Part shown: positions 1-64,000 of the stretch, one piece after another
Position numbering within the stretch: position 1 is the first letter of the stretch
Layout of the letters: the number at the start of each line of letters is the position of its first letter
Source: Synechocystis sp. PCC 7509
Lineage (GTDB): Bacteria > Cyanobacteriota > Cyanobacteriia > Cyanobacteriales > Chroococcidiopsidaceae
Direction of reading: 5' to 3'
DNA: 64,000 bases
Assembly (NCBI RefSeq): GCF_000332075.2
Contig: NZ_ALVU02000001.1
Span: forward strand, 1,054,001 to 1,118,000
Notes under the pieces: generated by a model
Seen by the model: the letters and a program-made list of their open reading frames with translations, nothing else
Told to the model about the DNA's origin: nothing
Database searches by the model: none
Program-made: the position numbers and the translations under genes

Positions 1-92
1 ACAATAATTTTTACTCCTCACACCTTAAAATTGCGGCGAAGGCAAATCTTTCCTTCAGGCCAGAGGTTTAGTCAATGCGGTAAAGTCAAATA

Positions 93-2720
93 GTGAGCAA
101 CCTGCAACCTTTAGACATGAACGTTTCGCCTGACCCATCATCACTAGATTCCAATCAACGCAAATCAACTATGCCTAACGCCGATTATCGGGAGTTGGAG
201 CGGAAAAAACTTAGCCCGATGATGCAGCATTATGTTGAAGTCAAAGAGCAGTATCCTCACGCGCTGCTATTGTACCGAGTTGGTGACTTTTTTGAAGTAT
301 TTTTTCAAGATGCTTGCACCGTTTCCGAGCAACTAGAATTAGTTTTAACTAGCATTCAAGCCGGGAAAGAAATCGGGCGAGTACCCATGTCTGGCGTACC
401 TCACCATGCCATAGACCGCTATTGTGCCATGTTAGTTGAAAAAGGATTTGCGATCGCACTTTGCGACCAAGTAGAAGATGCGTCGGTAGCAGCAGCGCAA
501 AATCGCCAGGTAAAGCGCGAAGTTACAAAGGTTATTACTCCCGGAACACTGTTAGACGAAGGAATGCTCAATGCTCGTCGCAACAACTTTCTCGCCGCCG
601 TTGTCATTGCGGGAGAACATTGGGGTTTAGCTTACGCAGACATCTCTACAGGGGAATTTCTCACTACTCAATCAAGCAGTTTAGAGCATTTAACCCAAGA
701 ATTAATGCGTTTGCAGCCGTCAGAAGTATTATTTCCCACCAATGCCCCCGATTTAGGTAGTTTATTGCGTCCAGGGGAAAAGTCTGCCCACTTACCTAGC
801 TGCCTTCCTAGCTCGTTTTGCTATGCGCTGCGTAGTCAAAACCCTTTCACCCTCGCCGAAGCACGAAGTCGGCTGTTGCAGCGCTTTAGAATGCGGAGTC
901 TAGAAGGAGTTGGCTTAGAACACCTACCCCTTGCTGTACGGGCGGCGGGGGGATTGCTGGAATACTTAGAAGCTACCCAAAAAGAAAACCCTGTAGCTTT
1001 GCAATTATTACGAACTTACACCCTTACAGACTTTTTAATTGTAGATAGCCAAAGCCGCCGCAATTTAGAAATTACTCAAACTGTCCGCGATGGAATTTTA
1101 CACGGTTCGCTGCTGTGGGCAATTGATAAAACCAGTACAGCAATGGGCGGTAGAGCTTTGCGGCGTTGGTTTTTGCAACCATTGTTAGACATTAAAGGTA
1201 TTAAATCGCGTCAAGACACTATTCAAGAATTAGTCGAAGACACGTCGCTGCGTCACGACTTAAGGCAACTATTGCGGCAAATATACGATTTAGAAAGGCT
1301 AACTGGACGGGCGAGTTCTGGTAGTGCTAACGCGCGAGATTTGGTGTCTTTAGCCGATTCTTTATTAAGGCTGCCAGAAATAGCTAGGTTAGTAGAAAAT
1401 GCTCAATCGCCTTATCTTAAAGCTTTGCAAAAAGTACCGCCGATTTTGGAGCAATTGGGGCATCAAATTCGCAATCATTTAGTAGAATCTCCCCCTTTAT
1501 ACCTCACTGAAGGCGGCTTGATTCGCAGTGGCATTAATTCTCAGCTTGATGAGTTGCGTATAACAGTTGAACAAGACAAACTATGGATTGCGAACCTAGA
1601 AGTTAAGGAAAAAGCTCGAACGGGAATCCCCAACCTTAAAGTGGGGTTTAATAAAACTTTTGGATATTACATTAGTATTTCTCGCTCTCGCGCTGACCAA
1701 GTTCCCGATAACTATATCCGCAAACAAACTCTCACTAATGAGGAGCGCTATATTACGCCGGATTTGAAAGAAAAAGAAGCGCGAATTTTGACGGCAAAAG
1801 ATGACCTCAATCGTTTAGAATACGAGGTTTTTTCCCTTTTACGTCAAGAAGTTGGGGAAAGTGCGGAGATTATTCGCAATACTTCTCGCGCGGTGGCGGC
1901 GGCGGATGTATTGTGTGGTTTTGCGGAAGTGGCGGTTTATCAAGGCTACTGTCGTCCGCAAATGGTAGAAGGGCGAGAAATAATAATTATTGATGGTCGT
2001 CATCCTGTCGTTGAGCAATCTTTGCCATCGGGGTTTTTTGTGCCAAATTCAACAATGTTAGGGTGGGAAGAAAACAGCCCAGATACCTTAGAAAAACCGG
2101 ATTTAGTAATTTTAACCGGGCCTAATGCTAGTGGAAAAAGCTGTTATTTACGGCAACTAGGATTAATTCAACTAATGGCTCAAGTAGGTTGCTTTGTGCC
2201 AGCAAAAGAGGCAATACTGGGAATATGCGATCGCATTTTCACTCGTGTTGGTGCAGTAGACGATTTAGCGACAGGGCAATCTACTTTTATGGTAGAGATG
2301 AACGAAACAGCTAATATCCTCAATCATGCTACGTCTAAATCCCTAGTATTATTAGATGAAATTGGGCGTGGTACGGCAACCTTTGACGGACTTTCGATTG
2401 CTTGGGCAGTGGCGGAGTATTTAGCCCAAGAAATTAAATCAAGAACAATTTTTGCGACTCATTACCACGAAATGAACGAATTAGCCTCAATGATGCCCAA
2501 TGTCGCTAATTATCAAGTGACAGTCAAGGAGTTACCCGACCAGATTATATTTTTACACCAGGTTCAACCAGGGGGCGCAGATAAGTCCTATGGAATTGAA
2601 GCCGGAAGACTAGCGGGTTTACCTTCTGTTGTTATTGGACGCGCTAAAGAAGTCATGGGACAAATAGAAAAACATAGTAAAATTGCCATCGGACTAAGAA
2701 CGCAAATTAACGAGTTGTAA
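93..2720 (+). CDS. mutS: DNA mismatch repair protein MutS
   Basis: ATPase that recognises mismatched or looped DNA and starts mismatch repair. The 875-residue product has the full MutS1 layout. The mismatch-reading Phe-x-Glu is F66-x-E68 in GDFFEVF. Connector, lever and clamp regions follow, and the ABC-type ATPase has Walker A GPNASGKS at 676-683 and a Walker B/signature region [12 protein letters not shown]. It ends with a helix-turn-helix dimerisation tail. The start shown is GTG; in-frame ATGs at 117 and 171 are equally possible because family conservation only begins near residue 30. No mutL lies nearby. Family assignment is secure. Confidence 0.96.
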
Positions 2721-2877
2721 AGAAGTGCTTACAGAAGACTTCACCTAGTTAAAATGGCATAAGTCCAGAGAGTAATAGTTATCGTTGTTACACTTGATTG
2801 CAAATTAGGTAACAAGCAAAAGCAACATGATAATTTCTAATCTGGTAAGAAATTAACCATCTAGGAGAACATCGCTC

Positions 2878-3084
2878 GTGGCAATTCAACAGCAGGGACT
2901 ACCATCTAACGACTTAAAGCGTGAAGATTTTAGCGAATATGTTGCTCATCTGCAATTGCACATGGCTTTGCAAGCACGAAATCTAGTCCCCAACTTTAGC
3001 AAAACTGCGGGCGATAGCCGCGAACAATTACTACATCAAACCCAAGCAAATTTTGAAAAATTAGTATCCCGTCAAGCACGCTAA
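2878..3084 (+). CDS. small conserved-looking hypothetical protein, 68 aa
   Basis: Function not recognised. The GTG start follows a good ribosome binding site (AGGAGAAC at about 2863-2870). The product is soluble, charged and probably mostly helical, with no membrane segment, no cysteine and no known motif. It stands alone between mutS and the acetyltransferase gene, with about 155 bp of spacer on each side and a hairpin downstream, so it is probably a separate transcription unit. The ribosome binding site and clean coding frame argue it is real; the role is unknown. Confidence 0.7.
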   Translation: MAIQQQGLPSNDLKREDFSEYVAHLQLHMALQARNLVPNFSKTAGDSREQLLHQTQANFEKLVSRQAR

Positions 3085-3095
3085 TTACTTCAAAA

Positions 3096-3135
3096 TAGAC
3101 CCGGCAACCCGTGTCAGTTGATTTTGCTAGGTCTA
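3096..3135 (+). terminator. hairpin after the 68-aa gene
   Basis: TAGACC at 3096-3101 pairs with GGTCTA at 3130-3135, with a possible inner CAA/TTG pairing. No strong T-run follows, so termination is plausible but not certain. Confidence 0.4.
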
Positions 3136-3241
3136 AATATTAAAAATCGCTCTTGAGATTAGCAGCATAAACTCAGAAAATCGTTAAAATATTGGTGCAG
3201 CATATTAACTAACTTTAGGCTGGATTCCAACCAGACGAATC

Positions 3242-4462
3242 ATGACTTCCGTACTTCCGCAAAATCTAAACGTTGTTATTCGCACGGTTCAACGCCGGGA
3301 TATAGAAGGAATTGAGCGTCTTTGTAGCGAATCATTTACATCGGATAAACCGATGGTAGCTACAGAGCAAAATCAATTAAAATTACTGCGTCGCTGGTAT
3401 GGATTGCTGAAGTTTTTAAATTTGTTTCCCAATCCCCTACAATACCATTTTTATATTTATGTCGCCGAGCAAGCCAAGCAAGTTCAAGGCACAATTCAAA
3501 TTTCGCCTTGCAACCGCACACGCAGCACTTGGCGAGTAGAAAAGTTATTAGTAGATGCTCAAGCCCGCGCTCAAGGCGTTGGCTCTCAACTACTGCGCTA
3601 CTGTTTTGAAGCGGTAGGAGAAGCTAGAACTTGGCTACTAGAAGTTGATGTCAATGACAAAGAGTCGCTGGCTCTTTACCGTCAAAATGGCTTTCAAAGT
3701 TTGGCGCAACAAACTTACTGGGAAATTACCCCTAGCTTGCTACAAGAATTAGCATTGCGCGAACCTGATTTGCCGAACCTTTTACCTGTAAGTAATGCTG
3801 ATGCTCAATTGCTCTATCAGTTAGATACCGCATCAATGCCGCCTTTGGTACGTCAAGTATTTGACCGCAATGCTGACGATTTTAAAACTAGCTTGCTAGG
3901 TGGCATAGTTCAAGCCGTGCAACAATGGCTAAATAAGCTGGAAGTAGTCAGTGGCTATGTTTTTGAACCTCAGCGCAAAGCAGCAATTGGCTATTTTCAA
4001 ATTCGGATGTGTCGCCAAGGTACGCAACCTCATGTAGCTACACTTACCGTTCACCCAGCCTACACTTGGCTGTATCCCGAACTATTATCACAATTAGCTC
4101 GAATTGCTCAAGATTTACCCCCTCAATCGTTGCAACTAGCATCGGCAGATTACCAGCAAGAAAGAGAGGAGTATTTAGAGCAAATTGGCGCTAAAAGAGT
4201 AGAACACACCTTGATGATGTCGCGCTCGGTATACCACAAGCTGCGCGAGTCTAAATTTGTGTCTTTAGAGGGATTGCAATGGTCAGAAATGTTGCAAGGA
4301 TTCCAGCCAGCCCGCAAGCCTGTAGCGGGAGGAATGTCTTGGCTACAACCAAAACAACAAATGTCGCCGATAGAGGTGACAGATCCTAATTTAACGTCGT
4401 CAGAACCCAATACTTACTCTAATTTAGAATCGCCGCTCCCACCAGAATTAGGCAACCAGTAG
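3242..4462 (+). CDS. GNAT-family N-acetyltransferase with a long C-terminal extension
   Basis: Probable acyl-CoA-dependent acetyltransferase of unknown substrate, 406 aa. The N-terminal half is a GNAT domain: a beta strand with VEKLLVD leads into the acetyl-CoA loop RAQGVGSQLL near residues 110-120, then LALYRQNGF, the usual GNAT C-terminal motif. Residues from about 185 on resemble a second, degenerate GNAT-like half (DRNADDFKTSL...ATLTVHPAYTWLYPELLSQLA), followed by a low-complexity proline-rich tail. It ends 11 bp before ruvX, so the two are probably co-transcribed. The substrate cannot be read from the sequence. Confidence 0.85.
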   Translation: MTSVLPQNLNVVIRTVQRRDIEGIERLCSESFTSDKPMVATEQNQLKLLRRWYGLLKFLNLFPNPLQYHFYIYVAEQAKQVQGTIQISPCNRTRSTWRVEKLLVDAQARAQGVGSQLLRYCFEAVGEARTWLLEVDVNDKESLALYRQNGFQSLAQQTYWEITPSLLQELALREPDLPNLLPVSNADAQLLYQLDTASMPPLVRQVFDRNADDFKTSLLGGIVQAVQQWLNKLEVVSGYVFEPQRKAAIGYFQIRMCRQGTQPHVATLTVHPAYTWLYPELLSQLARIAQDLPPQSLQLASADYQQEREEYLEQIGAKRVEHTLMMSRSVYHKLRESKFVSLEGLQWSEMLQGFQPARKPVAGGMSWLQPKQQMSPIEVTDPNLTSSEPNTYSNLESPLPPELGNQ

Positions 4463-4473
4463 ACCAAACACCT

Positions 4474-4938
4474 ATGTTACCGAGGATTTCCGCCCTAGGG
4501 TTAGATATTGGCAAAAAGCGCATTGGTGTAGCTGGCTGCGACGGTACAGGATTGATTGCCACAGGTTTAACTACGATAGAGCGTCAAACTTTTACTTTAG
4601 ATGTCGCCCAATTCCAAAAATTGGTGCAAGAGCGCCATGCTCAAATCTTAGTAGTGGGAATGCCTTATACGATGAGTGGTGAACTAGGTTTTCAAGCTAA
4701 ACAAGTACAAAAATTAGCGTCAAAACTTGCCCAAGTTTTAAACCTACCTGTGGAGTACGTAGACGAGCGCCTAACTTCGGTGGAAGCCGAGCAATTAATT
4801 CATTTAGAAAAAAAGACTACCCATTTTATTGATAAGGGATTAATCGATCGCAAAGCCGCCGCAATTATTTTACAGCGCTGGCTAGACCTAAGACGCAGTA
4901 GCAACTATTTACAGACCTTGGATGCTCCCCTCACCTAA
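4474..4938 (+). CDS. ruvX: RuvX/YqgF-family Holliday-junction-resolvase-like nuclease
   Basis: RNase H-fold nuclease of the YqgF family, which acts in pre-16S rRNA 5' end processing in E. coli and is also called a putative Holliday junction resolvase. The 154-aa length is typical. The N-terminal LGLDIGKKRIGVA carries the first catalytic Asp, VVGMPYTMSG is the central motif, and VEYVDERLTSVEAEQ holds the conserved Asp-Glu pair. The final helix contains the last acidic residue (DRKAAAIILQRWL). It sits just ahead of the DUF3727 and mltG genes. Confidence 0.93.
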   Translation: MLPRISALGLDIGKKRIGVAGCDGTGLIATGLTTIERQTFTLDVAQFQKLVQERHAQILVVGMPYTMSGELGFQAKQVQKLASKLAQVLNLPVEYVDERLTSVEAEQLIHLEKKTTHFIDKGLIDRKAAAIILQRWLDLRRSSNYLQTLDAPLT

Positions 4939-5057
4939 CTTGATTGCCGTTAAACTCGCATCCCGTGATATCCTAAAAACTGACAAATAGTACCTAATCA
5001 AGGCGCAAGTTCTTTAGTTACTTTTGTTATTAACAAATTGACAGTCCCCCATCGTCT

Positions 5058-5624
5058 ATGTTTCCCTCCCCTGAAGAAAACGATCCATCTCCAACAGCTT
5101 CCATCACCCTTACTGATGAATCTGGGCGAAGTCTTCCCTGTTATATCGAGCGATCGCTATTTGTCGGGGATATAGAATATGTTTTACTGCTCCCGGAAGA
5201 CTCAGCTATCGAAATTTTCGCATGGCATGGCGATGGCGATGAGGAAGAAGCAGTACCGATTGAAGATGATGAAACCATCGATCAAATCTTTACTACCGCC
5301 GAAGCTGTCCTCGCCGAGCAAAACTTGGTTCTCCGGCGCACGGCTTTCGCGCTTACGGTTGCGGGCGAACTTCCCCCGGTGGAAGATGCGGAGTTATTTA
5401 CTTTAGAAATTGAAGAAGAAGGCTCGGAATTAGAACCGGAACAGTTGCAATTACTATCAAACTTCTATCATCAAGAGCAAGAATACTCAATCTATACGCC
5501 CCTAGATCCGTTGCTATTTTTTGCTAAGATGAATGCCGCCGGAAAGCCAGAGCTACTTTCTCAAGAAGAATTTGGTAAAATCCAGCCGCTACTAGAGGAG
5601 CAGCTATTTGACGAGATGGATTAA
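5058..5624 (+). CDS. DUF3727 family protein
   Basis: Acidic soluble protein of 188 aa matching the cyanobacterial/plastid DUF3727 family. The first 80 residues resemble a DUF1292-like beta domain (ITLTDESGRSLPCYIERSLFVGDIEYVLLLPEDSAIEIFAW), followed by a Glu-rich segment and a C-terminal helical part with YTPLDPLLFFAKM. No catalytic residues or membrane segments are visible. It lies 29 bp upstream of mltG, suggesting one operon with ruvX and mltG. Function unknown. Confidence 0.88.
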   Translation: MFPSPEENDPSPTASITLTDESGRSLPCYIERSLFVGDIEYVLLLPEDSAIEIFAWHGDGDEEEAVPIEDDETIDQIFTTAEAVLAEQNLVLRRTAFALTVAGELPPVEDAELFTLEIEEEGSELEPEQLQLLSNFYHQEQEYSIYTPLDPLLFFAKMNAAGKPELLSQEEFGKIQPLLEEQLFDEMD

Positions 5625-5653
5625 TAGGTAGTTATTTAGGGTAGTTAAATAAG

Positions 5654-6700
5654 ATGAAAGTAATGCAAAAAGCTTTCAAGTGGTCGCTCCTATTACTCTT
5701 GCCAGCCTTGGGAGTAGGTACTTGGTTGGGTTGGAATTGGTGGAATGGAGCAACTTCTCCTACCCCAAATAATCGCGTAACATCTATTCAAGTCAAACCA
5801 GGAACGCCCGCGCAACAAATAGGTCAACAGTTGGAAGCGGCGGGGGTAATTCGTTCTAGCCAAGCTTGGAGTTTATGGGCGCGATACTTGCAAAAACAAG
5901 AACCCAAAGGAGGCTTTAAAGCCGGAAACTATCTCATAGCTCCAAATCAACCGCTATCGGTGGTTGCCGAACAAATCTGGAATGGCAAAGTTGTAGAACT
6001 AAGTTTTACGATTCCTGAAGGTTGGTCATTGCGACAAATGGGCGAATACTTTGAAAAACAAGGTTTCTTCTCGGCTCAAGAATTTTTAGCGGCGGCACGG
6101 AAAATTCCTAGAAACGAGTATTCGTGGTTGCCTGTCAACTTACCTCATTTGGAAGGTTTTTTGTATCCCGACACCTACAAACTCAATGGTGATAGCGTTA
6201 CTCCGGCAATTGTTGTTAGGCAAATGCTCAACCAATTTCAAGTTGTAGCTTTGCCTGTATACCAAGCAGGTAAAAGTAAAACAGATTTAGACTTGTTAGA
6301 GTGGGTAACTTTGGGCAGTATTGTGGAAAAAGAAGCCGTAATTCCCCAAGAGCGATCGCGCATTGCGGGAGTATTTGCTTCAAGGTTGCGTCAAGGGATG
6401 CTATTACAAACCGATCCGACAGTAGAATACGCTCTTAATATTCGCCAAACTAAAGAACAACCTTTAACTTTTGCTCAAATCAAAGTTGCTAGTCCTTACA
6501 ATACCTATGTTTTTCCTGGCTTACCCCCTACTCCCATAGCAAGTCCCGGCATTGCTAGTTTAAAAGCCGCCTTGAACCCCGAAAAGACTGCTTATCTTTA
6601 CTTTGTCGCTCGTTACGATGGGACTCATGTATTTAGCAAAACTTTAAGCGAACATACGGCGGCGCAAGTAGCTATTCGCAAACAAGTTTCGGCAAATTAA
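5654..6700 (+). CDS. mltG: endolytic murein transglycosylase MltG
   Basis: Membrane-anchored lytic transglycosylase that cleaves nascent glycan strands and is thought to end peptidoglycan chain growth. The 348-aa product has one N-terminal transmembrane helix (about residues 10-27), a LysM-like subdomain (VKPGTPAQQIGQQLEAAGVI) and the YceG fold. The catalytic Glu lies in LGSIVEKEAV, and the family signature YNTYVFPGLPPTPIASPG is present, as is the terminal YFVARYDGTHVFS. Length and motifs are complete. The next gene starts 14 bp downstream. Confidence 0.96.
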   Translation: MKVMQKAFKWSLLLLLPALGVGTWLGWNWWNGATSPTPNNRVTSIQVKPGTPAQQIGQQLEAAGVIRSSQAWSLWARYLQKQEPKGGFKAGNYLIAPNQPLSVVAEQIWNGKVVELSFTIPEGWSLRQMGEYFEKQGFFSAQEFLAAARKIPRNEYSWLPVNLPHLEGFLYPDTYKLNGDSVTPAIVVRQMLNQFQVVALPVYQAGKSKTDLDLLEWVTLGSIVEKEAVIPQERSRIAGVFASRLRQGMLLQTDPTVEYALNIRQTKEQPLTFAQIKVASPYNTYVFPGLPPTPIASPGIASLKAALNPEKTAYLYFVARYDGTHVFSKTLSEHTAAQVAIRKQVSAN

Positions 6701-6714
6701 ACCCCAATGAAAAT

Positions 6715-7257
6715 ATGACATGGAACAAATATTTACAGCCAGACTTAAACTTGCAAAGCTCAGTTTTAAGTTTGACCCCCGATATTATCGCTCAGTATCA
6801 ACTTAAAGGGCTAGTTTTAGATGTAGATGAAACTCTTGTCCCAGTAAAAGCAACTACCGCCTCCCCAGAACTACAAGACTGGGTTGAGGGTATTCGACCC
6901 ACTACTAAGCTGTGGCTAGTAAGTAATAACCTTAGCGATGTGCGGATTGGTGGTATTGCCCGTTCTTTAGACTTGCCTTATATTTTAGGCGCAGTAAAAC
7001 CATCGGTGCGTAAGCTACGACAAGCGGTTGCAGCCATGAATTTACCTGTAGAACAAATTGCTATGGTAGGCGATCGCTTATTTACAGATGTGATTGCTGG
7101 CAATCGGCTGGGAATGTTCACAATTTTAGTAGATCCCTTTCTTAATCCAGGGGAAGCGGTGCGCTCTTATCCAATCCGCAATTTTGAGGTACTTATATCG
7201 CAGCTTGTAGGCGCTTCAATATTGCCGAAACAAAAACTAACACAGAATAAAAGTTAG
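6715..7257 (+). CDS. YqeG-family HAD IIIA phosphatase
   Basis: HAD-superfamily phosphatase, 180 aa, of the YqeG type. Motif I is LVLDVDETLVP (the DxDxT nucleophile motif), motif II is the Ser in LWLVSNN, and motif III/IV is KPSVRKL...MVGDRLFTDVIAGNRLG. The substrate is unknown; a yeast relative is a mitochondrial phosphatidylglycerophosphate phosphatase, so lipid phosphate is one possibility. It closely follows mltG and is followed by a terminator-like hairpin. Confidence 0.92.
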   Translation: MTWNKYLQPDLNLQSSVLSLTPDIIAQYQLKGLVLDVDETLVPVKATTASPELQDWVEGIRPTTKLWLVSNNLSDVRIGGIARSLDLPYILGAVKPSVRKLRQAVAAMNLPVEQIAMVGDRLFTDVIAGNRLGMFTILVDPFLNPGEAVRSYPIRNFEVLISQLVGASILPKQKLTQNKS

Positions 7258-7325
7258 GAAATATAAAGAAAATATTATAAACTTGTGATTTTCCAAAAAT
7301 GTCTGTAATGATATATACAGTTCAA

Positions 7326-7352
7326 ATAGAGTCAGCGCTATAAAGACTCTAT
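7326..7352 (+). terminator. hairpin ending the mltG-yqeG unit
   Basis: ATAGAGTC (7326-7333) and GACTCTAT (7345-7352) form a perfect 8-bp stem around an 11-nt loop. It is followed by AT-rich sequence ending in a short T-run near 7370. Probable intrinsic terminator. Confidence 0.55.
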
Positions 7353-7373
7353 CTATAAATAATAAATAATTTT

Positions 7374-7414
7374 GTCAAGCGTCAGCCTCACTTATAGGGG
7401 AACTGGCGCTTGAC
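7374..7414 (+). promoter_or_regulatory. strong hairpin 30 bp upstream of proB
   Basis: GTCAAGCGTCAG (7374-7385) pairs with CTGGCGCTTGAC (7403-7414), a 12-bp stem with one G-U pair. The loop can pair further (CCT with AGG). It is separate from the hairpin at 7326-7352 and lies just before proB. It could be a second terminator, an mRNA 5' leader structure or a repeat; no T-run follows. Confidence 0.45.
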
Positions 7415-7443
7415 TATTTGTCTGTAGCACAGGCATATATCTA

Positions 7444-8547
7444 ATGACCCAAACTATAGTTATCAAAATTGGCACTTCTAGCCTGACTCAGCCCCAAACC
7501 GGACAACTGGCTTTGTCTACTATTGCCACATTGGTAGAAGTTTTAAGTCAGTTGCGGCAGCAAGGTCATCAAGTAATTTTGGTATCTTCGGGAGCGGTAG
7601 GGGTAGGTTGCGCCAGGTTGGGATTGACCGAAAGACCCAAAGAAGTCGCCCTCAAACAAGCTGTAGCCGCCGTAGGTCAAGGGCGATTGATGCGGGTGTA
7701 TGATGACTTGTTTAATACCCTCGGTCAGCCTATTGCTCAAGTGCTTTTAACTCGTGGTGATTTGGTATCGCGTAGCCGTTATATCAATGTCTATCGTACC
7801 TTTGCTGAACTACTCAAACTAGGAGTAATTCCGGTAGTCAATGAAAATGATACTGTAGCTGTTGATGAATTAAAGTTTGGCGATAACGATACTTTATCTG
7901 CTTTAGTGGCAAGTTTGGTAGAAGCCGATTGGCTATTTTTGTTAACCGATGTCGATCGCCTTTATTCTGCCGATCCGCGATCGTTTCCCGATGCTCAACC
8001 CATTTCTTTAGTTAAAAATATTAATGACTTAACCGAGCAAGTCCAAATAGGCGATCGCGCCTCTAAATGGGGTACGGGGGGAATGATTACAAAAATCGCC
8101 GCCGCCCGTATTGCTACCGCCGCCGGGGTGCGGACAGTAATTACTCAAGGCAATCCTGGCAATATTCAAAAAATCTTACAAGGAGAAGCTTTAGGTACAG
8201 AGTTTGAACCGCAAAAAGAGCCAAATAAGGCGCGTAAACGTTGGATTGCTTACGGTTTAGTCCCTATGGGAAAATTAACTTTAGATATTGGTGCAGTTAA
8301 AGCCATTGCTCAAGAAAGAAAATCTTTACTAGCGGCGGGAATTAATGCTGTAGCGGGAGAATTTGAAAGCCAAGAAGCGGTGGAATTGTGCGATCGCAGT
8401 GGTAAAGCGATCGCCAGAGGCATTGTCAACTACAATAGCAGCGAACTGCAACAGATTTTAGGACGACATTCGAGCGAAATATCAACGATTTTGGGCTACA
8501 CGGGGGCGGAAACCGTAGTCCACCGCGATAACCTTGTTTTGACCTAA
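7444..8547 (+). CDS. proB: glutamate 5-kinase (ProB)
   Basis: Phosphorylates L-glutamate to glutamyl-5-phosphate, the first step of proline synthesis. The 367-aa length is standard: an amino-acid-kinase domain ([11 protein letters not shown] at the N-terminus, [52 protein letters not shown]) followed by a C-terminal PUA domain (about 280-360, [14 protein letters not shown]...[12 protein letters not shown]). It abuts, tail to tail, the membrane-protein gene on the other strand with a 1-bp gap. proA is not in the window. Confidence 0.97.
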
Positions 8548-8548
8548 A

Positions 8549-9589
8549 TTAGCTAGAGGGGTAGGTTTTGCTGCTTAGAATTTTAATGTTTAGATTTAGT
8601 CCTTTTAAATCCGAACTAATGTAGGACAGCAAAGCATAGATAAAAATAACTATCCCCATCATTTCCATAAATTCCTCAATGGAGGTAAGAATAGATGTAA
8701 TAAAGTTATTGTTGGTATAAAGCTCGGTATAAGCTCCAGACAATAATTCCATTCCCATTGCCCCGCCGATAAAAACTGCCCCCGCCGTTAAAAATAAGCG
8801 TTTTGTTTTAGGAGGGAGAGCATTAATAAATTTTAGAAATCCCAAAAATACCGCGAAAGCAAAAATTGCTCCAGGAATCACCCAAGCGTAATATAAAAAG
8901 CCACTGGTATTAAGAGAACTTCTCAAGGGTTCTATAAATTTTTCGTGAATCGCAATTGCTTCATCAAGGGCTAAATATACAAAAATAATTGCTAATGCTT
9001 TCCAGTAATTGACATGGCGATCGCCCGCTACCTGTTTGATCTTAGCAACGATCGCCAGTAACATTGCACAAAATAGTAAAGCTGACCAAGAGTAGAGGGT
9101 AGGAATATTTTGTTCTACATCGACATTAGATATGGATGCCAAAGTATCTCTTAAGGGGAAATCCGGTAAATAGTATATACAGAACTGGAAAAACAAACTG
9201 CATACAACCAAACCAGATACTAAGAAAACTAAAAAACGGGTAGTTTTTTCAGGAGACAAAGAAAATATTAGTTTTTTGGTTGACGATCTGGTGATGTAAG
9301 GATAGTTGTTTATCTGTTCGACGGCAGTTAGATTAGTATCACCCTTTTGGGACTCCTTAGCCCATCTATTTGCAGTTCTGTGGGGCAATACTATTTTTTC
9401 CATTAAATACTCAATAGTTTGCTGTTTTACCCAGCCGCAATCTACGAGAATTGTTCCTAAGCGCTTTTTGCAATAGCTTTGCTTTTTGAGGGCAACTTCT
9501 AATTGTTCTGGTGTAATCATCCCAGCTTCAATTAGGTACGCTCCTAACGGCTTAACGCTCTCGCTTTGTGCTTCAATTTTACTAATCAC
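8549..9589 (-). CDS. membrane protein with N-terminal MshEN-like domain
   Basis: 346 aa, function unknown. Residues 13-70 (LGAYLIEAGMITPEQLEVAL... then KKRLGTILVDCGWVKQQTIEYLM) match the two-helix repeat at the N-terminus of type II secretion/MSHA ATPases (MshEN), which in MshE binds cyclic di-GMP. A charged linker follows, then about six hydrophobic helices between residue 115 and the C-terminus, with no ATPase domain. It is a single gene, divergent from nothing and convergent with proB. The MshEN-membrane pairing suggests a regulated membrane sensor, which is inference. Confidence 0.75.
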   Translation of the reverse strand: MISKIEAQSESVKPLGAYLIEAGMITPEQLEVALKKQSYCKKRLGTILVDCGWVKQQTIEYLMEKIVLPHRTANRWAKESQKGDTNLTAVEQINNYPYITRSSTKKLIFSLSPEKTTRFLVFLVSGLVVCSLFFQFCIYYLPDFPLRDTLASISNVDVEQNIPTLYSWSALLFCAMLLAIVAKIKQVAGDRHVNYWKALAIIFVYLALDEAIAIHEKFIEPLRSSLNTSGFLYYAWVIPGAIFAFAVFLGFLKFINALPPKTKRLFLTAGAVFIGGAMGMELLSGAYTELYTNNNFITSILTSIEEFMEMMGIVIFIYALLSYISSDLKGLNLNIKILSSKTYPSS

Positions 9590-9777
9590 TACTTTAACCT
9601 TATTCTTGATCTATGCTCGTTGAATTAGTAAAGTTCTACTTACTTTTACCGCGCTCAGTAAGTAGATATACGTAATATTGAGCTTGATTAAGATTAGTTT
9701 AACTAAGATTAGATTAAGAAAATATAAACCTTAGGTAAATTTAGGGGCAAATATATTTTAGTTAATAAATTTTTTGT

Positions 9778-9806
9778 AAAGCTATACCTAACTTGGGTAT
9801 AGCTTT
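9778..9806 (-). terminator. perfect hairpin downstream of the APC permease gene
   Basis: AAAGCTATACC (9778-9788) and GGTATAGCTTT (9796-9806) form an 11-bp perfect stem with a 7-nt loop, 65 bp past the permease stop codon. No U-run follows on the transcribed side, so it may be an mRNA 3' stabiliser rather than an intrinsic terminator. Confidence 0.5.
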
Positions 9807-9870
9807 AACTTTGGGCGCAAACCATACAGCCTTTTTGGATAATTGCTTTAGGTCGCTATCTACAAGCGTA

Positions 9871-11184
9871 CTAAGAACTTAGTAAGCTTTTTTTGGTTAA
9901 GACTTGACGAATTGCAATTAAAACTATTCCTATGCCTGTAAACACCAATGCCAAAATATGGCTTTCACGGGTAGCAAAATAAACAAGAGCCACATTAGAT
10001 AGCAACGCTACAACTGGGACTGCGGAGGGAACTTGAAACCCACTGGCGCGGGGTTCTCGGCGTTTGGTAATTAGAAGGGAAATATTTACCAAACAAAACA
10101 TTGATAGCAGCAAAGTCGCGGTAGTTCCAGCTAAAAATTCTAAAGTCCCAGAAAGCGCCAGAAAAATTGCAATCGGTAAAATAACCACCATCGTTCGATG
10201 GGGAGTAGCCCGCCTAACGTGTAACTTTCCCAGCCAAGATGGTAATAGCCCTTCCCGCGACATTCCATAAAGCAGCCGCGATGAAGTGACAAAATTTAGC
10301 AACCCCGTATTGAGAATCGCAAATAGAGGAATGATTGTAAAGAATATGGGCGGAAAATTGGGTTGCGCCTGGCTGACTACATCAAGTAAAGGAGCGCTAG
10401 AGTTGTTAAGCTCCACTGGATTGACTACCTGAATAGCAAGCCAGGAAATTAGAATGTAAAAAGTTCCCGCAATGCCCAATGATAGCAGGATGGCTCTAGG
10501 AACATTGCGCTCAGGATTTTTTACTTCTTCAGCAACATTGACAATATCCTCAAATCCAATAAAGGCATAAAAAGCCAGAGATGCTCCTTGTAAAATTGGT
10601 ATCCACCCAATGGCTGGCGTTGGGGAAGTAGAACTTATAGGAGTTGCTTCACCTCCCCCGAATAAAAACAAGCTGGCAACTAAAATCACAATAACTAGCC
10701 CCGAAGCTTCAACTGTTGTGCAAACAATATTTAGGGCTGAAGACTCCTCCATGCCTCTAAAATTGACAAAGGCTAGAGCCGAAAACAGCGTGAGGATAAT
10801 TAACCAAACAGGAACCGATGGAGCAAATTTGTTGAAGTAGCCAGCAAAGGCGTTTGCTCCCGTCGCCATTGAAACGAGGCAGGTACAAAACATTACCCAA
10901 CCGACTAAAGTTGAGAGCAAATGGTTGTGAAATGTCTTGTGGACGAAGTAAGCAACGCCTCCACTTTGGGGAAATCGGCTGCCAAGTTCGGCGTAACTTA
11001 AGGCTGTAAGCGCTGCCACCACCATCGCGCTCAAAAACGAAACCCATACCAAAGTTCCAGAAAATCCGGCAACTTTGCCCACCAGTGCATAAATTCCCGC
11101 GCCGAGAATATCACCTACGCCATAAATAACTAGCGTTGGCAGTCCAAACACTCGCTTTAGTGAATCTGCTTCCAGGTTTTCCAT
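9871..11184 (-). CDS. APC-family amino acid permease
   Basis: Cytoplasmic-membrane transporter of 437 aa with about 12 hydrophobic helices. The N-terminal helix 1 signature VYGVGDILGAGIYALVGKVAG is the broken-helix substrate-binding motif of APC transporters. GFEDIVNVAEEVKNPERNVPRAI is the conserved loop after helix 6, and SRLLYGMSREGLLP lies near helix 8. These identify the APC superfamily; the amino acid carried cannot be told. It is a monocistronic gene with an AT-rich upstream region of about 800 bp. Confidence 0.92.
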   Translation of the reverse strand: MENLEADSLKRVFGLPTLVIYGVGDILGAGIYALVGKVAGFSGTLVWVSFLSAMVVAALTALSYAELGSRFPQSGGVAYFVHKTFHNHLLSTLVGWVMFCTCLVSMATGANAFAGYFNKFAPSVPVWLIILTLFSALAFVNFRGMEESSALNIVCTTVEASGLVIVILVASLFLFGGGEATPISSTSPTPAIGWIPILQGASLAFYAFIGFEDIVNVAEEVKNPERNVPRAILLSLGIAGTFYILISWLAIQVVNPVELNNSSAPLLDVVSQAQPNFPPIFFTIIPLFAILNTGLLNFVTSSRLLYGMSREGLLPSWLGKLHVRRATPHRTMVVILPIAIFLALSGTLEFLAGTTATLLLSMFCLVNISLLITKRREPRASGFQVPSAVPVVALLSNVALVYFATRESHILALVFTGIGIVLIAIRQVLTKKSLLSS

Positions 11185-11391
11185 AAACTACTGTACCTAC
11201 TGTGTTTTCGTCAGTATAGAGTTTATAGGCTTTGTAACTGCTCAATTGTTACTGTTTGATGGCAAGGAAATTAATATTTTAAGAAAACCGTCAGCACCCT
11301 AATTAATAGTAGTAGAAATATTTATAGCAAAAATGCCCAATTTGTGAGGAATTTAGGCATTTTTAAAGTTGTACATTAAATAATTTTTAAC

Positions 11392-11574
11392 TTATTCAGT
11401 TACATTAGGTTTTTTAAAGCTACATTCTTGGATAAAACAACGTTCTAGTAGTTTAATTTTATATAAATACCCAAATTGGCGCGGATTTAATATACATTTA
11501 GTTTCGGCACTAAAGACGGGTTGGCTTAAAAATTGCCATACTGGAAAATTATTCGAGCTATTTAGTATATTCAT
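11392..11574 (-). CDS. possible small protein, 60 aa
   Basis: Unrecognised. The predicted product has a protein-like core (VWQFLSQPVF...NPRQFGYLYKIKLLERCFIQ) with aromatic and charged residues spread as in a folded domain, unlike a random AT-rich frame. No clear ribosome binding site precedes the ATG, which lowers confidence. It sits alone in the long spacer upstream of the permease gene. It could be spurious. Confidence 0.35.
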   Translation of the reverse strand: MNILNSSNNFPVWQFLSQPVFSAETKCILNPRQFGYLYKIKLLERCFIQECSFKKPNVTE

Positions 11575-11763
11575 AGTACAAATTTACGGAGCGACGGTTT
11601 GATTGATTGCTGGAAAAATACAATCTTTGTTTACTTTTCCAGATTGCCATAATTAATATTCAATTTGCTTGGTGGGTTCTACGGAATATTTTAGACGGAT
11701 TTTTACAAACTATGTAATTTTGCGGATGCGCTATGAACAAATATAGTTTTTTTGTAGTAATTT

Positions 11764-11785
11764 GATACTGCAACTAACCAGTATC
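11764..11785. promoter_or_regulatory. palindrome 1 upstream of the FAD oxidoreductase
   Basis: GATACTG (11764-11770) and CAGTATC (11779-11785) are perfect inverted repeats separated by 8 bp. They share the half-site ACTG with the palindrome 10 bp downstream. Candidate operator for a dimeric regulator. Confidence 0.4.
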
Positions 11786-11795
11786 AATAAATTTA

Positions 11796-11815
11796 TTACT
11801 GTATTAATACAGTAA
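11796..11815. promoter_or_regulatory. perfect 20-bp palindrome (candidate operator)
   Basis: TTACTGTATTAATACAGTAA is a perfect 20-bp palindrome about 170 bp upstream of the FAD oxidoreductase start. It contains ACTGTA/TACAGT half-sites and, with the palindrome at 11764, looks like a tandem operator. It does not fit the GTAC-type LexA box usual in cyanobacteria. Confidence 0.45.
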
Positions 11816-11987
11816 GTTGGGAAAAGGCGATCGCAAATTATTATTAAATTTTTATACTAACTTCAACATAACGTAACATTGCAGTTTGTAAAGATAAATA
11901 CTGAGTAATGGAGGCTTGCCATAAACATTTTTGAAATGGTAACGTCTAAGGCTATCTAGACATCTTACGTTAAAGAAACTCCAGTAT

Positions 11988-14003
11988 ATGAAGTCTCCGC
12001 TTATTGGTTTGACATTGGTTGCAACTTTGTTTACCCCCGTTGCTATGGCTGCTCCTCCTAGAAGTGCTGACCAAACTATCGAATGTGAAATATTAGTAGT
12101 GGGTGGTGGATTGAGCGGGGTTGCTACCGCCTATGAAGGCTTGCTGAGTGGCAAAACCGTTTGTCTGACAGAGATTACTGACTGGGTAGGAGGACAAATT
12201 TCGGCTCAGGGAACATCGGCTTTAGACGAGCGACCAACCCAAAGAGCAAAGTTATTATACCCCCGTGGTTATTTGGAATTGCGATCGCGCATTGAGCGCA
12301 AATATAAAGAACTAAATCCTGGAGACTGTTGGGTAAGCGATTCTTGTTTTTTGCCGAGGGATGGCAATGAGATTTTAGCTAAGGTACTAACAGATGCGGC
12401 AAAAAAAGGCAAGGGCAAGTTTAAGTTTTTCCCTTCGACGGTAGTCAAGGAATTACAAAAGACACCAAATATAATCAATGGGGCGATCGCTATTCAACAC
12501 CGCCCCGCCAAAGGCGCACCACCTCTTAATACTCAGCCTCTATCGCAAACCATTACCCAAGCCTATACTTACGCTAATTCCGCTAATTTTGACAAAAGTA
12601 TTATTCGTTTTGTCCCCGCCAAACCCAAGAAAAATAGCCCTTTAGTTAAAAGTAATGCCCCTAACTGGTACGTAATTGATGCGACCGAAACGGGGGAATT
12701 GGTGGCGCTGGCAGATGTCCCTTATCGGCTGGGTATTGATGCGCGTTCTTACTTAGAACCCTCCGCTTCTAGTGCGAGTAACGATGCTTATTGCACTCAA
12801 GGCTTTACTTATACCTACGCCATGGAGGCAACAAAAGAACCCCAAGTTCAAACAATGCCACCTTTTTATCTTCAATATTCACCCTACTATAGTTATGAGT
12901 TGCAACGTCTAGCAAGTTTTCCTTTAGTTTTTACTTATCGCCGCATTTGGAGTCCGGGAGAAGGAGAAACAGCTAAGTTTGGCGGGATTGAATTTACAAA
13001 CCCCACACCGGGGGATATTTCTATGCAAAACTGGACGTGGGGCAATGACTACCGCCCAGGTACGAGCAGCGATAATTTGGTGTACGCTCGTAACCAGTTG
13101 CAGGCAACCAAACAACTAGATCCGGGACAATGGATGGGAGGCTTGCGAGTAGAAAGTCTGCGTAAAGCTGAAGAAATTGCCATTGGCTATTATTACTGGC
13201 TAGTAGCTGGAACAACGGACTCTCAACTAGGGGAAGGAGTTAAGCAACCGCAACCAAATTATCGCTATTTATCAGGATTAGATTCGCCGATGGGAACTGT
13301 TAACGGCTTATCTAAGTATCCTTATATGCGAGAAGGAAGGCGGATAATTGGCAGACCTAGTTGGGGACAACCCCAAGGCTTTACAGTATGGGAAATTGAT
13401 ATTTCTCGCCGGGATTATACAGATAAATACTACACAGACACCTTATCACCAGAGACTTATCGCAGTTTAAAAGCGGCGCTATCGGGATTAGAAGCAACGG
13501 CTGTAATTGGTGGTACTAGAGAAGCAAATTCAACCATGAGGCGATCGCGTTCGACAATTTATACTGACTCTGTGGGTATTGCTCACTATGCTATAGACTT
13601 TCATCCCTGCATGGTCAAAAGTCCCCCCGAAGCACCAGGAAATATCGAGCGTCCCGGCGAACGATTGGGCGCTGGACAAGCTTACCCGTTTCAAATTCCT
13701 TTAAGGGCGATGATTCCGCAAAAGATCGATAATATGCTGGTAGCAGGGAAAAGTATTGCGACAAGCCATATTGCAGCCGCAGCTTACCGAGTACATTCTT
13801 TTGAGTGGTCGTCGGGAGCGGCGGCGGGAAATACCGCAGCTTTTAGTTTGGATAATGCGATCGCACCTTACCAATTAGTCGATAATTTACCCCAACAAGA
13901 GCCGCAGCTAGAGGCGCTTAAACGTCGATTGAAAACCCAAGGCAATCCTACGGCTTTCCCTGACACTTCAATTTTCAATGAAGATTGGGACGATTGGCGC
14001 TAA
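11988..14003 (+). CDS. exported FAD-dependent oxidoreductase
   Basis: 671-aa flavoprotein of the FAD_oxidored (pfam12831-like) group. Residues 1-22 form a signal peptide (hydrophobic stretch then AMA-A), so the enzyme probably works in the periplasm or outer compartment. The dinucleotide-binding motif VVGGGLSGVATAYEG follows at about 36-50, then TDWVGGQISAQGTSALDE, typical of the family. A C-terminal GKSIATSHIAAAAYRVHS...AGNTAAF closes the FAD fold. The substrate is unknown. A strong terminator lies just after the stop, so it is a single-gene unit, with palindromes upstream that may be its operators. Confidence 0.88.
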   Translation: MKSPLIGLTLVATLFTPVAMAAPPRSADQTIECEILVVGGGLSGVATAYEGLLSGKTVCLTEITDWVGGQISAQGTSALDERPTQRAKLLYPRGYLELRSRIERKYKELNPGDCWVSDSCFLPRDGNEILAKVLTDAAKKGKGKFKFFPSTVVKELQKTPNIINGAIAIQHRPAKGAPPLNTQPLSQTITQAYTYANSANFDKSIIRFVPAKPKKNSPLVKSNAPNWYVIDATETGELVALADVPYRLGIDARSYLEPSASSASNDAYCTQGFTYTYAMEATKEPQVQTMPPFYLQYSPYYSYELQRLASFPLVFTYRRIWSPGEGETAKFGGIEFTNPTPGDISMQNWTWGNDYRPGTSSDNLVYARNQLQATKQLDPGQWMGGLRVESLRKAEEIAIGYYYWLVAGTTDSQLGEGVKQPQPNYRYLSGLDSPMGTVNGLSKYPYMREGRRIIGRPSWGQPQGFTVWEIDISRRDYTDKYYTDTLSPETYRSLKAALSGLEATAVIGGTREANSTMRRSRSTIYTDSVGIAHYAIDFHPCMVKSPPEAPGNIERPGERLGAGQAYPFQIPLRAMIPQKIDNMLVAGKSIATSHIAAAAYRVHSFEWSSGAAAGNTAAFSLDNAIAPYQLVDNLPQQEPQLEALKRRLKTQGNPTAFPDTSIFNEDWDDWR

Positions 14004-14011
14004 AAAGTTAG

Positions 14012-14055
14012 GGGATGAGGGGATTTATTTACAGTTCTCTCATCCCGATTTTTTT
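14012..14055 (+). terminator. intrinsic terminator after the FAD oxidoreductase
   Basis: GGGATGAG (14012-14019) pairs with CTCATCCC (14039-14046), followed by a T-run at 14049-14055. A textbook rho-independent terminator, 9 bp after the stop codon. Confidence 0.85.
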
Positions 14056-14105
14056 ATCCTCTGGTATCTTGGAATGTAGTTTAATTAAGCTTTTTTATAT
14101 AGATT

Positions 14106-14435
14106 ATGACTAGGTTACATTCAACAATTGTCCGCGCTATGGTAAATTCTGCACCAACTATTGCTCCCACTCGTAACAGCGAAGTTACTCGTAAGATTTA
14201 TCCCAACTACAAAATTATTGTCTTAAATGACGATTTCAATACCTTTGAACACGTAGCAAAATGCTTGCTAACTTATATTCCGGGGATGAGTAGCGAAAAT
14301 GCTTGGGAACTAACTAATCAAATCCACTTTGAAGGACAAGCTATTGTCTGGGTTGGCCCTCAAGAACAAGCAGAGCTTTATCATCAACAACTTAGACGTG
14401 CGGGTTTGACTATGGCTCCTCTAGAGGCAGCCTAA
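14106..14435 (+). CDS. clpS: ATP-dependent Clp protease adaptor ClpS
   Basis: Adaptor that delivers N-degron substrates to the ClpAP/ClpCP protease. 109 aa. The core YKIIVLNDDFNTFEHVAKCLLTYIPGMS is the ClpS signature, including the Asn-Asp-Asp pocket residues, and EGQAIVWVGPQEQAELYHQQLRRAGLTMAPLE matches the C-terminal half. The first 30 residues are poorly conserved, so the ATG at 14139 is an alternative start. The DUF2103 gene begins 6 bp downstream, indicating an operon. Confidence 0.95.
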   Translation: MTRLHSTIVRAMVNSAPTIAPTRNSEVTRKIYPNYKIIVLNDDFNTFEHVAKCLLTYIPGMSSENAWELTNQIHFEGQAIVWVGPQEQAELYHQQLRRAGLTMAPLEAA

Positions 14436-14441
14436 ACCATC

Positions 14442-14723
14442 ATGGGCAAACCCACTAGCGGTAGACTTGTACTCAATCACTCTACCCATATTCCTGGACT
14501 GATTCGCATTTTGGAAGCTTTGACTAAGCTTGAAGGTATCCACACGATTACCCCCGGCGTTATTAGTAGAACAAAAGGTCACATCCCCCAAATGCAGTTA
14601 AGAGTATCTGTACCAATTCGCGGCGGCTTTAAAATTATTGCCAGACTTGGTAAGACGGTGCAAGAAGTATTTATTCTCACGACTTTGAGCCAAGAACAAC
14701 TAGAGGAGTTGTTGCAACGGTAA
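14442..14723 (+). CDS. DUF2103 family protein
   Basis: 93-aa protein matching the DUF2103 family, described as predicted metal-binding. The conserved start GRLVLNHSTHIPGLIRIL carries two histidines, and TPGVISRTKGHIPQMQLRVSVPIRGGFKIIARLGKTVQEVFIL is the small RNA/ligand-binding-looking core. It is 6 bp from clpS, so co-expressed. The exact role is unknown; convergent with truB by 4 bp. Confidence 0.85.
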   Translation: MGKPTSGRLVLNHSTHIPGLIRILEALTKLEGIHTITPGVISRTKGHIPQMQLRVSVPIRGGFKIIARLGKTVQEVFILTTLSQEQLEELLQR

Positions 14724-14727
14724 GGCT

Positions 14728-15621
14728 CTACATTGGCTCGTAGACAAGATCGGGAATCAGACTCAACACTTTTTCTAATTCCTCTTGATGACCAATGCCT
14801 AAAAATTTGTCATCTTCGCGATAAATTTGCACCGGAGAATTAATTAAAATTTGCTCATCGCCTGCAACTTTTTGTCCTTGACACCATTTTTGAGCCACAG
14901 GCGCAGATAAAGTTACTAAGGGTAGATGCTGTAAGGCGGCTGGAGGGGCAATAGGGCTAAAAGTTCCTTGTTGTAGCTGCGCCGTTAGTTCGTCGAAAGT
15001 CAAGCTGTTTGAGAGGCTAAAACCAGCGCTTTGAGTGCGAATTAGAGCCGCTAGAGTTCCGCCAGTAGCTAAAGCTGTACCCAGATCGCGGGCGATCGCT
15101 CTGATATAAGTTCCTGCACTACAACTAATTGCTACATCAATTTCAGGATACTCACCATCACGCCACTCTAATATTTCTAACTGATATACTTCTACATTCC
15201 TAGCTGGAACTTCTATAGTTTCACCACGCCGCGCTAGATCGTATAAGCGCTTTCCCTGCACTTGTATGGCACTATATTTTGGCGGAATTTGGGATAATTT
15301 GCCTATAAATTGCTTTAAAGTCCAGGTAACTTGTTCTAACGTTACGTTTGTTCCAGGCGTTTGACTAATAATTTCTCCTTCTAGATCGTCTGTCGCCGTT
15401 ACTACCCCCAAGCGAATTGTTGCTTGATAAGCTTTGTCTGGTTGCAAGTATTGTAATAGCCGCGTTGCTTTACCCAAGGCGATCGGCAAAACCCCCGTGG
15501 CGGCTGGATCTAACGTGCCTCCGTGTCCTATACGTTTGAGACGCAACAACCCCCGCAACTTAGCTACACAGTCATGAGATGTAAAGTCAGTTGGCTTGAA
15601 TAGATTGATAAAACCTTGCAC
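14728..15621 (-). CDS. truB: tRNA pseudouridine(55) synthase TruB
   Basis: Makes pseudouridine 55 in the T-loop of tRNAs. 297 aa. The catalytic Asp is D38 in HGGTLDPAATGVLPIA. The KLSQIPPKYSAIQVQGKRLYDLARRG and CSAGTYIRAIARDLG motifs of the TruB family are present, and the C-terminal part carries a short PUA-like segment. The start with MQGFINLFKP fits family alignments. It stands alone on this strand. Confidence 0.96.
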   Translation of the reverse strand: MQGFINLFKPTDFTSHDCVAKLRGLLRLKRIGHGGTLDPAATGVLPIALGKATRLLQYLQPDKAYQATIRLGVVTATDDLEGEIISQTPGTNVTLEQVTWTLKQFIGKLSQIPPKYSAIQVQGKRLYDLARRGETIEVPARNVEVYQLEILEWRDGEYPEIDVAISCSAGTYIRAIARDLGTALATGGTLAALIRTQSAGFSLSNSLTFDELTAQLQQGTFSPIAPPAALQHLPLVTLSAPVAQKWCQGQKVAGDEQILINSPVQIYREDDKFLGIGHQEELEKVLSLIPDLVYEPM

Positions 15622-15844
15622 AAATAAAGTATCCTACTAAGCTGCTAATCGATGTTTATTTTAGTTGGAAACCAGAAGTGCGATCGCTTTTATAAATTTT
15701 GTACTATTGGTACAAAATGCCACAAAGCTTATAGATTGGCTAAAAACTTGAAGATCGTCTTTAGTCAAAAATCATCAAGGTTTTGCCGGAAATCACCCTT
15801 GAGCCATCGATACTAATTATTAGTAATTTGCTTTTTTGGGTGCA

Positions 15845-18800
15845 ATGATGATTCAGAAAATTAAACAGAGTAAAGAAAATTGGCACTTTTTCTATCGTGC
15901 TTTTACTATTAGTCTCAGCATTTTGTTATTATCTGAAGCCGTAGCCGTTGGTACTCACAGAAGTATAATAGCCCAACAACCGCCCGCCGCTACTTCTCCT
16001 AGTCTTAACAGCCAAGGACAACAACTATTAAACGAAGCACAGCAACTTTTAAAACAAGGAACTAATCAGTCGCGGATACAGGCTTTAGCTAAATACCAGC
16101 AAGCTTTGGCAATTTGGCAAAAACTAGGCGATCGCGCATTTGTGGCTTTAACACTCCAAAGTATCGGTTTAACTTACTATTTGCAAAACGATAATCCCAA
16201 AGCTTTAGCAAATTATACCCAAGCTTTAGAGCTTCGACGGGCTTTAGGCGATCGCTATGGTGAAGCAATTATGCTTAATTCTATTGGTGGGGTTTATGCT
16301 GCTTTGGGCGACAAGCAACAAGCTATTCAATCCTACAACCAAGCTGTAACTCTGTTTAGAGCCGAAAAAAAATCAGCCGAATTAGCATCAACATTAATCA
16401 GCTTAGGGGGAGTTTATGCTTCAGTCGGCGATACAGCTAAAGTAATTGCGTATTACAACCAAGCTTTAGAAATCCAACGCTTGGCAAACGATCGCCTTGG
16501 AGTTGCCAGCACTTTGAGCAATTTAGGCAGAATTTATACTTCTTTAGGCGAAAATCAGCAAGCGTTAAATACTTATAACCAAGCACTGGAGATCCAAAAA
16601 GCGGAAGGAAACAAACCTGGAATTGTAGAGGTTTTGCAAGGGTTGGGCGCACTTCATACTTCATTTAACGAAAGTCAAAAAGCTTTAGAGATTTACAACC
16701 AAGCTTTAGAAATCCAAAAATCGGGGGTGGGTAATTCCATCGATCGCGCTTTAACACTAATCGGTATTGCTGGTAGCTATCAGGGATTAAGCGATTATCC
16801 TCAAGCTATCGAAAACTACAATCAGGCTATAGCCTTACAACAAGCGGTGGGTAATCGTTTAGCAGAAGCCGAAATCCTCAATCAACTAAGCTTTGCTTAC
16901 GATCAAACTGGGGAAAAGCAAAAAGCCTTGGAAGTTTTGAATACAGCCTTAAACTTACAAAAAGCCGCAGGCGATCGCGCACGGGAAGCTTTTACTTTGG
17001 GTAATATCGCCGGAATTTATAATTCTTTGGGAGATTATCAACAAGCCCTCGATGCCCATAATAAGGCTTTAACACTCCAAAAAGCTGTTCAAGATCGCCC
17101 CGGTGAAGCTGTTTCGCTTAATGATATTGCCCAAGTTTATAGTTCTTTAGGCGACTATCAGCAAAGTGTTGACTCTCATAACGCCGCTTTGGCGATCTTT
17201 CGCTCCATAGGCGATCGCGCCCAAGAAGGGCAAACTCTCGATAATATTGGCGGCGTATACCGCTTATCGAAAAATTATCACCAAGCCTTAGATTACTACA
17301 ATCAAGCCTTGGCTGTACGACGGGCTACGGGCGATCGCTTTCGAGAATTTGCAACGCTAACAGGTGTAATTAGAGCCTATGAATCGTTGAAAGATTATCC
17401 CAAAGCTTTAGAATCAGCAAATAGCGCTCTAAGCATTGCTCGCGCCCAAAAAAGTCCCTTTGCTGAAGCTTCCGCCTTAGCTTTAACAGGGAGAGTATAT
17501 TTAGCTTCGGGAAATAACCCTCAAGCTTTAGAATCTTCAAAGGCGGCGTTAAAAACTTGGCAGCAATTGGGTATTCGCGCCGCCGCCGCCCCAACGCTGG
17601 ATAATATTGGTAAAACTTATCATGCTCAAGGAAATTATCCTAACGCGATCGCCTCTCACAAGGAAGCTTTAGCTGTATGGCAAAGTTTGGGCGATAAAGC
17701 AGGCGAAGCTGAGAGTTTATACAATATTGCCATTAGCGAACAAGGGCGAAACAATTTCCCTCAAGCTCAAACTCAAATTAAAGCCGCGATCGCCGTTGTT
17801 GAAACATTGCGTACCAAAATCGCAAGTAAAGACTTAAGAGCTACTTATTTTGCTTCAGTGCAGAGATACTATGAGTTTTATACAGACTTATTGATGCAGT
17901 GGCACAAAAAAGAGCCAAGAGCGGGGTTTAACGTGGAGGCTCTGCAAGTAAGCGATCGCGCCCGCGCCCGTAGTTTGTTAGAAATTCTCACCGAAGCTAA
18001 CGCAGACATCCGTAAGGGGGTAGATCCGCAACTGCTAGCAAAAGAACGGAATTTGCAAACGGCGTTAGATGTAGCCGAAACTCGGCGGGTAAGAATCCTT
18101 AGCGCTAACCATACTCCCGCCCAAGCCACCGCCGTAGATAAACAAGTTTCTGAACTATTAAACCAATACCAAGCCTTGCAAGCCCAAATTCGGACTACAA
18201 GCCCCCAGTATGCCGCCTTAACTCAACCCCAAGCGCTGAAACTCGCCCAAATCCAAAAACTCTTAGATCCCGATACTGTATTGCTGGAATACTCTCTAGG
18301 TAAAAAACGCAGCTATTTATGGACGGTAACGGCTAATTCTTTAACTAGCTACGAATTGCCACCCCAACAAGAAATAGAAACTCTTGCCAAGCAATATTAC
18401 CAATTAGTTACCGATAAACGTTTTGGTTTGAAACGGCAAAACTTAGCTCAAGTAGCTACTAATTTAAGCGACATTCTTTTAAAACCCGTAGCTGGACAAA
18501 TTGCCAAAAAACGTTTAGTAGTAGTTAGCGATGGTGCGCTGCAATACGTGCCATTTACTGCCTTACCTTCACCAAATAACAATGCTACGCCGTTATTAGT
18601 TGAGCATGAAATTGTTAGTTTGCCATCAGCTTCTACAATTGATGTATTGCGACGCGAATTAATTGGACGTAAACCTGCACCTAAAACCGTAGCAGTAATA
18701 GCAGATCCAGTATTTACCACTAATGACGAAAGAGTAAAAACTGCAACTTCATCTACTCCCTCTAGCAATCCCAACTCTTTGTTGCAGAGATCCGCTACAC

Positions 18801-19393
18801 AATCGGGCGTAAATTTTGCCCGTTTACCTGGTACGAGAAAGGAAGCCGAGCAAATTTTAGCGCTTGTACCCGCAAGTGAGCGATCGCAAACTTTTGATTT
18901 TCAAAGCGATCGCGCGGCGGTGACTAGCTCAAATCTAAGCCAGTATCGAATTATTCATTTTGCTACTCATGGCATCCTCAACAGCCTTAATCCTGAGCTT
19001 TCGGGGGTGGTGCTATCGCTGGTAGACGAAAAAGGTGCGCCGCAAAATGGCTTTTTGCGCCTAAATGAAATATTCAATCTCAATTTACCTGCCGAATTAG
19101 TTGTACTTAGTGCCTGTCAAACAGGTTTAGGAGAACAAGTCCGAGGTGAAGGAATTATTAGCTTGACAAGGGGCTTTATGTATGCTGGTGCGCCGCGAGT
19201 GGTAGTAAGTTTGTGGAGTGTAGACGATCTTGCTACTGCCGAGTTAATGGGCAAATTTTATACAGAAATGCTGAAAAAAGGGTTAAAGCCTGCCGCAGCC
19301 TTGCGCTTGGCGCAGATAGAGGTGTGGAAGCAAGACAAATGGAAATCGCCTTATTACTGGGCAGCATTTGGGTTGCAAGGGGAATGGAGATAA
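15845..19393 (+). CDS. exported TPR repeat protein with C-terminal CHAT peptidase-like domain
   Basis: 1182 aa from the ATG chosen here; a TTG nine bases upstream gives 1185. Residues about 18-45 form a hydrophobic signal peptide or anchor. Roughly 14 tetratricopeptide repeats of about 40 residues follow, each with the pattern GDYQQALDYYNQALAL...GDR, to about residue 660. A linker leads into a CHAT domain (caspase HetF-associated with TPRs). The expected catalytic dyad is present as H1042 (FATHG) and C1091 (LSACQTG), so the protease fold should be active. CHAT proteins act in regulated proteolysis and cell death; its target is unknown. The repeats are rich in HIP1 octamers at the GDR turns. 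Confidence 0.92.
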   Translation: MMIQKIKQSKENWHFFYRAFTISLSILLLSEAVAVGTHRSIIAQQPPAATSPSLNSQGQQLLNEAQQLLKQGTNQSRIQALAKYQQALAIWQKLGDRAFVALTLQSIGLTYYLQNDNPKALANYTQALELRRALGDRYGEAIMLNSIGGVYAALGDKQQAIQSYNQAVTLFRAEKKSAELASTLISLGGVYASVGDTAKVIAYYNQALEIQRLANDRLGVASTLSNLGRIYTSLGENQQALNTYNQALEIQKAEGNKPGIVEVLQGLGALHTSFNESQKALEIYNQALEIQKSGVGNSIDRALTLIGIAGSYQGLSDYPQAIENYNQAIALQQAVGNRLAEAEILNQLSFAYDQTGEKQKALEVLNTALNLQKAAGDRAREAFTLGNIAGIYNSLGDYQQALDAHNKALTLQKAVQDRPGEAVSLNDIAQVYSSLGDYQQSVDSHNAALAIFRSIGDRAQEGQTLDNIGGVYRLSKNYHQALDYYNQALAVRRATGDRFREFATLTGVIRAYESLKDYPKALESANSALSIARAQKSPFAEASALALTGRVYLASGNNPQALESSKAALKTWQQLGIRAAAAPTLDNIGKTYHAQGNYPNAIASHKEALAVWQSLGDKAGEAESLYNIAISEQGRNNFPQAQTQIKAAIAVVETLRTKIASKDLRATYFASVQRYYEFYTDLLMQWHKKEPRAGFNVEALQVSDRARARSLLEILTEANADIRKGVDPQLLAKERNLQTALDVAETRRVRILSANHTPAQATAVDKQVSELLNQYQALQAQIRTTSPQYAALTQPQALKLAQIQKLLDPDTVLLEYSLGKKRSYLWTVTANSLTSYELPPQQEIETLAKQYYQLVTDKRFGLKRQNLAQVATNLSDILLKPVAGQIAKKRLVVVSDGALQYVPFTALPSPNNNATPLLVEHEIVSLPSASTIDVLRRELIGRKPAPKTVAVIADPVFTTNDERVKTATSSTPSSNPNSLLQRSATQSGVNFARLPGTRKEAEQILALVPASERSQTFDFQSDRAAVTSSNLSQYRIIHFATHGILNSLNPELSGVVLSLVDEKGAPQNGFLRLNEIFNLNLPAELVVLSACQTGLGEQVRGEGIISLTRGFMYAGAPRVVVSLWSVDDLATAELMGKFYTEMLKKGLKPAAALRLAQIEVWKQDKWKSPYYWAAFGLQGEWR

Positions 19394-19424
19394 CTTTTTG
19401 TCTTACACTTTGAGGCTGAAGGCA

Positions 19425-19455
19425 AGTTGATGAGCAAACAATTTACTCATCAACT
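19425..19455. terminator. bidirectional terminator between convergent genes
   Basis: AGTTGATGAG (19425-19434) pairs with CTCATCAACT (19446-19455), with an outer GGCAA/TTGCC pairing. It is placed between the CHAT gene and the convergent GTPase gene. Confidence 0.65.
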
Positions 19456-19475
19456 ATTTTGCCATAAGTCTGATG

Positions 19476-21062
19476 TTAGACTTTACCATTTTGGGAATCT
19501 GCTTCGGCTTTTGAGTTATTTGTTGGTTTGATTACTTTGGCAATTGCTTGCTGGATAAATTCCTGCATAAATTCATCACGGCGATTAAGCTCAAACTGTC
19601 TTTGGACTACTTCAGTCATCCCACCATCTCCCCAATCTTGATTGTGGCGAAAATACTCAATAAAACTTCTCCCAGCAATCCGCGTCAAATAAGCCGCCGT
19701 GACTCCTTGAATTGCTTTACCAACAACAATTGTAGTGAGATTAAATTGCAAAGCTGTGGATAAAAGTTGAATTGCTCCTTTGACAATGCCCAAACTGGCT
19801 AAAGTTTTGGCTAAAGACAGCGCTAATTCTCGCCCCCGCTCTAAATTTAACTCGCAGCCGTAAATTTTGCCGATTTCTACTACCATTTGGGCGTTTACTG
19901 CGGCGGTTGCCAATAAATCCACCACAGGTATTGGAGTTACCGAAACTACCCCCGCCCCAATCCAAGCAAAACGATCTACAACTTTTTCGGCTTGGCGGCG
20001 ACGTTGGGAGTCAATAAGTTTTCGAGCGTCATCTCCTAGGCGTTGGGATTGCAGCAAAATGTTATCAGCAACTAAATCCTCTCCTTCCGCTCTTAGCACC
20101 GCCGCCATACGCCGGAGTAAGGGGAGAATTTCGGGTTCGGGATGGAAAATTTCGCCATTTTCGCTTTTGAAGCTTTGGGGATTGGCAGAAATTGCCACAA
20201 TGTCCACGGGTTTAATAAAACTGTGGACTCGTTCGCGCAAACGGGCAATAATTATTTCGGTATCGGCTTCGGTGTAAAGATCGATTTTATTGAGGACAAT
20301 TAGCGATCGCTTGCCCATTGCCGCTAAGGTCTGTAATGGCTGATATTCCGAGCTTCTTAGGTCATTATCTACTACAAATAAGAGTAAATCTGCGCCAGTT
20401 GCTAAGGAACGCGCTAGTTTTTCGCGCTCAGTTCCCGCTATACCCGCTTCTAAAATACCTGGAGTATCAGTAATCAAAATTTCCCGACTCATGCCTTTTA
20501 ATTTTAAGCTGTAAGTCTCCCCAATTTCTGTTGTTCCCATCGGTGCATCGACTTTACCAATTTGGTTGGCAAGCTTTGAAGAGTGTTCCCCCGAACTTTC
20601 CACAATGCGCCCAATTAAAGCATTTACAAGCGAAGTTTTCCCCGCCGAACCCGTACCAAATACTACTACTTGCAATTCACCGCCCGACAACGTAGCTTCA
20701 ATTTCTTGGGAACGACCTAATAAAACTCGTCTGGCAACTTCATCCTCAATTTGGGCTACTTGTTGACGAATTGCGCGGAGAGTTTCTTCCGCCGCTTCGG
20801 TTTTAATAACGGGAATTTGTGGTTGACGGCGCTGCTTTGGTGAAGACTTAGCACCCTTATTAAATAGCAAAACATAGTAGACAAATAAGCCAATTAATCC
20901 TGCCAGCAAAGCAACAATTAATAGCAGTAGCAAATTAGCTAAAAAAGGTGAGGTAAAAGCAGTATAGCTATACAACCAGGACAAAGAATTAACTAGCCAC
21001 AGCATTAACCCCAAAATCAGGATTAAACCAATAATCAGCGTCAATAGGCGCGATAGGGGCAT
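19476..21062 (-). CDS. membrane GTPase of the Era-like/DUF697 family
   Basis: 528 aa. Two N-terminal transmembrane helices (about 7-27 and 42-68) anchor it. A TRAFAC-class G domain follows: G1 FGTGSAGKTSLVNAL, G3 DTPG in ILITDTPGIL and G4 NKID in LIVLNKIDLY. The C-terminal third is a DUF697-type hydrophobic helical region (FAWIGAGVVSVTPIPVVDLLATAAVNAQMVVEIG). Such proteins probably act at the membrane; the role in cyanobacteria is not established. Transcribed alone, divergent from glutaminase by 112 bp. Confidence 0.88.
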   Translation of the reverse strand: MPLSRLLTLIIGLILILGLMLWLVNSLSWLYSYTAFTSPFLANLLLLLIVALLAGLIGLFVYYVLLFNKGAKSSPKQRRQPQIPVIKTEAAEETLRAIRQQVAQIEDEVARRVLLGRSQEIEATLSGGELQVVVFGTGSAGKTSLVNALIGRIVESSGEHSSKLANQIGKVDAPMGTTEIGETYSLKLKGMSREILITDTPGILEAGIAGTEREKLARSLATGADLLLFVVDNDLRSSEYQPLQTLAAMGKRSLIVLNKIDLYTEADTEIIIARLRERVHSFIKPVDIVAISANPQSFKSENGEIFHPEPEILPLLRRMAAVLRAEGEDLVADNILLQSQRLGDDARKLIDSQRRRQAEKVVDRFAWIGAGVVSVTPIPVVDLLATAAVNAQMVVEIGKIYGCELNLERGRELALSLAKTLASLGIVKGAIQLLSTALQFNLTTIVVGKAIQGVTAAYLTRIAGRSFIEYFRHNQDWGDGGMTEVVQRQFELNRRDEFMQEFIQQAIAKVIKPTNNSKAEADSQNGKV

Positions 21063-21174
21063 AGTTTAGGGTCAGGTGGTAGCAACAATTAACTAGATTC
21101 TAGTCTTTCTGTGGCGAAGGTAGTATTTAAAGTAGCTATATAAACGTTTCTCTAGAGCTTACTACCAAACAATT

Positions 21175-22158
21175 ATGAGTAACGAAGTTGCTGCAAATAA
21201 TTCTCCTGCAACGATTCAGCCTGTAGAAATTCAAGAAACTTTGGACGAGTTATACAATAAGTATCGGCTTTTGCAAATAGGTCAGTTGGCAACTTACATT
21301 CCAGAACTAGCAAAAGTGAATCCAGAATTGTTTAGTATCTGCATCATCACTGTAGACGGTCAATGTTTTAAAGTCGGAGATTTTCAGCAATTATTTACTA
21401 TTCAGTCTATCTCTAAAGTGTTTGTTTATGGACTGGCGCTGGCAGAACATGGACGAGAACAAGTGTTAGCTAAAGTAGGTGTAGAACCAACGGGAGATGC
21501 TTTTAATGCGATTATTCTTGACGAGAAATCCAAGCGTCCTTATAACCCAATGGTCAATGCTGGAGCGATCGCTATTACCAGTCTAATTAAAGGCAATGAA
21601 CCAACAGAGCGGTTAAGTCGGATGTTATCAATGTTTGAGGGCTACATTGGACATGAAACTACTGTCGATATGCTCACCTTCATGTCAGAGCGCACCACCG
21701 GACACCGTAACCGCGCCATGGCTCACCTGATGCTTAATTTTGGCATGATTGATGAAAAAATCGATGAAGCTCTTGATCTTTACTTTCAGCAATGTTCTTT
21801 GGCGATTAACTGTTTAGATTTGGCTGTAATGGCTGCAACATTATCTAATCAAGGTAGAAACCCATTAACTCACGTCCAAGCTGTTCCCTCCTGCTATATC
21901 AGAGATATTCTTAGTGTTATTTATACCTGCGGAATGTACAACTTTGCTGGAGAGTGGGCTTACAAAGTTGGCTTACCTGCAAAAAGTGGTGTAAGTGGTG
22001 GGCTACTTATAGTTGTACCTGGTCAGATGGGCATTGGGATTTTTTCACCGCTTTTAGATGAGCGTGGTAATAGCGTTCGAGGAGTCAAAGTTTCTGAAGA
22101 ACTATCGCAACGTTTTGGGTTGCATCTGTTTGATTGTAAAAAACGGGATGTTGGCTAA
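21175..22158 (+). CDS. glsA: glutaminase A
   Basis: Hydrolyses glutamine to glutamate and ammonia. 327 aa, with a serine-dependent beta-lactamase-like fold. The catalytic Ser-x-x-Lys is in [10 protein letters not shown], followed by [11 protein letters not shown], the Tyr/Asn region [15 protein letters not shown] and the C-terminal [11 protein letters not shown]. Length and motifs match GlsA. Single gene with its own 112-bp upstream region shared with the GTPase gene. Confidence 0.95.
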
Positions 22159-22242
22159 AAATGCGATCGCATTCTAGATGTTGGTCAAGCTAGAACTGTA
22201 GAGTAGGGCAAGCGCGATCGCCATTAAACCAGTTCCAAAAAA

Positions 22243-22601
22243 TTATTCTGTATCTATTAAAACCGTAACCGCCGCAACCGCAATTAGCATTTCGTCGTTT
22301 TTATCCTTGAGAGAAGCGATCGCCCGACCTTGAACCACCATCCCACCGGACTCTACAGTTAAAGACTTTTGTCCAAAAGGTAGTACAGCTAGAACTTCAG
22401 ATTCCCGTACTTGTTCTGGGTAAGGTACAGCTACTTTGACCTCAACAATCATTTGGTCTGGATCGCTTAAACCCGCAACTTCCCAAACGCCCAGCAAAGC
22501 ATTATTGGCGATCGCATTTCTTACCGCCCTTGCTGCTGCAACAGTGGGTTCTTGCCCGTGTTGGTCAATGCCCATCCCCATTTCAATGATGAATCGTTTA
22601 C
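22243..22601 (-). pseudogene. Lin0512-family gene, split at codon 2 by the TnpB element
   Basis: Small conserved protein of unknown function (Lin0512/TIGR02058-like): GMGIDQHGQEPTVAAARAVRNAI is the family signature. The usual N-terminus is missing its start codon here. Reading upstream from the internal ATG at 22581 gives GKRFIIEMGMG, then element sequence and a stop. Joining base 22601 to base 23982 restores ATG-GGT-AAA-CGA, i.e. MGKRFIIEMGMGID, so the gene was cut between bases of codon 2. A shortened protein of 112 aa could still start at the ATG at 22581, so residual function is possible. In the uninterrupted state it lay about 85 bp downstream of ppk2 on the same strand. Confidence 0.85.
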
Positions 22602-22624
22602 CGGAAAAATGGGTCTAAAGCCCC

Positions 22625-22640
22625 GCCGTTCTAGGACGGC
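22625..22640 (+). repeat. left-end hairpin of the TnpB element
   Basis: GCCGT-TCTAGG-ACGGC forms a 5-bp perfect stem 23 bases inside the left edge, the subterminal hairpin type recognised by single-strand transposases. Confidence 0.65.
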
Positions 22641-22701
22641 TTTATATTAATTATATTAGTTATCCGTATCATTGTATAATAAATGTTAGGAGGTAACGAG
22701 A

Positions 22702-23943
22702 ATGTACGGATGTCAGCAAACATTAATTAGTCACAACAATGAACTTAAAGCAATACTTAAATATGTCTGTGCCGAAGCTAACAAACTGTCTAATTGTGGG
22801 CTATACTACGCCCGTCAAATGTATTTTAAGGCGGGAAAAATAGTTAATAAGTTTGACTTGCATAAGCAACTTAATAAAAACCCACATTTTGGGGCATTGC
22901 AATCGCAAACGGCACAGCAAGCACTAACCACTATTGCAGAGTCGTTTAAGTCATTTTTAGGACTGTTAAAAGCTTATAGAAACGGAACTATAGCAGATTG
23001 TCCTAAACTGCCTAACTACCGCAAGAAAGGATTAACACTTGTTACTTATCCAAGCCAAGCAGTCAAGTTAATTGACCATCAATTAAGGTTTCCGCTAGGA
23101 AGTAAAGTTAAAACTTGGTTTGGGCTAGATGCTTTTTATCTGCCGATGCCATCAAACCTAGATTATAAAAGCGTTAGAGAGTTTAGAATACTGCCTAGGG
23201 GTGGCTGCTTTTATGTAGAATTTGTTTATAAACTAGAATCGGTTTCAAGCGATGTAAATCCTGATTTTGCTTTAGGAATTGACCCAGGTTTAAACAACTG
23301 GCTAACTTGCGTTTCTAACGTAGGAACAAGTTTTATAGTTGATGGAAAACACCTCAAGTCGCTTAACCAATTCTACAACAAACAAATCTCAACTATTAAA
23401 GAAAACAAACCACAAGGTTTCTGGTCTAATAAGCTTGCCTCTATCACAGAAAAGCGCAATCGGCAAATGCGGGACGCTGTTAATAAAGCCGCTCGAAAAG
23501 TTTTAACTCATTGTTTAAATAACAAGATTGGGACTCTTGTATTTGGCTGGAACAAAGGGCAAAAAGACAGTTCAAATATGGGAAGAGTTAATAACCAAAA
23601 GTTTGTATCAGTCCCGACTGCCAAACTGAAAGATAGGATTGCTCAGTTATGTGAACAGTATGGAATTAAGTTTGTAGAAACTGAGGAATCCTATACTTCA
23701 AAAGCTTCGTTTGTTGATGGTGATTTTCTGCCTATTTTCGGTGAAAAACCCGAAGGGTGGAAGTCTTCAGGCAAACGGACAAAGCGAGGATTGTTCCGCA
23801 CCTTTGCAGATTGGCATATTAACGCTGATTGCAACGGGGCATCAAATATCATCCGAAAAGTAGCAACAACACTTGGTTTAGACTTGAGTGGAGTTAGTAG
23901 AGGCGCATTGTCTACGCCTTTAAGACTAAGAATTTGGTCTTAA
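22702..23943 (+). CDS. tnpB: TnpB RNA-guided nuclease
   Basis: 413-aa TnpB (OrfB/IS891-IS1341 group), ancestor-like relative of Cas12: an RNA-guided DNA endonuclease that helps the element persist. It has an N-terminal helical/wedge region and a RuvC domain with all three acidic residues: D in FALGIDPGLNNW, E in FVETEESYTSKAS and D in NADCNGASNI. The usual CxxC zinc ribbon between the second and third motifs is absent; that stretch (FVDGDFLPIFGEKPEGW) has no cysteine. A strong ribosome binding site (AGGAGGT, 22690-22696) precedes the ATG. The guide RNA is expected to span the 3' end of the gene and the right end. Confidence 0.93.
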   Translation: MYGCQQTLISHNNELKAILKYVCAEANKLSNCGLYYARQMYFKAGKIVNKFDLHKQLNKNPHFGALQSQTAQQALTTIAESFKSFLGLLKAYRNGTIADCPKLPNYRKKGLTLVTYPSQAVKLIDHQLRFPLGSKVKTWFGLDAFYLPMPSNLDYKSVREFRILPRGGCFYVEFVYKLESVSSDVNPDFALGIDPGLNNWLTCVSNVGTSFIVDGKHLKSLNQFYNKQISTIKENKPQGFWSNKLASITEKRNRQMRDAVNKAARKVLTHCLNNKIGTLVFGWNKGQKDSSNMGRVNNQKFVSVPTAKLKDRIAQLCEQYGIKFVETEESYTSKASFVDGDFLPIFGEKPEGWKSSGKRTKRGLFRTFADWHINADCNGASNIIRKVATTLGLDLSGVSRGALSTPLRLRIWS

Positions 23944-23947
23944 GAAT

Positions 23948-23969
23948 CCTCGTTCCCTTTAGGGCGAGG
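23948..23969 (+). ncRNA. right-end hairpin, expected 3' scaffold of the TnpB guide RNA
   Basis: CCTCG-TT-CCC-TTTA-GGG-CGAGG makes a near-continuous 8-bp stem just after the tnpB stop codon, 12 bases before the element's right edge. In characterised TnpB systems this position is the end of the omegaRNA scaffold, and the flanking DNA beyond the edge is the guide. RNA extent is inferred. Confidence 0.6.
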
Positions 23970-24071
23970 AGAAGTCAAGAACCATTGCTAACTTTTCCCA
24001 CAACTGCTTTATTAGCTTAGACTTTCCTATGCTCTACGTGTCAATAAAGCGCCGCACTCCCAAAATATCAC

Positions 24072-25007
24072 TCAGTATACTTGAGGAACAAAAAACTGCT
24101 CATTGCGAGGGGCGCGAACATAATCTTCAAAGGGAGGTCTGGGCGGAAGTTCTAGAGGCGGAGGGGTCATATCTTCGTAGGGAATTTTGCTTAGTAGATG
24201 ATGAAGGCAATTTAGCCTAGAGCGTTTTTTATCATCCGCCTCAATCGTAAACCAGGGAGCTTCGGGAATATTTGTCCGCGCAAACATAGCATCTTTGGCT
24301 TTGGAGTAATCCATCCAGCGATCGCGCGATTCCAAATCCATTGGACTGAGTTTCCAACGTCTTGCTGGATCGTGACTGCGGGATAAAAAGCGCCGCTCTT
24401 GCTCGTCATCGCTGACGGAAAACCAGTATTTGAGTAAAACAATCCCCGAAGCGACTAACATTCGTTCAAATTCCGGGCAAGATTGCATAAATTCTGCATA
24501 CTCAGCATCACTACAAAAACCCATAATCCGCTCAACCCCGGCTCGGTTGTACCAACTGCGATCAAATAATACAATTTCCCCGGCGGCAGGCAGGTGTGCC
24601 ACGTAACGCTGAAAATACCACTGTGTTTTTTCGCGATCGGAGGGAGTACCCAAAGCTACAATCCTACAACCACGGGGGTTAAGTGGTTCAGCAATGCGTT
24701 TAATCACGCCACCTTTGCCCGCCGCATCGCGACCTTCAAAAATTACCACAACTCGATAACCAACGTGCTTGAGCCAGTATTGCATTTTGACTAACTCAAT
24801 CTGGAGTTCTCGTAGTTGAGTTTCGTAAGTTTTTTTGGGAATTTTCTTCGCAAAGATTTCGGTACTACCATCAAAAATCTTTTTTGATTTCTTAGGTTTC
24901 TTCCGATCTTGTGCCTTTAAAAGGCTCTCTGCTAGGTCTGTAACTGGTTGAGCTAAACTATTATTTTTTAGTTTTTCTCCTGTGATTTCATCTGTTGACA
25001 TATACAA
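24072..25007 (-). CDS. ppk2: polyphosphate kinase 2
   Basis: Transfers phosphate between polyphosphate and nucleoside di- or monophosphates. 311 aa, PPK2 fold: Walker A in VVVIFEGRDAAGKGGVIKRI, lid-region Arg-rich segment DREKTQWYFQRYVAHLPAAGEIVLFDRSWYNRAGVERIMGFC with Walker B FDRS, and the conserved SRSHDPARRWKLSPMDLESRDRW. A Lys-rich N-terminal extension of about 60 residues precedes the domain. Substrate class (I-III) cannot be fixed from sequence by eye. Before the TnpB insertion the Lin0512 gene lay just downstream. Confidence 0.93.
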   Translation of the reverse strand: MYMSTDEITGEKLKNNSLAQPVTDLAESLLKAQDRKKPKKSKKIFDGSTEIFAKKIPKKTYETQLRELQIELVKMQYWLKHVGYRVVVIFEGRDAAGKGGVIKRIAEPLNPRGCRIVALGTPSDREKTQWYFQRYVAHLPAAGEIVLFDRSWYNRAGVERIMGFCSDAEYAEFMQSCPEFERMLVASGIVLLKYWFSVSDDEQERRFLSRSHDPARRWKLSPMDLESRDRWMDYSKAKDAMFARTNIPEAPWFTIEADDKKRSRLNCLHHLLSKIPYEDMTPPPLELPPRPPFEDYVRAPRNEQFFVPQVY

Positions 25008-25059
25008 TTACTCTCAATTATTTAATTAACTAACTTAAATTTACTTACCAAGTAAGGTT

Positions 25060-25406
25060 CTAGTCTGTATAACCTAAAGCATTGACTTCAAACTGTTCTC
25101 GAATACTGTCAAAGTCGAGATGTTGTCCTGTGTTATGCGCTTGGTGATGCCTTCGGCGGTTCGCTTTGCAAACATCGCTGCGTTGTTAATTAACACCTCA
25201 ATCTGGGTTGCTCCTAGCCGCTCGTGCAAGGACGCAACAAAATCATCAGCTATATCAATGTTTTCTTCGACTCGGATTCCTAGCGCCTTCAACTCCTTAG
25301 ACGCTTCAGGGCAGACGGCGATCGCCTTGTCTCCCCATGCCTGAAGTTGACGACAATACTCATAGCCGATGCCGCGATTGGCTACTGTAACTAAATATGT
25401 TGCCAT
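25060..25406 (-). pseudogene. decayed short-chain dehydrogenase/reductase
   Basis: The first 90 codons encode the N-terminal half of an SDR: MATYLVT-VANRGIGYEYCRQLQ is the TGxxxGIG cofactor motif with the first Gly changed to Val, and VLINNAAM is the NNAG motif. After ITQDN the frame is lost. One frame over, the DNA reads HLDFDSIREQFEVNALG, the expected next part of the family, then stops at 25060-25062. The catalytic Ser-Tyr-x-x-x-Lys half is absent altogether. So there is one indel plus a 3' deletion; no function is expected. Confidence 0.85.
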
Positions 25407-25519
25407 AGGATGCGCTACTGCAAACAACCTTGATTATGTCCCACAATAACGCAGTCTGGCAGTTCCCTTATTAAAGCAGGTAAATTTAGGTATGAAGGTA
25501 GTTGAAAGAATATTTACAA

Positions 25520-26257
25520 CTAAGCTTTGCTTGCTTGGGCTAAACGATTATTAACTTCATCCCAATTAATGACATTCCACCAAGCTGTCAAATAGTCGGC
25601 GCGGCGGTATTGGTATTTGAGATAGTAAGCGTGTTCCCAAACATCATTGCCCATAATTGGGTAATTGCCATCAATTAGCGGGCTATCTTGATTGGGGGTA
25701 GTGGTAATTTTTAGTTTGCCATCATCACGTACTAGCCACACCCAGCCACTACCAAAACGTTTAGTACCTGCTTCGTTAAACTGTTTTTTGAAAGTAGCAA
25801 AATCGCCAAAGTCTGCGGCGATCGCTTTACTAATTGCTCCAGTTGGCTCTCCGCCGCCGTTAGGCTTCATGATTTGCCAAAACATACTATGATTTACATG
25901 ACCGCCGCCATTATTGCGGACGGTGGTGCGAATAGCCTCTGGTACGCTTTCAAGATTGGTTAGCAACTGCTCGACACTTTGCGATTTGAGGTTAGGATAC
26001 TTTTCTAAAGCCGCGTTTAAGTTTTTTACATAAGTTGCATGGTGGTTATCGTGATGAAACCGCATGGTTTGAGCGTCAATGTGTGGCTCTAGAGCGTTGT
26101 AGTCGTAGGGTAAAGGCGGTAAAGAAATGGTGTTACTTGCAGGAGTAGGTTGAGCTATTGCTGTATCCATCAACCCCGACGAGCGCCAAGAACTTAAAGC
26201 TACGGCTCCGCCTGTTGCTCCGAGTAAAAATAGTAGTTTGCGTCGATTTAGTGTCAT
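25520..26257 (-). CDS. Fe/Mn superoxide dismutase, probably Tat-exported
   Basis: Converts superoxide to oxygen and peroxide. 245 aa from the ATG at 26257, chosen because it gives [17 protein letters not shown], a twin-arginine signal. An upstream start at 26329 would bury this signal. The mature part begins near [29 protein letters not shown] and contains the metal ligands: His in LEPH..., His in HVNHSMFW, and Asp and His in [13 protein letters not shown]. The sequence looks like the Mn type, but metal choice is not certain by eye. Periplasmic or thylakoid-lumen location is inferred from the signal. Confidence 0.93.
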
Positions 26258-26535
26258 AAAAAAATTGGTAGTTAGGGCGATCGCCTTTGACAATAACAGC
26301 CTAATTAAATAATCAATCCTGCTGCCCAAACTCCATGCTACGTCACAATAGAATCTTAAAAATCTACCTTTTTAAGTGTTTTTGAGCTACTAGCCGACAT
26401 TCAGCTAGAATTTGCTATTTATCCCTCTGGCGCTAGTTAAAATGCGAGCGATCGCTAAAAGTTTAATTTTTTGGGGTAATTACTGTTAGTTTGCTTGATT
26501 GTTTGGGAATACTATCAGCAAGGCTTTATAGCGCG

Positions 26536-28065
26536 ATGTGTTCCATGAATAATGTACTATTGCAAAATTTAATTCAATTGATCGGTAGCCATACAGGGTT
26601 ACATATCCGCGAACAGGATAAACAAGCTCTAACCAATAAAGTAAATGCCCGGATGCTTGCGCTCAAACTTTCTACACCAGAGCAATACTATCAACTGTTA
26701 GATACAAATATCCACAACGGCTCAACTAATGAAACCCAGTGCGATCGTGAATGGAAAGCGCTTACTCTCCTACTAACTACTGGAGAAAGTTACTTTTTTC
26801 GGGATAAAGGACAAATAGCTTTACTAAAAGATTCCCTACTACCACAAATAATCGAACAAAAAAAGCGATCGCATTATCAGCAAAACTCCTCAAAATTATC
26901 GCTAAGAATTTGGAGCGCGGGTTGTTCTACGGGGGAAGAAGTTTATTCTATTGCTATTCTTGTTAAAGAATTGATTCCTGACTTGCACAATTGGCATATT
27001 TTAATTTTAGGTACAGATATTAACTTAGAATCCGTTGCTAAAGCCAAACAAGGAATTTACGATTCTTGGTCTTTTCGCATGGTAGAACCGCAAATTATTC
27101 AACGTTACTTTAAGCCCTATCAGCAAAGTTGGAAAGTTGAAAAAACAATTTGCTCGATGGTAAAGTTTCAATCTGGTAATTTAATTAAAGACCACTTTCC
27201 CCAACCCCTAATTGATATTTACAGTATGGATATCATTATTTGTCGTAATGTTTTTATTTATTTTGATACTACTTCAATTTCAATAGTGTTAAACAAGTTT
27301 TACCATACTCTTAACACCGCCGGATATTTAATGACTGGTCACGCAGAATTACACGGTCAAAATCTTGACAAATTACAGACAAAAGCTTTTTCGGAATCTT
27401 TGGTATATCAAAGAAAAGATTTAGCAGTGATAGAAACTCCTACAATGCCTGTACAGTTATTGTCTAATTTCAGCAATAGAAATAAACAACAAAATAGTTT
27501 AATTAATCAACGAGAAATAAAGCCCTTAGTATCACCAACAAAAAAACAAATTAAACCAGAAACTACTAAAACTGCTGCAAATTTAACTACAGCAGAAAAC
27601 CTATTTCATCAAGGGGATTATCCTCTCGCTATTCAAGAAGCAGAGCAAATAATCAAACAGCACCCAGTTGATTTTGATGCTTATTATCTTCTCGCTCAAG
27701 CTTGGGCAAATTTGGGTGAAATTGAAAAAGCTGCTTTTTACTGCGAACGAGCAATAGAGATAAATTCACTTTCCACATTTCCTTACTATTTATTAGCTCA
27801 TATTGCCGAAGAAAAGGGAGATGCTAGTAAAGCTAAAAAATTACTAAGAAAAATTATTTATATTACTCCTACTTCCGTTGATGCCTACTTAGAAATGGGG
27901 GATATTTATCAACGAGAAGGCGACATGAATAAAGCAAAAAAAATGAGAACTACTGCGTTCGAGTTACTTAACCAGTTGCCAGGGCATTTTTTGGTAGAAC
28001 CAAGTAAGAATACGGTAAGTGAATTAACGGCTCAAGTTAATAAATTATTGCAAAATCATCGGTAA
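26536..28065 (+). CDS. cheR: CheR-type chemoreceptor methyltransferase with TPR domain
   Basis: S-adenosylmethionine-dependent methyltransferase that methylates glutamates of MCPs. 509 aa from the ATG at 26536 (a second ATG lies at 26545; a TTG start 45 bp upstream is less likely). The CheR N-helical domain is followed by GESYFFRD, the SAM-binding RIWSAGCSTGEEVYSIAI, LGTDINLESVAKAKQGIYDSWSFR and DIIICRNVFIYFD. After a polar linker, residues about 350-470 hold three TPRs (LFHQGDYPLAIQEAEQII...). CheR-TPR fusions are typical of Wsp-type WspC. It heads the chemosensory cluster; a 277-bp spacer with a small hairpin (28169-28183) separates it from the next gene, which may have its own promoter. 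Confidence 0.93.
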   Translation: MCSMNNVLLQNLIQLIGSHTGLHIREQDKQALTNKVNARMLALKLSTPEQYYQLLDTNIHNGSTNETQCDREWKALTLLLTTGESYFFRDKGQIALLKDSLLPQIIEQKKRSHYQQNSSKLSLRIWSAGCSTGEEVYSIAILVKELIPDLHNWHILILGTDINLESVAKAKQGIYDSWSFRMVEPQIIQRYFKPYQQSWKVEKTICSMVKFQSGNLIKDHFPQPLIDIYSMDIIICRNVFIYFDTTSISIVLNKFYHTLNTAGYLMTGHAELHGQNLDKLQTKAFSESLVYQRKDLAVIETPTMPVQLLSNFSNRNKQQNSLINQREIKPLVSPTKKQIKPETTKTAANLTTAENLFHQGDYPLAIQEAEQIIKQHPVDFDAYYLLAQAWANLGEIEKAAFYCERAIEINSLSTFPYYLLAHIAEEKGDASKAKKLLRKIIYITPTSVDAYLEMGDIYQREGDMNKAKKMRTTAFELLNQLPGHFLVEPSKNTVSELTAQVNKLLQNHR

Positions 28066-28342
28066 GTAAAGGTTATGCGATCGCTTTTGCAGCTATTTCT
28101 TAACCTTAGCAAGGTATTAACGTAGTTGCTTTGGAGATTTTACAAATATCTGAGGGTTAAACAGATAACACCTAAAATAGGTGCTAAGTGATATTACTGA
28201 TTAACCGCTAATTAATTATTAATTTCAGTAAGTTTACAGATAGACTTATAAACTCGTTTCAATATATTAATGAGCTTAGTGATTGTAATTATAAACAAAA
28301 TGAGTATGGATATTTTAATAAAATAAATTCTTGGCAAAAATT

Positions 28343-29494
28343 ATGAGTTCAACTTTTTATCAAAAGCAGCAATTAGCTACTGTTTTAGAAGCATTCCAAG
28401 CCAAGCAAAATTATGGGGTTTTATATTTAGATGCTGAGATAAATCTCCAAGCTACAAAAAGATCGCGCGTTTTGGTTTTGCACAATGGAAAGATTGTTTA
28501 TGGAGATATAATTTTACCTACCAATAGAGAATTTGCCAAAATCTTAGGCAAACAATTAAATCGGGAATGGTCAGAAAGTGCGATTGCCTTAGCAACTCAA
28601 AAAGCTACAAATAAAACTTCTACTAGGGCGCTTTTAGACTTATTGATAAAAATGCGACTATTTACCTGGGAACAAGTAGAAACTTTTGTACATAAGCAAG
28701 TAGTCCTAACTTTAGAACAACTGTTACCTCACGCCGGATATTATCGACTTGATAATAGTCTTGAGTTTGACCTTTGTCATGGAAAGGATTGTCACGGCTT
28801 AGATTTGGCTAAGTTAATTGCCGATGTCAATTACCGTCAACAACAATTGTCTGCTTTTGCGCCCGCTATACCCTCCATAGAAGCAATTCCCTATTTTAAT
28901 CCTAGCGCTGCTGATAAAATTACTAACCCCGCAGTTCGCAAGCATTTAGAACAATGGGTAAATGGGAAGCGAAGTTTAATTGATATTGCCGAAGGTCTAA
29001 ATAAAGATGTTATGCAAGTAATGCAATCTTATTTACCTTGGGTCAAAGCTGGCTGGGTATTAATTAATAATAATAATAACTTACCTATTCCTAAAAAAGA
29101 GCTACCAATTATTTTAGCTGTAGACGATAGTCCTATTATGCAAGTAACGCTTAAACGGGCGCTATCAGAGCAATATCAGGTACTAATAGCAAGCAACGCC
29201 AAAGATGCGTTGATGTTATTACATCGTACTGATGTTGAACTGTTATTACTTGATGTGACAATGCCGGAAATTGATGGCTTAGAAGTCTGTCGCACAGTGC
29301 GAAGTATTGCCAAGTTCCGTGACTTGCCAATAATTATGGTGACAGCAAAAGATGGTTTCTTTGACAAAGTTAAAGGTAAATTTGCCGGGTCTACTGACTA
29401 TGTAACTAAACCTTTTAATCCAGAACAATTACGCCAGCTAGTTAGCAAATATATTAACAGCACTAACAATTCTGATTCTTTAAGTACAATCTAA
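28343..29494 (+). CDS. PatA-like response regulator (PATAN/DUF4388 + receiver)
   Basis: 383 aa from the ATG at 28343 (a TTG twelve bases upstream is possible). Residues 1-170 form the PATAN/DUF4388-like domain (VLEAFQAKQNYGVLYL...RVLVLHNGKIVYGD), then a winged-helix-like middle (HLEQWVNGKRSLIDIAEGLNKD...). A C-terminal receiver from about 255 has phospho-acceptor D304 in LLLLDVTMPEIDG, plus acidic pocket AVDDS and Lys in VTKPF. Members (PatA, PixG, TaxP1-type) are outputs of cyanobacterial chemosensory or pilus systems. Here it is the only stand-alone receiver in the cluster, so it is the likely CheA target. Confidence 0.9.
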   Translation: MSSTFYQKQQLATVLEAFQAKQNYGVLYLDAEINLQATKRSRVLVLHNGKIVYGDIILPTNREFAKILGKQLNREWSESAIALATQKATNKTSTRALLDLLIKMRLFTWEQVETFVHKQVVLTLEQLLPHAGYYRLDNSLEFDLCHGKDCHGLDLAKLIADVNYRQQQLSAFAPAIPSIEAIPYFNPSAADKITNPAVRKHLEQWVNGKRSLIDIAEGLNKDVMQVMQSYLPWVKAGWVLINNNNNLPIPKKELPIILAVDDSPIMQVTLKRALSEQYQVLIASNAKDALMLLHRTDVELLLLDVTMPEIDGLEVCRTVRSIAKFRDLPIIMVTAKDGFFDKVKGKFAGSTDYVTKPFNPEQLRQLVSKYINSTNNSDSLSTI

Positions 29495-29562
29495 ATCTAA
29501 ATTTTTGTAAGTTTTATAGCTTAATATTATCTCTGCAAAATCTACCAAAATTGCTAATAAAA

Positions 29563-30606
29563 ATGGAAAATAAGTCTTATCTAGTCTTCAGTTTAGATAA
29601 TTTAAAATATGGAATAGACGCTTTATTGGTGCAAGAAATTTTTTATCTTCCTGAACTTATCCCGATTGTTGAAGCCCCAAACGACATTGTAGGATTGTTA
29701 AATTTGCGCGGCAAAATTGTGCCAGTTATGCACTTAAGTTTGCGGTTAGGAAATCAGCTAGAACAGTGTTATTTGACCGATAGTATCATTGTTTTAGATT
29801 ATGATGGATTGCAGGTGGGAATCATTGTAAGTAACGTCCATGAGGTTAAAAACATTAGTCCAAAATTAATAGAAAACGCTATAGATTATGGACGGATAAA
29901 AGATATTAATTATAGGTTTTTAGCGGGAATAGCAAAGGTCGATTCTACCACAATTTTATTGCTAAATCATCATAATTTGCTTCGCGAACCTGAAAAGGTA
30001 GAAGCCCTCCTTGAGGAAGATAGCCAAAATTTAGAGCAATCGAGCTTAGTCAACAATTTTTATACAACTTGCTGCCCTAATGCTACCACTAAAGAAAAAA
30101 CGATTTTTAAGGAACGAGCAGATAATTTAAAACAGTTAGCTAATGATAATAGTTCTATAGAATTAATTCCCTTGGCCGTGATTGGATTAAATAATGAATA
30201 CTTTGGCATTGAGCTAGAGTTTGTTCAAGAATTTACTAACATTCCTAAAGTTACTCCAATACCATGCTGCCCATCTCATATAGTTGGCAACATGAATTTA
30301 AGAGGCGAAATTTTGACATTAGTTGATATTCGTAGCCTTCTAAATATGCCTTTAGCAAAAACAAGCAATGGGAATAAAGCTCTTGTCGTTGGCAATGAAG
30401 ATTTAATTGCAGGTTTTTCAGTAGATGAAGTTTTTGATGTGATGTATTTACATCCATCCGCAGTAACTTCTTTGCCTGTAGCTGTCAACTCAAAAGATGA
30501 AAAATATTTGCGAGGAACTGTTGCTTATTTGGGAAATATGCTAACTATTCTTGACTTACCTAAACTATTAATGAATGAATTGTTAGTAGTAAATGAAACC
30601 GTCTAA
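29563..30606 (+). CDS. cheW: double CheW scaffold protein
   Basis: 347 aa with two CheW domains in tandem. Domain 1 covers about residues 4-145 ([53 protein letters not shown]). Domain 2 covers about 200-340 ([55 protein letters not shown]). Both keep the N-LRG-x-I-x-P/T-V core that binds receptors and CheA. Single CheW is the norm; a doubled form can bridge more receptor units. Start ATG at 29563 preferred over TTG at 29551. Fifteen-odd bases before the next TTG, so same operon. Confidence 0.92.
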
Positions 30607-30641
30607 AACCCACTAATTTTTTGATAAATAAGAGCCGAAAA

Positions 30642-32441
30642 ATGTTGAGAAATTTAAACAATTTACCATTGCGGACAAAAGCGATCGCCTTAGCGATCGC
30701 CTTAGGCACAATTCCGGTACTTTTAGTCGGTACAACTAACTACATTTCCTCCATACAAAAAAGCCGCCAAGCTGCTGAACAAGCCCAAGAAAACCTAACT
30801 ACTGCGCTAGCGGATAAAGTTGGGCAGTTTATGTTTGAGCGCCATGGCGATATTCAGGTACTTGCTAACTTGCCAATTCTTTCCAACCCCGAAAAAACTT
30901 CAGGAATTACACCCCAGCAAAAGCAAGCTGTATTAGATAAATACATGAAACTGTATGCAGTTTATGACAGTATTGCTGTAGCCGATCTAACGGGCAAAAC
31001 TATTTTGCAAACTAGCGGAGAAGCCATTAGTGGATTGGGAGAGCAAGACTACTTTAAAGCAGCGCTGGAAACTAAGCAATCGGTAATTGCGCCGCCAACA
31101 AAGTCTAAATTAAACGGCAAATATTATGTTTTTCTTGCTTCACCAATAGTTAACGCCAACACCAACAAAATAACTGGTGTAGTGCGAACCCGGATTCCGG
31201 TAGATAATTTAGATCCAATTGTTAAAGTTAGCAACTCTACGGTAGATGGAAGCAGTCAAACCGCCGCAGAATACCATCTAACGGATGCGAATGGTAAATT
31301 CTTTGCCGCCGCCGAAAAAGACCAAATAGGACGAGATGCAAAAAAAGATTTTGCAAGTTTTGCCCAGTTACAGGGAGATAAAAAAGTTGCAAGTGCCGTA
31401 AATATCGATCAACTTGATAAAAACGAACAACTCGTATCTTATGCTCCGGTAACTCAAATTGCGGGAATGCCCAATCTCAATTGGAGTGTAGTATTAGCAG
31501 AAGATACGGCAAAGGTTTATGCCGGGGAAGGTCAACTACTGCTAAACCTCATTTTGGGTACGGGATTAACCGCGCTAATTGCCAGTGGACTTGCGGTACT
31601 TTTTGCTAACCGGACTACTAAATTAATTCAGGGAATTGCTAGTGCGATCGCCTCAAGTTCTACAGAAATCGCCGCCACCGTAGAGCAACAGGAGCGTACC
31701 GTTTCTGGACAAGCAAGTTCTGTAAATCAAACAACTACCACAATGGACGAATTGGGAGCATCTTCGCGCCAATCAGCAGAGCAAGCGGAGGCTTCCGCCG
31801 CCGGAGCAAGTCAGGCTCTAAACCTCGCTGAAGGGGGAACTCAAGCAGTACAACAAACCCTCAAAGGCATGACAACTCTCAAAGAGCAAGTCAATGAAAT
31901 AGCTAACGCAATTATTCGCCTCAGCGAACAAACAAGTCAAATTGGCTTGGTTTCGTCTCTGGTAGGGGATTTAGCTAATCAAACTAATATGTTGGCGCTC
32001 AACGCAGCAGTAGAAGCCGCTCGTGCGGGAGAACATGGTAAGGGGTTTGGGGTAGTAGCCACCGAAATTCGCAAGCTTGCCGATCAAAGTAAAAAATCCT
32101 CTGAAAAAATCAACACTTTAGTTGGTGATATTCAGTCAGCGATTAATAAAACCGTGATGGTGACAGATGAAGGGACAAAAAAAGTCGAGCAAGGATTGGA
32201 ATTAGCCGAAAAAACCGCCGAAACCTTCACAGGGGTAGCAGATTCAGTTAATAACGTATTTTTAAACAGCCAACAAATTTCTCTTAGTGCCAAACAACAA
32301 GCGATCGCTGTTCAGCAAGTAGTAACGGCAATGAACTCTATTAACTTAGGGGCAAAAGAAAGCGCTAGTGGCATTACTCAAGTTAAATCCAGCGCCCAGC
32401 AACTCAAAGAGGCGGCGCAAAAACTCCAAGCTGTAGTTTAA
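30642..32441 (+). CDS. methyl-accepting chemotaxis protein with cache-like sensor
   Basis: 599 aa from the ATG at 30642. TM1 spans about 12-34. A periplasmic region of about 260 residues resembles a dCache sensor ([19 protein letters not shown]...[10 protein letters not shown]...[24 protein letters not shown]). TM2 is at about 298-321. The cytoplasmic signalling helix pair follows directly: no HAMP domain fits in the ten or so residues after TM2. The hairpin tip [28 protein letters not shown] is at about 445-470. The last 804 bp are nearly identical to the next gene. Confidence 0.93.
31638..32441 (+). repeat. 804-bp MCP signalling-domain duplication, copy 1
   Basis: Runs from GCTAGTGCGATCGCC to the stop codon of the first MCP gene. 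Copy 2 is 33132-33935. Both are exactly 804 bp with no indel and only scattered, mostly synonymous, differences. Confidence 0.85.
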
Positions 32442-32483
32442 AAACTGCCACAGTTCAATCCAAAATTATCGGAACAAAAGAAA

Positions 32484-33935
32484 ATGTTTGACAATTTCAG
32501 CCTCAGAAACAAAATGCTACTTGGCTATTGCGTCCCTATTGTCTTATTTATTGTCTTAGGAGGGATTACCTATTCCAGCATTACGAAGAAAAATGCTTTG
32601 GAAGAAAAGATAAAACTTGCCCAAGAGACAACTATAAATGTTGATGAGTCCGTCTATGGCTTATCAAGAATGGTACGCAACGTCCGGGGTCGCGTGCTAT
32701 TTCCCCAAGATGCGAGTTACTTAAAATCCTATCAAGAAGGGCTAGACGCATTTCAGCAAGCATCAACCCAGTTAAAGCTACAAGTTAAAGACCCCAAGCA
32801 ACTAGAGCGTTTAAATACCATTATCGCAGATGGAAACCGGCTCAATCAAGTTGCAGAACAGACCTTTGGCTTGCTATCTCAAGGAAAAATTGCCCAGGCA
32901 ACTCAGCTTACCAAGACTTTGCGAATGTCTAATATAGATAAAGCTAAAACAGCAGCGATCGCCCAAGAACAAAATTTTCTTAAAGCAGCATCCTCGCAAG
33001 CTCAAGCAACTAATAATCTGCTAGTTCTATTGAGTACCCTAGGAACATTACTTACAACACTATTTGCTTTAGCTGTGGGAATATGGCTTTCTGCAAATAT
33101 TGGGCGGACGATTAAAACCGTTAATCAAGCCGCTAGTGCGATCGCCTCAAGTTCTACAGAAATCGCCGCCACCGTAGAGGAGCAAGAACGCACCATATCT
33201 GGGCAAGCAAGTTCAGTCAATCAAACTACTACCACAATGGACGAACTGGGGGCATCTTCGCGCCAATCAGCAGAACAAGCGGAAGCCTCCGCTTCCGGCG
33301 CAAGTCAAGCTTTAACCCTCGCTGAAGATGGCACAAAAGCTGTACAGCAAACCCTCAAAGGAATGTCAACGCTTAAAGAGCAAGTCAATGAAATAGCTAA
33401 CGCCATCATTCGCCTCAGCGAACAAACAGGACAAATTGGCTCGGTTTCATCTCTAGTTGGAGATTTAGCTAATCAGACTAATATGTTGGCGCTCAACGCG
33501 GCGGTAGAAGCCGCTCGTGCGGGAGAACATGGTAAGGGGTTTGGGGTAGTAGCAACCGAAATTCGCAAACTTGCCGATCAAAGTAAAAAATCCTCTGAAA
33601 AAATCAATACTTTAGTTGGCGATATTCAATCGGCGATTAATAAAACCGTGATGGTGACAGATGAAGGGACAAAAAAAGTCGATCGCAGTTTAGAACTAAC
33701 TCAAGGTACGGCGAAGATTTTTACTGGGGTAGCAGATTCGGTTAATCACGTATTTCTAAACAGTCAACAAATTTCTTTGAGCGCCAAACAACAAGCGATC
33801 GCCGTCCAGCAAGTAGTAACGGCGATGAACTCCATTAATTTAGGAGCTAAAGAAAGCGCCACTGGTATCACTCAAGTCAAGTCCAGCGCCCAGCAACTCA
33901 AAGTCGCGGCGCAAAAACTCCAAGCTGTTGTTTAA
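32484..33935 (+). CDS. methyl-accepting chemotaxis protein with four-helix sensor
   Basis: 483 aa. TM1 about 9-31, then an all-helical periplasmic domain of about 140 residues of 4HB_MCP type ([20 protein letters not shown]...), TM2 about 175-203, again no HAMP, then the MCP signalling hairpin with tip [24 protein letters not shown]. It differs from the upstream MCP only in its sensor half; the cytoplasmic halves are near-copies. Glu/Gln pairs such as [12 protein letters not shown] and VEEQER are candidate methylation sites for the local CheR/CheB. Confidence 0.93.
33132..33935 (+). repeat. 804-bp MCP signalling-domain duplication, copy 2
   Basis: Partner of 31638-32441. The duplication ends with the shared C-terminus [12 protein letters not shown] and starts just after TM2, so the sensor parts are unrelated. 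Confidence 0.85.
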
Positions 33936-33959
33936 AAAACTTACCTACCCCCCAACGCC

Positions 33960-36278
33960 ATGATGATTGAAGACGTTGAATTACGAAATCTCTTTAAAAC
34001 CTCCAGTGAAGAACATTTGCATAACCTCGAAAATGGGTTAATGCAGCTTGAAAAAAATTCCCAAGATCGAGCAATATTAGAAGAAGTTTTGCGCGAAGCA
34101 CACACCCTCAAGGGTGATGCGCGAATGTTGGGCGTAGATGATATTGAAACTTTGATTCACCAAATCGAAGATATTTTCGTTGCTGTCAAAAAACAAGAGC
34201 AAGTTCTGACTCCAACATTATGCGAGTCCTTGTATCAAGGATTAGACGCGATGCGAAAAATAGTCGGCGAAGCAGTTACCGGAGTAGCTTCGGGGGTGAA
34301 TGTCTTTTATGTCTTAGCTCAATTGATGGGAGCAAGTACCAATACTTGCTTAGAAGATGAGGACGCACTTTTTGCGCCAACCACTAGCGAAGTCGATTTA
34401 TTTGCCAATACTCCCGAACAGCTAGAAGTCGATCTATTTCCCAATTTATCTGCTAGCGAACCATTGGCGCAAGATATTCCTAGTCAAGACATAGCTACAA
34501 GCGAAAATAACTATCAAATTGAGACAATCCGCGTCGAACCCCAAAAACTCGATACTTTGATAACTCAAGCTGGGGAACTAGCGGTTACTAAACAACGCAT
34601 TGCTTACCATCTCACCGAAATCGAGGAAATAGCTACCCTATACGACGAATGGAGTCGCGAGGCTTTTGTACAGCGTTTGGCGCTAGATAACTTAGAGAAG
34701 ATGGCACATAATTCTAGTGCTAACGAGCAGTTACCTTTTCATCATCAAGTAGAACAACATCTAGACCGTTTGGGAATTTTAATTAACCGATTGAAAAATC
34801 AAGCTTACGAAGATACCGCTAGACTCGAACTTGTCGCTAATGAATTAGAATCGGGCATTCGCACGTTACGACTATTGCCTTTGTCTACAGTATTTAATCT
34901 GTTTGGGCGCATGGTGCGGGATCTAGCAAGTCAACAATCAAAACAAATAAACCTAGTGATTGAAGGGGGAGACACTACCGCCGATAAGCGCATCTTGGAG
35001 GAAATCAAAGATCCCCTCCTGCACATGATTCGTAATTCCATCGATCACGGGATCGAAACACCCCAAGAGAGGGAAAAAGTAGGTAAGCCGCCAACAGCTA
35101 CAATTCGCCTGCGAGGTTATCAATCAGCTAATAGTATCGGGATTGAAATAATTGACGATGGGCGCGGATTGGATACAGAAAGCATTAAACGTACTGCTTT
35201 GCGGCGGGGGGTTTGTTCTTCTGATGAACTTACAAAAATGTCTCCTCATCAAATTCAGTCGTTGATTTTTGCGCCCGGATTTTCGACGCGCACAGAAGTT
35301 ACTGAGCTTTCGGGTAGAGGTATCGGCTTAGATGTGGTACGCGCCAAAGTCGAACAACTCAAAGGTGCGATCGCTGTTGAGTCAAATCAAGGGTTGGGAT
35401 GTACCTTCAAATTACAGCTTAATACCACGCTCACGACCGCTCACGTCTTAATTGTGGAAGTTAATAACGTTTCCTATGCAATTCCTGTAGACTCGGTACA
35501 GACTACGCTACTTGTGGCTCGTCAGGAGATTTTTGCGACGGGTGGCTCTCAAACAATTATGTTAGATAGTCAACCTGTATCAGTGGTTTGGCTGACCGAT
35601 TTGTTGCAATTACCCTTAAATATTCCTACTTCGCCTAAAGCGGTAGATTCCACCGCAACAATGCTCCCTTGTATCGTGTTGCAAGTCGGAACAGAGCGAT
35701 TGGGACTATTGGTAGATGCTTTACTTGACCAACAAAATGTAGTTTTAAAGCCGCAAAGTAAGTTACTTCAGCGCGTTCGTAATGTTTCTGGCGCAACTAT
35801 TTTAGGTACGGGGGAAGTGTGTATGATTCTTAATCCCCAAGATTTGCTTAAGTCCGTGCAAAAAAGTACAGGGGCAACGATTACTGTTTCACAGCCATTT
35901 CTCCAAGAAGTCAAGAAACCCGCAATCTTACTGGTAGAAGACTCTATTACAATTCGGACTCAAGTTAAACGCATTTTAGAAGGTGCAGGCTATGATGTAA
36001 CCGCCGCCGTGGATGGATTAGATGGTTTTAATAAATTAAAGTCTAAAAATTTTGATGCGGTGGTTTCAGATATCCAAATGCCCAATGTTGACGGTTTAGC
36101 GCTGACGGCAAAAATTCGTCAACAAAAACAATATAGCGAACTGCCAATTATTTTAGTCACTACTCTAGCTGACGATGAAGATAAAAAAAGAGGCGCTGAG
36201 GCTGGCGCAAATGCTTACTTGACTAAAGGCAACTTTGAGCAACAATTACTCTTAGATACTTTAAAAAGATTAATCTAA
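33960..36278 (+). CDS. cheA: hybrid CheA histidine kinase with C-terminal receiver
   Basis: 772 aa (an alternative ATG starts one codon later). P1/HPt domain 1-110 with phospho-acceptor H48 in REAHTLKGDARMLG. An acidic linker (130-175) repeats EVDLF at 144-148 and 156-160. No clear P2 domain. P3 dimerisation about 180-310; P4 ATPase with N-box MIRNSIDHGIE near 355, IDDGRGLD near 397 and RGIGLDVVRAKV. A CheW-like P5 regulatory domain follows about 490-620. A receiver from 655 has acceptor D704 (VVSDIQMPNVDG). The CheA-receiver fusion is like WspE and PixL. It starts 24 bp after the MCP stop and abuts cheB. Confidence 0.95.
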   Translation: MMIEDVELRNLFKTSSEEHLHNLENGLMQLEKNSQDRAILEEVLREAHTLKGDARMLGVDDIETLIHQIEDIFVAVKKQEQVLTPTLCESLYQGLDAMRKIVGEAVTGVASGVNVFYVLAQLMGASTNTCLEDEDALFAPTTSEVDLFANTPEQLEVDLFPNLSASEPLAQDIPSQDIATSENNYQIETIRVEPQKLDTLITQAGELAVTKQRIAYHLTEIEEIATLYDEWSREAFVQRLALDNLEKMAHNSSANEQLPFHHQVEQHLDRLGILINRLKNQAYEDTARLELVANELESGIRTLRLLPLSTVFNLFGRMVRDLASQQSKQINLVIEGGDTTADKRILEEIKDPLLHMIRNSIDHGIETPQEREKVGKPPTATIRLRGYQSANSIGIEIIDDGRGLDTESIKRTALRRGVCSSDELTKMSPHQIQSLIFAPGFSTRTEVTELSGRGIGLDVVRAKVEQLKGAIAVESNQGLGCTFKLQLNTTLTTAHVLIVEVNNVSYAIPVDSVQTTLLVARQEIFATGGSQTIMLDSQPVSVVWLTDLLQLPLNIPTSPKAVDSTATMLPCIVLQVGTERLGLLVDALLDQQNVVLKPQSKLLQRVRNVSGATILGTGEVCMILNPQDLLKSVQKSTGATITVSQPFLQEVKKPAILLVEDSITIRTQVKRILEGAGYDVTAAVDGLDGFNKLKSKNFDAVVSDIQMPNVDGLALTAKIRQQKQYSELPIILVTTLADDEDKKRGAEAGANAYLTKGNFEQQLLLDTLKRLI

Positions 36279-37331
36279 ATGCCAGAACCAATTTCTGTTT
36301 TATTAGTAGAAGATTCCCCGGTTGCTTTAGAGATTATCGATAGGTTGCTCACATCGTCGCCAGACATTAAAGTTGTAGGCAAAGCTCGTAATGGCAAGGA
36401 AGCACTAAATTTAATTGCCAAACTGCAACCCAAGGTAATTTGCACAGATTTACATATGAAAGAAATGGACGGTTTAGAACTTACTAAACAAGTAATGGAA
36501 AATTATCCCCGTCCAATTTTAGTGATTAGTACTTCCGTCCAAAAAGAAGACACTAATACTATTTTTGAACTTTTGCAAGCTGGAGCGGTTGATGTTTTTC
36601 CGAAGCCAAATACAGGGTTAGCTTCCGATTACGAACAAGTGAAGCGAGACTTGATTAATAAAATTAAAATTCTCTCTGGGGTAACAGTTTTTACTAGGCG
36701 GCAAGCTCTCCCTCTAAGTAATTTTAATTCAACTAATAATTTTGCTTTTTCGGCGGATATTACTAGAGCAATTAAAGTAATTACTATTGGCACTTCCACT
36801 GGTGGGCCGCAAGCTGTGCATAAAATTATTGCTCAATTACCAGCCAACTTACCTGTACCTGTAATTTGTACTCAACATATCAGCCAAGGATTTTTGCAGG
36901 GATTGGTAGATTGGTTAGATTCGGAGTGTAAAGTAAAAGTGAAAATTGCCCAAGTTGGCGAAATGCCTGTCCCTGGAACGGTATATTTTGCCCCAGACCA
37001 GAATCATTTAGAATTAGATACTCAAGGCAACTTTATTTACGGTTCATCAATACCCGTAGATGGTCATTGTCCTTCAGTGACAGTTACCTTTAAGTCAGTT
37101 GCGAAGTTTTATGGTAAGGCAACTATGGGTATTTTGTTAACAGGAATGGGTAAAGATGGGGCGCTAGGAATGCAAGCTATTTCTACTGCTGGGGGAATTA
37201 CCATTGCTCAAGATGAAAAAACTTGTGTAGTCTTTGGGATGCCCTCCGAAGCGATCGCTCTTGGAGTTGTACAACAGGTTTTGCCAATCCAAGATATCGC
37301 TCCTTTGTTATTGAAAAAGCTTGCTAGGTAG
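36279..37331 (+). CDS. cheB: CheB protein-glutamate methylesterase
   Basis: Removes methyl groups from MCPs and gives adaptation. 350 aa: a receiver domain (acidic pair E11-D12, acceptor D57 in VICTDLHMKEMDG) and a methylesterase domain. The catalytic Ser is S173 in IGTSTGGPQAV, His H200 in CTQHISQGF and Asp D293 in LTGMGKDGALGM. The ATG follows the cheA stop codon with no gap, so the two are translationally coupled. Last gene of the cluster, 19 bp from convergent guaA. Confidence 0.96.
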   Translation: MPEPISVLLVEDSPVALEIIDRLLTSSPDIKVVGKARNGKEALNLIAKLQPKVICTDLHMKEMDGLELTKQVMENYPRPILVISTSVQKEDTNTIFELLQAGAVDVFPKPNTGLASDYEQVKRDLINKIKILSGVTVFTRRQALPLSNFNSTNNFAFSADITRAIKVITIGTSTGGPQAVHKIIAQLPANLPVPVICTQHISQGFLQGLVDWLDSECKVKVKIAQVGEMPVPGTVYFAPDQNHLELDTQGNFIYGSSIPVDGHCPSVTVTFKSVAKFYGKATMGILLTGMGKDGALGMQAISTAGGITIAQDEKTCVVFGMPSEAIALGVVQQVLPIQDIAPLLLKKLAR

Positions 37332-37350
37332 CACTTTCCCCACTTACTCC

Positions 37351-38955
37351 TTACTCCCATTCAATAGTTCCCGGTGGCTTGGAGGTAATATCGTAAACAA
37401 CCCGATTTACCCCGGCAACTTCGTTGACAATCCGGTTAGATATTGCTTCTAATACATCGTAAGGAACTCGCGCCCAATCTGCGGTCATGCCATCTTCACT
37501 GGCTACTAAGCGTAAAACTATCGGGTAAGCGTAGGTACGTTGATCCCCCATTACTCCTACAGTCCGAACCGGCAACAGCACAGCAAAAGCTTGCCAAAAG
37601 TCGTGATAAATTCCCCGACGGTTGATTTCTTGACGGACAATTAGATCGGCTTCTCGCAAGATTTCTAAGCGCTCAGAAGTAATTTCTCCCAAAATCCGAA
37701 TTGCTAAACCAGGGCCAGGAAACGGCTGTCGCAAAACAATTTCTTCGGGTAAACCAATCTGTCGCCCAACTTTGCGGACTTCATCTTTAAATAGCTTGCG
37801 CAGGGGTTCGACGAGCTTAAACCGTAAGTCTTTAGGTAAACCGCCAACATTGTGATGGCTTTTGATTTTCACCGCTACTCGTTCGCCCGTTTTGGGGTCA
37901 ATATTGGTATCGGCTGATTCAATTACATCGGGGTAAAGCGTACCTTGAGCTAAGTAATCAAAGGGTCCGAGGTTTTTGGAGGCTTCTTCAAATACTTGGA
38001 TAAATTCGTGGCCAATCCGGCGGCGTTTTTCTTCAGGATCGGTGACACCTGCTACTAAAGCCAAAAAGCGATCGCGCGCGTCTACATACTCCACAGGAAT
38101 ATGGAACTGCTCTTGAAATAGCTTCACTAACCGCTCTGGCTCTAATTTGCGCATAAAGCCTTGATCGATAAAGACGCAAGTTAAGCGACTTCCAATTGCC
38201 TGATGAAGTAAAAATGCTAACGTTGACGAATCTACACCCCCAGAAAGGGCAAGTAGCACCCGCTTTTCGCCTACTTGAGCGCGAATTTCTCTAATTGCTT
38301 CTTCCACAAAAGCGGCGGTTGTCCAAGTGGGTTCGCACTCGCAAATGTGGTAAACAAAGTTGCGAATTAAAGCAAGTCCGCCAACAGAATGCACTACTTC
38401 GGGGTGAAATTGTACGCCGTAGAGTTTTTGATCGTAATTGGCGATCGCCGCACAAGGTGTATTTTCGGTATGCGCCAGCACTTCAAAGCCTACAGGTAAT
38501 TGAGCGCAAGAGTCGCCGTGACTCATCCACATAGTTGTCCCTTCTTCGACGTTTGTTAGTAAGTCGGTAGGGTCGTCAATTAATAAGGAGGCTTTGCCGT
38601 ACTCTTTACGCTCGGCGGGTTGTACGTCTCCCCCTAGTTGCTTAACCATAAGTTGCATTCCGTAACATACCCCTAAAATTGGAATCCCTAAATGCCAGAT
38701 TTGGGGATCGCACTCTGGAGCGTTAGGAGTATAGACAGAACTTGGCCCACCAGAGAGAATAATTCCTTTAGGATTTAGTTGGCGCAACTGTTCGGCGGTG
38801 GTGCGGTAGGAGAGAACTTCGGAATATACTTGAGTTTCCCTAATTCTCCTGGCGATTAGTTCTGAATACTGCGAACCGAAGTCTAAAATCGCAATCATTT
38901 GGCGATTTAGTTGGTTCAATTCTTCATTTTGCGGCAACGCTTCTGTCTGTACCAC
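37351..38955 (-). CDS. guaA: GMP synthase (glutamine-hydrolysing)
   Basis: Amidates XMP to GMP using glutamine. 534 aa. The glutamine amidotransferase domain has catalytic Cys in GVCYGMQ and His/Glu in [11 protein letters not shown]. The ATP-pyrophosphatase P-loop is ALSGGVDSS, followed by FIDQGFMR and [11 protein letters not shown]. The dimerisation domain ends in the invariant PGTIEWE. Single gene on this strand, upstream of which lies cbiD in the same orientation about 130 bp away. Confidence 0.98.
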
Positions 38956-39083
38956 CTAATTTATTCCTATTAATTGCAAGTAGTGGAGGTTAGAAATAGA
39001 TAAATTTTTGGGTAAAGGGAATAAACGATCGCTAACCCGTAGATAAAAACTTATTTGTTAGTATTTCAATTATTCTTATTAAA

Positions 39084-40196
39084 TTAACACAACTGAGACA
39101 GCAACGTCTTAGCAGTTTGACTGGTAGCAACTATAGTGCGATCGCGGTCAAACAAGACTGAACCAACATCAACATGGCGACTTGTAAGCTTGAATATGTA
39201 TTGCGTAGAGCGCAAGTCGATAGCAGCAGCAACCGAGTTATAAAGCTCTTGTACCCAGTTGCTCCCCGTTTGCTCGTCCAAGTCTCGGAGGTATTGCAAA
39301 GCCGATTCGGTAGTAGAACTGTTAAAAATATTTTGTAATCTGGAGGTTGATATACCTAATTGAGCAGCATGAGCCGTCAAAATTTCTAAGCGTCCATCGG
39401 CTAAATGGTGGTGAGTATGAAAAATTCCCCCAGCCAGTTTTACGAGTTTTCCATGATAACCAAACAATAAAATATCCTTAACTTCTTGACTAGCTGCTTC
39501 AACTAATAACGATCCTAACCAATTGGCAGTTTTAACTAATTGTTGAGGATTAATCCCCAAATTTTGCGCTAAATCCAACCCATTTTCGCCAATACAAAAC
39601 ACCAATAGCTTGTTAGATTTTGCTTTTAGGCGCACTTGTTCTAAACAAGCCTCCAATTGTCCGGGGGCGCTCAATGGTTGAGAAATCCCGGTTGTACCGA
39701 GTAAAGAAAGCCCTTCAACTACTCCAAAAGCTGCGTTAGAAGTCCGTTCAGCTAAGGCTCTACCTTCAGGGAGAATAATTGTGAGTTTAATATTTTCCTG
39801 GGGTTGTAAAAGCCGCAATAAATTAACTTGTAATAATTGCTGGGCGTAACTATAGACCGCCGGATCGCCGTTTAACTTGTGTCCCAGACCTTCACCACCA
39901 ACAATTGTAATTTGCTGCGGTGATGATTCTAGCCATTCTACTAAAGCCCAAATGGGTGTATGGCGCGTTAGATCCAAGTTATCACCAGGATCGCTACGAG
40001 TGATTGCTAGAGCCATTTGGGGCGATATTCCGGCTACTTGTTCGATCGCAATTTCTACCGTTTGATCGGGGCAAATTAAATCCACAGCTACCGTTTGGCA
40101 ACAAGTGCGATTTTGTAACCATTGCAAAGCAGCGATCGCACTGGCGCAAGCAAAAACAGGTAAAGTATAACCAGAACGCGGCAAACTTAAAGACAC
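39084..40196 (-). CDS. cbiD: cobalt-precorrin-5B C1-methyltransferase CbiD
   Basis: Methylates C1 and helps ring contraction in anaerobic-type cobalamin synthesis. 370 aa. RSGYTLPVFACASAIAAL is the family N-terminus, with TRSDPGDNLDLTRHTPIW, VGGEGLGHKL, LPEGRALAERTSNAAFGVVEGLSLLGTTGIS and LFGYHGKLVKLAGGIFHTHHHLADGR, all CbiD motifs. No other cob/cbi gene is in the window, and no cobalamin riboswitch is recognisable upstream. Confidence 0.95.
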   Translation of the reverse strand: MSLSLPRSGYTLPVFACASAIAALQWLQNRTCCQTVAVDLICPDQTVEIAIEQVAGISPQMALAITRSDPGDNLDLTRHTPIWALVEWLESSPQQITIVGGEGLGHKLNGDPAVYSYAQQLLQVNLLRLLQPQENIKLTIILPEGRALAERTSNAAFGVVEGLSLLGTTGISQPLSAPGQLEACLEQVRLKAKSNKLLVFCIGENGLDLAQNLGINPQQLVKTANWLGSLLVEAASQEVKDILLFGYHGKLVKLAGGIFHTHHHLADGRLEILTAHAAQLGISTSRLQNIFNSSTTESALQYLRDLDEQTGSNWVQELYNSVAAAIDLRSTQYIFKLTSRHVDVGSVLFDRDRTIVATSQTAKTLLSQLC

Positions 40197-40365
40197 ATTG
40201 CACCAGTAAGGAGTAGATCGATTTAGGGATTCTCTTTCTGCTGACTGTTGTTTAGGGCAGCATTTTTATCCTATCCTCCAGTAATTATATAAGCAAACCT
40301 GATTTGCCTAAAGATGGGTCAATAGAGACTCTCTATATTAAACACAACACTTATTGGATTAAGCT

Positions 40366-41793
40366 TTGGTGGAAACCATCACTCAACCAGTTTTAGAGCC
40401 ACAAGAAAATGTGACCTCATCATCGGTGCTTTTACCCGATAGCCAAAACCAGATTTATAGCAAACAAGCAATTCGCACCACTCTTCAAGCTTCTACTATT
40501 GATGGTGTATTTGCGGCTATTTTTACAAGTATTACTGGCGGCGTATTACTGACCAATTTCTTGCTTCAAGTAGGCGCAAGCCCCATAGAGATTGGAATGC
40601 TGTCATCGATTCCTATGCTATTAAACTTATTACAGCCCTTGGGGGCTTATATAGGCGATCGCACAAATAGCCGTCACTACTATTGTTTGTGGATTTTTGG
40701 CATCGCTCGGTTATTGTGGTTGATTTTGGTGGTGGGGATTGGCTGGATTAGTTGGTCAGGAAGTAATCTGCATCAGCTAGTCAGTTGGACTCTAGGAATG
40801 GTTTTAGCTACCCACATATTAGAATCTTTGGGTGGCTCTGCTTGGCTCAGTTGGATGGCGGTACTCGTTCCCCATCGTTTGCGGGGGCGTTATTTTGGGT
40901 TTCGCAATAGTGCGGCTAGTTTGACTAATCTAGTAGGTGTACCGCTACTCGGATTTGCGGTATCGGCTTGGCCAACTGGCACAATTGATGGCTACGCATT
41001 AGTGTTATTTCTAGCCGTAGTTGCAGGCATAATTAGCCTGGGATGTCAGTTTTTTATGACTGATGTCAATCCCCAGCTAACAGCGAAACAGCCAGTCCAA
41101 AAACCAGAAAAATTTTCACTTTTAGGTAATTTTTCGCCTAACTTTTTGATATTTTTGTTTTACTTTGGTTTGTGGACGTTTGCCGTTAACCTTAGTTCGC
41201 CATTTTTTAATCTTTACTTGTTAGACAACTTGCATTTAGATTTGTATTGGGCAACGCTGTACGGCAGTTTGACGGCGGGGGCAAACTTAGTAATGCTAAT
41301 TTTGTGGGGGAAAATCGCTGATAAAGTCGGCAATCGTCCGTTGTTATTATTGGTAGGAGTTTTAGCTGGGGTAACGCCGTTATTTTGGCTAATAGCTGGA
41401 ACGAATAATATTTCCTTATGGGTATGGCTACCATTAATACATATATTTAGTGGTGGTACTTGGGCAGCAATTGAATTGTGTAGTAGTAATATCCAAATGG
41501 AAGTTGCACCCAGAGAGCATCCTTCTAGTTATTTCGCCGTAGCGGCGGCCGTAGCGGGGCTTTGCGGAGCTTTGGGAACGACCGTTGGCGGCTTTTTGAG
41601 TCAGATACCCTTTATTGGTGGTTTACCAGGCTTGTTCGCGCTTTCGGCGGGGGTACGATTGTTTGCTTTATTGCCCTTAGTATATGTCACAGAACCTCGC
41701 AGTGTGAGAGTTACGCACCTTGTGAGTAATTGGCTAAATTCAAAAAGGCGATCGCCCGCTCAAAACATAACTGTGACAAATACCCCAAAATAG
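40366..41793 (+). CDS. MFS transporter
   Basis: 475 aa, about 12 hydrophobic helices with the major facilitator pattern: YIGDRTNSRHYYCLW after helix 2 and RLRGRYFGFRNSAASLTNLVGVP in the N-half, and WGKIADKVGNRPLLLLVG, a second loop motif, in the C-half. Substrate unknown. Translation begins at TTG (40366) or GTG (40369). It ends 33 bp before moaA and may share its transcript. Confidence 0.88.
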   Translation: MVETITQPVLEPQENVTSSSVLLPDSQNQIYSKQAIRTTLQASTIDGVFAAIFTSITGGVLLTNFLLQVGASPIEIGMLSSIPMLLNLLQPLGAYIGDRTNSRHYYCLWIFGIARLLWLILVVGIGWISWSGSNLHQLVSWTLGMVLATHILESLGGSAWLSWMAVLVPHRLRGRYFGFRNSAASLTNLVGVPLLGFAVSAWPTGTIDGYALVLFLAVVAGIISLGCQFFMTDVNPQLTAKQPVQKPEKFSLLGNFSPNFLIFLFYFGLWTFAVNLSSPFFNLYLLDNLHLDLYWATLYGSLTAGANLVMLILWGKIADKVGNRPLLLLVGVLAGVTPLFWLIAGTNNISLWVWLPLIHIFSGGTWAAIELCSSNIQMEVAPREHPSSYFAVAAAVAGLCGALGTTVGGFLSQIPFIGGLPGLFALSAGVRLFALLPLVYVTEPRSVRVTHLVSNWLNSKRRSPAQNITVTNTPK

Positions 41794-41826
41794 AACATAG
41801 AGGACTTGCTCTAAAGTAAAAACCGC

Positions 41827-42813
41827 ATGAATACTGTTGATTATCTCCGCATTAGTTTAATTGACCGTTGTAATTTTCGCTGTCAATACTGTATGCCGGA
41901 AGAAGCCGAGCTAAACTATATTCTGCAACAAGAGAGATTGACGGATGAGGAGTTAGTAATTCTCATCAAAGAAGTTTTTATTCCTGTAGGTTTTACTCGT
42001 TTTCGTTTAACCGGGGGCGAACCTTTATTGCGTCCTGGGGTAGTAGATTTAGTAAGCAAAATTGCCGCACTTCCCCAAACTCAAGACCTTTCTATGACTA
42101 CTAACGGTTTTCTTTTAGCTGGAATGGCGCAGCAATTGCACGATGCGGGGTTGCGCCGGGTAAATATTAGTTTAGACTCGTTAAACGCTGAAACCTTTGA
42201 TGCAATTATTGGCAATCGCGGGCGATCGCAATGGGGGAAAGTATGGGATGGAATACAAGTAGCTTACAAAGTAGGTTTTGACCCTTTAAAACTAAATGTA
42301 GTTGTAATTCCCGGTGTAAATGACAGCGAAGTATTAGAATTGGCTGCTTTAACTATTGACAAACAATGGCACGTCCGGTTTATTGAATTTATGCCCATTG
42401 GTAATGATCGCCTATTTAACGAGCAAGGCTGGATATCTTCAGAGCAATTACGCACCCAGATTAGCAATAAGTACGGTTTAACCACAGCGTTTGTAAGCGG
42501 TAATGGGCCCGCCGATGTATTTAAAATTCCTGATGCTCAGGGAACTTTAGGCTTTATTAGTCAGATGTCAGAGTGTTTTTGCGATCGCTGTAACCGGATG
42601 CGCTTATCGGCGGATGGTTGGCTGCGTCCGTGTCTGTTGAATGAAAGTAACCAAATAGACTTAAAAACAGCTTTGAGGAGTGGCGTAGAGTTAGATAAAT
42701 TGCGAAGTCTTGTCAGCGACTTATTGGCGCTTAAACCCGAAATTAACTACAAAGCCAGAGTTTCGGGGACTACAGGCGCTTACAACCGTACCATGTCGCA
42801 AATTGGCGGCTAG
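41827..42813 (+). CDS. moaA: GTP 3',8-cyclase MoaA
   Basis: Radical SAM enzyme that starts molybdenum cofactor synthesis. 328 aa. The first Fe-S cluster motif CxxxCxxC is [14 protein letters not shown]; the second, C-terminal cluster is [36 protein letters not shown] binds SAM/GTP. Slightly shorter at the very C-terminus than E. coli MoaA but ends in [16 protein letters not shown], which retains the GG-containing tail. Other moa genes are not nearby. Confidence 0.96.
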
Positions 42814-42885
42814 TTAGCAGCAACTTTTTAGCTGCGGAGGTCTTTTACAGTATGGTTATAATCGCTATCATAAAAACAATAGTGT

Positions 42886-43077
42886 ATGCCTACTAACGAC
42901 CAGGCTATTGCTTGTGTCAGAGTGTGTCAAATGCTCTCAAATGGTTATCAGCCTATTCATGTGTTCAGGTACAACCAGAAAACCAAAACAGTATTTATTC
43001 TTGCTGGGATAACTGAAAGCTTAGAAGTTTTGATTTTTCCTGATGGTCAATGGAGATTTAATGATGATGAAGCCTGA
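42886..43077 (+). CDS. DUF6888 family small protein
   Basis: 63 aa. MPTNDQAIACVRVCQMLSNGYQPIHVFRY and IFPDGQWRFN are the features I recognise from DUF6888, found in many cyanobacterial genomes. The fold looks like a short helix followed by four beta strands. It overlaps the next small gene by about 11 bases, the usual arrangement of toxin-antitoxin-like pairs. Which of the two would be toxic, if either, cannot be read from the sequence. Confidence 0.8.
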   Translation: MPTNDQAIACVRVCQMLSNGYQPIHVFRYNQKTKTVFILAGITESLEVLIFPDGQWRFNDDEA

Positions 43078-43273
43078 TTTTAGCAAAATGACTCGTCAAG
43101 AATTGAGAAATTATGTATTAGCGCACCGAGAAGATGATGATGCAATCGAGGCTTTAATCAATAAAGGAAATTCTCACAGCCTTAAATATCCTTTTCCCAA
43201 GACGGAAGACGATTTTAGAGAAATGGCAGAGATACTCAAGCAAAAATTGGGGAGTAAAGGAGAGATATCCTAG
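43067..43273 (+). CDS. DUF6887 family small protein
   Basis: 68 aa from the ATG at 43067; ATGs at 43061 and 43064 are equally placed. The motif KPDFSKMTRQELRNYVLAHREDDDAIEAL and the later KYPFPKTEDDFREMAEILKQKL match the DUF6887 pattern (a 'M-x-x-x-ELRxYVLxHR' helix). Its start lies inside the end of the DUF6888 gene, so translation is coupled. It is acidic and helical, as antitoxins often are; function unproven. Confidence 0.8.
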   Translation: MKPDFSKMTRQELRNYVLAHREDDDAIEALINKGNSHSLKYPFPKTEDDFREMAEILKQKLGSKGEIS

Positions 43274-43288
43274 AAAAGATACTATTTT

Positions 43289-43433
43289 GAGCGATCGCGC
43301 AATTCCACAATATTTTTAGCATTCTCCTTACCTATTTCCCCTATTCTCCACATTCTCTACATTCTCCCCCCTTATCAAGGGGGGCTGGGGGGGATCAACC
43401 GTTGAATCTCACCACAAACCCGCTCAAAATCAC
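43289..43433 (+). repeat. direct repeat copy A (DUF559 3' region)
   Basis: About 145 bp, from GAGCGATCGCGCAATTCC through the DUF559 C-terminal codons. Copy B at 43893-44046 is nearly identical but has one extra 10-base CATTCTCCA-type unit. Confidence 0.8.
43361..43399. repeat. GC-rich palindromic repeat, downstream arm
   Basis: Contains CCCCCCTTATCAAGGGGGG followed by CTGGGGGGGATCAAC. Matches 43758-43796 in inverted orientation at 38 of 39 positions; the two arms bracket the DUF559 gene. Confidence 0.85.
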
Positions 43434-43677
43434 CTAAAATTTGCTGATTTGTAAATCGGATTACCTCGATCCCGTAACCTTCTAACCTTTGAGTTCTTTC
43501 GCAATCATAATCTTTGCCATCATTGGTACAGTGGCTTTCTCCATCGACTTCAATTACTAGCTTGAGAGTAGGACAGTAGAAGTCAACAATAAAATAATCA
43601 ATTGGTCTTTGTCGTAAAACTGTAAACTTGAAAGTTCTTAAATATCCGTACCAAAGCCTTTTTTCTGCGCTTGTCAT
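43375..43677 (-). CDS. DUF559 endonuclease-like protein
   Basis: 100 aa as written from the ATG at 43677. DUF559 proteins have a Vsr/PD-(D/E)xK-like nuclease fold; here RQRPIDYFIVDFYCPTLKLVIEVDGESH holds the D-x(n)-E-x-D/G core and the following EVIRFTNQQIL strand. The upstream frame stays open and reads FYLPYNPALIPQAKELRKN, which is the normal DUF559 N-terminus, but no ATG, GTG or TTG is found before the GC-rich repeat at 43758. The gene is thus probably 5'-truncated or uses an odd start. Its last codons (IPPSPP) come from the repeat at 43361. Confidence 0.78.
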   Translation of the reverse strand: MTSAEKRLWYGYLRTFKFTVLRQRPIDYFIVDFYCPTLKLVIEVDGESHCTNDGKDYDCERTQRLEGYGIEVIRFTNQQILGDFERVCGEIQRLIPPSPP

Positions 43678-43757
43678 GTTTTTTCGCAGTTCTTTCGCTT
43701 GAGGAATTAAAGCGGGATTGTAGGGAAGATAAAACTCGCTATCTTTGACGTTTAACA

Positions 43758-43796
43758 GTTGATCCCCCCCAACCCCCCTTGATAAGGGGGGAGAAT
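43758..43796. repeat. GC-rich palindromic repeat, upstream arm
   Basis: Reverse complement of 43361-43399 with one mismatch (CT versus TT between the G-runs). Its inner edge coincides with the point where the DUF559 N-terminal extension loses its start. Confidence 0.85.
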
Positions 43797-43892
43797 AAAT
43801 AATTAGGAATGGTTGTGGTTGTTTGTTTGTTCAATTTATCCTCTTTTGTGCGATCGCCTGAGTTTTTTTAGCACGATTATCTCTAATGTAGG

Positions 43893-44046
43893 GAGCGATC
43901 GCGCAATTCCACAATATTTTTAGCATTCTCCCTACCTATTTCCCCTATTCTCCACATTCTCCACATTCTCTACATTCTCCCCCCTTATTAAGGGGGGTTG
44001 GGGGGGATCAACCGTTGAATCTCACCACAAACTCTCTCAAAATCAC
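43893..44046 (+). repeat. direct repeat copy B, carrying a DUF559 3' remnant
   Basis: Nearly identical to 43289-43433. On the minus strand its end encodes SDFERVCGEIQRLIPP, the C-terminus of a DUF559 protein, starting within 3 bp of the stop codon of the restriction-modification gene. It is a remnant of a second DUF559 gene. Confidence 0.8.
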
Positions 44047-44048
44047 TC

Positions 44049-46264
44049 TTAATTTATCTCTCCTTCCACAATCTTAATTTCTGCTTCTGTCAATTCGTAA
44101 AGTTGATAAACCAGTCGATCTATTTCGGTTTCAATGTCCTTAATGTCTTTCCCTTTAGCGTCAAGACATTTTTTTACAAGAGTCTCTATCTTTTTTTGCT
44201 CTGTTTTGGTAGCAATAAAGATAGGAATTTGTTTCATATAGTCGCTAAATGATCTCAGATAACCACCTCGAATAGAGTTAGAAATCATCGAATAGAACCA
44301 TTCAACTAATTGAGAGTTTAAAAGCCCACAAAGCCACACTTCATTAGTTGGAATAAAGTAGCAAGTATTACCTGCATAAAAACCTAATCGATCAATTGAA
44401 AAACTTTGATGCTCATAAATATCAGGATAGATAATTTTAGGTTGCTCAAATTCTTGCCAGTAAATACAAGAGCGTAATTCCCAAAAATATTTACCTTGGT
44501 CGCAGCGCTTGATTAATGATTCTTTAAATTGAAAAAAATATTGATAAATTGCCGGATAAGTTTCTGAAAAAATTTCCTCTGCCTCTTTTTCTGGTCGATC
44601 AGACCAGGGATGTTTTTTATTTTCAGAAGATTCAATTTTGATGATATATTGATCAGTAAAATCAATATGCCATCGCTTAATATCTCGACCACGCAAAAAA
44701 GGCTTTAACACTTCAGCAGAAGAAGTGTCTTCAGTAATCAATCTGTCGCGTGTAGCTTTATTTACAACGAATGCCTCATTAAAACCTGTCTTAATTCCGT
44801 AATAAAATCTGCCGTTTATATACTCCCCTAACGGCGTACCAGAAGTTTGCAGTTTTGCTAATAAGTTTAAGGTTTGAAAAGACTCTAGCCGCCAACCGTC
44901 AGATTTCAAGTTTCCCTGCGAAATTGTTAAACTATCTTGCTCTAATTCCGTCGCAAAATGTGCAATATTTTGTTTTTTCGCTTCATCCCATGACAAAGTT
45001 TGTACTTGATTTGCATTAGATTGAATTTTACTTAAAATGATAATGCTAGGATAGGCGATCGCTTCTTCAAAAACTGGAAAATCACCGAAATCGATTAAAT
45101 AGTGAATCGTTGTTGAATCTGTTAAAAGTTGGCGTAATTTCTTACCATAACCCGCTCTAAAATATTTGTTAGAAGATATATAAGTTAAATGACCGCTTGC
45201 TTTTAATAAATGCAAGCTTAATTCATAAAAATATACAAACAAATCAGCAACACCTGTATAGCATTGATAATTTTGCAGCAAAATTGGCTTTAATTCCTTG
45301 ATATCTTCCTGTCTGATATAAGGTGGATTCCCAACTACTACATCAAAGCCAATAAAATCACCTTCATTATTCAAAACTTCAGGAAATTCAAACCGCCACT
45401 CTAGCGCATTTTCATAAAGCCTACCGCTTTCTATATCCTCAATCTCAACCCTTAATTTATCAATTTCATTATTTAACTTAGCGATCTTTTGATCTCGTGC
45501 TTTTTTAGCTGCTTTTGTCTCCTCAAATAACAAAGGTTGTTCTAAACCATAAACCTCACCCTCTAAATTTCTCAACTTAGTTTTATTTGGATCAATTCCT
45601 TGCAACGTCGTCTTAAAACTGCCTTTGATATCTTTAATTAATCTTTCCATTTCTCGCTTTTGCTCTTTACTTTCAGCATTGCGATAAGTTTGCACAGCAT
45701 TTTTATAAGTATCTATACTGTGTTTATTTTTATTTAAAGCTTGTTTCAAATCAGCATCCAACGCAAACCGACTAATTAAAGAATTACCGCACTTGATATT
45801 AATATCAATGTTTGGTAGAGTCTCTAATTCTGTCCCATTACTTTCTACCCGATAATAAGCATTTTTTAAAAGCTCAATCCATAGCCGCAAACGACAAATT
45901 TTTACTGAGTTTGGATTAATGTCGACACCAAATAGACAGTTTTCAATAATTGTCTGCTTCTCGTGAAAAAGCGTTTCTTGTATGCGCTGACTTTCTTTGC
46001 TTTTTGGATTGTACTCAAATAACTTTCCATCATCATCAATGACAATCAGTTCATCATTTACAACTTCAACCTGATAATCTCTTAAGGTTTTCCCACTTCT
46101 ATCAAGGAGAATTTTTAATTCACTTTTGATTGCAATTATTTCATTAAGAGCCGAAACTAAAAAATGTCCCGAACCTACCGCCGGATCGCAAATCTTTAAA
46201 CTATTAATAATGTTGTTAGCGGCTTTTTTGTCTGTAATTTTTTCATTCAAATCATCAATATTTT
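44049..46264 (-). pseudogene. Type IIG-like restriction-modification gene, 3' part (methylase and specificity)
   Basis: C-terminal 735 codons of the split gene. The amino-methyltransferase begins with motif I ICDPAVGSGHFLVSALNEI (Asp-Pro-x-x-Gly-x-Gly) and has catalytic motif IV VVGNPPYIRQ with N at 45329, as in Eco57I-type enzymes. The remaining 430 residues look like a target recognition domain (LGEYINGRFYYGIKTGFNEAFVV...FLRGRDIKRW...SIRGGYLRSFSDYMKQIPI). The reading frame is intact to its stop. Without the 5' part it has no proper start (a TTG at 46277 inside the IS is the only one near), so it is probably not made in full. Confidence 0.88.
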
Positions 46265-46273
46265 GGTGATGCA

Positions 46274-47103
46274 TCAAATTAATGTGGGATAGGTAGCAAT
46301 ATCATGCCAACTCCACGCTCTCGTTGCTAATCCGGCTCGTTGTGCAGCAGTTGTTTTGAATCGGCTATGCTGCCAAATCCAGTTGAAGTAACTCACCACT
46401 AATCGAGTTGTCACTTTTGTCTGTTCCCACACCTTACCAAACTTGTTCTGTCGTCGATGCCATCTTCCGGTTTGTTGTCGCACAGTACCATTAGTACGTT
46501 CTAATCGCTGCGTTTTGTCTTTGCCAATGTAGTGGTGAATTTCAGGAGGTAGAACTCGCTCATACCCGCCCCAAGCATCACTGTTAAATTGCTTGCAATT
46601 TGTTTTTCCCTCGGTGTTGAGGACTAACTGACCAATCAGTTCATCAGTGTGTTTGCCAACTCGCGCCGCCAGAATTAAGCCACTTGAATCGGCAAGACTC
46701 AGACCGATCCAACAATCCCCGACTTCTAGTTCTTGAGCGCAACACTGTTTCTGTTTTTTGAGACAAATGACCACATCTCATCGGCACTTACCTCCTCTGT
46801 TTGTACAGCTTGGACTTCGGCATTGTGAACCAATTGGGCTTTTTGACTGGCAGCGCGAACAATACTCACAACTGTGTTGTAGGCAAGCCCAGTTGTTCTA
46901 CTAATCCCTCGTAAACTACTGCCCTCACTATGTGCTTGCAACACTTGGCGAATTTGTTCAGGACTAATATGTCGACGATAGTACAAACTGTCGAAGGATT
47001 CCGAGAACGTTTGATGGCAAGCGGGACACAGGTAACGTTGATGTCCGTTCGGCATCTTGCCATGTTTATGGGCTTTAATGTGACCACACAGAGGACAATC
47101 CAT
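46274..47103 (-). CDS. IS1 transposase InsAB' (by -1 frameshift)
   Basis: DDE transposase read by fusing InsA (from 47103) to the InsB frame, which ends at 46274. The slippery run is AAAAAAC (complement of 46753-46759), the same A6C signal used by E. coli IS1. The fused protein carries the first Asp in SADEMWSFV, the second in FNSDAWGGY and the Glu in RLERTNGTVRQQTGRWHRRQNKF. Slip gives SKKQKQCCAQ across the junction. All catalytic parts are present, so transposition should be possible. Confidence 0.88.
46726..47103 (-). CDS. insA: IS1 InsA DNA-binding protein
   Basis: 125 aa in the zero frame. A zinc finger (CPLC at 3-6 and CPAC at 26-29) and a helix-turn-helix (HISPEQIRQVLQAHSEGSSLRGISRTTGLAYNTVVSIVR) bind the element ends. 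When no frameshift occurs it ends at the TAG just after the slippery site and, by analogy with E. coli IS1, acts as repressor of transposition. Confidence 0.88.
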   Translation of the reverse strand: MDCPLCGHIKAHKHGKMPNGHQRYLCPACHQTFSESFDSLYYRRHISPEQIRQVLQAHSEGSSLRGISRTTGLAYNTVVSIVRAASQKAQLVHNAEVQAVQTEEVSADEMWSFVSKNRNSVALKN

Positions 47104-47168
47104 AGAGATGCTTCGAGTTTAAAACCACCCTGTCACTATATCATCCCACATTGAATTGACGCACTACC

Positions 47169-48746
47169 AATATTTTGACAATTTAAACCATTAAATTCAT
47201 TAAATTTCTGTACCACCGCTCTACGAATTGTTTCACGACACATATACATCGTAATAAAGCCTGGTGTAAAGAAAGAACCATCTTTATAGCCGTTAATTTT
47301 CTCAAAAATTAGACCAAGCACCGAAGCATTAATTAGTGTTTTATTTTCTTCTTGAATCTCCTCCGAACCTTCACTACTAAAATCATAAGCATTGAGAAAT
47401 TCAAATAAATATTCCAAAGCATTGAGATTACCCAATCGCCTTTTACCATTACTATTTTTTAAAACACTAGATGAAAAAATAGGCAGCTTTTCATCTCTGA
47501 GATTGCTAATAAAAATGGTTAACTGCTCGATATCCGTTGGCTCAAACAACGAACTGTTAAGATAAGGAATATTAGCAAAAATGGCTTTTATACTTGCATT
47601 GCGATCGCATTGCTTACGAGCTAGTACGTCAAAGAAAAGTCTATTAACATCACCATAACTTTGTACTTTTGTCAAGCTCAAAAAAGCAAAAGATTGATCG
47701 CCTTTATGATATTTGATTAATTGAGCTTCTAGTAACTTAAGGAAAAGAACACGATTTATCCAAGTGATTACTAACTCTAAACCAACATTAAAAAGTCTTT
47801 CTCCTTCAGAATCTCCAAACTGTTCCGGCTTTTCTATTCGAGAGATTTTGTCTAAACTATCAAGCTGATTGATGGCATTTTCAAGCAAAGAACCTGCAAC
47901 GCGATCGCCTTCTTTTTTGCGTCCGATTAGCTTTTTGCTACCTTCCTTTGTTTCCGTCAAGCCGATAATATACAACAACTCGTTATAAAAAGCCTTATCT
48001 AGTCTGTTGCTATCGTTAGCAAAGGGCAATTTTAATAAATGTTCTGGGGAAAACAGCTTAAATAATGCAATCAGTTCGTGATCGCCTTCTTCGTTACTAT
48101 TCCTCAAAAACCCGTCATAGTCGCGGATATCAAAATGGGTAAACTCAATTTCATTTTCAACGAGTGCGAGTGCGATCGCTTTTTTAGCAATTTGTGTATA
48201 GAAAAATTCAGTTTTTGTACTACTTAGTCTCCCGGCTTCAAAATCAGTAAATTGCTTTACCAGTGCTTTGTTTTGGACAAATAGCTGTTCAAAAGTCGTT
48301 GCATCAAAAATAAACCACTCGTAAATATTAGTTGCAACTAAGTATCTAATTTCAAGATTATTGCCTTTTATTCTTTCTCGCAAAAAGTATAAAACTAATT
48401 CCTGAAAAGCCTTAGTATTTAGATTGTCAACCGCCAGCATCTCGCCTTTATTGGTTGGCTTCTTAGCTTCCACAATTACACCAACATTGCTTTTAGCATC
48501 TTTGCCATTATGAATAACAAGATCGTTGCGACCTTTGGTATTGATAAAATGACTTGGACTATAATAGGTGTGCTTTAAAAAATCAGCAACAAGATTTTTA
48601 TGAAATTCCTCAGATTCAGTCTCATTGATTTGGTCGATTAGTTTAATTAGATTAGTTTTGAAAGTTTCAATATTCTCCCTGATTGGCTTAACTTTAAGGA
48701 ATGCTTTATTTAATGCTTGTCTTGGCGATAATTTTTTGGGTGTCAT
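47169..48746 (-). pseudogene. Type IIG-like restriction-modification gene, 5' part (nuclease)
   Basis: First 526 codons of the split gene, starting MTPKKLSPRQ. An N-terminal PD-(D/E)xK nuclease is visible as D75 (GRNDLVIHN) and E93-x-K95 (VGVIVEAKKP). A helical connector follows to the point just before methylase motif I. As it stands the frame runs ten codons into the IS and stops at 47136. Joining codon ATT at 47169 to GAT at 46256 reads CQNIDDLNEKITDKK without a shift, giving 1261 aa: nuclease, methylase and specificity in one chain. Confidence 0.9.
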
Positions 48747-48932
48747 GAAAAAAACTAAGAGTAATAAATATATTTACTCCAGTATGCCCAATTACTACTA
48801 AATTGGTTGTATTTTCTCCGGCGTTGGATGAATTACTTACAACCTATCTATTTAATAAAACTTAATGCCAAGTTGTAGCTCTAATGCGTACAGATTGGTG
48901 GTTAGTTAGAAGCAACAATTTATAGTGAAAAA

Positions 48933-49421
48933 ATGAAACAAGAGCGATCGCGCGATTCTTTAATTACGATTCTGCTGCCAATATCATTAATTTTTGGTTT
49001 AGTTTTACTTTTGAGTCTAAATACCGGAGAGTCGAGTATCCCCGAAGAAAGCAGCCCTTTAGAGTCTGGGCTTAAAGTCATAGTTGATTATTTAGCAGTA
49101 GGGGCAGAAATTGCCGCCGCTTTAGTTATTGGTAGCGCGGTTGTACGGGCGATCGCTACCTATTTGCGCCAGTTATTTTCTCGTTCTAGGCAACATCAAG
49201 ATGCTACCGAATCTATCCGCCTAAAATTAGGACGATTGTTGACTTTGGGATTGGAATTTACTGTTGCTAGTGACATTCTCCGCACTGCTGTCGCACCCAC
49301 GCGCCAAGATATTTTAAACTTGGGGGCGATCGTACTGTTAAGAACTTTACTTAATTACTTTTTAGAACAGGAAATTAGACAAGGAGAAGAAAGCCATCCT
49401 AGTGAACAAGAACGCAATTAA
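48933..49421 (+). CDS. DUF1622 family membrane protein
   Basis: 162 aa with an N-terminal transmembrane helix (about 10-26) and two further hydrophobic helices in the DUF1622 core: VDYLAVGAEIAAALVIGSAVVRAI, then RLKLGRLLTLGLEFTVASDILRTAVAPTRQDILNLGAIVLLRTLLNYFLEQEI, the family signature. Function unknown; inner-membrane location inferred. Monocistronic, divergent from the R-M gene by 186 bp, and followed by a hairpin. Confidence 0.88.
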   Translation: MKQERSRDSLITILLPISLIFGLVLLLSLNTGESSIPEESSPLESGLKVIVDYLAVGAEIAAALVIGSAVVRAIATYLRQLFSRSRQHQDATESIRLKLGRLLTLGLEFTVASDILRTAVAPTRQDILNLGAIVLLRTLLNYFLEQEIRQGEESHPSEQERN

Positions 49422-49434
49422 GTTAAAAAAAATA

Positions 49435-49458
49435 ACAGACGCTAAATATAACGTCTGT
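49435..49458 (+). terminator. hairpin after the DUF1622 gene
   Basis: ACAGACG (49435-49441) and CGTCTGT (49452-49458) form a 7-bp stem 14 bases past the stop codon, preceded by an A-run. Probable terminator, weak T-run. Confidence 0.5.
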
Positions 49459-49503
49459 AGCCTAGTAATTATCAGTTGTTTGCCCCTTCGTAAACCTCTC
49501 AGG

Positions 49504-49660
49504 ACTAGATCGATCAACTCAAGCGGTCTCGCCCTAGTACGCCTTTTACACTTCATGGAAGTCCCACCGGGTAGGGCGTACTAGGGCGAATGACCGTACA
49601 GTCAAGATCGAGCTAGTGATGCGTGCTTGAACTAAACGCAAGGATGGCGATCCACCATCC
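49504..49660. ncRNA. candidate structured RNA or palindromic element
   Basis: Gene-free but highly structured. Outer stem ACTAGATCGATC (49504-49515) with GATCGAGCTAGT (49606-49617), 11 of 12 pairs. Inner stem GGTC plus TCGCCCTAGTACGCC (49525-49543) with GGCGTACTAGGGCGA-AT-GACC (49575-49595), 19 pairs with a 2-nt bulge. A small ACTTC-ATG-GAAGT hairpin sits in its loop. Two further hairpins follow: TGCGT/ACGCA (49620-49640) and GGATGG/CCATCC (49642-49660). No T-run and no known RNA family recognised. It could be a small RNA on either strand, or a miniature palindromic transposon remnant. Confidence 0.5.
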
Positions 49661-49696
49661 GGATTGCAAGGCTGTTACCAACTAAAATTACTCAAT

Positions 49697-51337
49697 TTAA
49701 TATTGTCGGGCGTGTTGCATTCGCAACGCTAAAATGTGTTCGCAAGGGCCTTTATACAGCTTGTTTTGCTGATGCCAATTGCAAGTACATTCTGCGTTAA
49801 TTATCCGCTCATCGGTGTCTACTGTCAAGGATGGGTGGTAGTTTTTCTCGCGTTCTGTAACATTTCCTTGTAAGGTGAATGAGCCTGTAGCACCGCCAGT
49901 AATATTTGTAACTTGAACGTTGTTATCAATTAAAAAACGGGTGGCTTTTTCTTCCCGATCATTGGCAAATCGCAGCCTTTCCATTGGTAAAGGTTCGCGG
50001 CTAAGTTCTCGGATACGGTAGACTTGCTTGTTTAAGTCGTAAATAGCCCGTCCTGCTTGGGTGTACGCGCCTAAAGCGCCGAGAATAACTACTCGATTGA
50101 GGTTTAATCGTTCGGCGAGACTATCGACGCTTTCTACCCAGTTTTTCTTAAGTTCGTTGTAAATATGTTGCTGCGTCCACTTGTCTATATCGGCACGAGG
50201 AGCCATAAGATCGAAGTTACCAGATTGCGCCCAATCGTTTGCTGTCCATCCTGATAAACCGAGGGTAAAAGACATATCGCCTAAGTCAGCGACGTAGAAT
50301 GAAGGCATCCCCGTACCTAGTAAGTAAACCGAAAACTTTTTGGCAATGGGAATTAGGCGTTCTAAGATATTAAGGCGGCGACGACCCCAAATGCGGATTT
50401 CTTGCTCATGCAAGCCAGTGTAAGGCGATCGCGTACAAACTAATTCTATTCCCCAAGGTTCAAATTTTACCTTCACTGGTTGACCTGGTTTAAGAATATA
50501 GCGCATACTACGAGGGCCTTTTTTCTCTTTGTGGCGGCGGAGAATAAAGCAGATATTATAAATATCCATTGGGTGCAAATCAAAGTGAGTTGCGGGTAAA
50601 GACATCGCCGAACTAACTTGTAAAAAGCCTCTTACCCAACTATCAGGTAAATCAATTTTGACTTCTTTATAATCGGCTTCGTTGGTTGTTTTAACGTCAA
50701 AGCCGGAGGGGTCAATTTCAAAGCGAGTATTTTTATAACTGCGGATTTTTTGAAACTCATCGTACAAAGCGGCGGAGTAGTCAATATTTGTAGTTCCGCA
50801 AGCAAATTCGCTGATGTTTTTAAATATTTCGTAACTAGCACTAAGTCTCCCATAACTTGATTCATCTTGACTAAAACATTCAAAAAATACCTCGTCAGGA
50901 TGAACGGTAATTACTGGATCTAAAACAAACCAAGCATCTCGATCTTTTTGATAAAGATATTCAAAGTAACGGCTTTGAGCGTTGTAAAAAGGGGCGCGTC
51001 GGTCGTAATTTCGGCGGTTTAATTCTTGAAATTCTTGCTGTAATTGATTGAGGCGGTTTTTTACTTCAGCGCTTTGGGCGGCAAGTAATTCTAAATCTAA
51101 GTTTTGCTGATTTGCTGCCCATTCTTTGTAAGCTGTTTTATCTTTTGGTTTGAAGCGCATATCGGAAACAACAACGTTATGTAAGGCGCTGATTGCTTCT
51201 CTAAATGCCACATTTTGCCGCAATTCTCCGACAAAATAAGTGGGCTGGCGCAAGGTGTCAGGAGAAAATGACATTTGAGTATTTGCGCTGTTTTCGTTTA
51301 TTACGGTGCTGCCTTTGTAATTGTAGTTAAATTCCAT
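49697..51337 (-). CDS. SWIM zinc-finger protein
   Basis: 546 aa. The C-terminus carries a SWIM zinc finger CxC-x(n)-CxH: C517, C519, C532 and H534 in CTCNWHQQNKLYKGPCEH. The long N-terminal part has no motif I recognise (mixed alpha/beta, with PATHFDLHPMDIYNICFILRRHKEK and VRGFLQVSSAMSLP), and the middle HIYNELKKNWVESVDSLAERLNLNRVVILGALGAYTQAGRAIYDL looks like a helix-turn-helix. It starts 38 bp after the WGR gene, so the two form an operon. SWIM proteins of this kind are partners of WGR proteins, MoxR ATPases and vWA proteins in other bacteria. Function unknown. Confidence 0.85.
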   Translation of the reverse strand: MEFNYNYKGSTVINENSANTQMSFSPDTLRQPTYFVGELRQNVAFREAISALHNVVVSDMRFKPKDKTAYKEWAANQQNLDLELLAAQSAEVKNRLNQLQQEFQELNRRNYDRRAPFYNAQSRYFEYLYQKDRDAWFVLDPVITVHPDEVFFECFSQDESSYGRLSASYEIFKNISEFACGTTNIDYSAALYDEFQKIRSYKNTRFEIDPSGFDVKTTNEADYKEVKIDLPDSWVRGFLQVSSAMSLPATHFDLHPMDIYNICFILRRHKEKKGPRSMRYILKPGQPVKVKFEPWGIELVCTRSPYTGLHEQEIRIWGRRRLNILERLIPIAKKFSVYLLGTGMPSFYVADLGDMSFTLGLSGWTANDWAQSGNFDLMAPRADIDKWTQQHIYNELKKNWVESVDSLAERLNLNRVVILGALGAYTQAGRAIYDLNKQVYRIRELSREPLPMERLRFANDREEKATRFLIDNNVQVTNITGGATGSFTLQGNVTEREKNYHPSLTVDTDERIINAECTCNWHQQNKLYKGPCEHILALRMQHARQY

Positions 51338-51375
51338 AAGATTTATTTGTTCTGAACGGTTTTATCAGTCACCTA

Positions 51376-54300
51376 TTACCTAACTTCTACAGTTGGTTTA
51401 ATTGCTATTGGTAAAGGTATTTGCGGGTATTTTATATGAATTTTTAGCATTATTTGCAAGGCGGAGGCTTTATCGCCAATTGCGACTGTTGCAGATTGCT
51501 GGGTAAGAATTTCTGCAACTATTTGGGCTGCTACTTCGCTTTTTTGAGCTTCAGTTTCCAAAAAACTAAAAATTCTCTGTTTTGCTACTCTCCCGCGATT
51601 GACGCTGCATAAAATTCTCATGAAATACGGGGTTAATTCTTGCAAACGTTCGGGATTATTTGCGCCATAGTTTTCTAAATAATTAGTCACAAATAGCTGC
51701 ATATCTGCGGAGGGATGTTCGCTAAGTTTTAATAGATATTCTTGTCCAAAACTTTCTTGAAAGTTGCGAGTTACTAAATCTCTCCCAAATTGACGCACAT
51801 CTTCTCTCACGCTGTCACAAATACTTACCATTACTTCCGGTGTCCAATCTTTTTCAGTGGTAAAAATTGTGGTGGCAAACTCTCTAGAATCATTCCATTT
51901 TGATTCTAATAAACGTACAGCCGATCGCATTTGTTCCGAGTTATGGCGTATTTGCGGCAAAACAAGCTGAAACATTTGTCTAGCTGCTTCCCGAATTGCT
52001 AGTATTTCGTGACTTGCAAGTTTTACTATTTCGCTAATGGAAAATTCTGGTAAAAAGTTGCTGCTGTTGGCTTGCAATACAATTCCTCCCAATTCTTGCG
52101 CTAAAGCAGATTTATTCCGAATTAATAGCATAGTTGTATCTTTGCTAATGCTAGACATTCCACTTAACAAGTCTTCGCGCATTAACTGCACTAAATCTTT
52201 GTGAACTCCATCATGGTTTTCTGGGGTAAGGAGAAAAAGGATTAATTCAAGAGCGATCGCACTAGCAAATTCTGTATTATTATTGGCTAAACGTTTAATT
52301 ACTGGGCGAATGGCGTGGCGAATCTCTGGTACGGCGTTGATTGCCATTGCCACAAGTAAAGTGCGATTATTTAAGAGTTTTTCATCGGGTAATTGTCCAA
52401 AAATCCTCACTCCTATACCCCTAACTGATGCGTGAGGGGAAGCTAAAAGAAACTCTATTAAGTCTGAGGGTAAATCTGCCGCTTTAGTGTCATGATTGAG
52501 CAAAATTCGCGCCCCCAACTCTTGAATTTCTGACATTGGGTGTTGTAATAAATCCAAAATGATCCCAAAACCTAGGCTGCGCAGTTGAGGAGTAAAGCTA
52601 AGTAGTAAGGTTTGGCTAATGTCATGCGCTATTTGAGTTTGAGTTGGTTGTAATGCTAGTAGCGCCGAGATTATTTGCCCGATTAGTAATTTAGCTGTAG
52701 CATCGTTTAAAATGGCTGAACTTAGCAACCTCCGGGCAAAGGCGCGAGTTTCGGATTGGTTGCTAATAACTAAACCTGCAATTAAGTTACTTACAGAAGT
52801 TAAAAAGTATTCTTTTTTCGCTTCAATCCAACTATAAGATTGGGTACGAGCATTTTGTAAGATGCAATTGGCAACCGCTAATACTAATTGTGAATTTGGT
52901 TGAGTAGGATTGTAATGAGTAAGGGCAAGTTCAAAACCCAATTCGGCGGTAACTTCGTAGGGTTTAGCGAGTAGTTTAATTGTGGTGTCAATGTTTAAAT
53001 TATTGTAGTCTGGGCAGCTACGAAAAGCTTTTACAGCAAACTGGTGTACTGGGCGACATTCACTCCCTAGAATTAGCTGTAATAAAGCGGTAGGTTTTTG
53101 TTGCCATAATTGCGGAAACGCCTCCTCTCTAATCGTCGGTTCTTTGTCTCCTGGTTGGTAAGATGGGCTGCAACGCCAAGATTGGGAATGATGGATGTAG
53201 CGCTGACTGTGTTCGTAGAGAATATGGTTAAAAGTTGTGTAATTAGCGTAGGCATCCCAATTTATAGTAATGACTTCGCGTCTACGAGTTTGTTGATTCC
53301 ACTTAAAATAGCTGATTTGACGCACTGGTGCAGCATCGGCATCAACGTATTGTAAAAGAATACCAACAGCTAAATTGACATAATTAGCATCGCCTTCTTC
53401 TCCCAACTGCTTGAGAGTACGCCATACCCGCCGCCGCAGATATTCACGAGTTTGTTTACTATAGGCTTTGGTTGACTTAGGACTTTTAAGTTCTGTAGCA
53501 TGGATTCTAGGCTTGCTAACAAGAATGGATCTTTGATTAACTGCATCCCAGCGCCAATTATTTGTACGCTTATTGTCAAAGGTACTGGGTTCTTTTTCAA
53601 AAGCATAAGCAAGAATACCAAAAACTTCTGCGTCGTGGCGATACTCGGCAATTTTAAAGATATGGCGCAGACGTTGGAAATAGTTGGGTTTTAAAGGTGC
53701 TTCGCAAATAGCATCTAGCAATGCAGGGCGCACAAATTCGTTATCTATTTGATAAATTGTGTCTAAAACGGCAAAACGTTGATATTCGTTTGTTGTTAAA
53801 TAATCTTTGAGTGCGATCGCAAATCCTGTACTATTTAGCGCTAAATCCCTTAACTGCGGGGGTAATTGAGCAATTTTTTGGGCTTTCATTTCCTCCCGCG
53901 CTGCGGTATCTGATAGCTTATACAAGGCTTCCCAGGCAATGCGGCGGACAAATTCAAATTCGGCGGAATTTTGAGTAAGCTGTTGTAAAGGTGCGATCGC
54001 ACTATTATCGCCACACCATCCCAAAGCCCAAGCTATACAGTAATCTCGCAATAGTTCGCCCGTGCCAATTAGTTGAATTAGAAGCGGTGTAGCTTCTCTA
54101 ATTTTTAGTTCTCCAGCCCGCCAAATTGCCCGATCTAAATTCCATTTACTGCGGTTTCTACCTGCTAAACAATTAAGAATTTGGGCGTGTCGAGGGTTGT
54201 TATCAATCGTTGTTAGCGGTGAGATTATTACCGGAATTACAGTTTGTTTTGCAGGTAAATTATTTGGTTCGCAATAGCCTTTTTGAATTTGCGTTTCAAC

Positions 54301-54498
54301 TAATTTGTCAAATACTTTCTGCGCCTCGGTTTGGGCTATGGGCTGAACGGTTTTTATACCTTCTTTTAAACTAGCGCCGCGCTTGCCGTAGCGGAAGTTA
54401 ACTGTATATAAGTTGCCTATTTGACATAGATCGATTTCATAGATTTTATCGGAACTACCTTGTTGATAAATTAAGGTTGTTCTTTTAATTAATTGCAT
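51376..54498 (-). CDS. WGR-domain HEAT-repeat protein
   Basis: 1040 aa. Residues 1-75 form a WGR domain (LIKRTTLIYQQGSSDKIYEIDLCQIGNLYTVNFRYGKRGASLKEGIKT), the nucleic-acid-binding fold found in PARPs and in E. coli MolR/YehI. The rest is an alpha-solenoid of HEAT-like repeats (for example AIWRAGELKIREATPLLIQLIG, AIAPLQQLTQNSAEFEFVRRIAWEALYKL, ELGARILLNHDTKAADLPSDLIEFLLASPHASVRGIGVRIFG). No catalytic domain. First gene of the operon with the SWIM protein. A role in DNA or stress response is suggested by the domains only. Confidence 0.87.
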   Translation of the reverse strand: MQLIKRTTLIYQQGSSDKIYEIDLCQIGNLYTVNFRYGKRGASLKEGIKTVQPIAQTEAQKVFDKLVETQIQKGYCEPNNLPAKQTVIPVIISPLTTIDNNPRHAQILNCLAGRNRSKWNLDRAIWRAGELKIREATPLLIQLIGTGELLRDYCIAWALGWCGDNSAIAPLQQLTQNSAEFEFVRRIAWEALYKLSDTAAREEMKAQKIAQLPPQLRDLALNSTGFAIALKDYLTTNEYQRFAVLDTIYQIDNEFVRPALLDAICEAPLKPNYFQRLRHIFKIAEYRHDAEVFGILAYAFEKEPSTFDNKRTNNWRWDAVNQRSILVSKPRIHATELKSPKSTKAYSKQTREYLRRRVWRTLKQLGEEGDANYVNLAVGILLQYVDADAAPVRQISYFKWNQQTRRREVITINWDAYANYTTFNHILYEHSQRYIHHSQSWRCSPSYQPGDKEPTIREEAFPQLWQQKPTALLQLILGSECRPVHQFAVKAFRSCPDYNNLNIDTTIKLLAKPYEVTAELGFELALTHYNPTQPNSQLVLAVANCILQNARTQSYSWIEAKKEYFLTSVSNLIAGLVISNQSETRAFARRLLSSAILNDATAKLLIGQIISALLALQPTQTQIAHDISQTLLLSFTPQLRSLGFGIILDLLQHPMSEIQELGARILLNHDTKAADLPSDLIEFLLASPHASVRGIGVRIFGQLPDEKLLNNRTLLVAMAINAVPEIRHAIRPVIKRLANNNTEFASAIALELILFLLTPENHDGVHKDLVQLMREDLLSGMSSISKDTTMLLIRNKSALAQELGGIVLQANSSNFLPEFSISEIVKLASHEILAIREAARQMFQLVLPQIRHNSEQMRSAVRLLESKWNDSREFATTIFTTEKDWTPEVMVSICDSVREDVRQFGRDLVTRNFQESFGQEYLLKLSEHPSADMQLFVTNYLENYGANNPERLQELTPYFMRILCSVNRGRVAKQRIFSFLETEAQKSEVAAQIVAEILTQQSATVAIGDKASALQIMLKIHIKYPQIPLPIAIKPTVEVR

Positions 54499-54813
54499 AG
54501 GAATATATATAAAAGCTTATTACTAATTATATTCCTAGTTAATAAGATATCCTGAACTTATTGCAGTTAGTTTTTGTTAAATCTTTATAAGCTTAACTTT
54601 ATAATTAAAAATTGATTTTTTAGTTAAATAACTATGTGTGAACCTACTATCTTTGCAACCCAAACAATCTGATACTTTTAGATGTCTTACCAGCTAGAGG
54701 AATTTCGGCAAAGTTTGGTTATACGCTTCACCCTAAAACTAAATTTTTGCTTACCAACTTCTAGGTAAGGTGAAAACTCCACAGTGCCAACTTTACGGGG
54801 GACTTACATTATT

Positions 54814-54854
54814 AAAAAAAGACCAGCCTACCACAGCTAGTCTATAAATTTTTT
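54814..54854. terminator. bidirectional terminator
   Basis: AAAAAAA-GACCAGC (54814-54826) pairs with GCTAGTC (54836-54842) and leads to TTTTTT at 54849-54854. The A-run and T-run make it usable from both strands; it probably ends the NFACT transcript. Confidence 0.55.
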
Positions 54855-54859
54855 CTTAG

Positions 54860-54956
54860 ATTGTCGTTTGATTCCAGGAAACCCAACTGTGCTATCCCAA
54901 AGCTTCAGCTAGTAGAAATCTGTGCTTTTATTGTAACAGGAAACACAGACTTTTTT
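54860..54956 (+). ncRNA. candidate small RNA ending in an intrinsic terminator
   Basis: A + strand terminator (TCTGTG 54919-54924, CACAGA 54944-54949, T-run 54951-54956) stands with no + strand gene before it. The stretch upstream carries AGGAAACC and, in the terminator loop, AGGAAACA, similar to the GGAAACA motif of the cyanobacterial Yfr2 family. A promoter was not identified. Tentative. Confidence 0.3.
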
Positions 54957-55039
54957 ATAAAAGTTCACAGTATCTTGACATACTACTCTCAAAATAGATA
55001 TGTAAAGCTTAAATTTACGTCTAAATCAAGAGGACAAAA

Positions 55040-56779
55040 TTACAAATTACTAATTACCGGATTGAAGTTACTCGGCTTTCCCCACAAAATGCGTTCTTGC
55101 TTATAAATAGCAATACCAGGTTTAGCGCCCTTAGGCTTATAGACGTGCTTGGGTTGAGTATAAACTACCGGAACGCGATCGCTTTGACGGGAACGACTGT
55201 AGTAAGCAGCTAAATCCGCAGTAAATTGTAAATCGCGGTCTTCTGCTACAGCACCGGGTTCTAGGCGCAATAGTACGTGAGCGCCAGGAATTTCTTGAGC
55301 GTGAAACCACAAATCGTAATCATTGGCTAGGCGAAAAGTTAAGCGATCGTTTTGCTGATTATTACGCCCGATTAAAACCTCAAAGCCGCTAGGAGTGCGA
55401 AACCTATGAAAATTTGGGGTTGTGTCAGTTTTAGAAGTAGGACGCAGGTATTGCAAACCTTCCAGAATCTTTTGCCCAATTAATTCCTCGCGGATTTCAT
55501 AAAGTGCATCTAAATCGGCGATTGATTGATACTTATCTATTTGAGAAATTGCATTTTCTACCTGCTCTAAATAGTCAATCTCTCCCTGTACGTCGTTTAG
55601 TAATGGCTCTACCGCACCACGAGCGCGTTTAAGCTTGCCTACTTGTTTATAAAGCTTTTGAGCGTTTTGGACGGCGTTTTTTTCCGGCTCTAAACCAATT
55701 GTTACAGGTTGACTTGTATCAAAATCAAGCAAAACAATTTCTTTCATCCCCAGTTGCCATGCTGGCAAATTAGCCATCAACAAGTCGGCTTGCTGGCGGT
55801 ACACATCCGCCCCTTCGGACTGCTGCAAGCGCTCCGTAAAAGTTCGAGCTTTGAGCCGCAATTTTTCCAAAATATTGCTCAGTTTTTGCAACAATTGATT
55901 GCGTAACTGAATAAATTCTTGCTGATTTAACTCCTGTGTATAGTAAAAATCGAGCAACTCTTGAGTATTGGCAACGGGTTTTGTTACTTCCCAACCCATT
56001 ACTGTATAACCTTTAGCAGTCCAGCCAGGAAAAAATTGTAGTTTCTCTAAGTTTTGCAACCATTCCAGCCAACGGCTAAATAACCTTTGCCAATCGGCGG
56101 GTTCTAAACTGGTGGTAGATTGTTCTGGATCTAAATCTGCTGCTCGTACCATTGACTGTACCAAAGCTGGACTCAAACCCCGGTAACTTTTGAGTAAACA
56201 GCGTCCTATTGGACCTGGAACTAAGTTTACTCGTTCAATCCAACGCGAATTTTCCTCCTTCACCGATGGTACAGTACCGCTCAATGATGGGGGCAATTCG
56301 TAAGTTTGCCCGGTTTGAATTGGACGAACACTTGACTGCTGTTGGCTGACTTGGTGCGCCGCCGTGACGATAACATTACTAGCATCGGTAAGAATAACGT
56401 TGCTGTATTTGCCCATAATTTCTACATACAAATGCCACAGAGCGCTTTCTCCGGGACGACGGGCAAATTGCAAATCAATCACCCGTTCCCAAGGGGCGAC
56501 TTCTTCAAGCGCCACTAGCGCCAAACCATTTAACTGATGAATCAATTGTTGACTAAAGGTAAAAGTATCAGGACTTCGCGGCGGCGGTGAACCCATACAA
56601 AAATGCGCCGCTTGGGGATGCCAGCATATTTCTAGCCATCCTCGCTGATTTAATGTGCGTAAAGCGATCGCAATTGTAAAGCGGTTTCGTTGGTATACTT
56701 GCTCGGTACGCGCTGGTAGCCACAACGTCCGAATTTCGCAAGTAGAAGCAATTAAAGTTGTCAAGTCAACAGGTTGCAA
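55040..56779 (-). CDS. NFACT family protein (Rqc2/FbpA-like)
   Basis: 579 aa. NFACT-N and helix-hairpin-helix regions (MQPVDLTTLIASTCEIRTLWLPARTEQVYQRNRFTIAI...RGLSPALVQSMVRAADLDPE), a coiled coil about 290-420, and the C-terminal NFACT-R domain (FHRFRTPSGFEVLIGRNNQQNDRLTFRLANDYDLWFHAQEIPGAHVLLRLEPG). Bacterial members (RqcH) bind stalled 50S subunits and add C-terminal alanine tails in ribosome quality control; whether this one does so is inferred. Divergent from the remA-like gene by about 210 bp. Confidence 0.93.
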   Translation of the reverse strand: MQPVDLTTLIASTCEIRTLWLPARTEQVYQRNRFTIAIALRTLNQRGWLEICWHPQAAHFCMGSPPPRSPDTFTFSQQLIHQLNGLALVALEEVAPWERVIDLQFARRPGESALWHLYVEIMGKYSNVILTDASNVIVTAAHQVSQQQSSVRPIQTGQTYELPPSLSGTVPSVKEENSRWIERVNLVPGPIGRCLLKSYRGLSPALVQSMVRAADLDPEQSTTSLEPADWQRLFSRWLEWLQNLEKLQFFPGWTAKGYTVMGWEVTKPVANTQELLDFYYTQELNQQEFIQLRNQLLQKLSNILEKLRLKARTFTERLQQSEGADVYRQQADLLMANLPAWQLGMKEIVLLDFDTSQPVTIGLEPEKNAVQNAQKLYKQVGKLKRARGAVEPLLNDVQGEIDYLEQVENAISQIDKYQSIADLDALYEIREELIGQKILEGLQYLRPTSKTDTTPNFHRFRTPSGFEVLIGRNNQQNDRLTFRLANDYDLWFHAQEIPGAHVLLRLEPGAVAEDRDLQFTADLAAYYSRSRQSDRVPVVYTQPKHVYKPKGAKPGIAIYKQERILWGKPSNFNPVISNL

Positions 56780-56987
56780 AGCAAATCTTCTTTAACTAAG
56801 AGAATAGAATTAAGTATTTGTTCTACCTTTTGAGGCATATCTAAAGGTAGAAAAATTAAAAAAACCGAGATTAAAACCCCAAAAATCAGGTTTTTAGCTA
56901 ATTTTAGGCTTGTAAGTCCAAATTTTTGTATATAACATTGAAGTTAGGTTTCAAAGCTTGTCATAAGGCGCGTCGCGTCATTTTTGC

Positions 56988-57248
56988 ATGGATATTCAGC
57001 TTATAAATATCGGTTTTGGTAATATCGTCTCTGCCAACCGAGTAGTTGCGATTGTTAGTCCCGAATCTGCCCCCATTAAGCGTATTATTACAGATGCGCG
57101 CGATCGCGGGCAGCTAATTGATGCTACTTATGGTCGGCGTACTAGGGCGGTAATTATTACTGATTCTAGCCACGTGATTTTGTCGGCAATTCAGCCGGAA
57201 ACTGTAGCCAATCGGTTTGTCCTTAGCCGCGAACAACCAGATAATTAG
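56988..57248 (+). CDS. remA: RemA-like (DUF370) regulator
   Basis: 86 aa, DUF370 family. [77 protein letters not shown] matches the Bacillus RemA pattern over its whole length, including the DNA-binding Arg region. RemA activates matrix genes in Bacillus; the cyanobacterial target is unknown. Followed 28 bp later by gmk in the same orientation, a pairing seen also in Bacillus and many cyanobacteria. Confidence 0.93.
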
Positions 57249-57276
57249 TATAGAGCGCTGTAAATAAAAATTGAAT

Positions 57277-57882
57277 ATGTCGAATTTGTGCCAGGGAATG
57301 CAAATTTCTAATTCTACTCAAGACAATTGCCCATCTTGGGGGAAGTTAATTGTTTTAACCGGCCCTAGTGGCGTTGGCAAGGGTACTTTGGTGCAAGTTC
57401 TCCGGCAACGTCACCCCGAACTTTATTTGTCAATTTCTGCGACTACTCGTTCGCCACGTCCGGGGGAAATTCAAGAGCAACATTACTACTTTGTTAGTCG
57501 TAATGATTTTGAAAAAATGATTGCGGGCAATAATCTTCTGGAATGGGCAGAGTTTGCGGGGAACTATTACGGCACTTTGCGTTTACCTGTAGAACAAAAA
57601 CTCGCCCAAAGCAAAACTGTTTTGCTGGAAATTGAGCTACAAGGAGCTAAACAAATTTCTACTTCTATGCCCGATGCCTTACGGATTTTTATTCTACCGC
57701 CGTCTTTTAGCGCCTTAGAGCAACGCTTGCGAAACCGCGCCACCGACTCCGAATCAGCTATTGTTCGTCGTCTTCAACAGGCCCAAATAGAAATTGATGC
57801 CGCTTGCGAGTTTGATTTACAAATTATTAATGACGACTTAGAAACAGCTTTGCATCAACTGGAGACTGCTATATTTGGTTAA
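57277..57882 (+). CDS. gmk: guanylate kinase
   Basis: Phosphorylates GMP to GDP. About 201 aa from the ATG at 57277; the ATG at 57298 gives 194 aa and is about equally good, while the TTG at 57271 is less likely. P-loop [16 protein letters not shown]-binding [11 protein letters not shown] and [31 protein letters not shown], lid [19 protein letters not shown]. Complete. Confidence 0.96.
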
Positions 57883-57889
57883 AGCCAAA

Positions 57890-57955
57890 AGAGTAGGCAA
57901 AAAAAGTAAAAGTTTTCACTTAAAGTAAATACAATTTACCTTTCTTACCTACTCT
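57890..57955. terminator. bidirectional terminator between gmk and psaL
   Basis: AGAGTAGG (57890-57897) and CCTACTCT (57948-57955) close a long AT-rich imperfect hairpin with further internal pairing (GTAAA/TTTAC). It separates convergent gmk and psaL. Confidence 0.6.
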
Positions 57956-57997
57956 ATTTATCCCGCAAATTTTTAGGCGTGCGGTGAGTTCTCCCAA

Positions 57998-58519
57998 CTA
58001 GCCAAACACTCGTTGGATTACTTCTATATTGTCAAGCAGGAAGTAGGCAACTACCGCCCCACCAACGCCACCAATTAGAAAGCTAGTAGCGTAAGTATTC
58101 CAACCTTCGGGGGACTTGAAAGCATCAGGTACTTTATTTGCTGTCGTTACATTAGCAACTGGTTGGGGAGGATTGCTATTAGCGTACAGTGCGATCGCAA
58201 AAGCTGAAATTGCCACCATACCCAAGGTTGATAATAACCCAGCCAAATTAGCAATATCAGTATCTCGCAGTGGCCCTAGTTTGGCAAAGGGGCCAAGCAG
58301 CCAATAACCATGAGCCATACCAGCTTCTATTCCTCGCCGTTGGGTAGTTATCCCTTGGCGGTAAGCTGGCAAGTTATTAATGAACCATTTAACGAGGCTA
58401 GAATTATTGATTGGTGTTTCCAAGTCTCCCCACTGCGGATCGCGGTTGGGAGGAAACACAACTTCTCTATTTCTAGGATCGCTAGGGCGATCTTTTGATG
58501 CATCTATTGCTTGCGCCAT
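57998..58519 (-). CDS. psaL: photosystem I reaction centre subunit XI (PsaL)
   Basis: Thylakoid membrane protein that holds photosystem I trimers together. 173 aa from the ATG at 58519 (MAQAIDASKDRPSDPRNREVVFPPNRDPQ, the normal cyanobacterial start); an ATG at 58543 would add eight residues. Three transmembrane helices; the conserved FINNLPAYRQGITTQRRGIEAGMAHGYWLLGPFAKLGPLRDTDIANLAGLLSTLG contains chlorophyll-binding residues. Its own transcription unit, with a 7-bp inverted repeat GTTATTT/AAATAAC at 58563-58585 upstream. Confidence 0.97.
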   Translation of the reverse strand: MAQAIDASKDRPSDPRNREVVFPPNRDPQWGDLETPINNSSLVKWFINNLPAYRQGITTQRRGIEAGMAHGYWLLGPFAKLGPLRDTDIANLAGLLSTLGMVAISAFAIALYANSNPPQPVANVTTANKVPDAFKSPEGWNTYATSFLIGGVGGAVVAYFLLDNIEVIQRVFG

Positions 58520-58713
58520 ATTTGCTCTGATGTATTTAAACAAGATAGTGGCATCATTTTAGGTTATTTGCTGTAGTTAAATAACAGTTTTCGTTGCCAA
58601 CTTTAGAAAAATTAATTAAGCTAACTTTTGCTAAATAATCACTAAAAAAACTCGCAATCTATGCTATGGAAAAATTGCAAATTTCTACCTTTAGAAGTAA
58701 GACTAAATTACAG

Positions 58714-58779
58714 TTATTAGCTATTAGCTAAGTAAATTACCTGGTTGACAAGTAATCTATAGGAGCTAACAGCTAATAA
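58714..58779 (-). terminator. long hairpin after psaJ
   Basis: TTATTAGCTATTAGCT (58714-58729) pairs with AGCTAACAGCTAATAA (58764-58779), 15 of 16 bases. It lies 30 bp beyond the psaJ stop. Without a T-run it may protect the mRNA 3' end rather than terminate. Confidence 0.5.
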
Positions 58780-58808
58780 GATTTTATCGAAGTAGTAAAT
58801 AGCTACTG

Positions 58809-58958
58809 CTACGGCATAGGATGAAAAAGCAAGTCAGGGAAACTGTAATTGAATAAAGCCCAAGTAGTGAAAGCAACAGAAACTGAAAGCACTGCCAGCA
58901 CTGGCGCTAGAGAAAGATACTGAAGAAAGTAGGTTTTTTGGTCTTCTTTATTTTTCAT
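58809..58958 (-). CDS. psaJ: photosystem I subunit IX (PsaJ), 49 aa
   Basis: Single-helix photosystem I subunit that stabilises PsaF. The 49-codon frame reads MKNKEDQKTYFLQYLSLAPV, then a hydrophobic helix (about 17-36) ending TTWALFNYSFPDLLFHPMP; the LAPVLAVLS and W-x-x-FN...LLFHPM pattern is the PsaJ signature. It starts 38 bp after the psaF stop, as in other cyanobacteria, so psaF-psaJ form an operon. Small genes like this are easily missed. Confidence 0.95.
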   Translation of the reverse strand: MKNKEDQKTYFLQYLSLAPVLAVLSVSVAFTTWALFNYSFPDLLFHPMP

Positions 58959-58996
58959 CAATTGACATCCAAAATAAACGGATAAATTAAGCTAAA

Positions 58997-59497
58997 TTAG
59001 CGCGGCGAAACAGGTATTTCTTCATCTTTGGCGTAAAGTTCGCCAGATAAAAATTCCGAAGTAGCTGCCAAAGGCCAAGTAGCACCTCCGACGGTACATT
59101 GCAGCGCCAAAGGCACGTCAATGATAATTTCCTTGCTTTCGGGAGAACCGTCTAATTTCTTGATGGCTCGGATATAAGAGCGACCTGCCCAGCCAATCCA
59201 ACCAGCAATATAAAGAAAGAGAATGCTAGGAATAATAAAATCTCCAGCACGGTCGAGGCGACCATCAACAATTAAATGGGGCAAACCTTCAGGACCGCAC
59301 TGGGCTTGAGCATAACGCTCAAAACGTTTTGCGCCGGATTGAGGGTCGGAAGTTGTGTTGCGGGCATCTTTTGCCCGTTGAAGAAACGCTGGTGATTCAC
59401 TACAAGGTACTAGGTTAGCTCCCGGTGAAGCTGAGGCTGGAGGAGCAAAGTTAAACCAGAAACCAATGACTAGAACCAAAGCAAACAATCGTTGCAT
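58997..59497 (-). CDS. psaF: photosystem I subunit III (PsaF)
   Basis: 166 aa with a signal peptide (1-23, cleavage after ASA) that directs the N-terminal domain to the lumen, where it faces plastocyanin or cytochrome c6. The lumenal part has the conserved [15 protein letters not shown] and [43 protein letters not shown], the second ending in the transmembrane helix. Complete, first gene of psaF-psaJ, divergent from tsaD as in many cyanobacteria. Confidence 0.97.
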
Positions 59498-59846
59498 GAA
59501 ATTGTTTCCCTTTGTTACAAAACAAATAAAGTTTGTTGTACGAGCGAAAAATCTGCTCTTGAGGGTTTCCCTCTACAGAGTTTTCCCAGAGAGCGGATCT
59601 TGGCGGTAGCAATAGTTATACTGCCGATTTTCCCCAAGAGCGAAAATGCTTGTACAAGTTTTTTTGGGGAGGCGAGTTTGACCGGAAGCATAACGATACC
59701 TATCAAACTCGCGCTCTGAGCTTGGAAGTTATCATACTCTTGTCGGCGATCCGAGAAGGGTTTAAGTAAATAAAAGTTTAAGTTTCTCAAACAATACAAG
59801 CAGGCAACTGCCAGAAATATAGTAAATTAAGCGTTGATTTCAAAAA
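59498..59846. promoter_or_regulatory. 349-bp divergent control region, psaF/tsaD
   Basis: No gene. It contains a perfect inverted repeat GCGAGTTTGA (59672-59681)/TCAAACTCGC (59703-59712) with a 21-nt loop and a CTTGTACAAG palindrome at 59649-59658. Long leader regions are usual for light-regulated psa genes; specific promoter elements could not be assigned. Confidence 0.5.
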
Positions 59847-60890
59847 ATGGCAACTATCTTAGCAATAGAAACTAGCTGCGATGAAACTGCCGTGGCAGTA
59901 GTAAACAATCGTACCGTTTGCAGTAGTATCGTAGCTTCTCAAATTCCCATTCATAAAAAGTACGGCGGGGTAGTACCAGAAGTAGCATCGCGCCAGCACT
60001 TAGAAACCATCAATAGCGCGACTTCCGCCGCCCTAGAACAGGCGCAAATATCAATAAACCAAATTGATGCGATCGCCGTAACTTGTGCGCCAGGGCTTGT
60101 AGGGGCGCTAATGGTAGGCTTATCTGCCGCCAAAACTTTAGCAATTTTGTACAACCTGCCATTAATCGGAGTACATCACCTCGAAGGGCATATTTACGCC
60201 AATTGTTTGAGCGAACCTAGTTTAGAGCCGCCGTTTTTAAGTTTGTTAGTTTCTGGCGGTCATACCAGCTTGATTTATGTCAAAGATTGCGGCGGATACG
60301 AAACCCTGGGGCAAACCCGCGACGATGCGGCGGGAGAAGCTTTTGACAAAGTAGCCCGATTATTAGACTTAGGATATCCGGGCGGCCCAGCCATTGATAA
60401 GTTAGCTCAAATCGGCAATCCCCAAGCTTTTGCCCTTCCCGAAGGCAAAATTTCTCTGCCCAAGGGTGGTTATCATCCTTACGATTCTAGTTTTAGCGGC
60501 TTAAAAACGGCGGTGTTGCGGCTAGTACAGCAGCTAAAGGTTGAAAACGTGGTTGTTCCCGTGGCAGATATCGCTGCTAGTTTTCAAGAAACTGTAGCCC
60601 AAAGTCTCACCAAAAGAGCCATTGCTTGTGCTATCGATTTCGGTCTAGACACTATTGCTGTAGGTGGTGGCGTAGCGGCAAATAGCGGACTGAGACAGCA
60701 TTTACAAAAAGCTGCTACCGATCGCAATTTACGCGTACTATTTCCACCGATGAAGTTTTGTACCGACAATGCGGCAATGATTGGCTGTGCGGCGGCGGCA
60801 CACTTTGAGCGCGGACACACTTCACCATTAACTTTGGGAGTGCGATCGCGTTTACCACTAACAGAAGTTATGCAACTCTATCAGCATTAG
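59847..60890 (+). CDS. tsaD: tRNA N6-adenosine threonylcarbamoyltransferase TsaD
   Basis: Transfers threonylcarbamoyl to A37 of ANN-decoding tRNAs. 347 aa, ASKHA fold: [14 protein letters not shown] at the N-terminus, metal-binding His pair in [48 protein letters not shown] and [13 protein letters not shown] with the metal Asp. Complete. Followed 16 bp later by a convergent gene. Confidence 0.97.
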
Positions 60891-60906
60891 GGAATTGCCA
60901 TTACCC

Positions 60907-61833
60907 CTATCTAACCAAAATAGAACGAATTTCCCTAGCCACAGCATCTGTTTGTTCTAGCATTGCCAAGTGTCCGCAATTGGAAATTTCTAATACATTG
61001 CCTTGGTTGCTTTGAAACAACGGGTGAAAGCTTGCCAGATGACGTACATATTTTGGTTCCATAATCTGGTCTTGCTGTCCGGCAAAGAAATACACAGGCT
61101 GAGACAATTGAGATACTAACGAAGGTAATCGGTTAACTTCTGCCTCGGTGGTCGAGTCTAAAAGCGTGCCTAAAGCAGCTTCGGGGTCAGCCATTACAAA
61201 ATCAATTACTCTTTGCCGACCCCACTTTTGGGCGATCGGATTAACTACGTTAGCGCGGGTAAATATTAAGTCAACTAAAGGCAAATAACAAAGCCAACGC
61301 GGACGGATTTTTACTAACTGCTGACCGGCGGCGCGAAACTGCTCAAAAGCCTCTTTGAGATAAACTCCTCCACCCGCATTAATACAAATTACTCCTTTAA
61401 TTTGGGTACTACGGTCGGCAGCCCATAGCGCCACCGTAGCGCCTAGAGAGTGACCAATTAACCAGGCGTTGTTAATATTTAACTTTTCTAACAAAATTAC
61501 TAAATCCTGGGCATAAGCCGCCGCCGTGTAGCAATTAGAAAATATATTTTCCGCCGTCGCCTCTAAGGAATTGGTCTGAAATGGGGTAATGGAGAAAGAA
61601 TTATTTGTTAACTTAGTTTTTGCTGTGTTGGGCGCTAAACCGCCAATCGATTCACCAAAGCCACGTAAATCGTAAGCCAAACACTGGTAATCGGGGGCAA
61701 ATCCTTCGATTAAAGGTTGCCAGTATTTACGACTTAATAGCCAACCGTGAATAAAAACTAAGGTCGGAGAACTTGACGCAAAGCCCGTCAGTTCGTAGCT
61801 ATGTTCAATTCCCAAAATTTCAATAGTTGCCAT
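60907..61833 (-). CDS. alpha/beta hydrolase
   Basis: 308 aa, alpha/beta-hydrolase fold: oxyanion-hole region VFIHGWLLSRKYW, nucleophile elbow LIGHSLGATVALWAA (Ser), acid region YFFAGQQDQIM (Asp) and His in ISNCGHLAMLEQ. A short insertion of low-complexity sequence (TKLTNNSFSITPFQTNSLEATAENIF at about 72-100) precedes the third helix. Substrate unknown; no signal peptide, so cytoplasmic. Confidence 0.9.
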   Translation of the reverse strand: MATIEILGIEHSYELTGFASSSPTLVFIHGWLLSRKYWQPLIEGFAPDYQCLAYDLRGFGESIGGLAPNTAKTKLTNNSFSITPFQTNSLEATAENIFSNCYTAAAYAQDLVILLEKLNINNAWLIGHSLGATVALWAADRSTQIKGVICINAGGGVYLKEAFEQFRAAGQQLVKIRPRWLCYLPLVDLIFTRANVVNPIAQKWGRQRVIDFVMADPEAALGTLLDSTTEAEVNRLPSLVSQLSQPVYFFAGQQDQIMEPKYVRHLASFHPLFQSNQGNVLEISNCGHLAMLEQTDAVAREIRSILVR

Positions 61834-62726
<893 letters not shown>

Positions 62727-62805
62727 AGCCGTTCCTACTAGACAATTAAATGGTTATTTGTTATAGTCTTACTTCTTGTGTTAAGTTAGTGGACGAGATT
62801 AAATC

Positions 62806-62879
62806 CGGGATGTAGCGCAGCTTGGTAGCGCGCCTGCTTTGGGAGCAGGATGTCGCAGGTTCAAATCCTGTCATCCCGA
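62806..62879 (+). tRNA. tRNA-Pro (anticodon UGG)
   Basis: 74-nt cloverleaf. Acceptor CGGGATG (62806-62812) pairs with CATCCCG (62872-62878) plus discriminator A. D-arm GCGCAGCTTGGTAGCGC, anticodon stem CCTGC/GCAGG with loop TTTGGGA (anticodon TGG), T-arm with GGTTCAAATCC. CCA is not encoded. Confidence 0.97.
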
Positions 62880-63290
62880 TTGAGAAAAAATATCTAAAAT
62901 AATTGCAATTAGTTACAATTTATGCTGCAACTAAGATAAAAAACAGTGCCAATTTTCAAATTGGTAACAAAATCTTGTCCAAGCAGCTTACTTAGATCCG
63001 GTGAAGTAGGAACGATTTTTCTTTGCCCAGCGTCAACCATAAACAAGTGTAGATTGTCAGCGATTAGAGATTTTGTCCAAAAACCTTTGTTTCCCTGAGA
63101 ACGCCAGGAACAAATTGTGCCAAATTTTCAACAGCTAAAACTAAGTAGAATTATATTGAGCGGGCAAAAAAAGGAATGAACGATAGAATAGCTCACATAA
63201 ATTGTTCCTCCTCATCACACATCGAATCAATAGTAAGTAAGATATAACCGTTTGACTGATAATAATTGGCAACTCATGCCAGGAGTATTC
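62880..63290. other. 411-bp spacer between tRNA-Pro and the Tic22-like gene
   Basis: AT-rich; has an inverted repeat CCAATTT-TC-AAATTGG (62949-62964) and an imperfect hairpin near 63086-63114. No gene of more than about 25 codons. A ribosome binding site AGGAGT (63281-63286) serves the next gene. Confidence 0.5.
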
Positions 63291-64000
63291 ATGAAATCAA
63301 TGTTTAATTTGGGTGCAAAGTTAGGGATAGTTAGCAGTGCCATCATCGGCTCGGCAATTGTCGGCACCCTCAGCGCGATCGCCATGCCTCAAGAGAAAAT
63401 TGTCCAAAAGCTAGGGCCAGTACCTGTATTTACCATCACTGATGCCAAAGGAGCGCCGCTAGTAGCTTCTAATAGCGACAACGATAAGCAAGGAGGAGTT
63501 GCGGGGGTATTTATCAATCAACGGGATGCAGAAGCGTTCGTCAATCAGCTTAAAACCAAAAACCCGGAACTAGCTAAAAGCGTCCGGGTAGTTCCCGTCT
63601 CTTTGGGTGAAGTATATAAGCTAGATCAATCTACCGCCAACAAACCTAACGCCTTAGACTTTGCTTACGTACCAGCCAAGCAACAAGTAGATGCAGCAAT
63701 GGCAATACTTAAAAAAGCAGGTCAAGATGAGAAAAAGTTTCAAGGAACGCCGTTGTTTGTCGCTAAAGCTGGCAAAGAAAAAGGCTACTTAACGGTAAAA
63801 CAAGCAAATCAACAAGTAATTCCTTTCTTTTTCAACCAAGAAGAATTGCAAACAATGCTAGAGCGCTTCAAAAAACAACAACCAGACTTAGCTTCTACTG
63901 TGGAAATTCAAGTAGTGAACTTAGAAGGGGTAATTGAAACGATGAAAAGTCGCAACGATAACCAGCTAGACCAAATCATGTTGGTTCCACCCAAAGAATC
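63291..64000 (+). CDS. Tic22-like protein (3' end outside window)
   Basis: Partial: 236 codons seen, frame open at the window end. A signal peptide (about 1-32, ending LSAIAMPQ) is followed by the Tic22 domain: EKIVQKLGPVPVFTITDAKGAPLVAS, GGVAGVFINQRDAEAFVNQLKTKNPELAKSVRVVPVSLGEVYKL, then FQGTPLFVAKAGKEKGYLTV and QQVIPFFFNQEELQTMLERFKKQQP. Cyanobacterial Tic22 is a periplasmic chaperone-like protein needed for outer-membrane biogenesis. Start ATG 63291 has a good ribosome binding site. Confidence 0.92.
   Translation, partial: MKSMFNLGAKLGIVSSAIIGSAIVGTLSAIAMPQEKIVQKLGPVPVFTITDAKGAPLVASNSDNDKQGGVAGVFINQRDAEAFVNQLKTKNPELAKSVRVVPVSLGEVYKLDQSTANKPNALDFAYVPAKQQVDAAMAILKKAGQDEKKFQGTPLFVAKAGKEKGYLTVKQANQQVIPFFFNQEELQTMLERFKKQQPDLASTVEIQVVNLEGVIETMKSRNDNQLDQIMLVPPKE

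Follow-up and report, generated by a model that had tools for sequence, protein, structure and literature searches.

Canonical retrons carry a reverse transcriptase (RT) and an msr-msd RNA in one transcript, according to an excerpt of PMC8867640. An excerpt of a review groups the RT of Mx162, the first-found retron, with RTs of Nostoc and Trichodesmium (PMC6868368), and a passage of PMC11953036 says that a Variovorax strain carries a 'retron type XIII' by PADLOC. Here we analysed a window of 64,000 nucleotides from Synechocystis sp. PCC 7509. Positions 49464-54498 of this window probably encode the accessory proteins and the RNA of a type XIII retron; the RT of this retron would act in trans from a site 635 kb away. 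The features of the locus are as follows:

51376-54498, minus strand: WGR-HEAT protein (WGR_XIII), 1040 amino acids (open frame, PADLOC and Pfam)
49697-51337, minus strand: SWIM protein (SWIM_XIII), 546 amino acids (open frame, PADLOC and Pfam)
49464-49692, minus strand: structured RNA, probable msr-msd (folding, covariation and profile match)
49484-49671, minus strand: core profile match of the RNA (E 1e-48)
49679-49692, minus strand: 5' arm of the 14-bp end stem (a1-like), pairing with 49478-49464 with one bulged base (folding)
49464-49478, minus strand: 3' arm of the end stem (a2-like; folding)
49504-49617, minus strand: long compensated hairpin, probable msd, the template of the DNA (alignment covariation, helices 3-7)
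49589-49575 / 49543-49529, minus strand: 15-bp stem of the long hairpin (folding)
49435-49458, minus strand: terminator-like hairpin with a T run, ending the WGR-HEAT/SWIM/RNA unit (three found versus a shuffle mean of 0.5)

An earlier note on this DNA had described a two-gene pair of WGR-HEAT and SWIM proteins, and both frames, 38 bp apart, were confirmed. The WGR-HEAT protein matched the PADLOC model WGR_XIII (PDLC02973) with 1195.9 bits over residues 1-1036, and the SWIM protein matched SWIM_XIII (PDLC02972) with 815.6 bits over residues 1-543. By these full-length sequence matches, the two are accessory proteins of type XIII retrons. We take the PADLOC type XIII models (RT_XIII, WGR_XIII and SWIM_XIII) to derive from the classification of Mestre et al. 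2020. Pfam detected HEAT_2 in the WGR-HEAT protein (E 1.4e-10); the WGR and SWIM domain matches lay slightly below the curated cut-offs (16.3 bits versus 22 and 19.4 bits versus 19.6, respectively). A WGR-HEAT profile matched the solved structure 2ra8, which we take to be a WGR protein, over residues 8-93 (E 0.003), and the CxC...CxH zinc ligands of the SWIM protein did not vary among the 43 SWIM proteins aligned. The predicted structure of the WGR-HEAT protein (mean pLDDT 88.2) has a beta-rich N-terminal WGR part followed by a long HEAT solenoid, and a structure search with this model returned only general HEAT scaffolds. Scanning genome contigs with the single WGR-HEAT sequence gave no relative, whereas the SWIM alignment did find relatives.

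To the earlier note, only WGR and SWIM appeared to remain at this locus. The set is larger: a structured RNA at 49692-49464 (minus strand), absent from that note, belongs to it, and a matching RT lies elsewhere in the genome. Four PF00078 matches were present in the genome; two of them (one on contig C2, one at C1:3622267) were group II intron-like by inspection and one other was weak. RT_XIII was found at C1:1743057-1744457 on the plus strand with 650.9 bits (next PADLOC family, 314 bits). The motifs NAxxH, YADD and VTG are hallmarks of retron RTs, and all were intact here (NAxxH as NALPH). The genome contains, then, an RT of the matching family with its catalytic residues present, and the reading of the genes as an orphan pair was rejected. 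The distance from this RT to the WGR-HEAT gene is 634,556 bases on the same 4.2-Mb contig, and the RT does not adjoin the RNA in one transcript. Because of this distance, and because no copy of the RNA was found near the RT, we file the window as part of a dispersed variant and not as a canonical retron locus. All three protein families are full-length, as in type XIII retrons, and the RNA occupies the position that it has between SWIM and RT at linked loci; the difference is that the RT is 635 kb from the RNA and the accessory genes, so that proximity rules would miss the window.

The RNA begins just past the SWIM stop codon. The flanks of each gene (700 bases on the upstream side, 500 bases on the downstream side) were compared between the window and 33 related loci. 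Directly after SWIM, the window has a conserved non-coding block, mostly of 65-98% identity; the same block is found between SWIM and RT at linked loci and ahead of RT in some split genomes. A candidate RNA upstream of WGR-HEAT (54800-54990) was not supported, as it had no significant match in the same comparison. The RNA has a minimum free energy of -106.2 kcal/mol versus -73.2 ± 4.6 in shuffled sequences (z -7.2), and its elements are the end stem of 14 bp, one short hairpin and the long hairpin at 49617-49504, with the terminator-like hairpin following. In an alignment of 26 RNA sequences, pairing was retained in 94.0% of the cells versus 30-44% when the alignment was slid, 35 of 55 consensus pairs showed two-sided changes, and 255 cells were two-sided versus 78 in shuffled alignments. 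The ends of 97 such RNAs paired with their own partner at a mean of -33.3 kcal/mol, versus -18.4 kcal/mol with swapped partners; 66% lay beyond the swapped 5% tail, and weak cases exist (e.g., L099, -14.9 kcal/mol).

A profile of the RNA found one copy in the window and zero copies in 19 kb around the RT of the same genome. Rfam searches gave no match to any family at E up to 1 at positions 43000-57500, no match to the msr family RF00170 in the genome, and nothing at gathering scores in 7 of 12 linked loci. Because its ends are paired, because hairpins lie upstream of a long, variable one and because of its location next to a retron RT, we regard the RNA as a probable retron msr-msd, identified by position and shape rather than by a curated model. 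Like canonical retrons, the locus has a folded RNA whose ends pair and which carries a long variable hairpin, and the retron RT motifs are shared too; it differs from them in having separate transcription units and an RNA with no Rfam msr match.

The distribution of the genes connects RT and pair. WGR-HEAT was present in 14 of 60 relatives, but in none of the 18 others that belong to the genus or family of PCC 7509, and in 19 of the 388 genomes of the class; a 20th, G164, was dropped because nothing more than a WGR match of 112 residues, in a frame of 367, was found there. The union of the order and class sets comprises 29 WGR-HEAT genomes, 28 of which carry RT_XIII. Only G069 departs from this; its WGR-HEAT gene is at the edge of a contig, and it has neither RT nor SWIM. 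In the class set, RT_XIII at 480 bits or more was found in 18 of 19 genomes with WGR-HEAT versus 4 of 369 others (Fisher 3e-26, genomes treated as unrelated). Four genomes carry a related RT (485-536 bits) and no WGR-HEAT. RTs related to RT_XIII (376-536 bits) were seen in G259, G189, G084 and G164, all without WGR-HEAT, and as extra copies in Archangium (G443, G445); they are a sister group with other partners. RT_XIII and WGR_XIII were both present in 19 of 19 named genomes searched; of these, 6 served as linked controls and 13 had been chosen because the fetched flank had no RT.

The RT was near the pair in 15 of the 29 genomes (on the opposite strand in 3 of them) and apart in 13 (G000, G021, G022, G033, G041, G049, G051, G059, G065, G171, G243, G268 and G380). 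Ten of these 13 split cases are on different contigs of draft assemblies; the other three are on one contig, at 635 kb (PCC 7509), 249 kb (G268) and about 23 kb. The parts that separate vary: in G065, SWIM is still with the RT and WGR-HEAT is apart, and in G041 RT, WGR-HEAT and SWIM are on three contigs. The three genes lie at three places, 0.8-3.4 Mb apart, on a single contig of Moorena bouillonii PNG; on single contigs, too, the separation is 1.19 Mb in Calothrix parasitica NIES-267, and in ESFC-1 the RT is 1.15 Mb and WGR-HEAT 57 kb from SWIM. The RNA stays with SWIM in nine split genomes (G000, G049, G059, G022, G033, G051, G380, G021 and G041) and goes with the RT in three (G268, G171 and G243). 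Among the 63 cyanobacterial loci of the 80 named loci described below, the fetched flank contained the RT in 31 and the RNA in 54, both counts being lowered by short contigs. Extra or partial WGR-HEAT copies lie beside the main one in Calothrix parasitica NIES-267 (L166) and Calothrix sp. NIES-4105 (G441).

SWIM had 570 relatives in GTDB; the named loci that we examined are the 80 best of them, divergent members being outside this sample. Seventeen of the 80 were non-cyanobacterial (Acidobacteriota, Myxococcota, Planctomycetota and other Proteobacteria-labelled contigs). SWIM, RNA and RT were contiguous on one strand in all 17, and WGR-HEAT lay directly upstream of SWIM in 16, L202 having no WGR-HEAT match; the linked gene order is WGR-HEAT, SWIM, RNA, RT. 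Cyanobacterial genomes often scatter operons. Since the operon is contiguous in 17 of 17 non-cyanobacterial loci, comparison of the sequences suggests that it is likely to be ancestral and to have been scattered by cyanobacteria. More than one copy of the retron RNA was seen at L184 (11741-12694), L036, L038, L123, L141, L155, L160, L166, L171, L174 and L175; four copies lie in a row on an acidobacterial contig, and L185 and L193 have two matches each, perhaps one broken match.

In close pairs, dN/dS was 0.03-0.22 for RT, WGR-HEAT and SWIM, split genomes included; the nearest pairs of PCC 7509 itself were saturated at silent sites. RNA pairs were as intact in split genomes (93.8%) as in linked ones (94.1%; 13 rows each, p 0.60). 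Correlations of distances (Mantel r) were 0.85 for RT-WGR, 0.64 for RT-SWIM and 0.69 for WGR-SWIM in split genomes, versus 0.96, 0.91 and 0.92, respectively, in linked genomes; all of them beat 2000 permutations. The RT of PCC 7509 grouped with that of G033 (support 70), and its WGR-HEAT and SWIM proteins with those of G043, G056 and G029. Because the correlations are lower in split genomes and the tree neighbours of the RT differ from those of the pair, the history of this RT may be partly separate. Trees of 34 rows, from which G041 was left out since no SWIM sequence was extracted, require at least 7 changes of the split or linked state for RT and at least 8 for WGR and for SWIM.

We also modelled the SWIM protein. 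The best AlphaFold2 model, made with 43 relatives, had a pLDDT of 70.9 (the four others, 52.5-60.9), with residues 240-360 mostly above 85. Foldseek returned PCNA or a related 9-1-1 clamp in all 50 matches listed of the 254 at E up to 0.001, and the 50 entries listed by VIA-align had Z scores of 18.6-19.4 over about 230 residues; viral structures matched were also mostly clamps. Residues 34-364 of the model superpose on the whole of PCNA, both clamp domains included (Z 19.4, 3.2 Å, 230 of 245 residues). The predicted layout is a clamp fold at 34-364 with an inserted coiled coil, followed by the C-terminal SWIM zinc finger. Unlike PCNA, the protein has a long insert, an additional C-terminal part and a SWIM finger, and identity is 7-12% in the alignment rows listed. 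No PCNA family was found in its sequence by Pfam at E up to 1, and no PCNA chain by a profile search of the PDB at E up to 1. The four inner helices of the clamp are not all basic: two have a net basic charge (K+R versus D+E of 5.8 versus 1.0 in aB2 and 3.0 versus 1.9 in aB1), aA2 is neutral and aA1 acidic. On this one model of middling confidence, the SWIM protein likely has a PCNA-like fold.

The restriction-modification island that the earlier note placed beside the pair is real by Pfam and PADLOC. One of its genes, of type IIG (44049-48746), is split into two open reading frames that match positions 4-484 and 485-1245 of a single 1247-position PADLOC model, and an IS1-type insertion (InsA-like and IS1 transposase frames, 46274-47103) lies between them. 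Near the distant RT, vWA, Uma2 and WGR/beta-propeller proteins are encoded (C1:1734000-1753000, locus L007, at 10409-14434 of that stretch), and the vWA and WGR proteins have a C-terminal repeat (GYNPxFNVQFP...) in common. The small WGR/beta-propeller protein (about 475 amino acids) is 2.6 kb from the RT, with the vWA and Uma2 genes between, and has no PADLOC match. Its gene was found in 24 of 388 genomes of the class and in 10 of the 19 with WGR-HEAT (Fisher 7e-9, genomes treated as unrelated), and in the fetched flank of 11 of the best 80 of 570 loci; in Archangium it heads the operon. It is a possible fourth part of the system, though not an essential one. Other recurring neighbours, namely two-component signalling (12 loci), RTX repeats (5) and DUF2887 (4), were judged generic.

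If the parts work together, the WGR-HEAT/SWIM/RNA transcript would yield the folded RNA. The RT would recognize this RNA in trans, prime from the 2'-OH of a conserved guanosine and use the long hairpin as template for msDNA, a branched molecule of RNA and DNA. RT, msDNA, SWIM protein and WGR-HEAT protein would then assemble into a complex that is silent before infection. Phage infection, by disturbing the msDNA or DNA replication, would free the complex to stop the cell, one of its proteins presumably being toxic. Contact with DNA, whether to read or to grip it, may be the task of the clamp-like SWIM protein and of the DNA-binding WGR domain.

Retron function in trans is the best-supported reading of the genome evidence. 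The points against it are that RT and RNA are apart, that no Rfam msr family matches, that the trees of split genomes agree more loosely, and that there are genomes with the RT only and one, G069, with WGR-HEAT alone. This last genome, the distance of the RT and its different position in the tree would also fit a decayed retron, in which the RT has moved or been acquired anew, leaving WGR-HEAT, SWIM and RNA as a relic or as a block that acts independently of msDNA. We consider this unlikely, since the three reading frames are uninterrupted, catalytic and zinc residues are preserved, RNA pairing is no worse in split genomes, dN/dS is well below 1 even there, and the RT is retained in 28 of 29 WGR-HEAT genomes. 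The same strong purifying selection could instead reflect a housekeeping role in DNA maintenance (replication or repair by a clamp-like protein with reverse-transcribed DNA) and not phage defence. Scattered genes would therefore persist, as the cyanobacterial ones do as separate loci, unlike a mobile defence cassette, and the PCNA-like fold would find its place. This role is improbable, however, in view of the patchy spread (14 of 60 relatives, none of 18 in the genus or family), the adjoining restriction-modification genes and the listing of these families among defence systems by PADLOC. The earlier note had named conserved neighbours from a known housekeeping pathway as what would speak against its own reading; the recurring neighbours in our survey were retron parts.

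That reading was a minimal two-gene WGR/SWIM sensor of nucleic acids, left over from a WGR/AAA/vWA/SWIM cluster like the E. coli yeh genes. Common ground consists of the domain words WGR and SWIM and of the vWA protein beside the distant RT; the latter resembles YehP over a 23-residue stretch only (E 0.03). By annotation, the yehI-yehQ cluster shares the words SWIM and vWA with our loci; K-12 YehI is annotated as DUF4132, and the PF05406 (WGR) protein at that locus is YehF. BLASTP, however, revealed no similarity to YehI (best E 1.2) or YehQ (best E 5.3), and homology to the yeh cluster was rejected on this ground. No RT or RNA is annotated in the E. coli stretch examined, whereas RT and structured RNA are the conserved companions here. 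Among the open reading frames listed at 40000-64000, no MoxR-type ATPase or vWA partner was found by eye. Derivation from a yeh-like cluster is highly improbable. A conflict-type system that handles nucleic acids, as the earlier note proposed, is probably correct, but not as a minimal pair, since RT and RNA are partners.

Beyond retron function in trans, we tentatively suggest a dismantled retron, in which the loci for RT, template RNA and effectors would be independent of one another and their products would have to meet in trans, an arrangement that may have evolved repeatedly in cyanobacteria. As one effector would combine a PCNA-like clamp with a SWIM finger, such a retron might sense DNA replication, or attack it, by means of this clamp, which could travel on DNA of the phage or on the DNA that the retron itself has reverse-transcribed. 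In one open-access collection of papers, we found nothing joining a retron with WGR and SWIM, or with HEAT repeat and SWIM, and nothing on a bacterial protein with PCNA-like and SWIM domains; a search for retrons with sliding clamps or PCNA gave only unrelated subjects by title and abstract. As far as we searched that collection, the dispersed type XIII form, in which many genomes keep the RT separate from template RNA and effectors, is undescribed. Within the same collection, the likely PCNA-like fold is the first structural lead on this class of effector, and it links retrons to replication clamps. Retrons are usually described, and searched for, as compact cassettes of RT, RNA and effector. 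If scattered type XIII systems work, proximity-based annotation misses many of them and the recognition of RNA by RT must be specific enough for action in trans. Cyanobacteria would then be a natural test bed for finding out which parts of a retron must meet.
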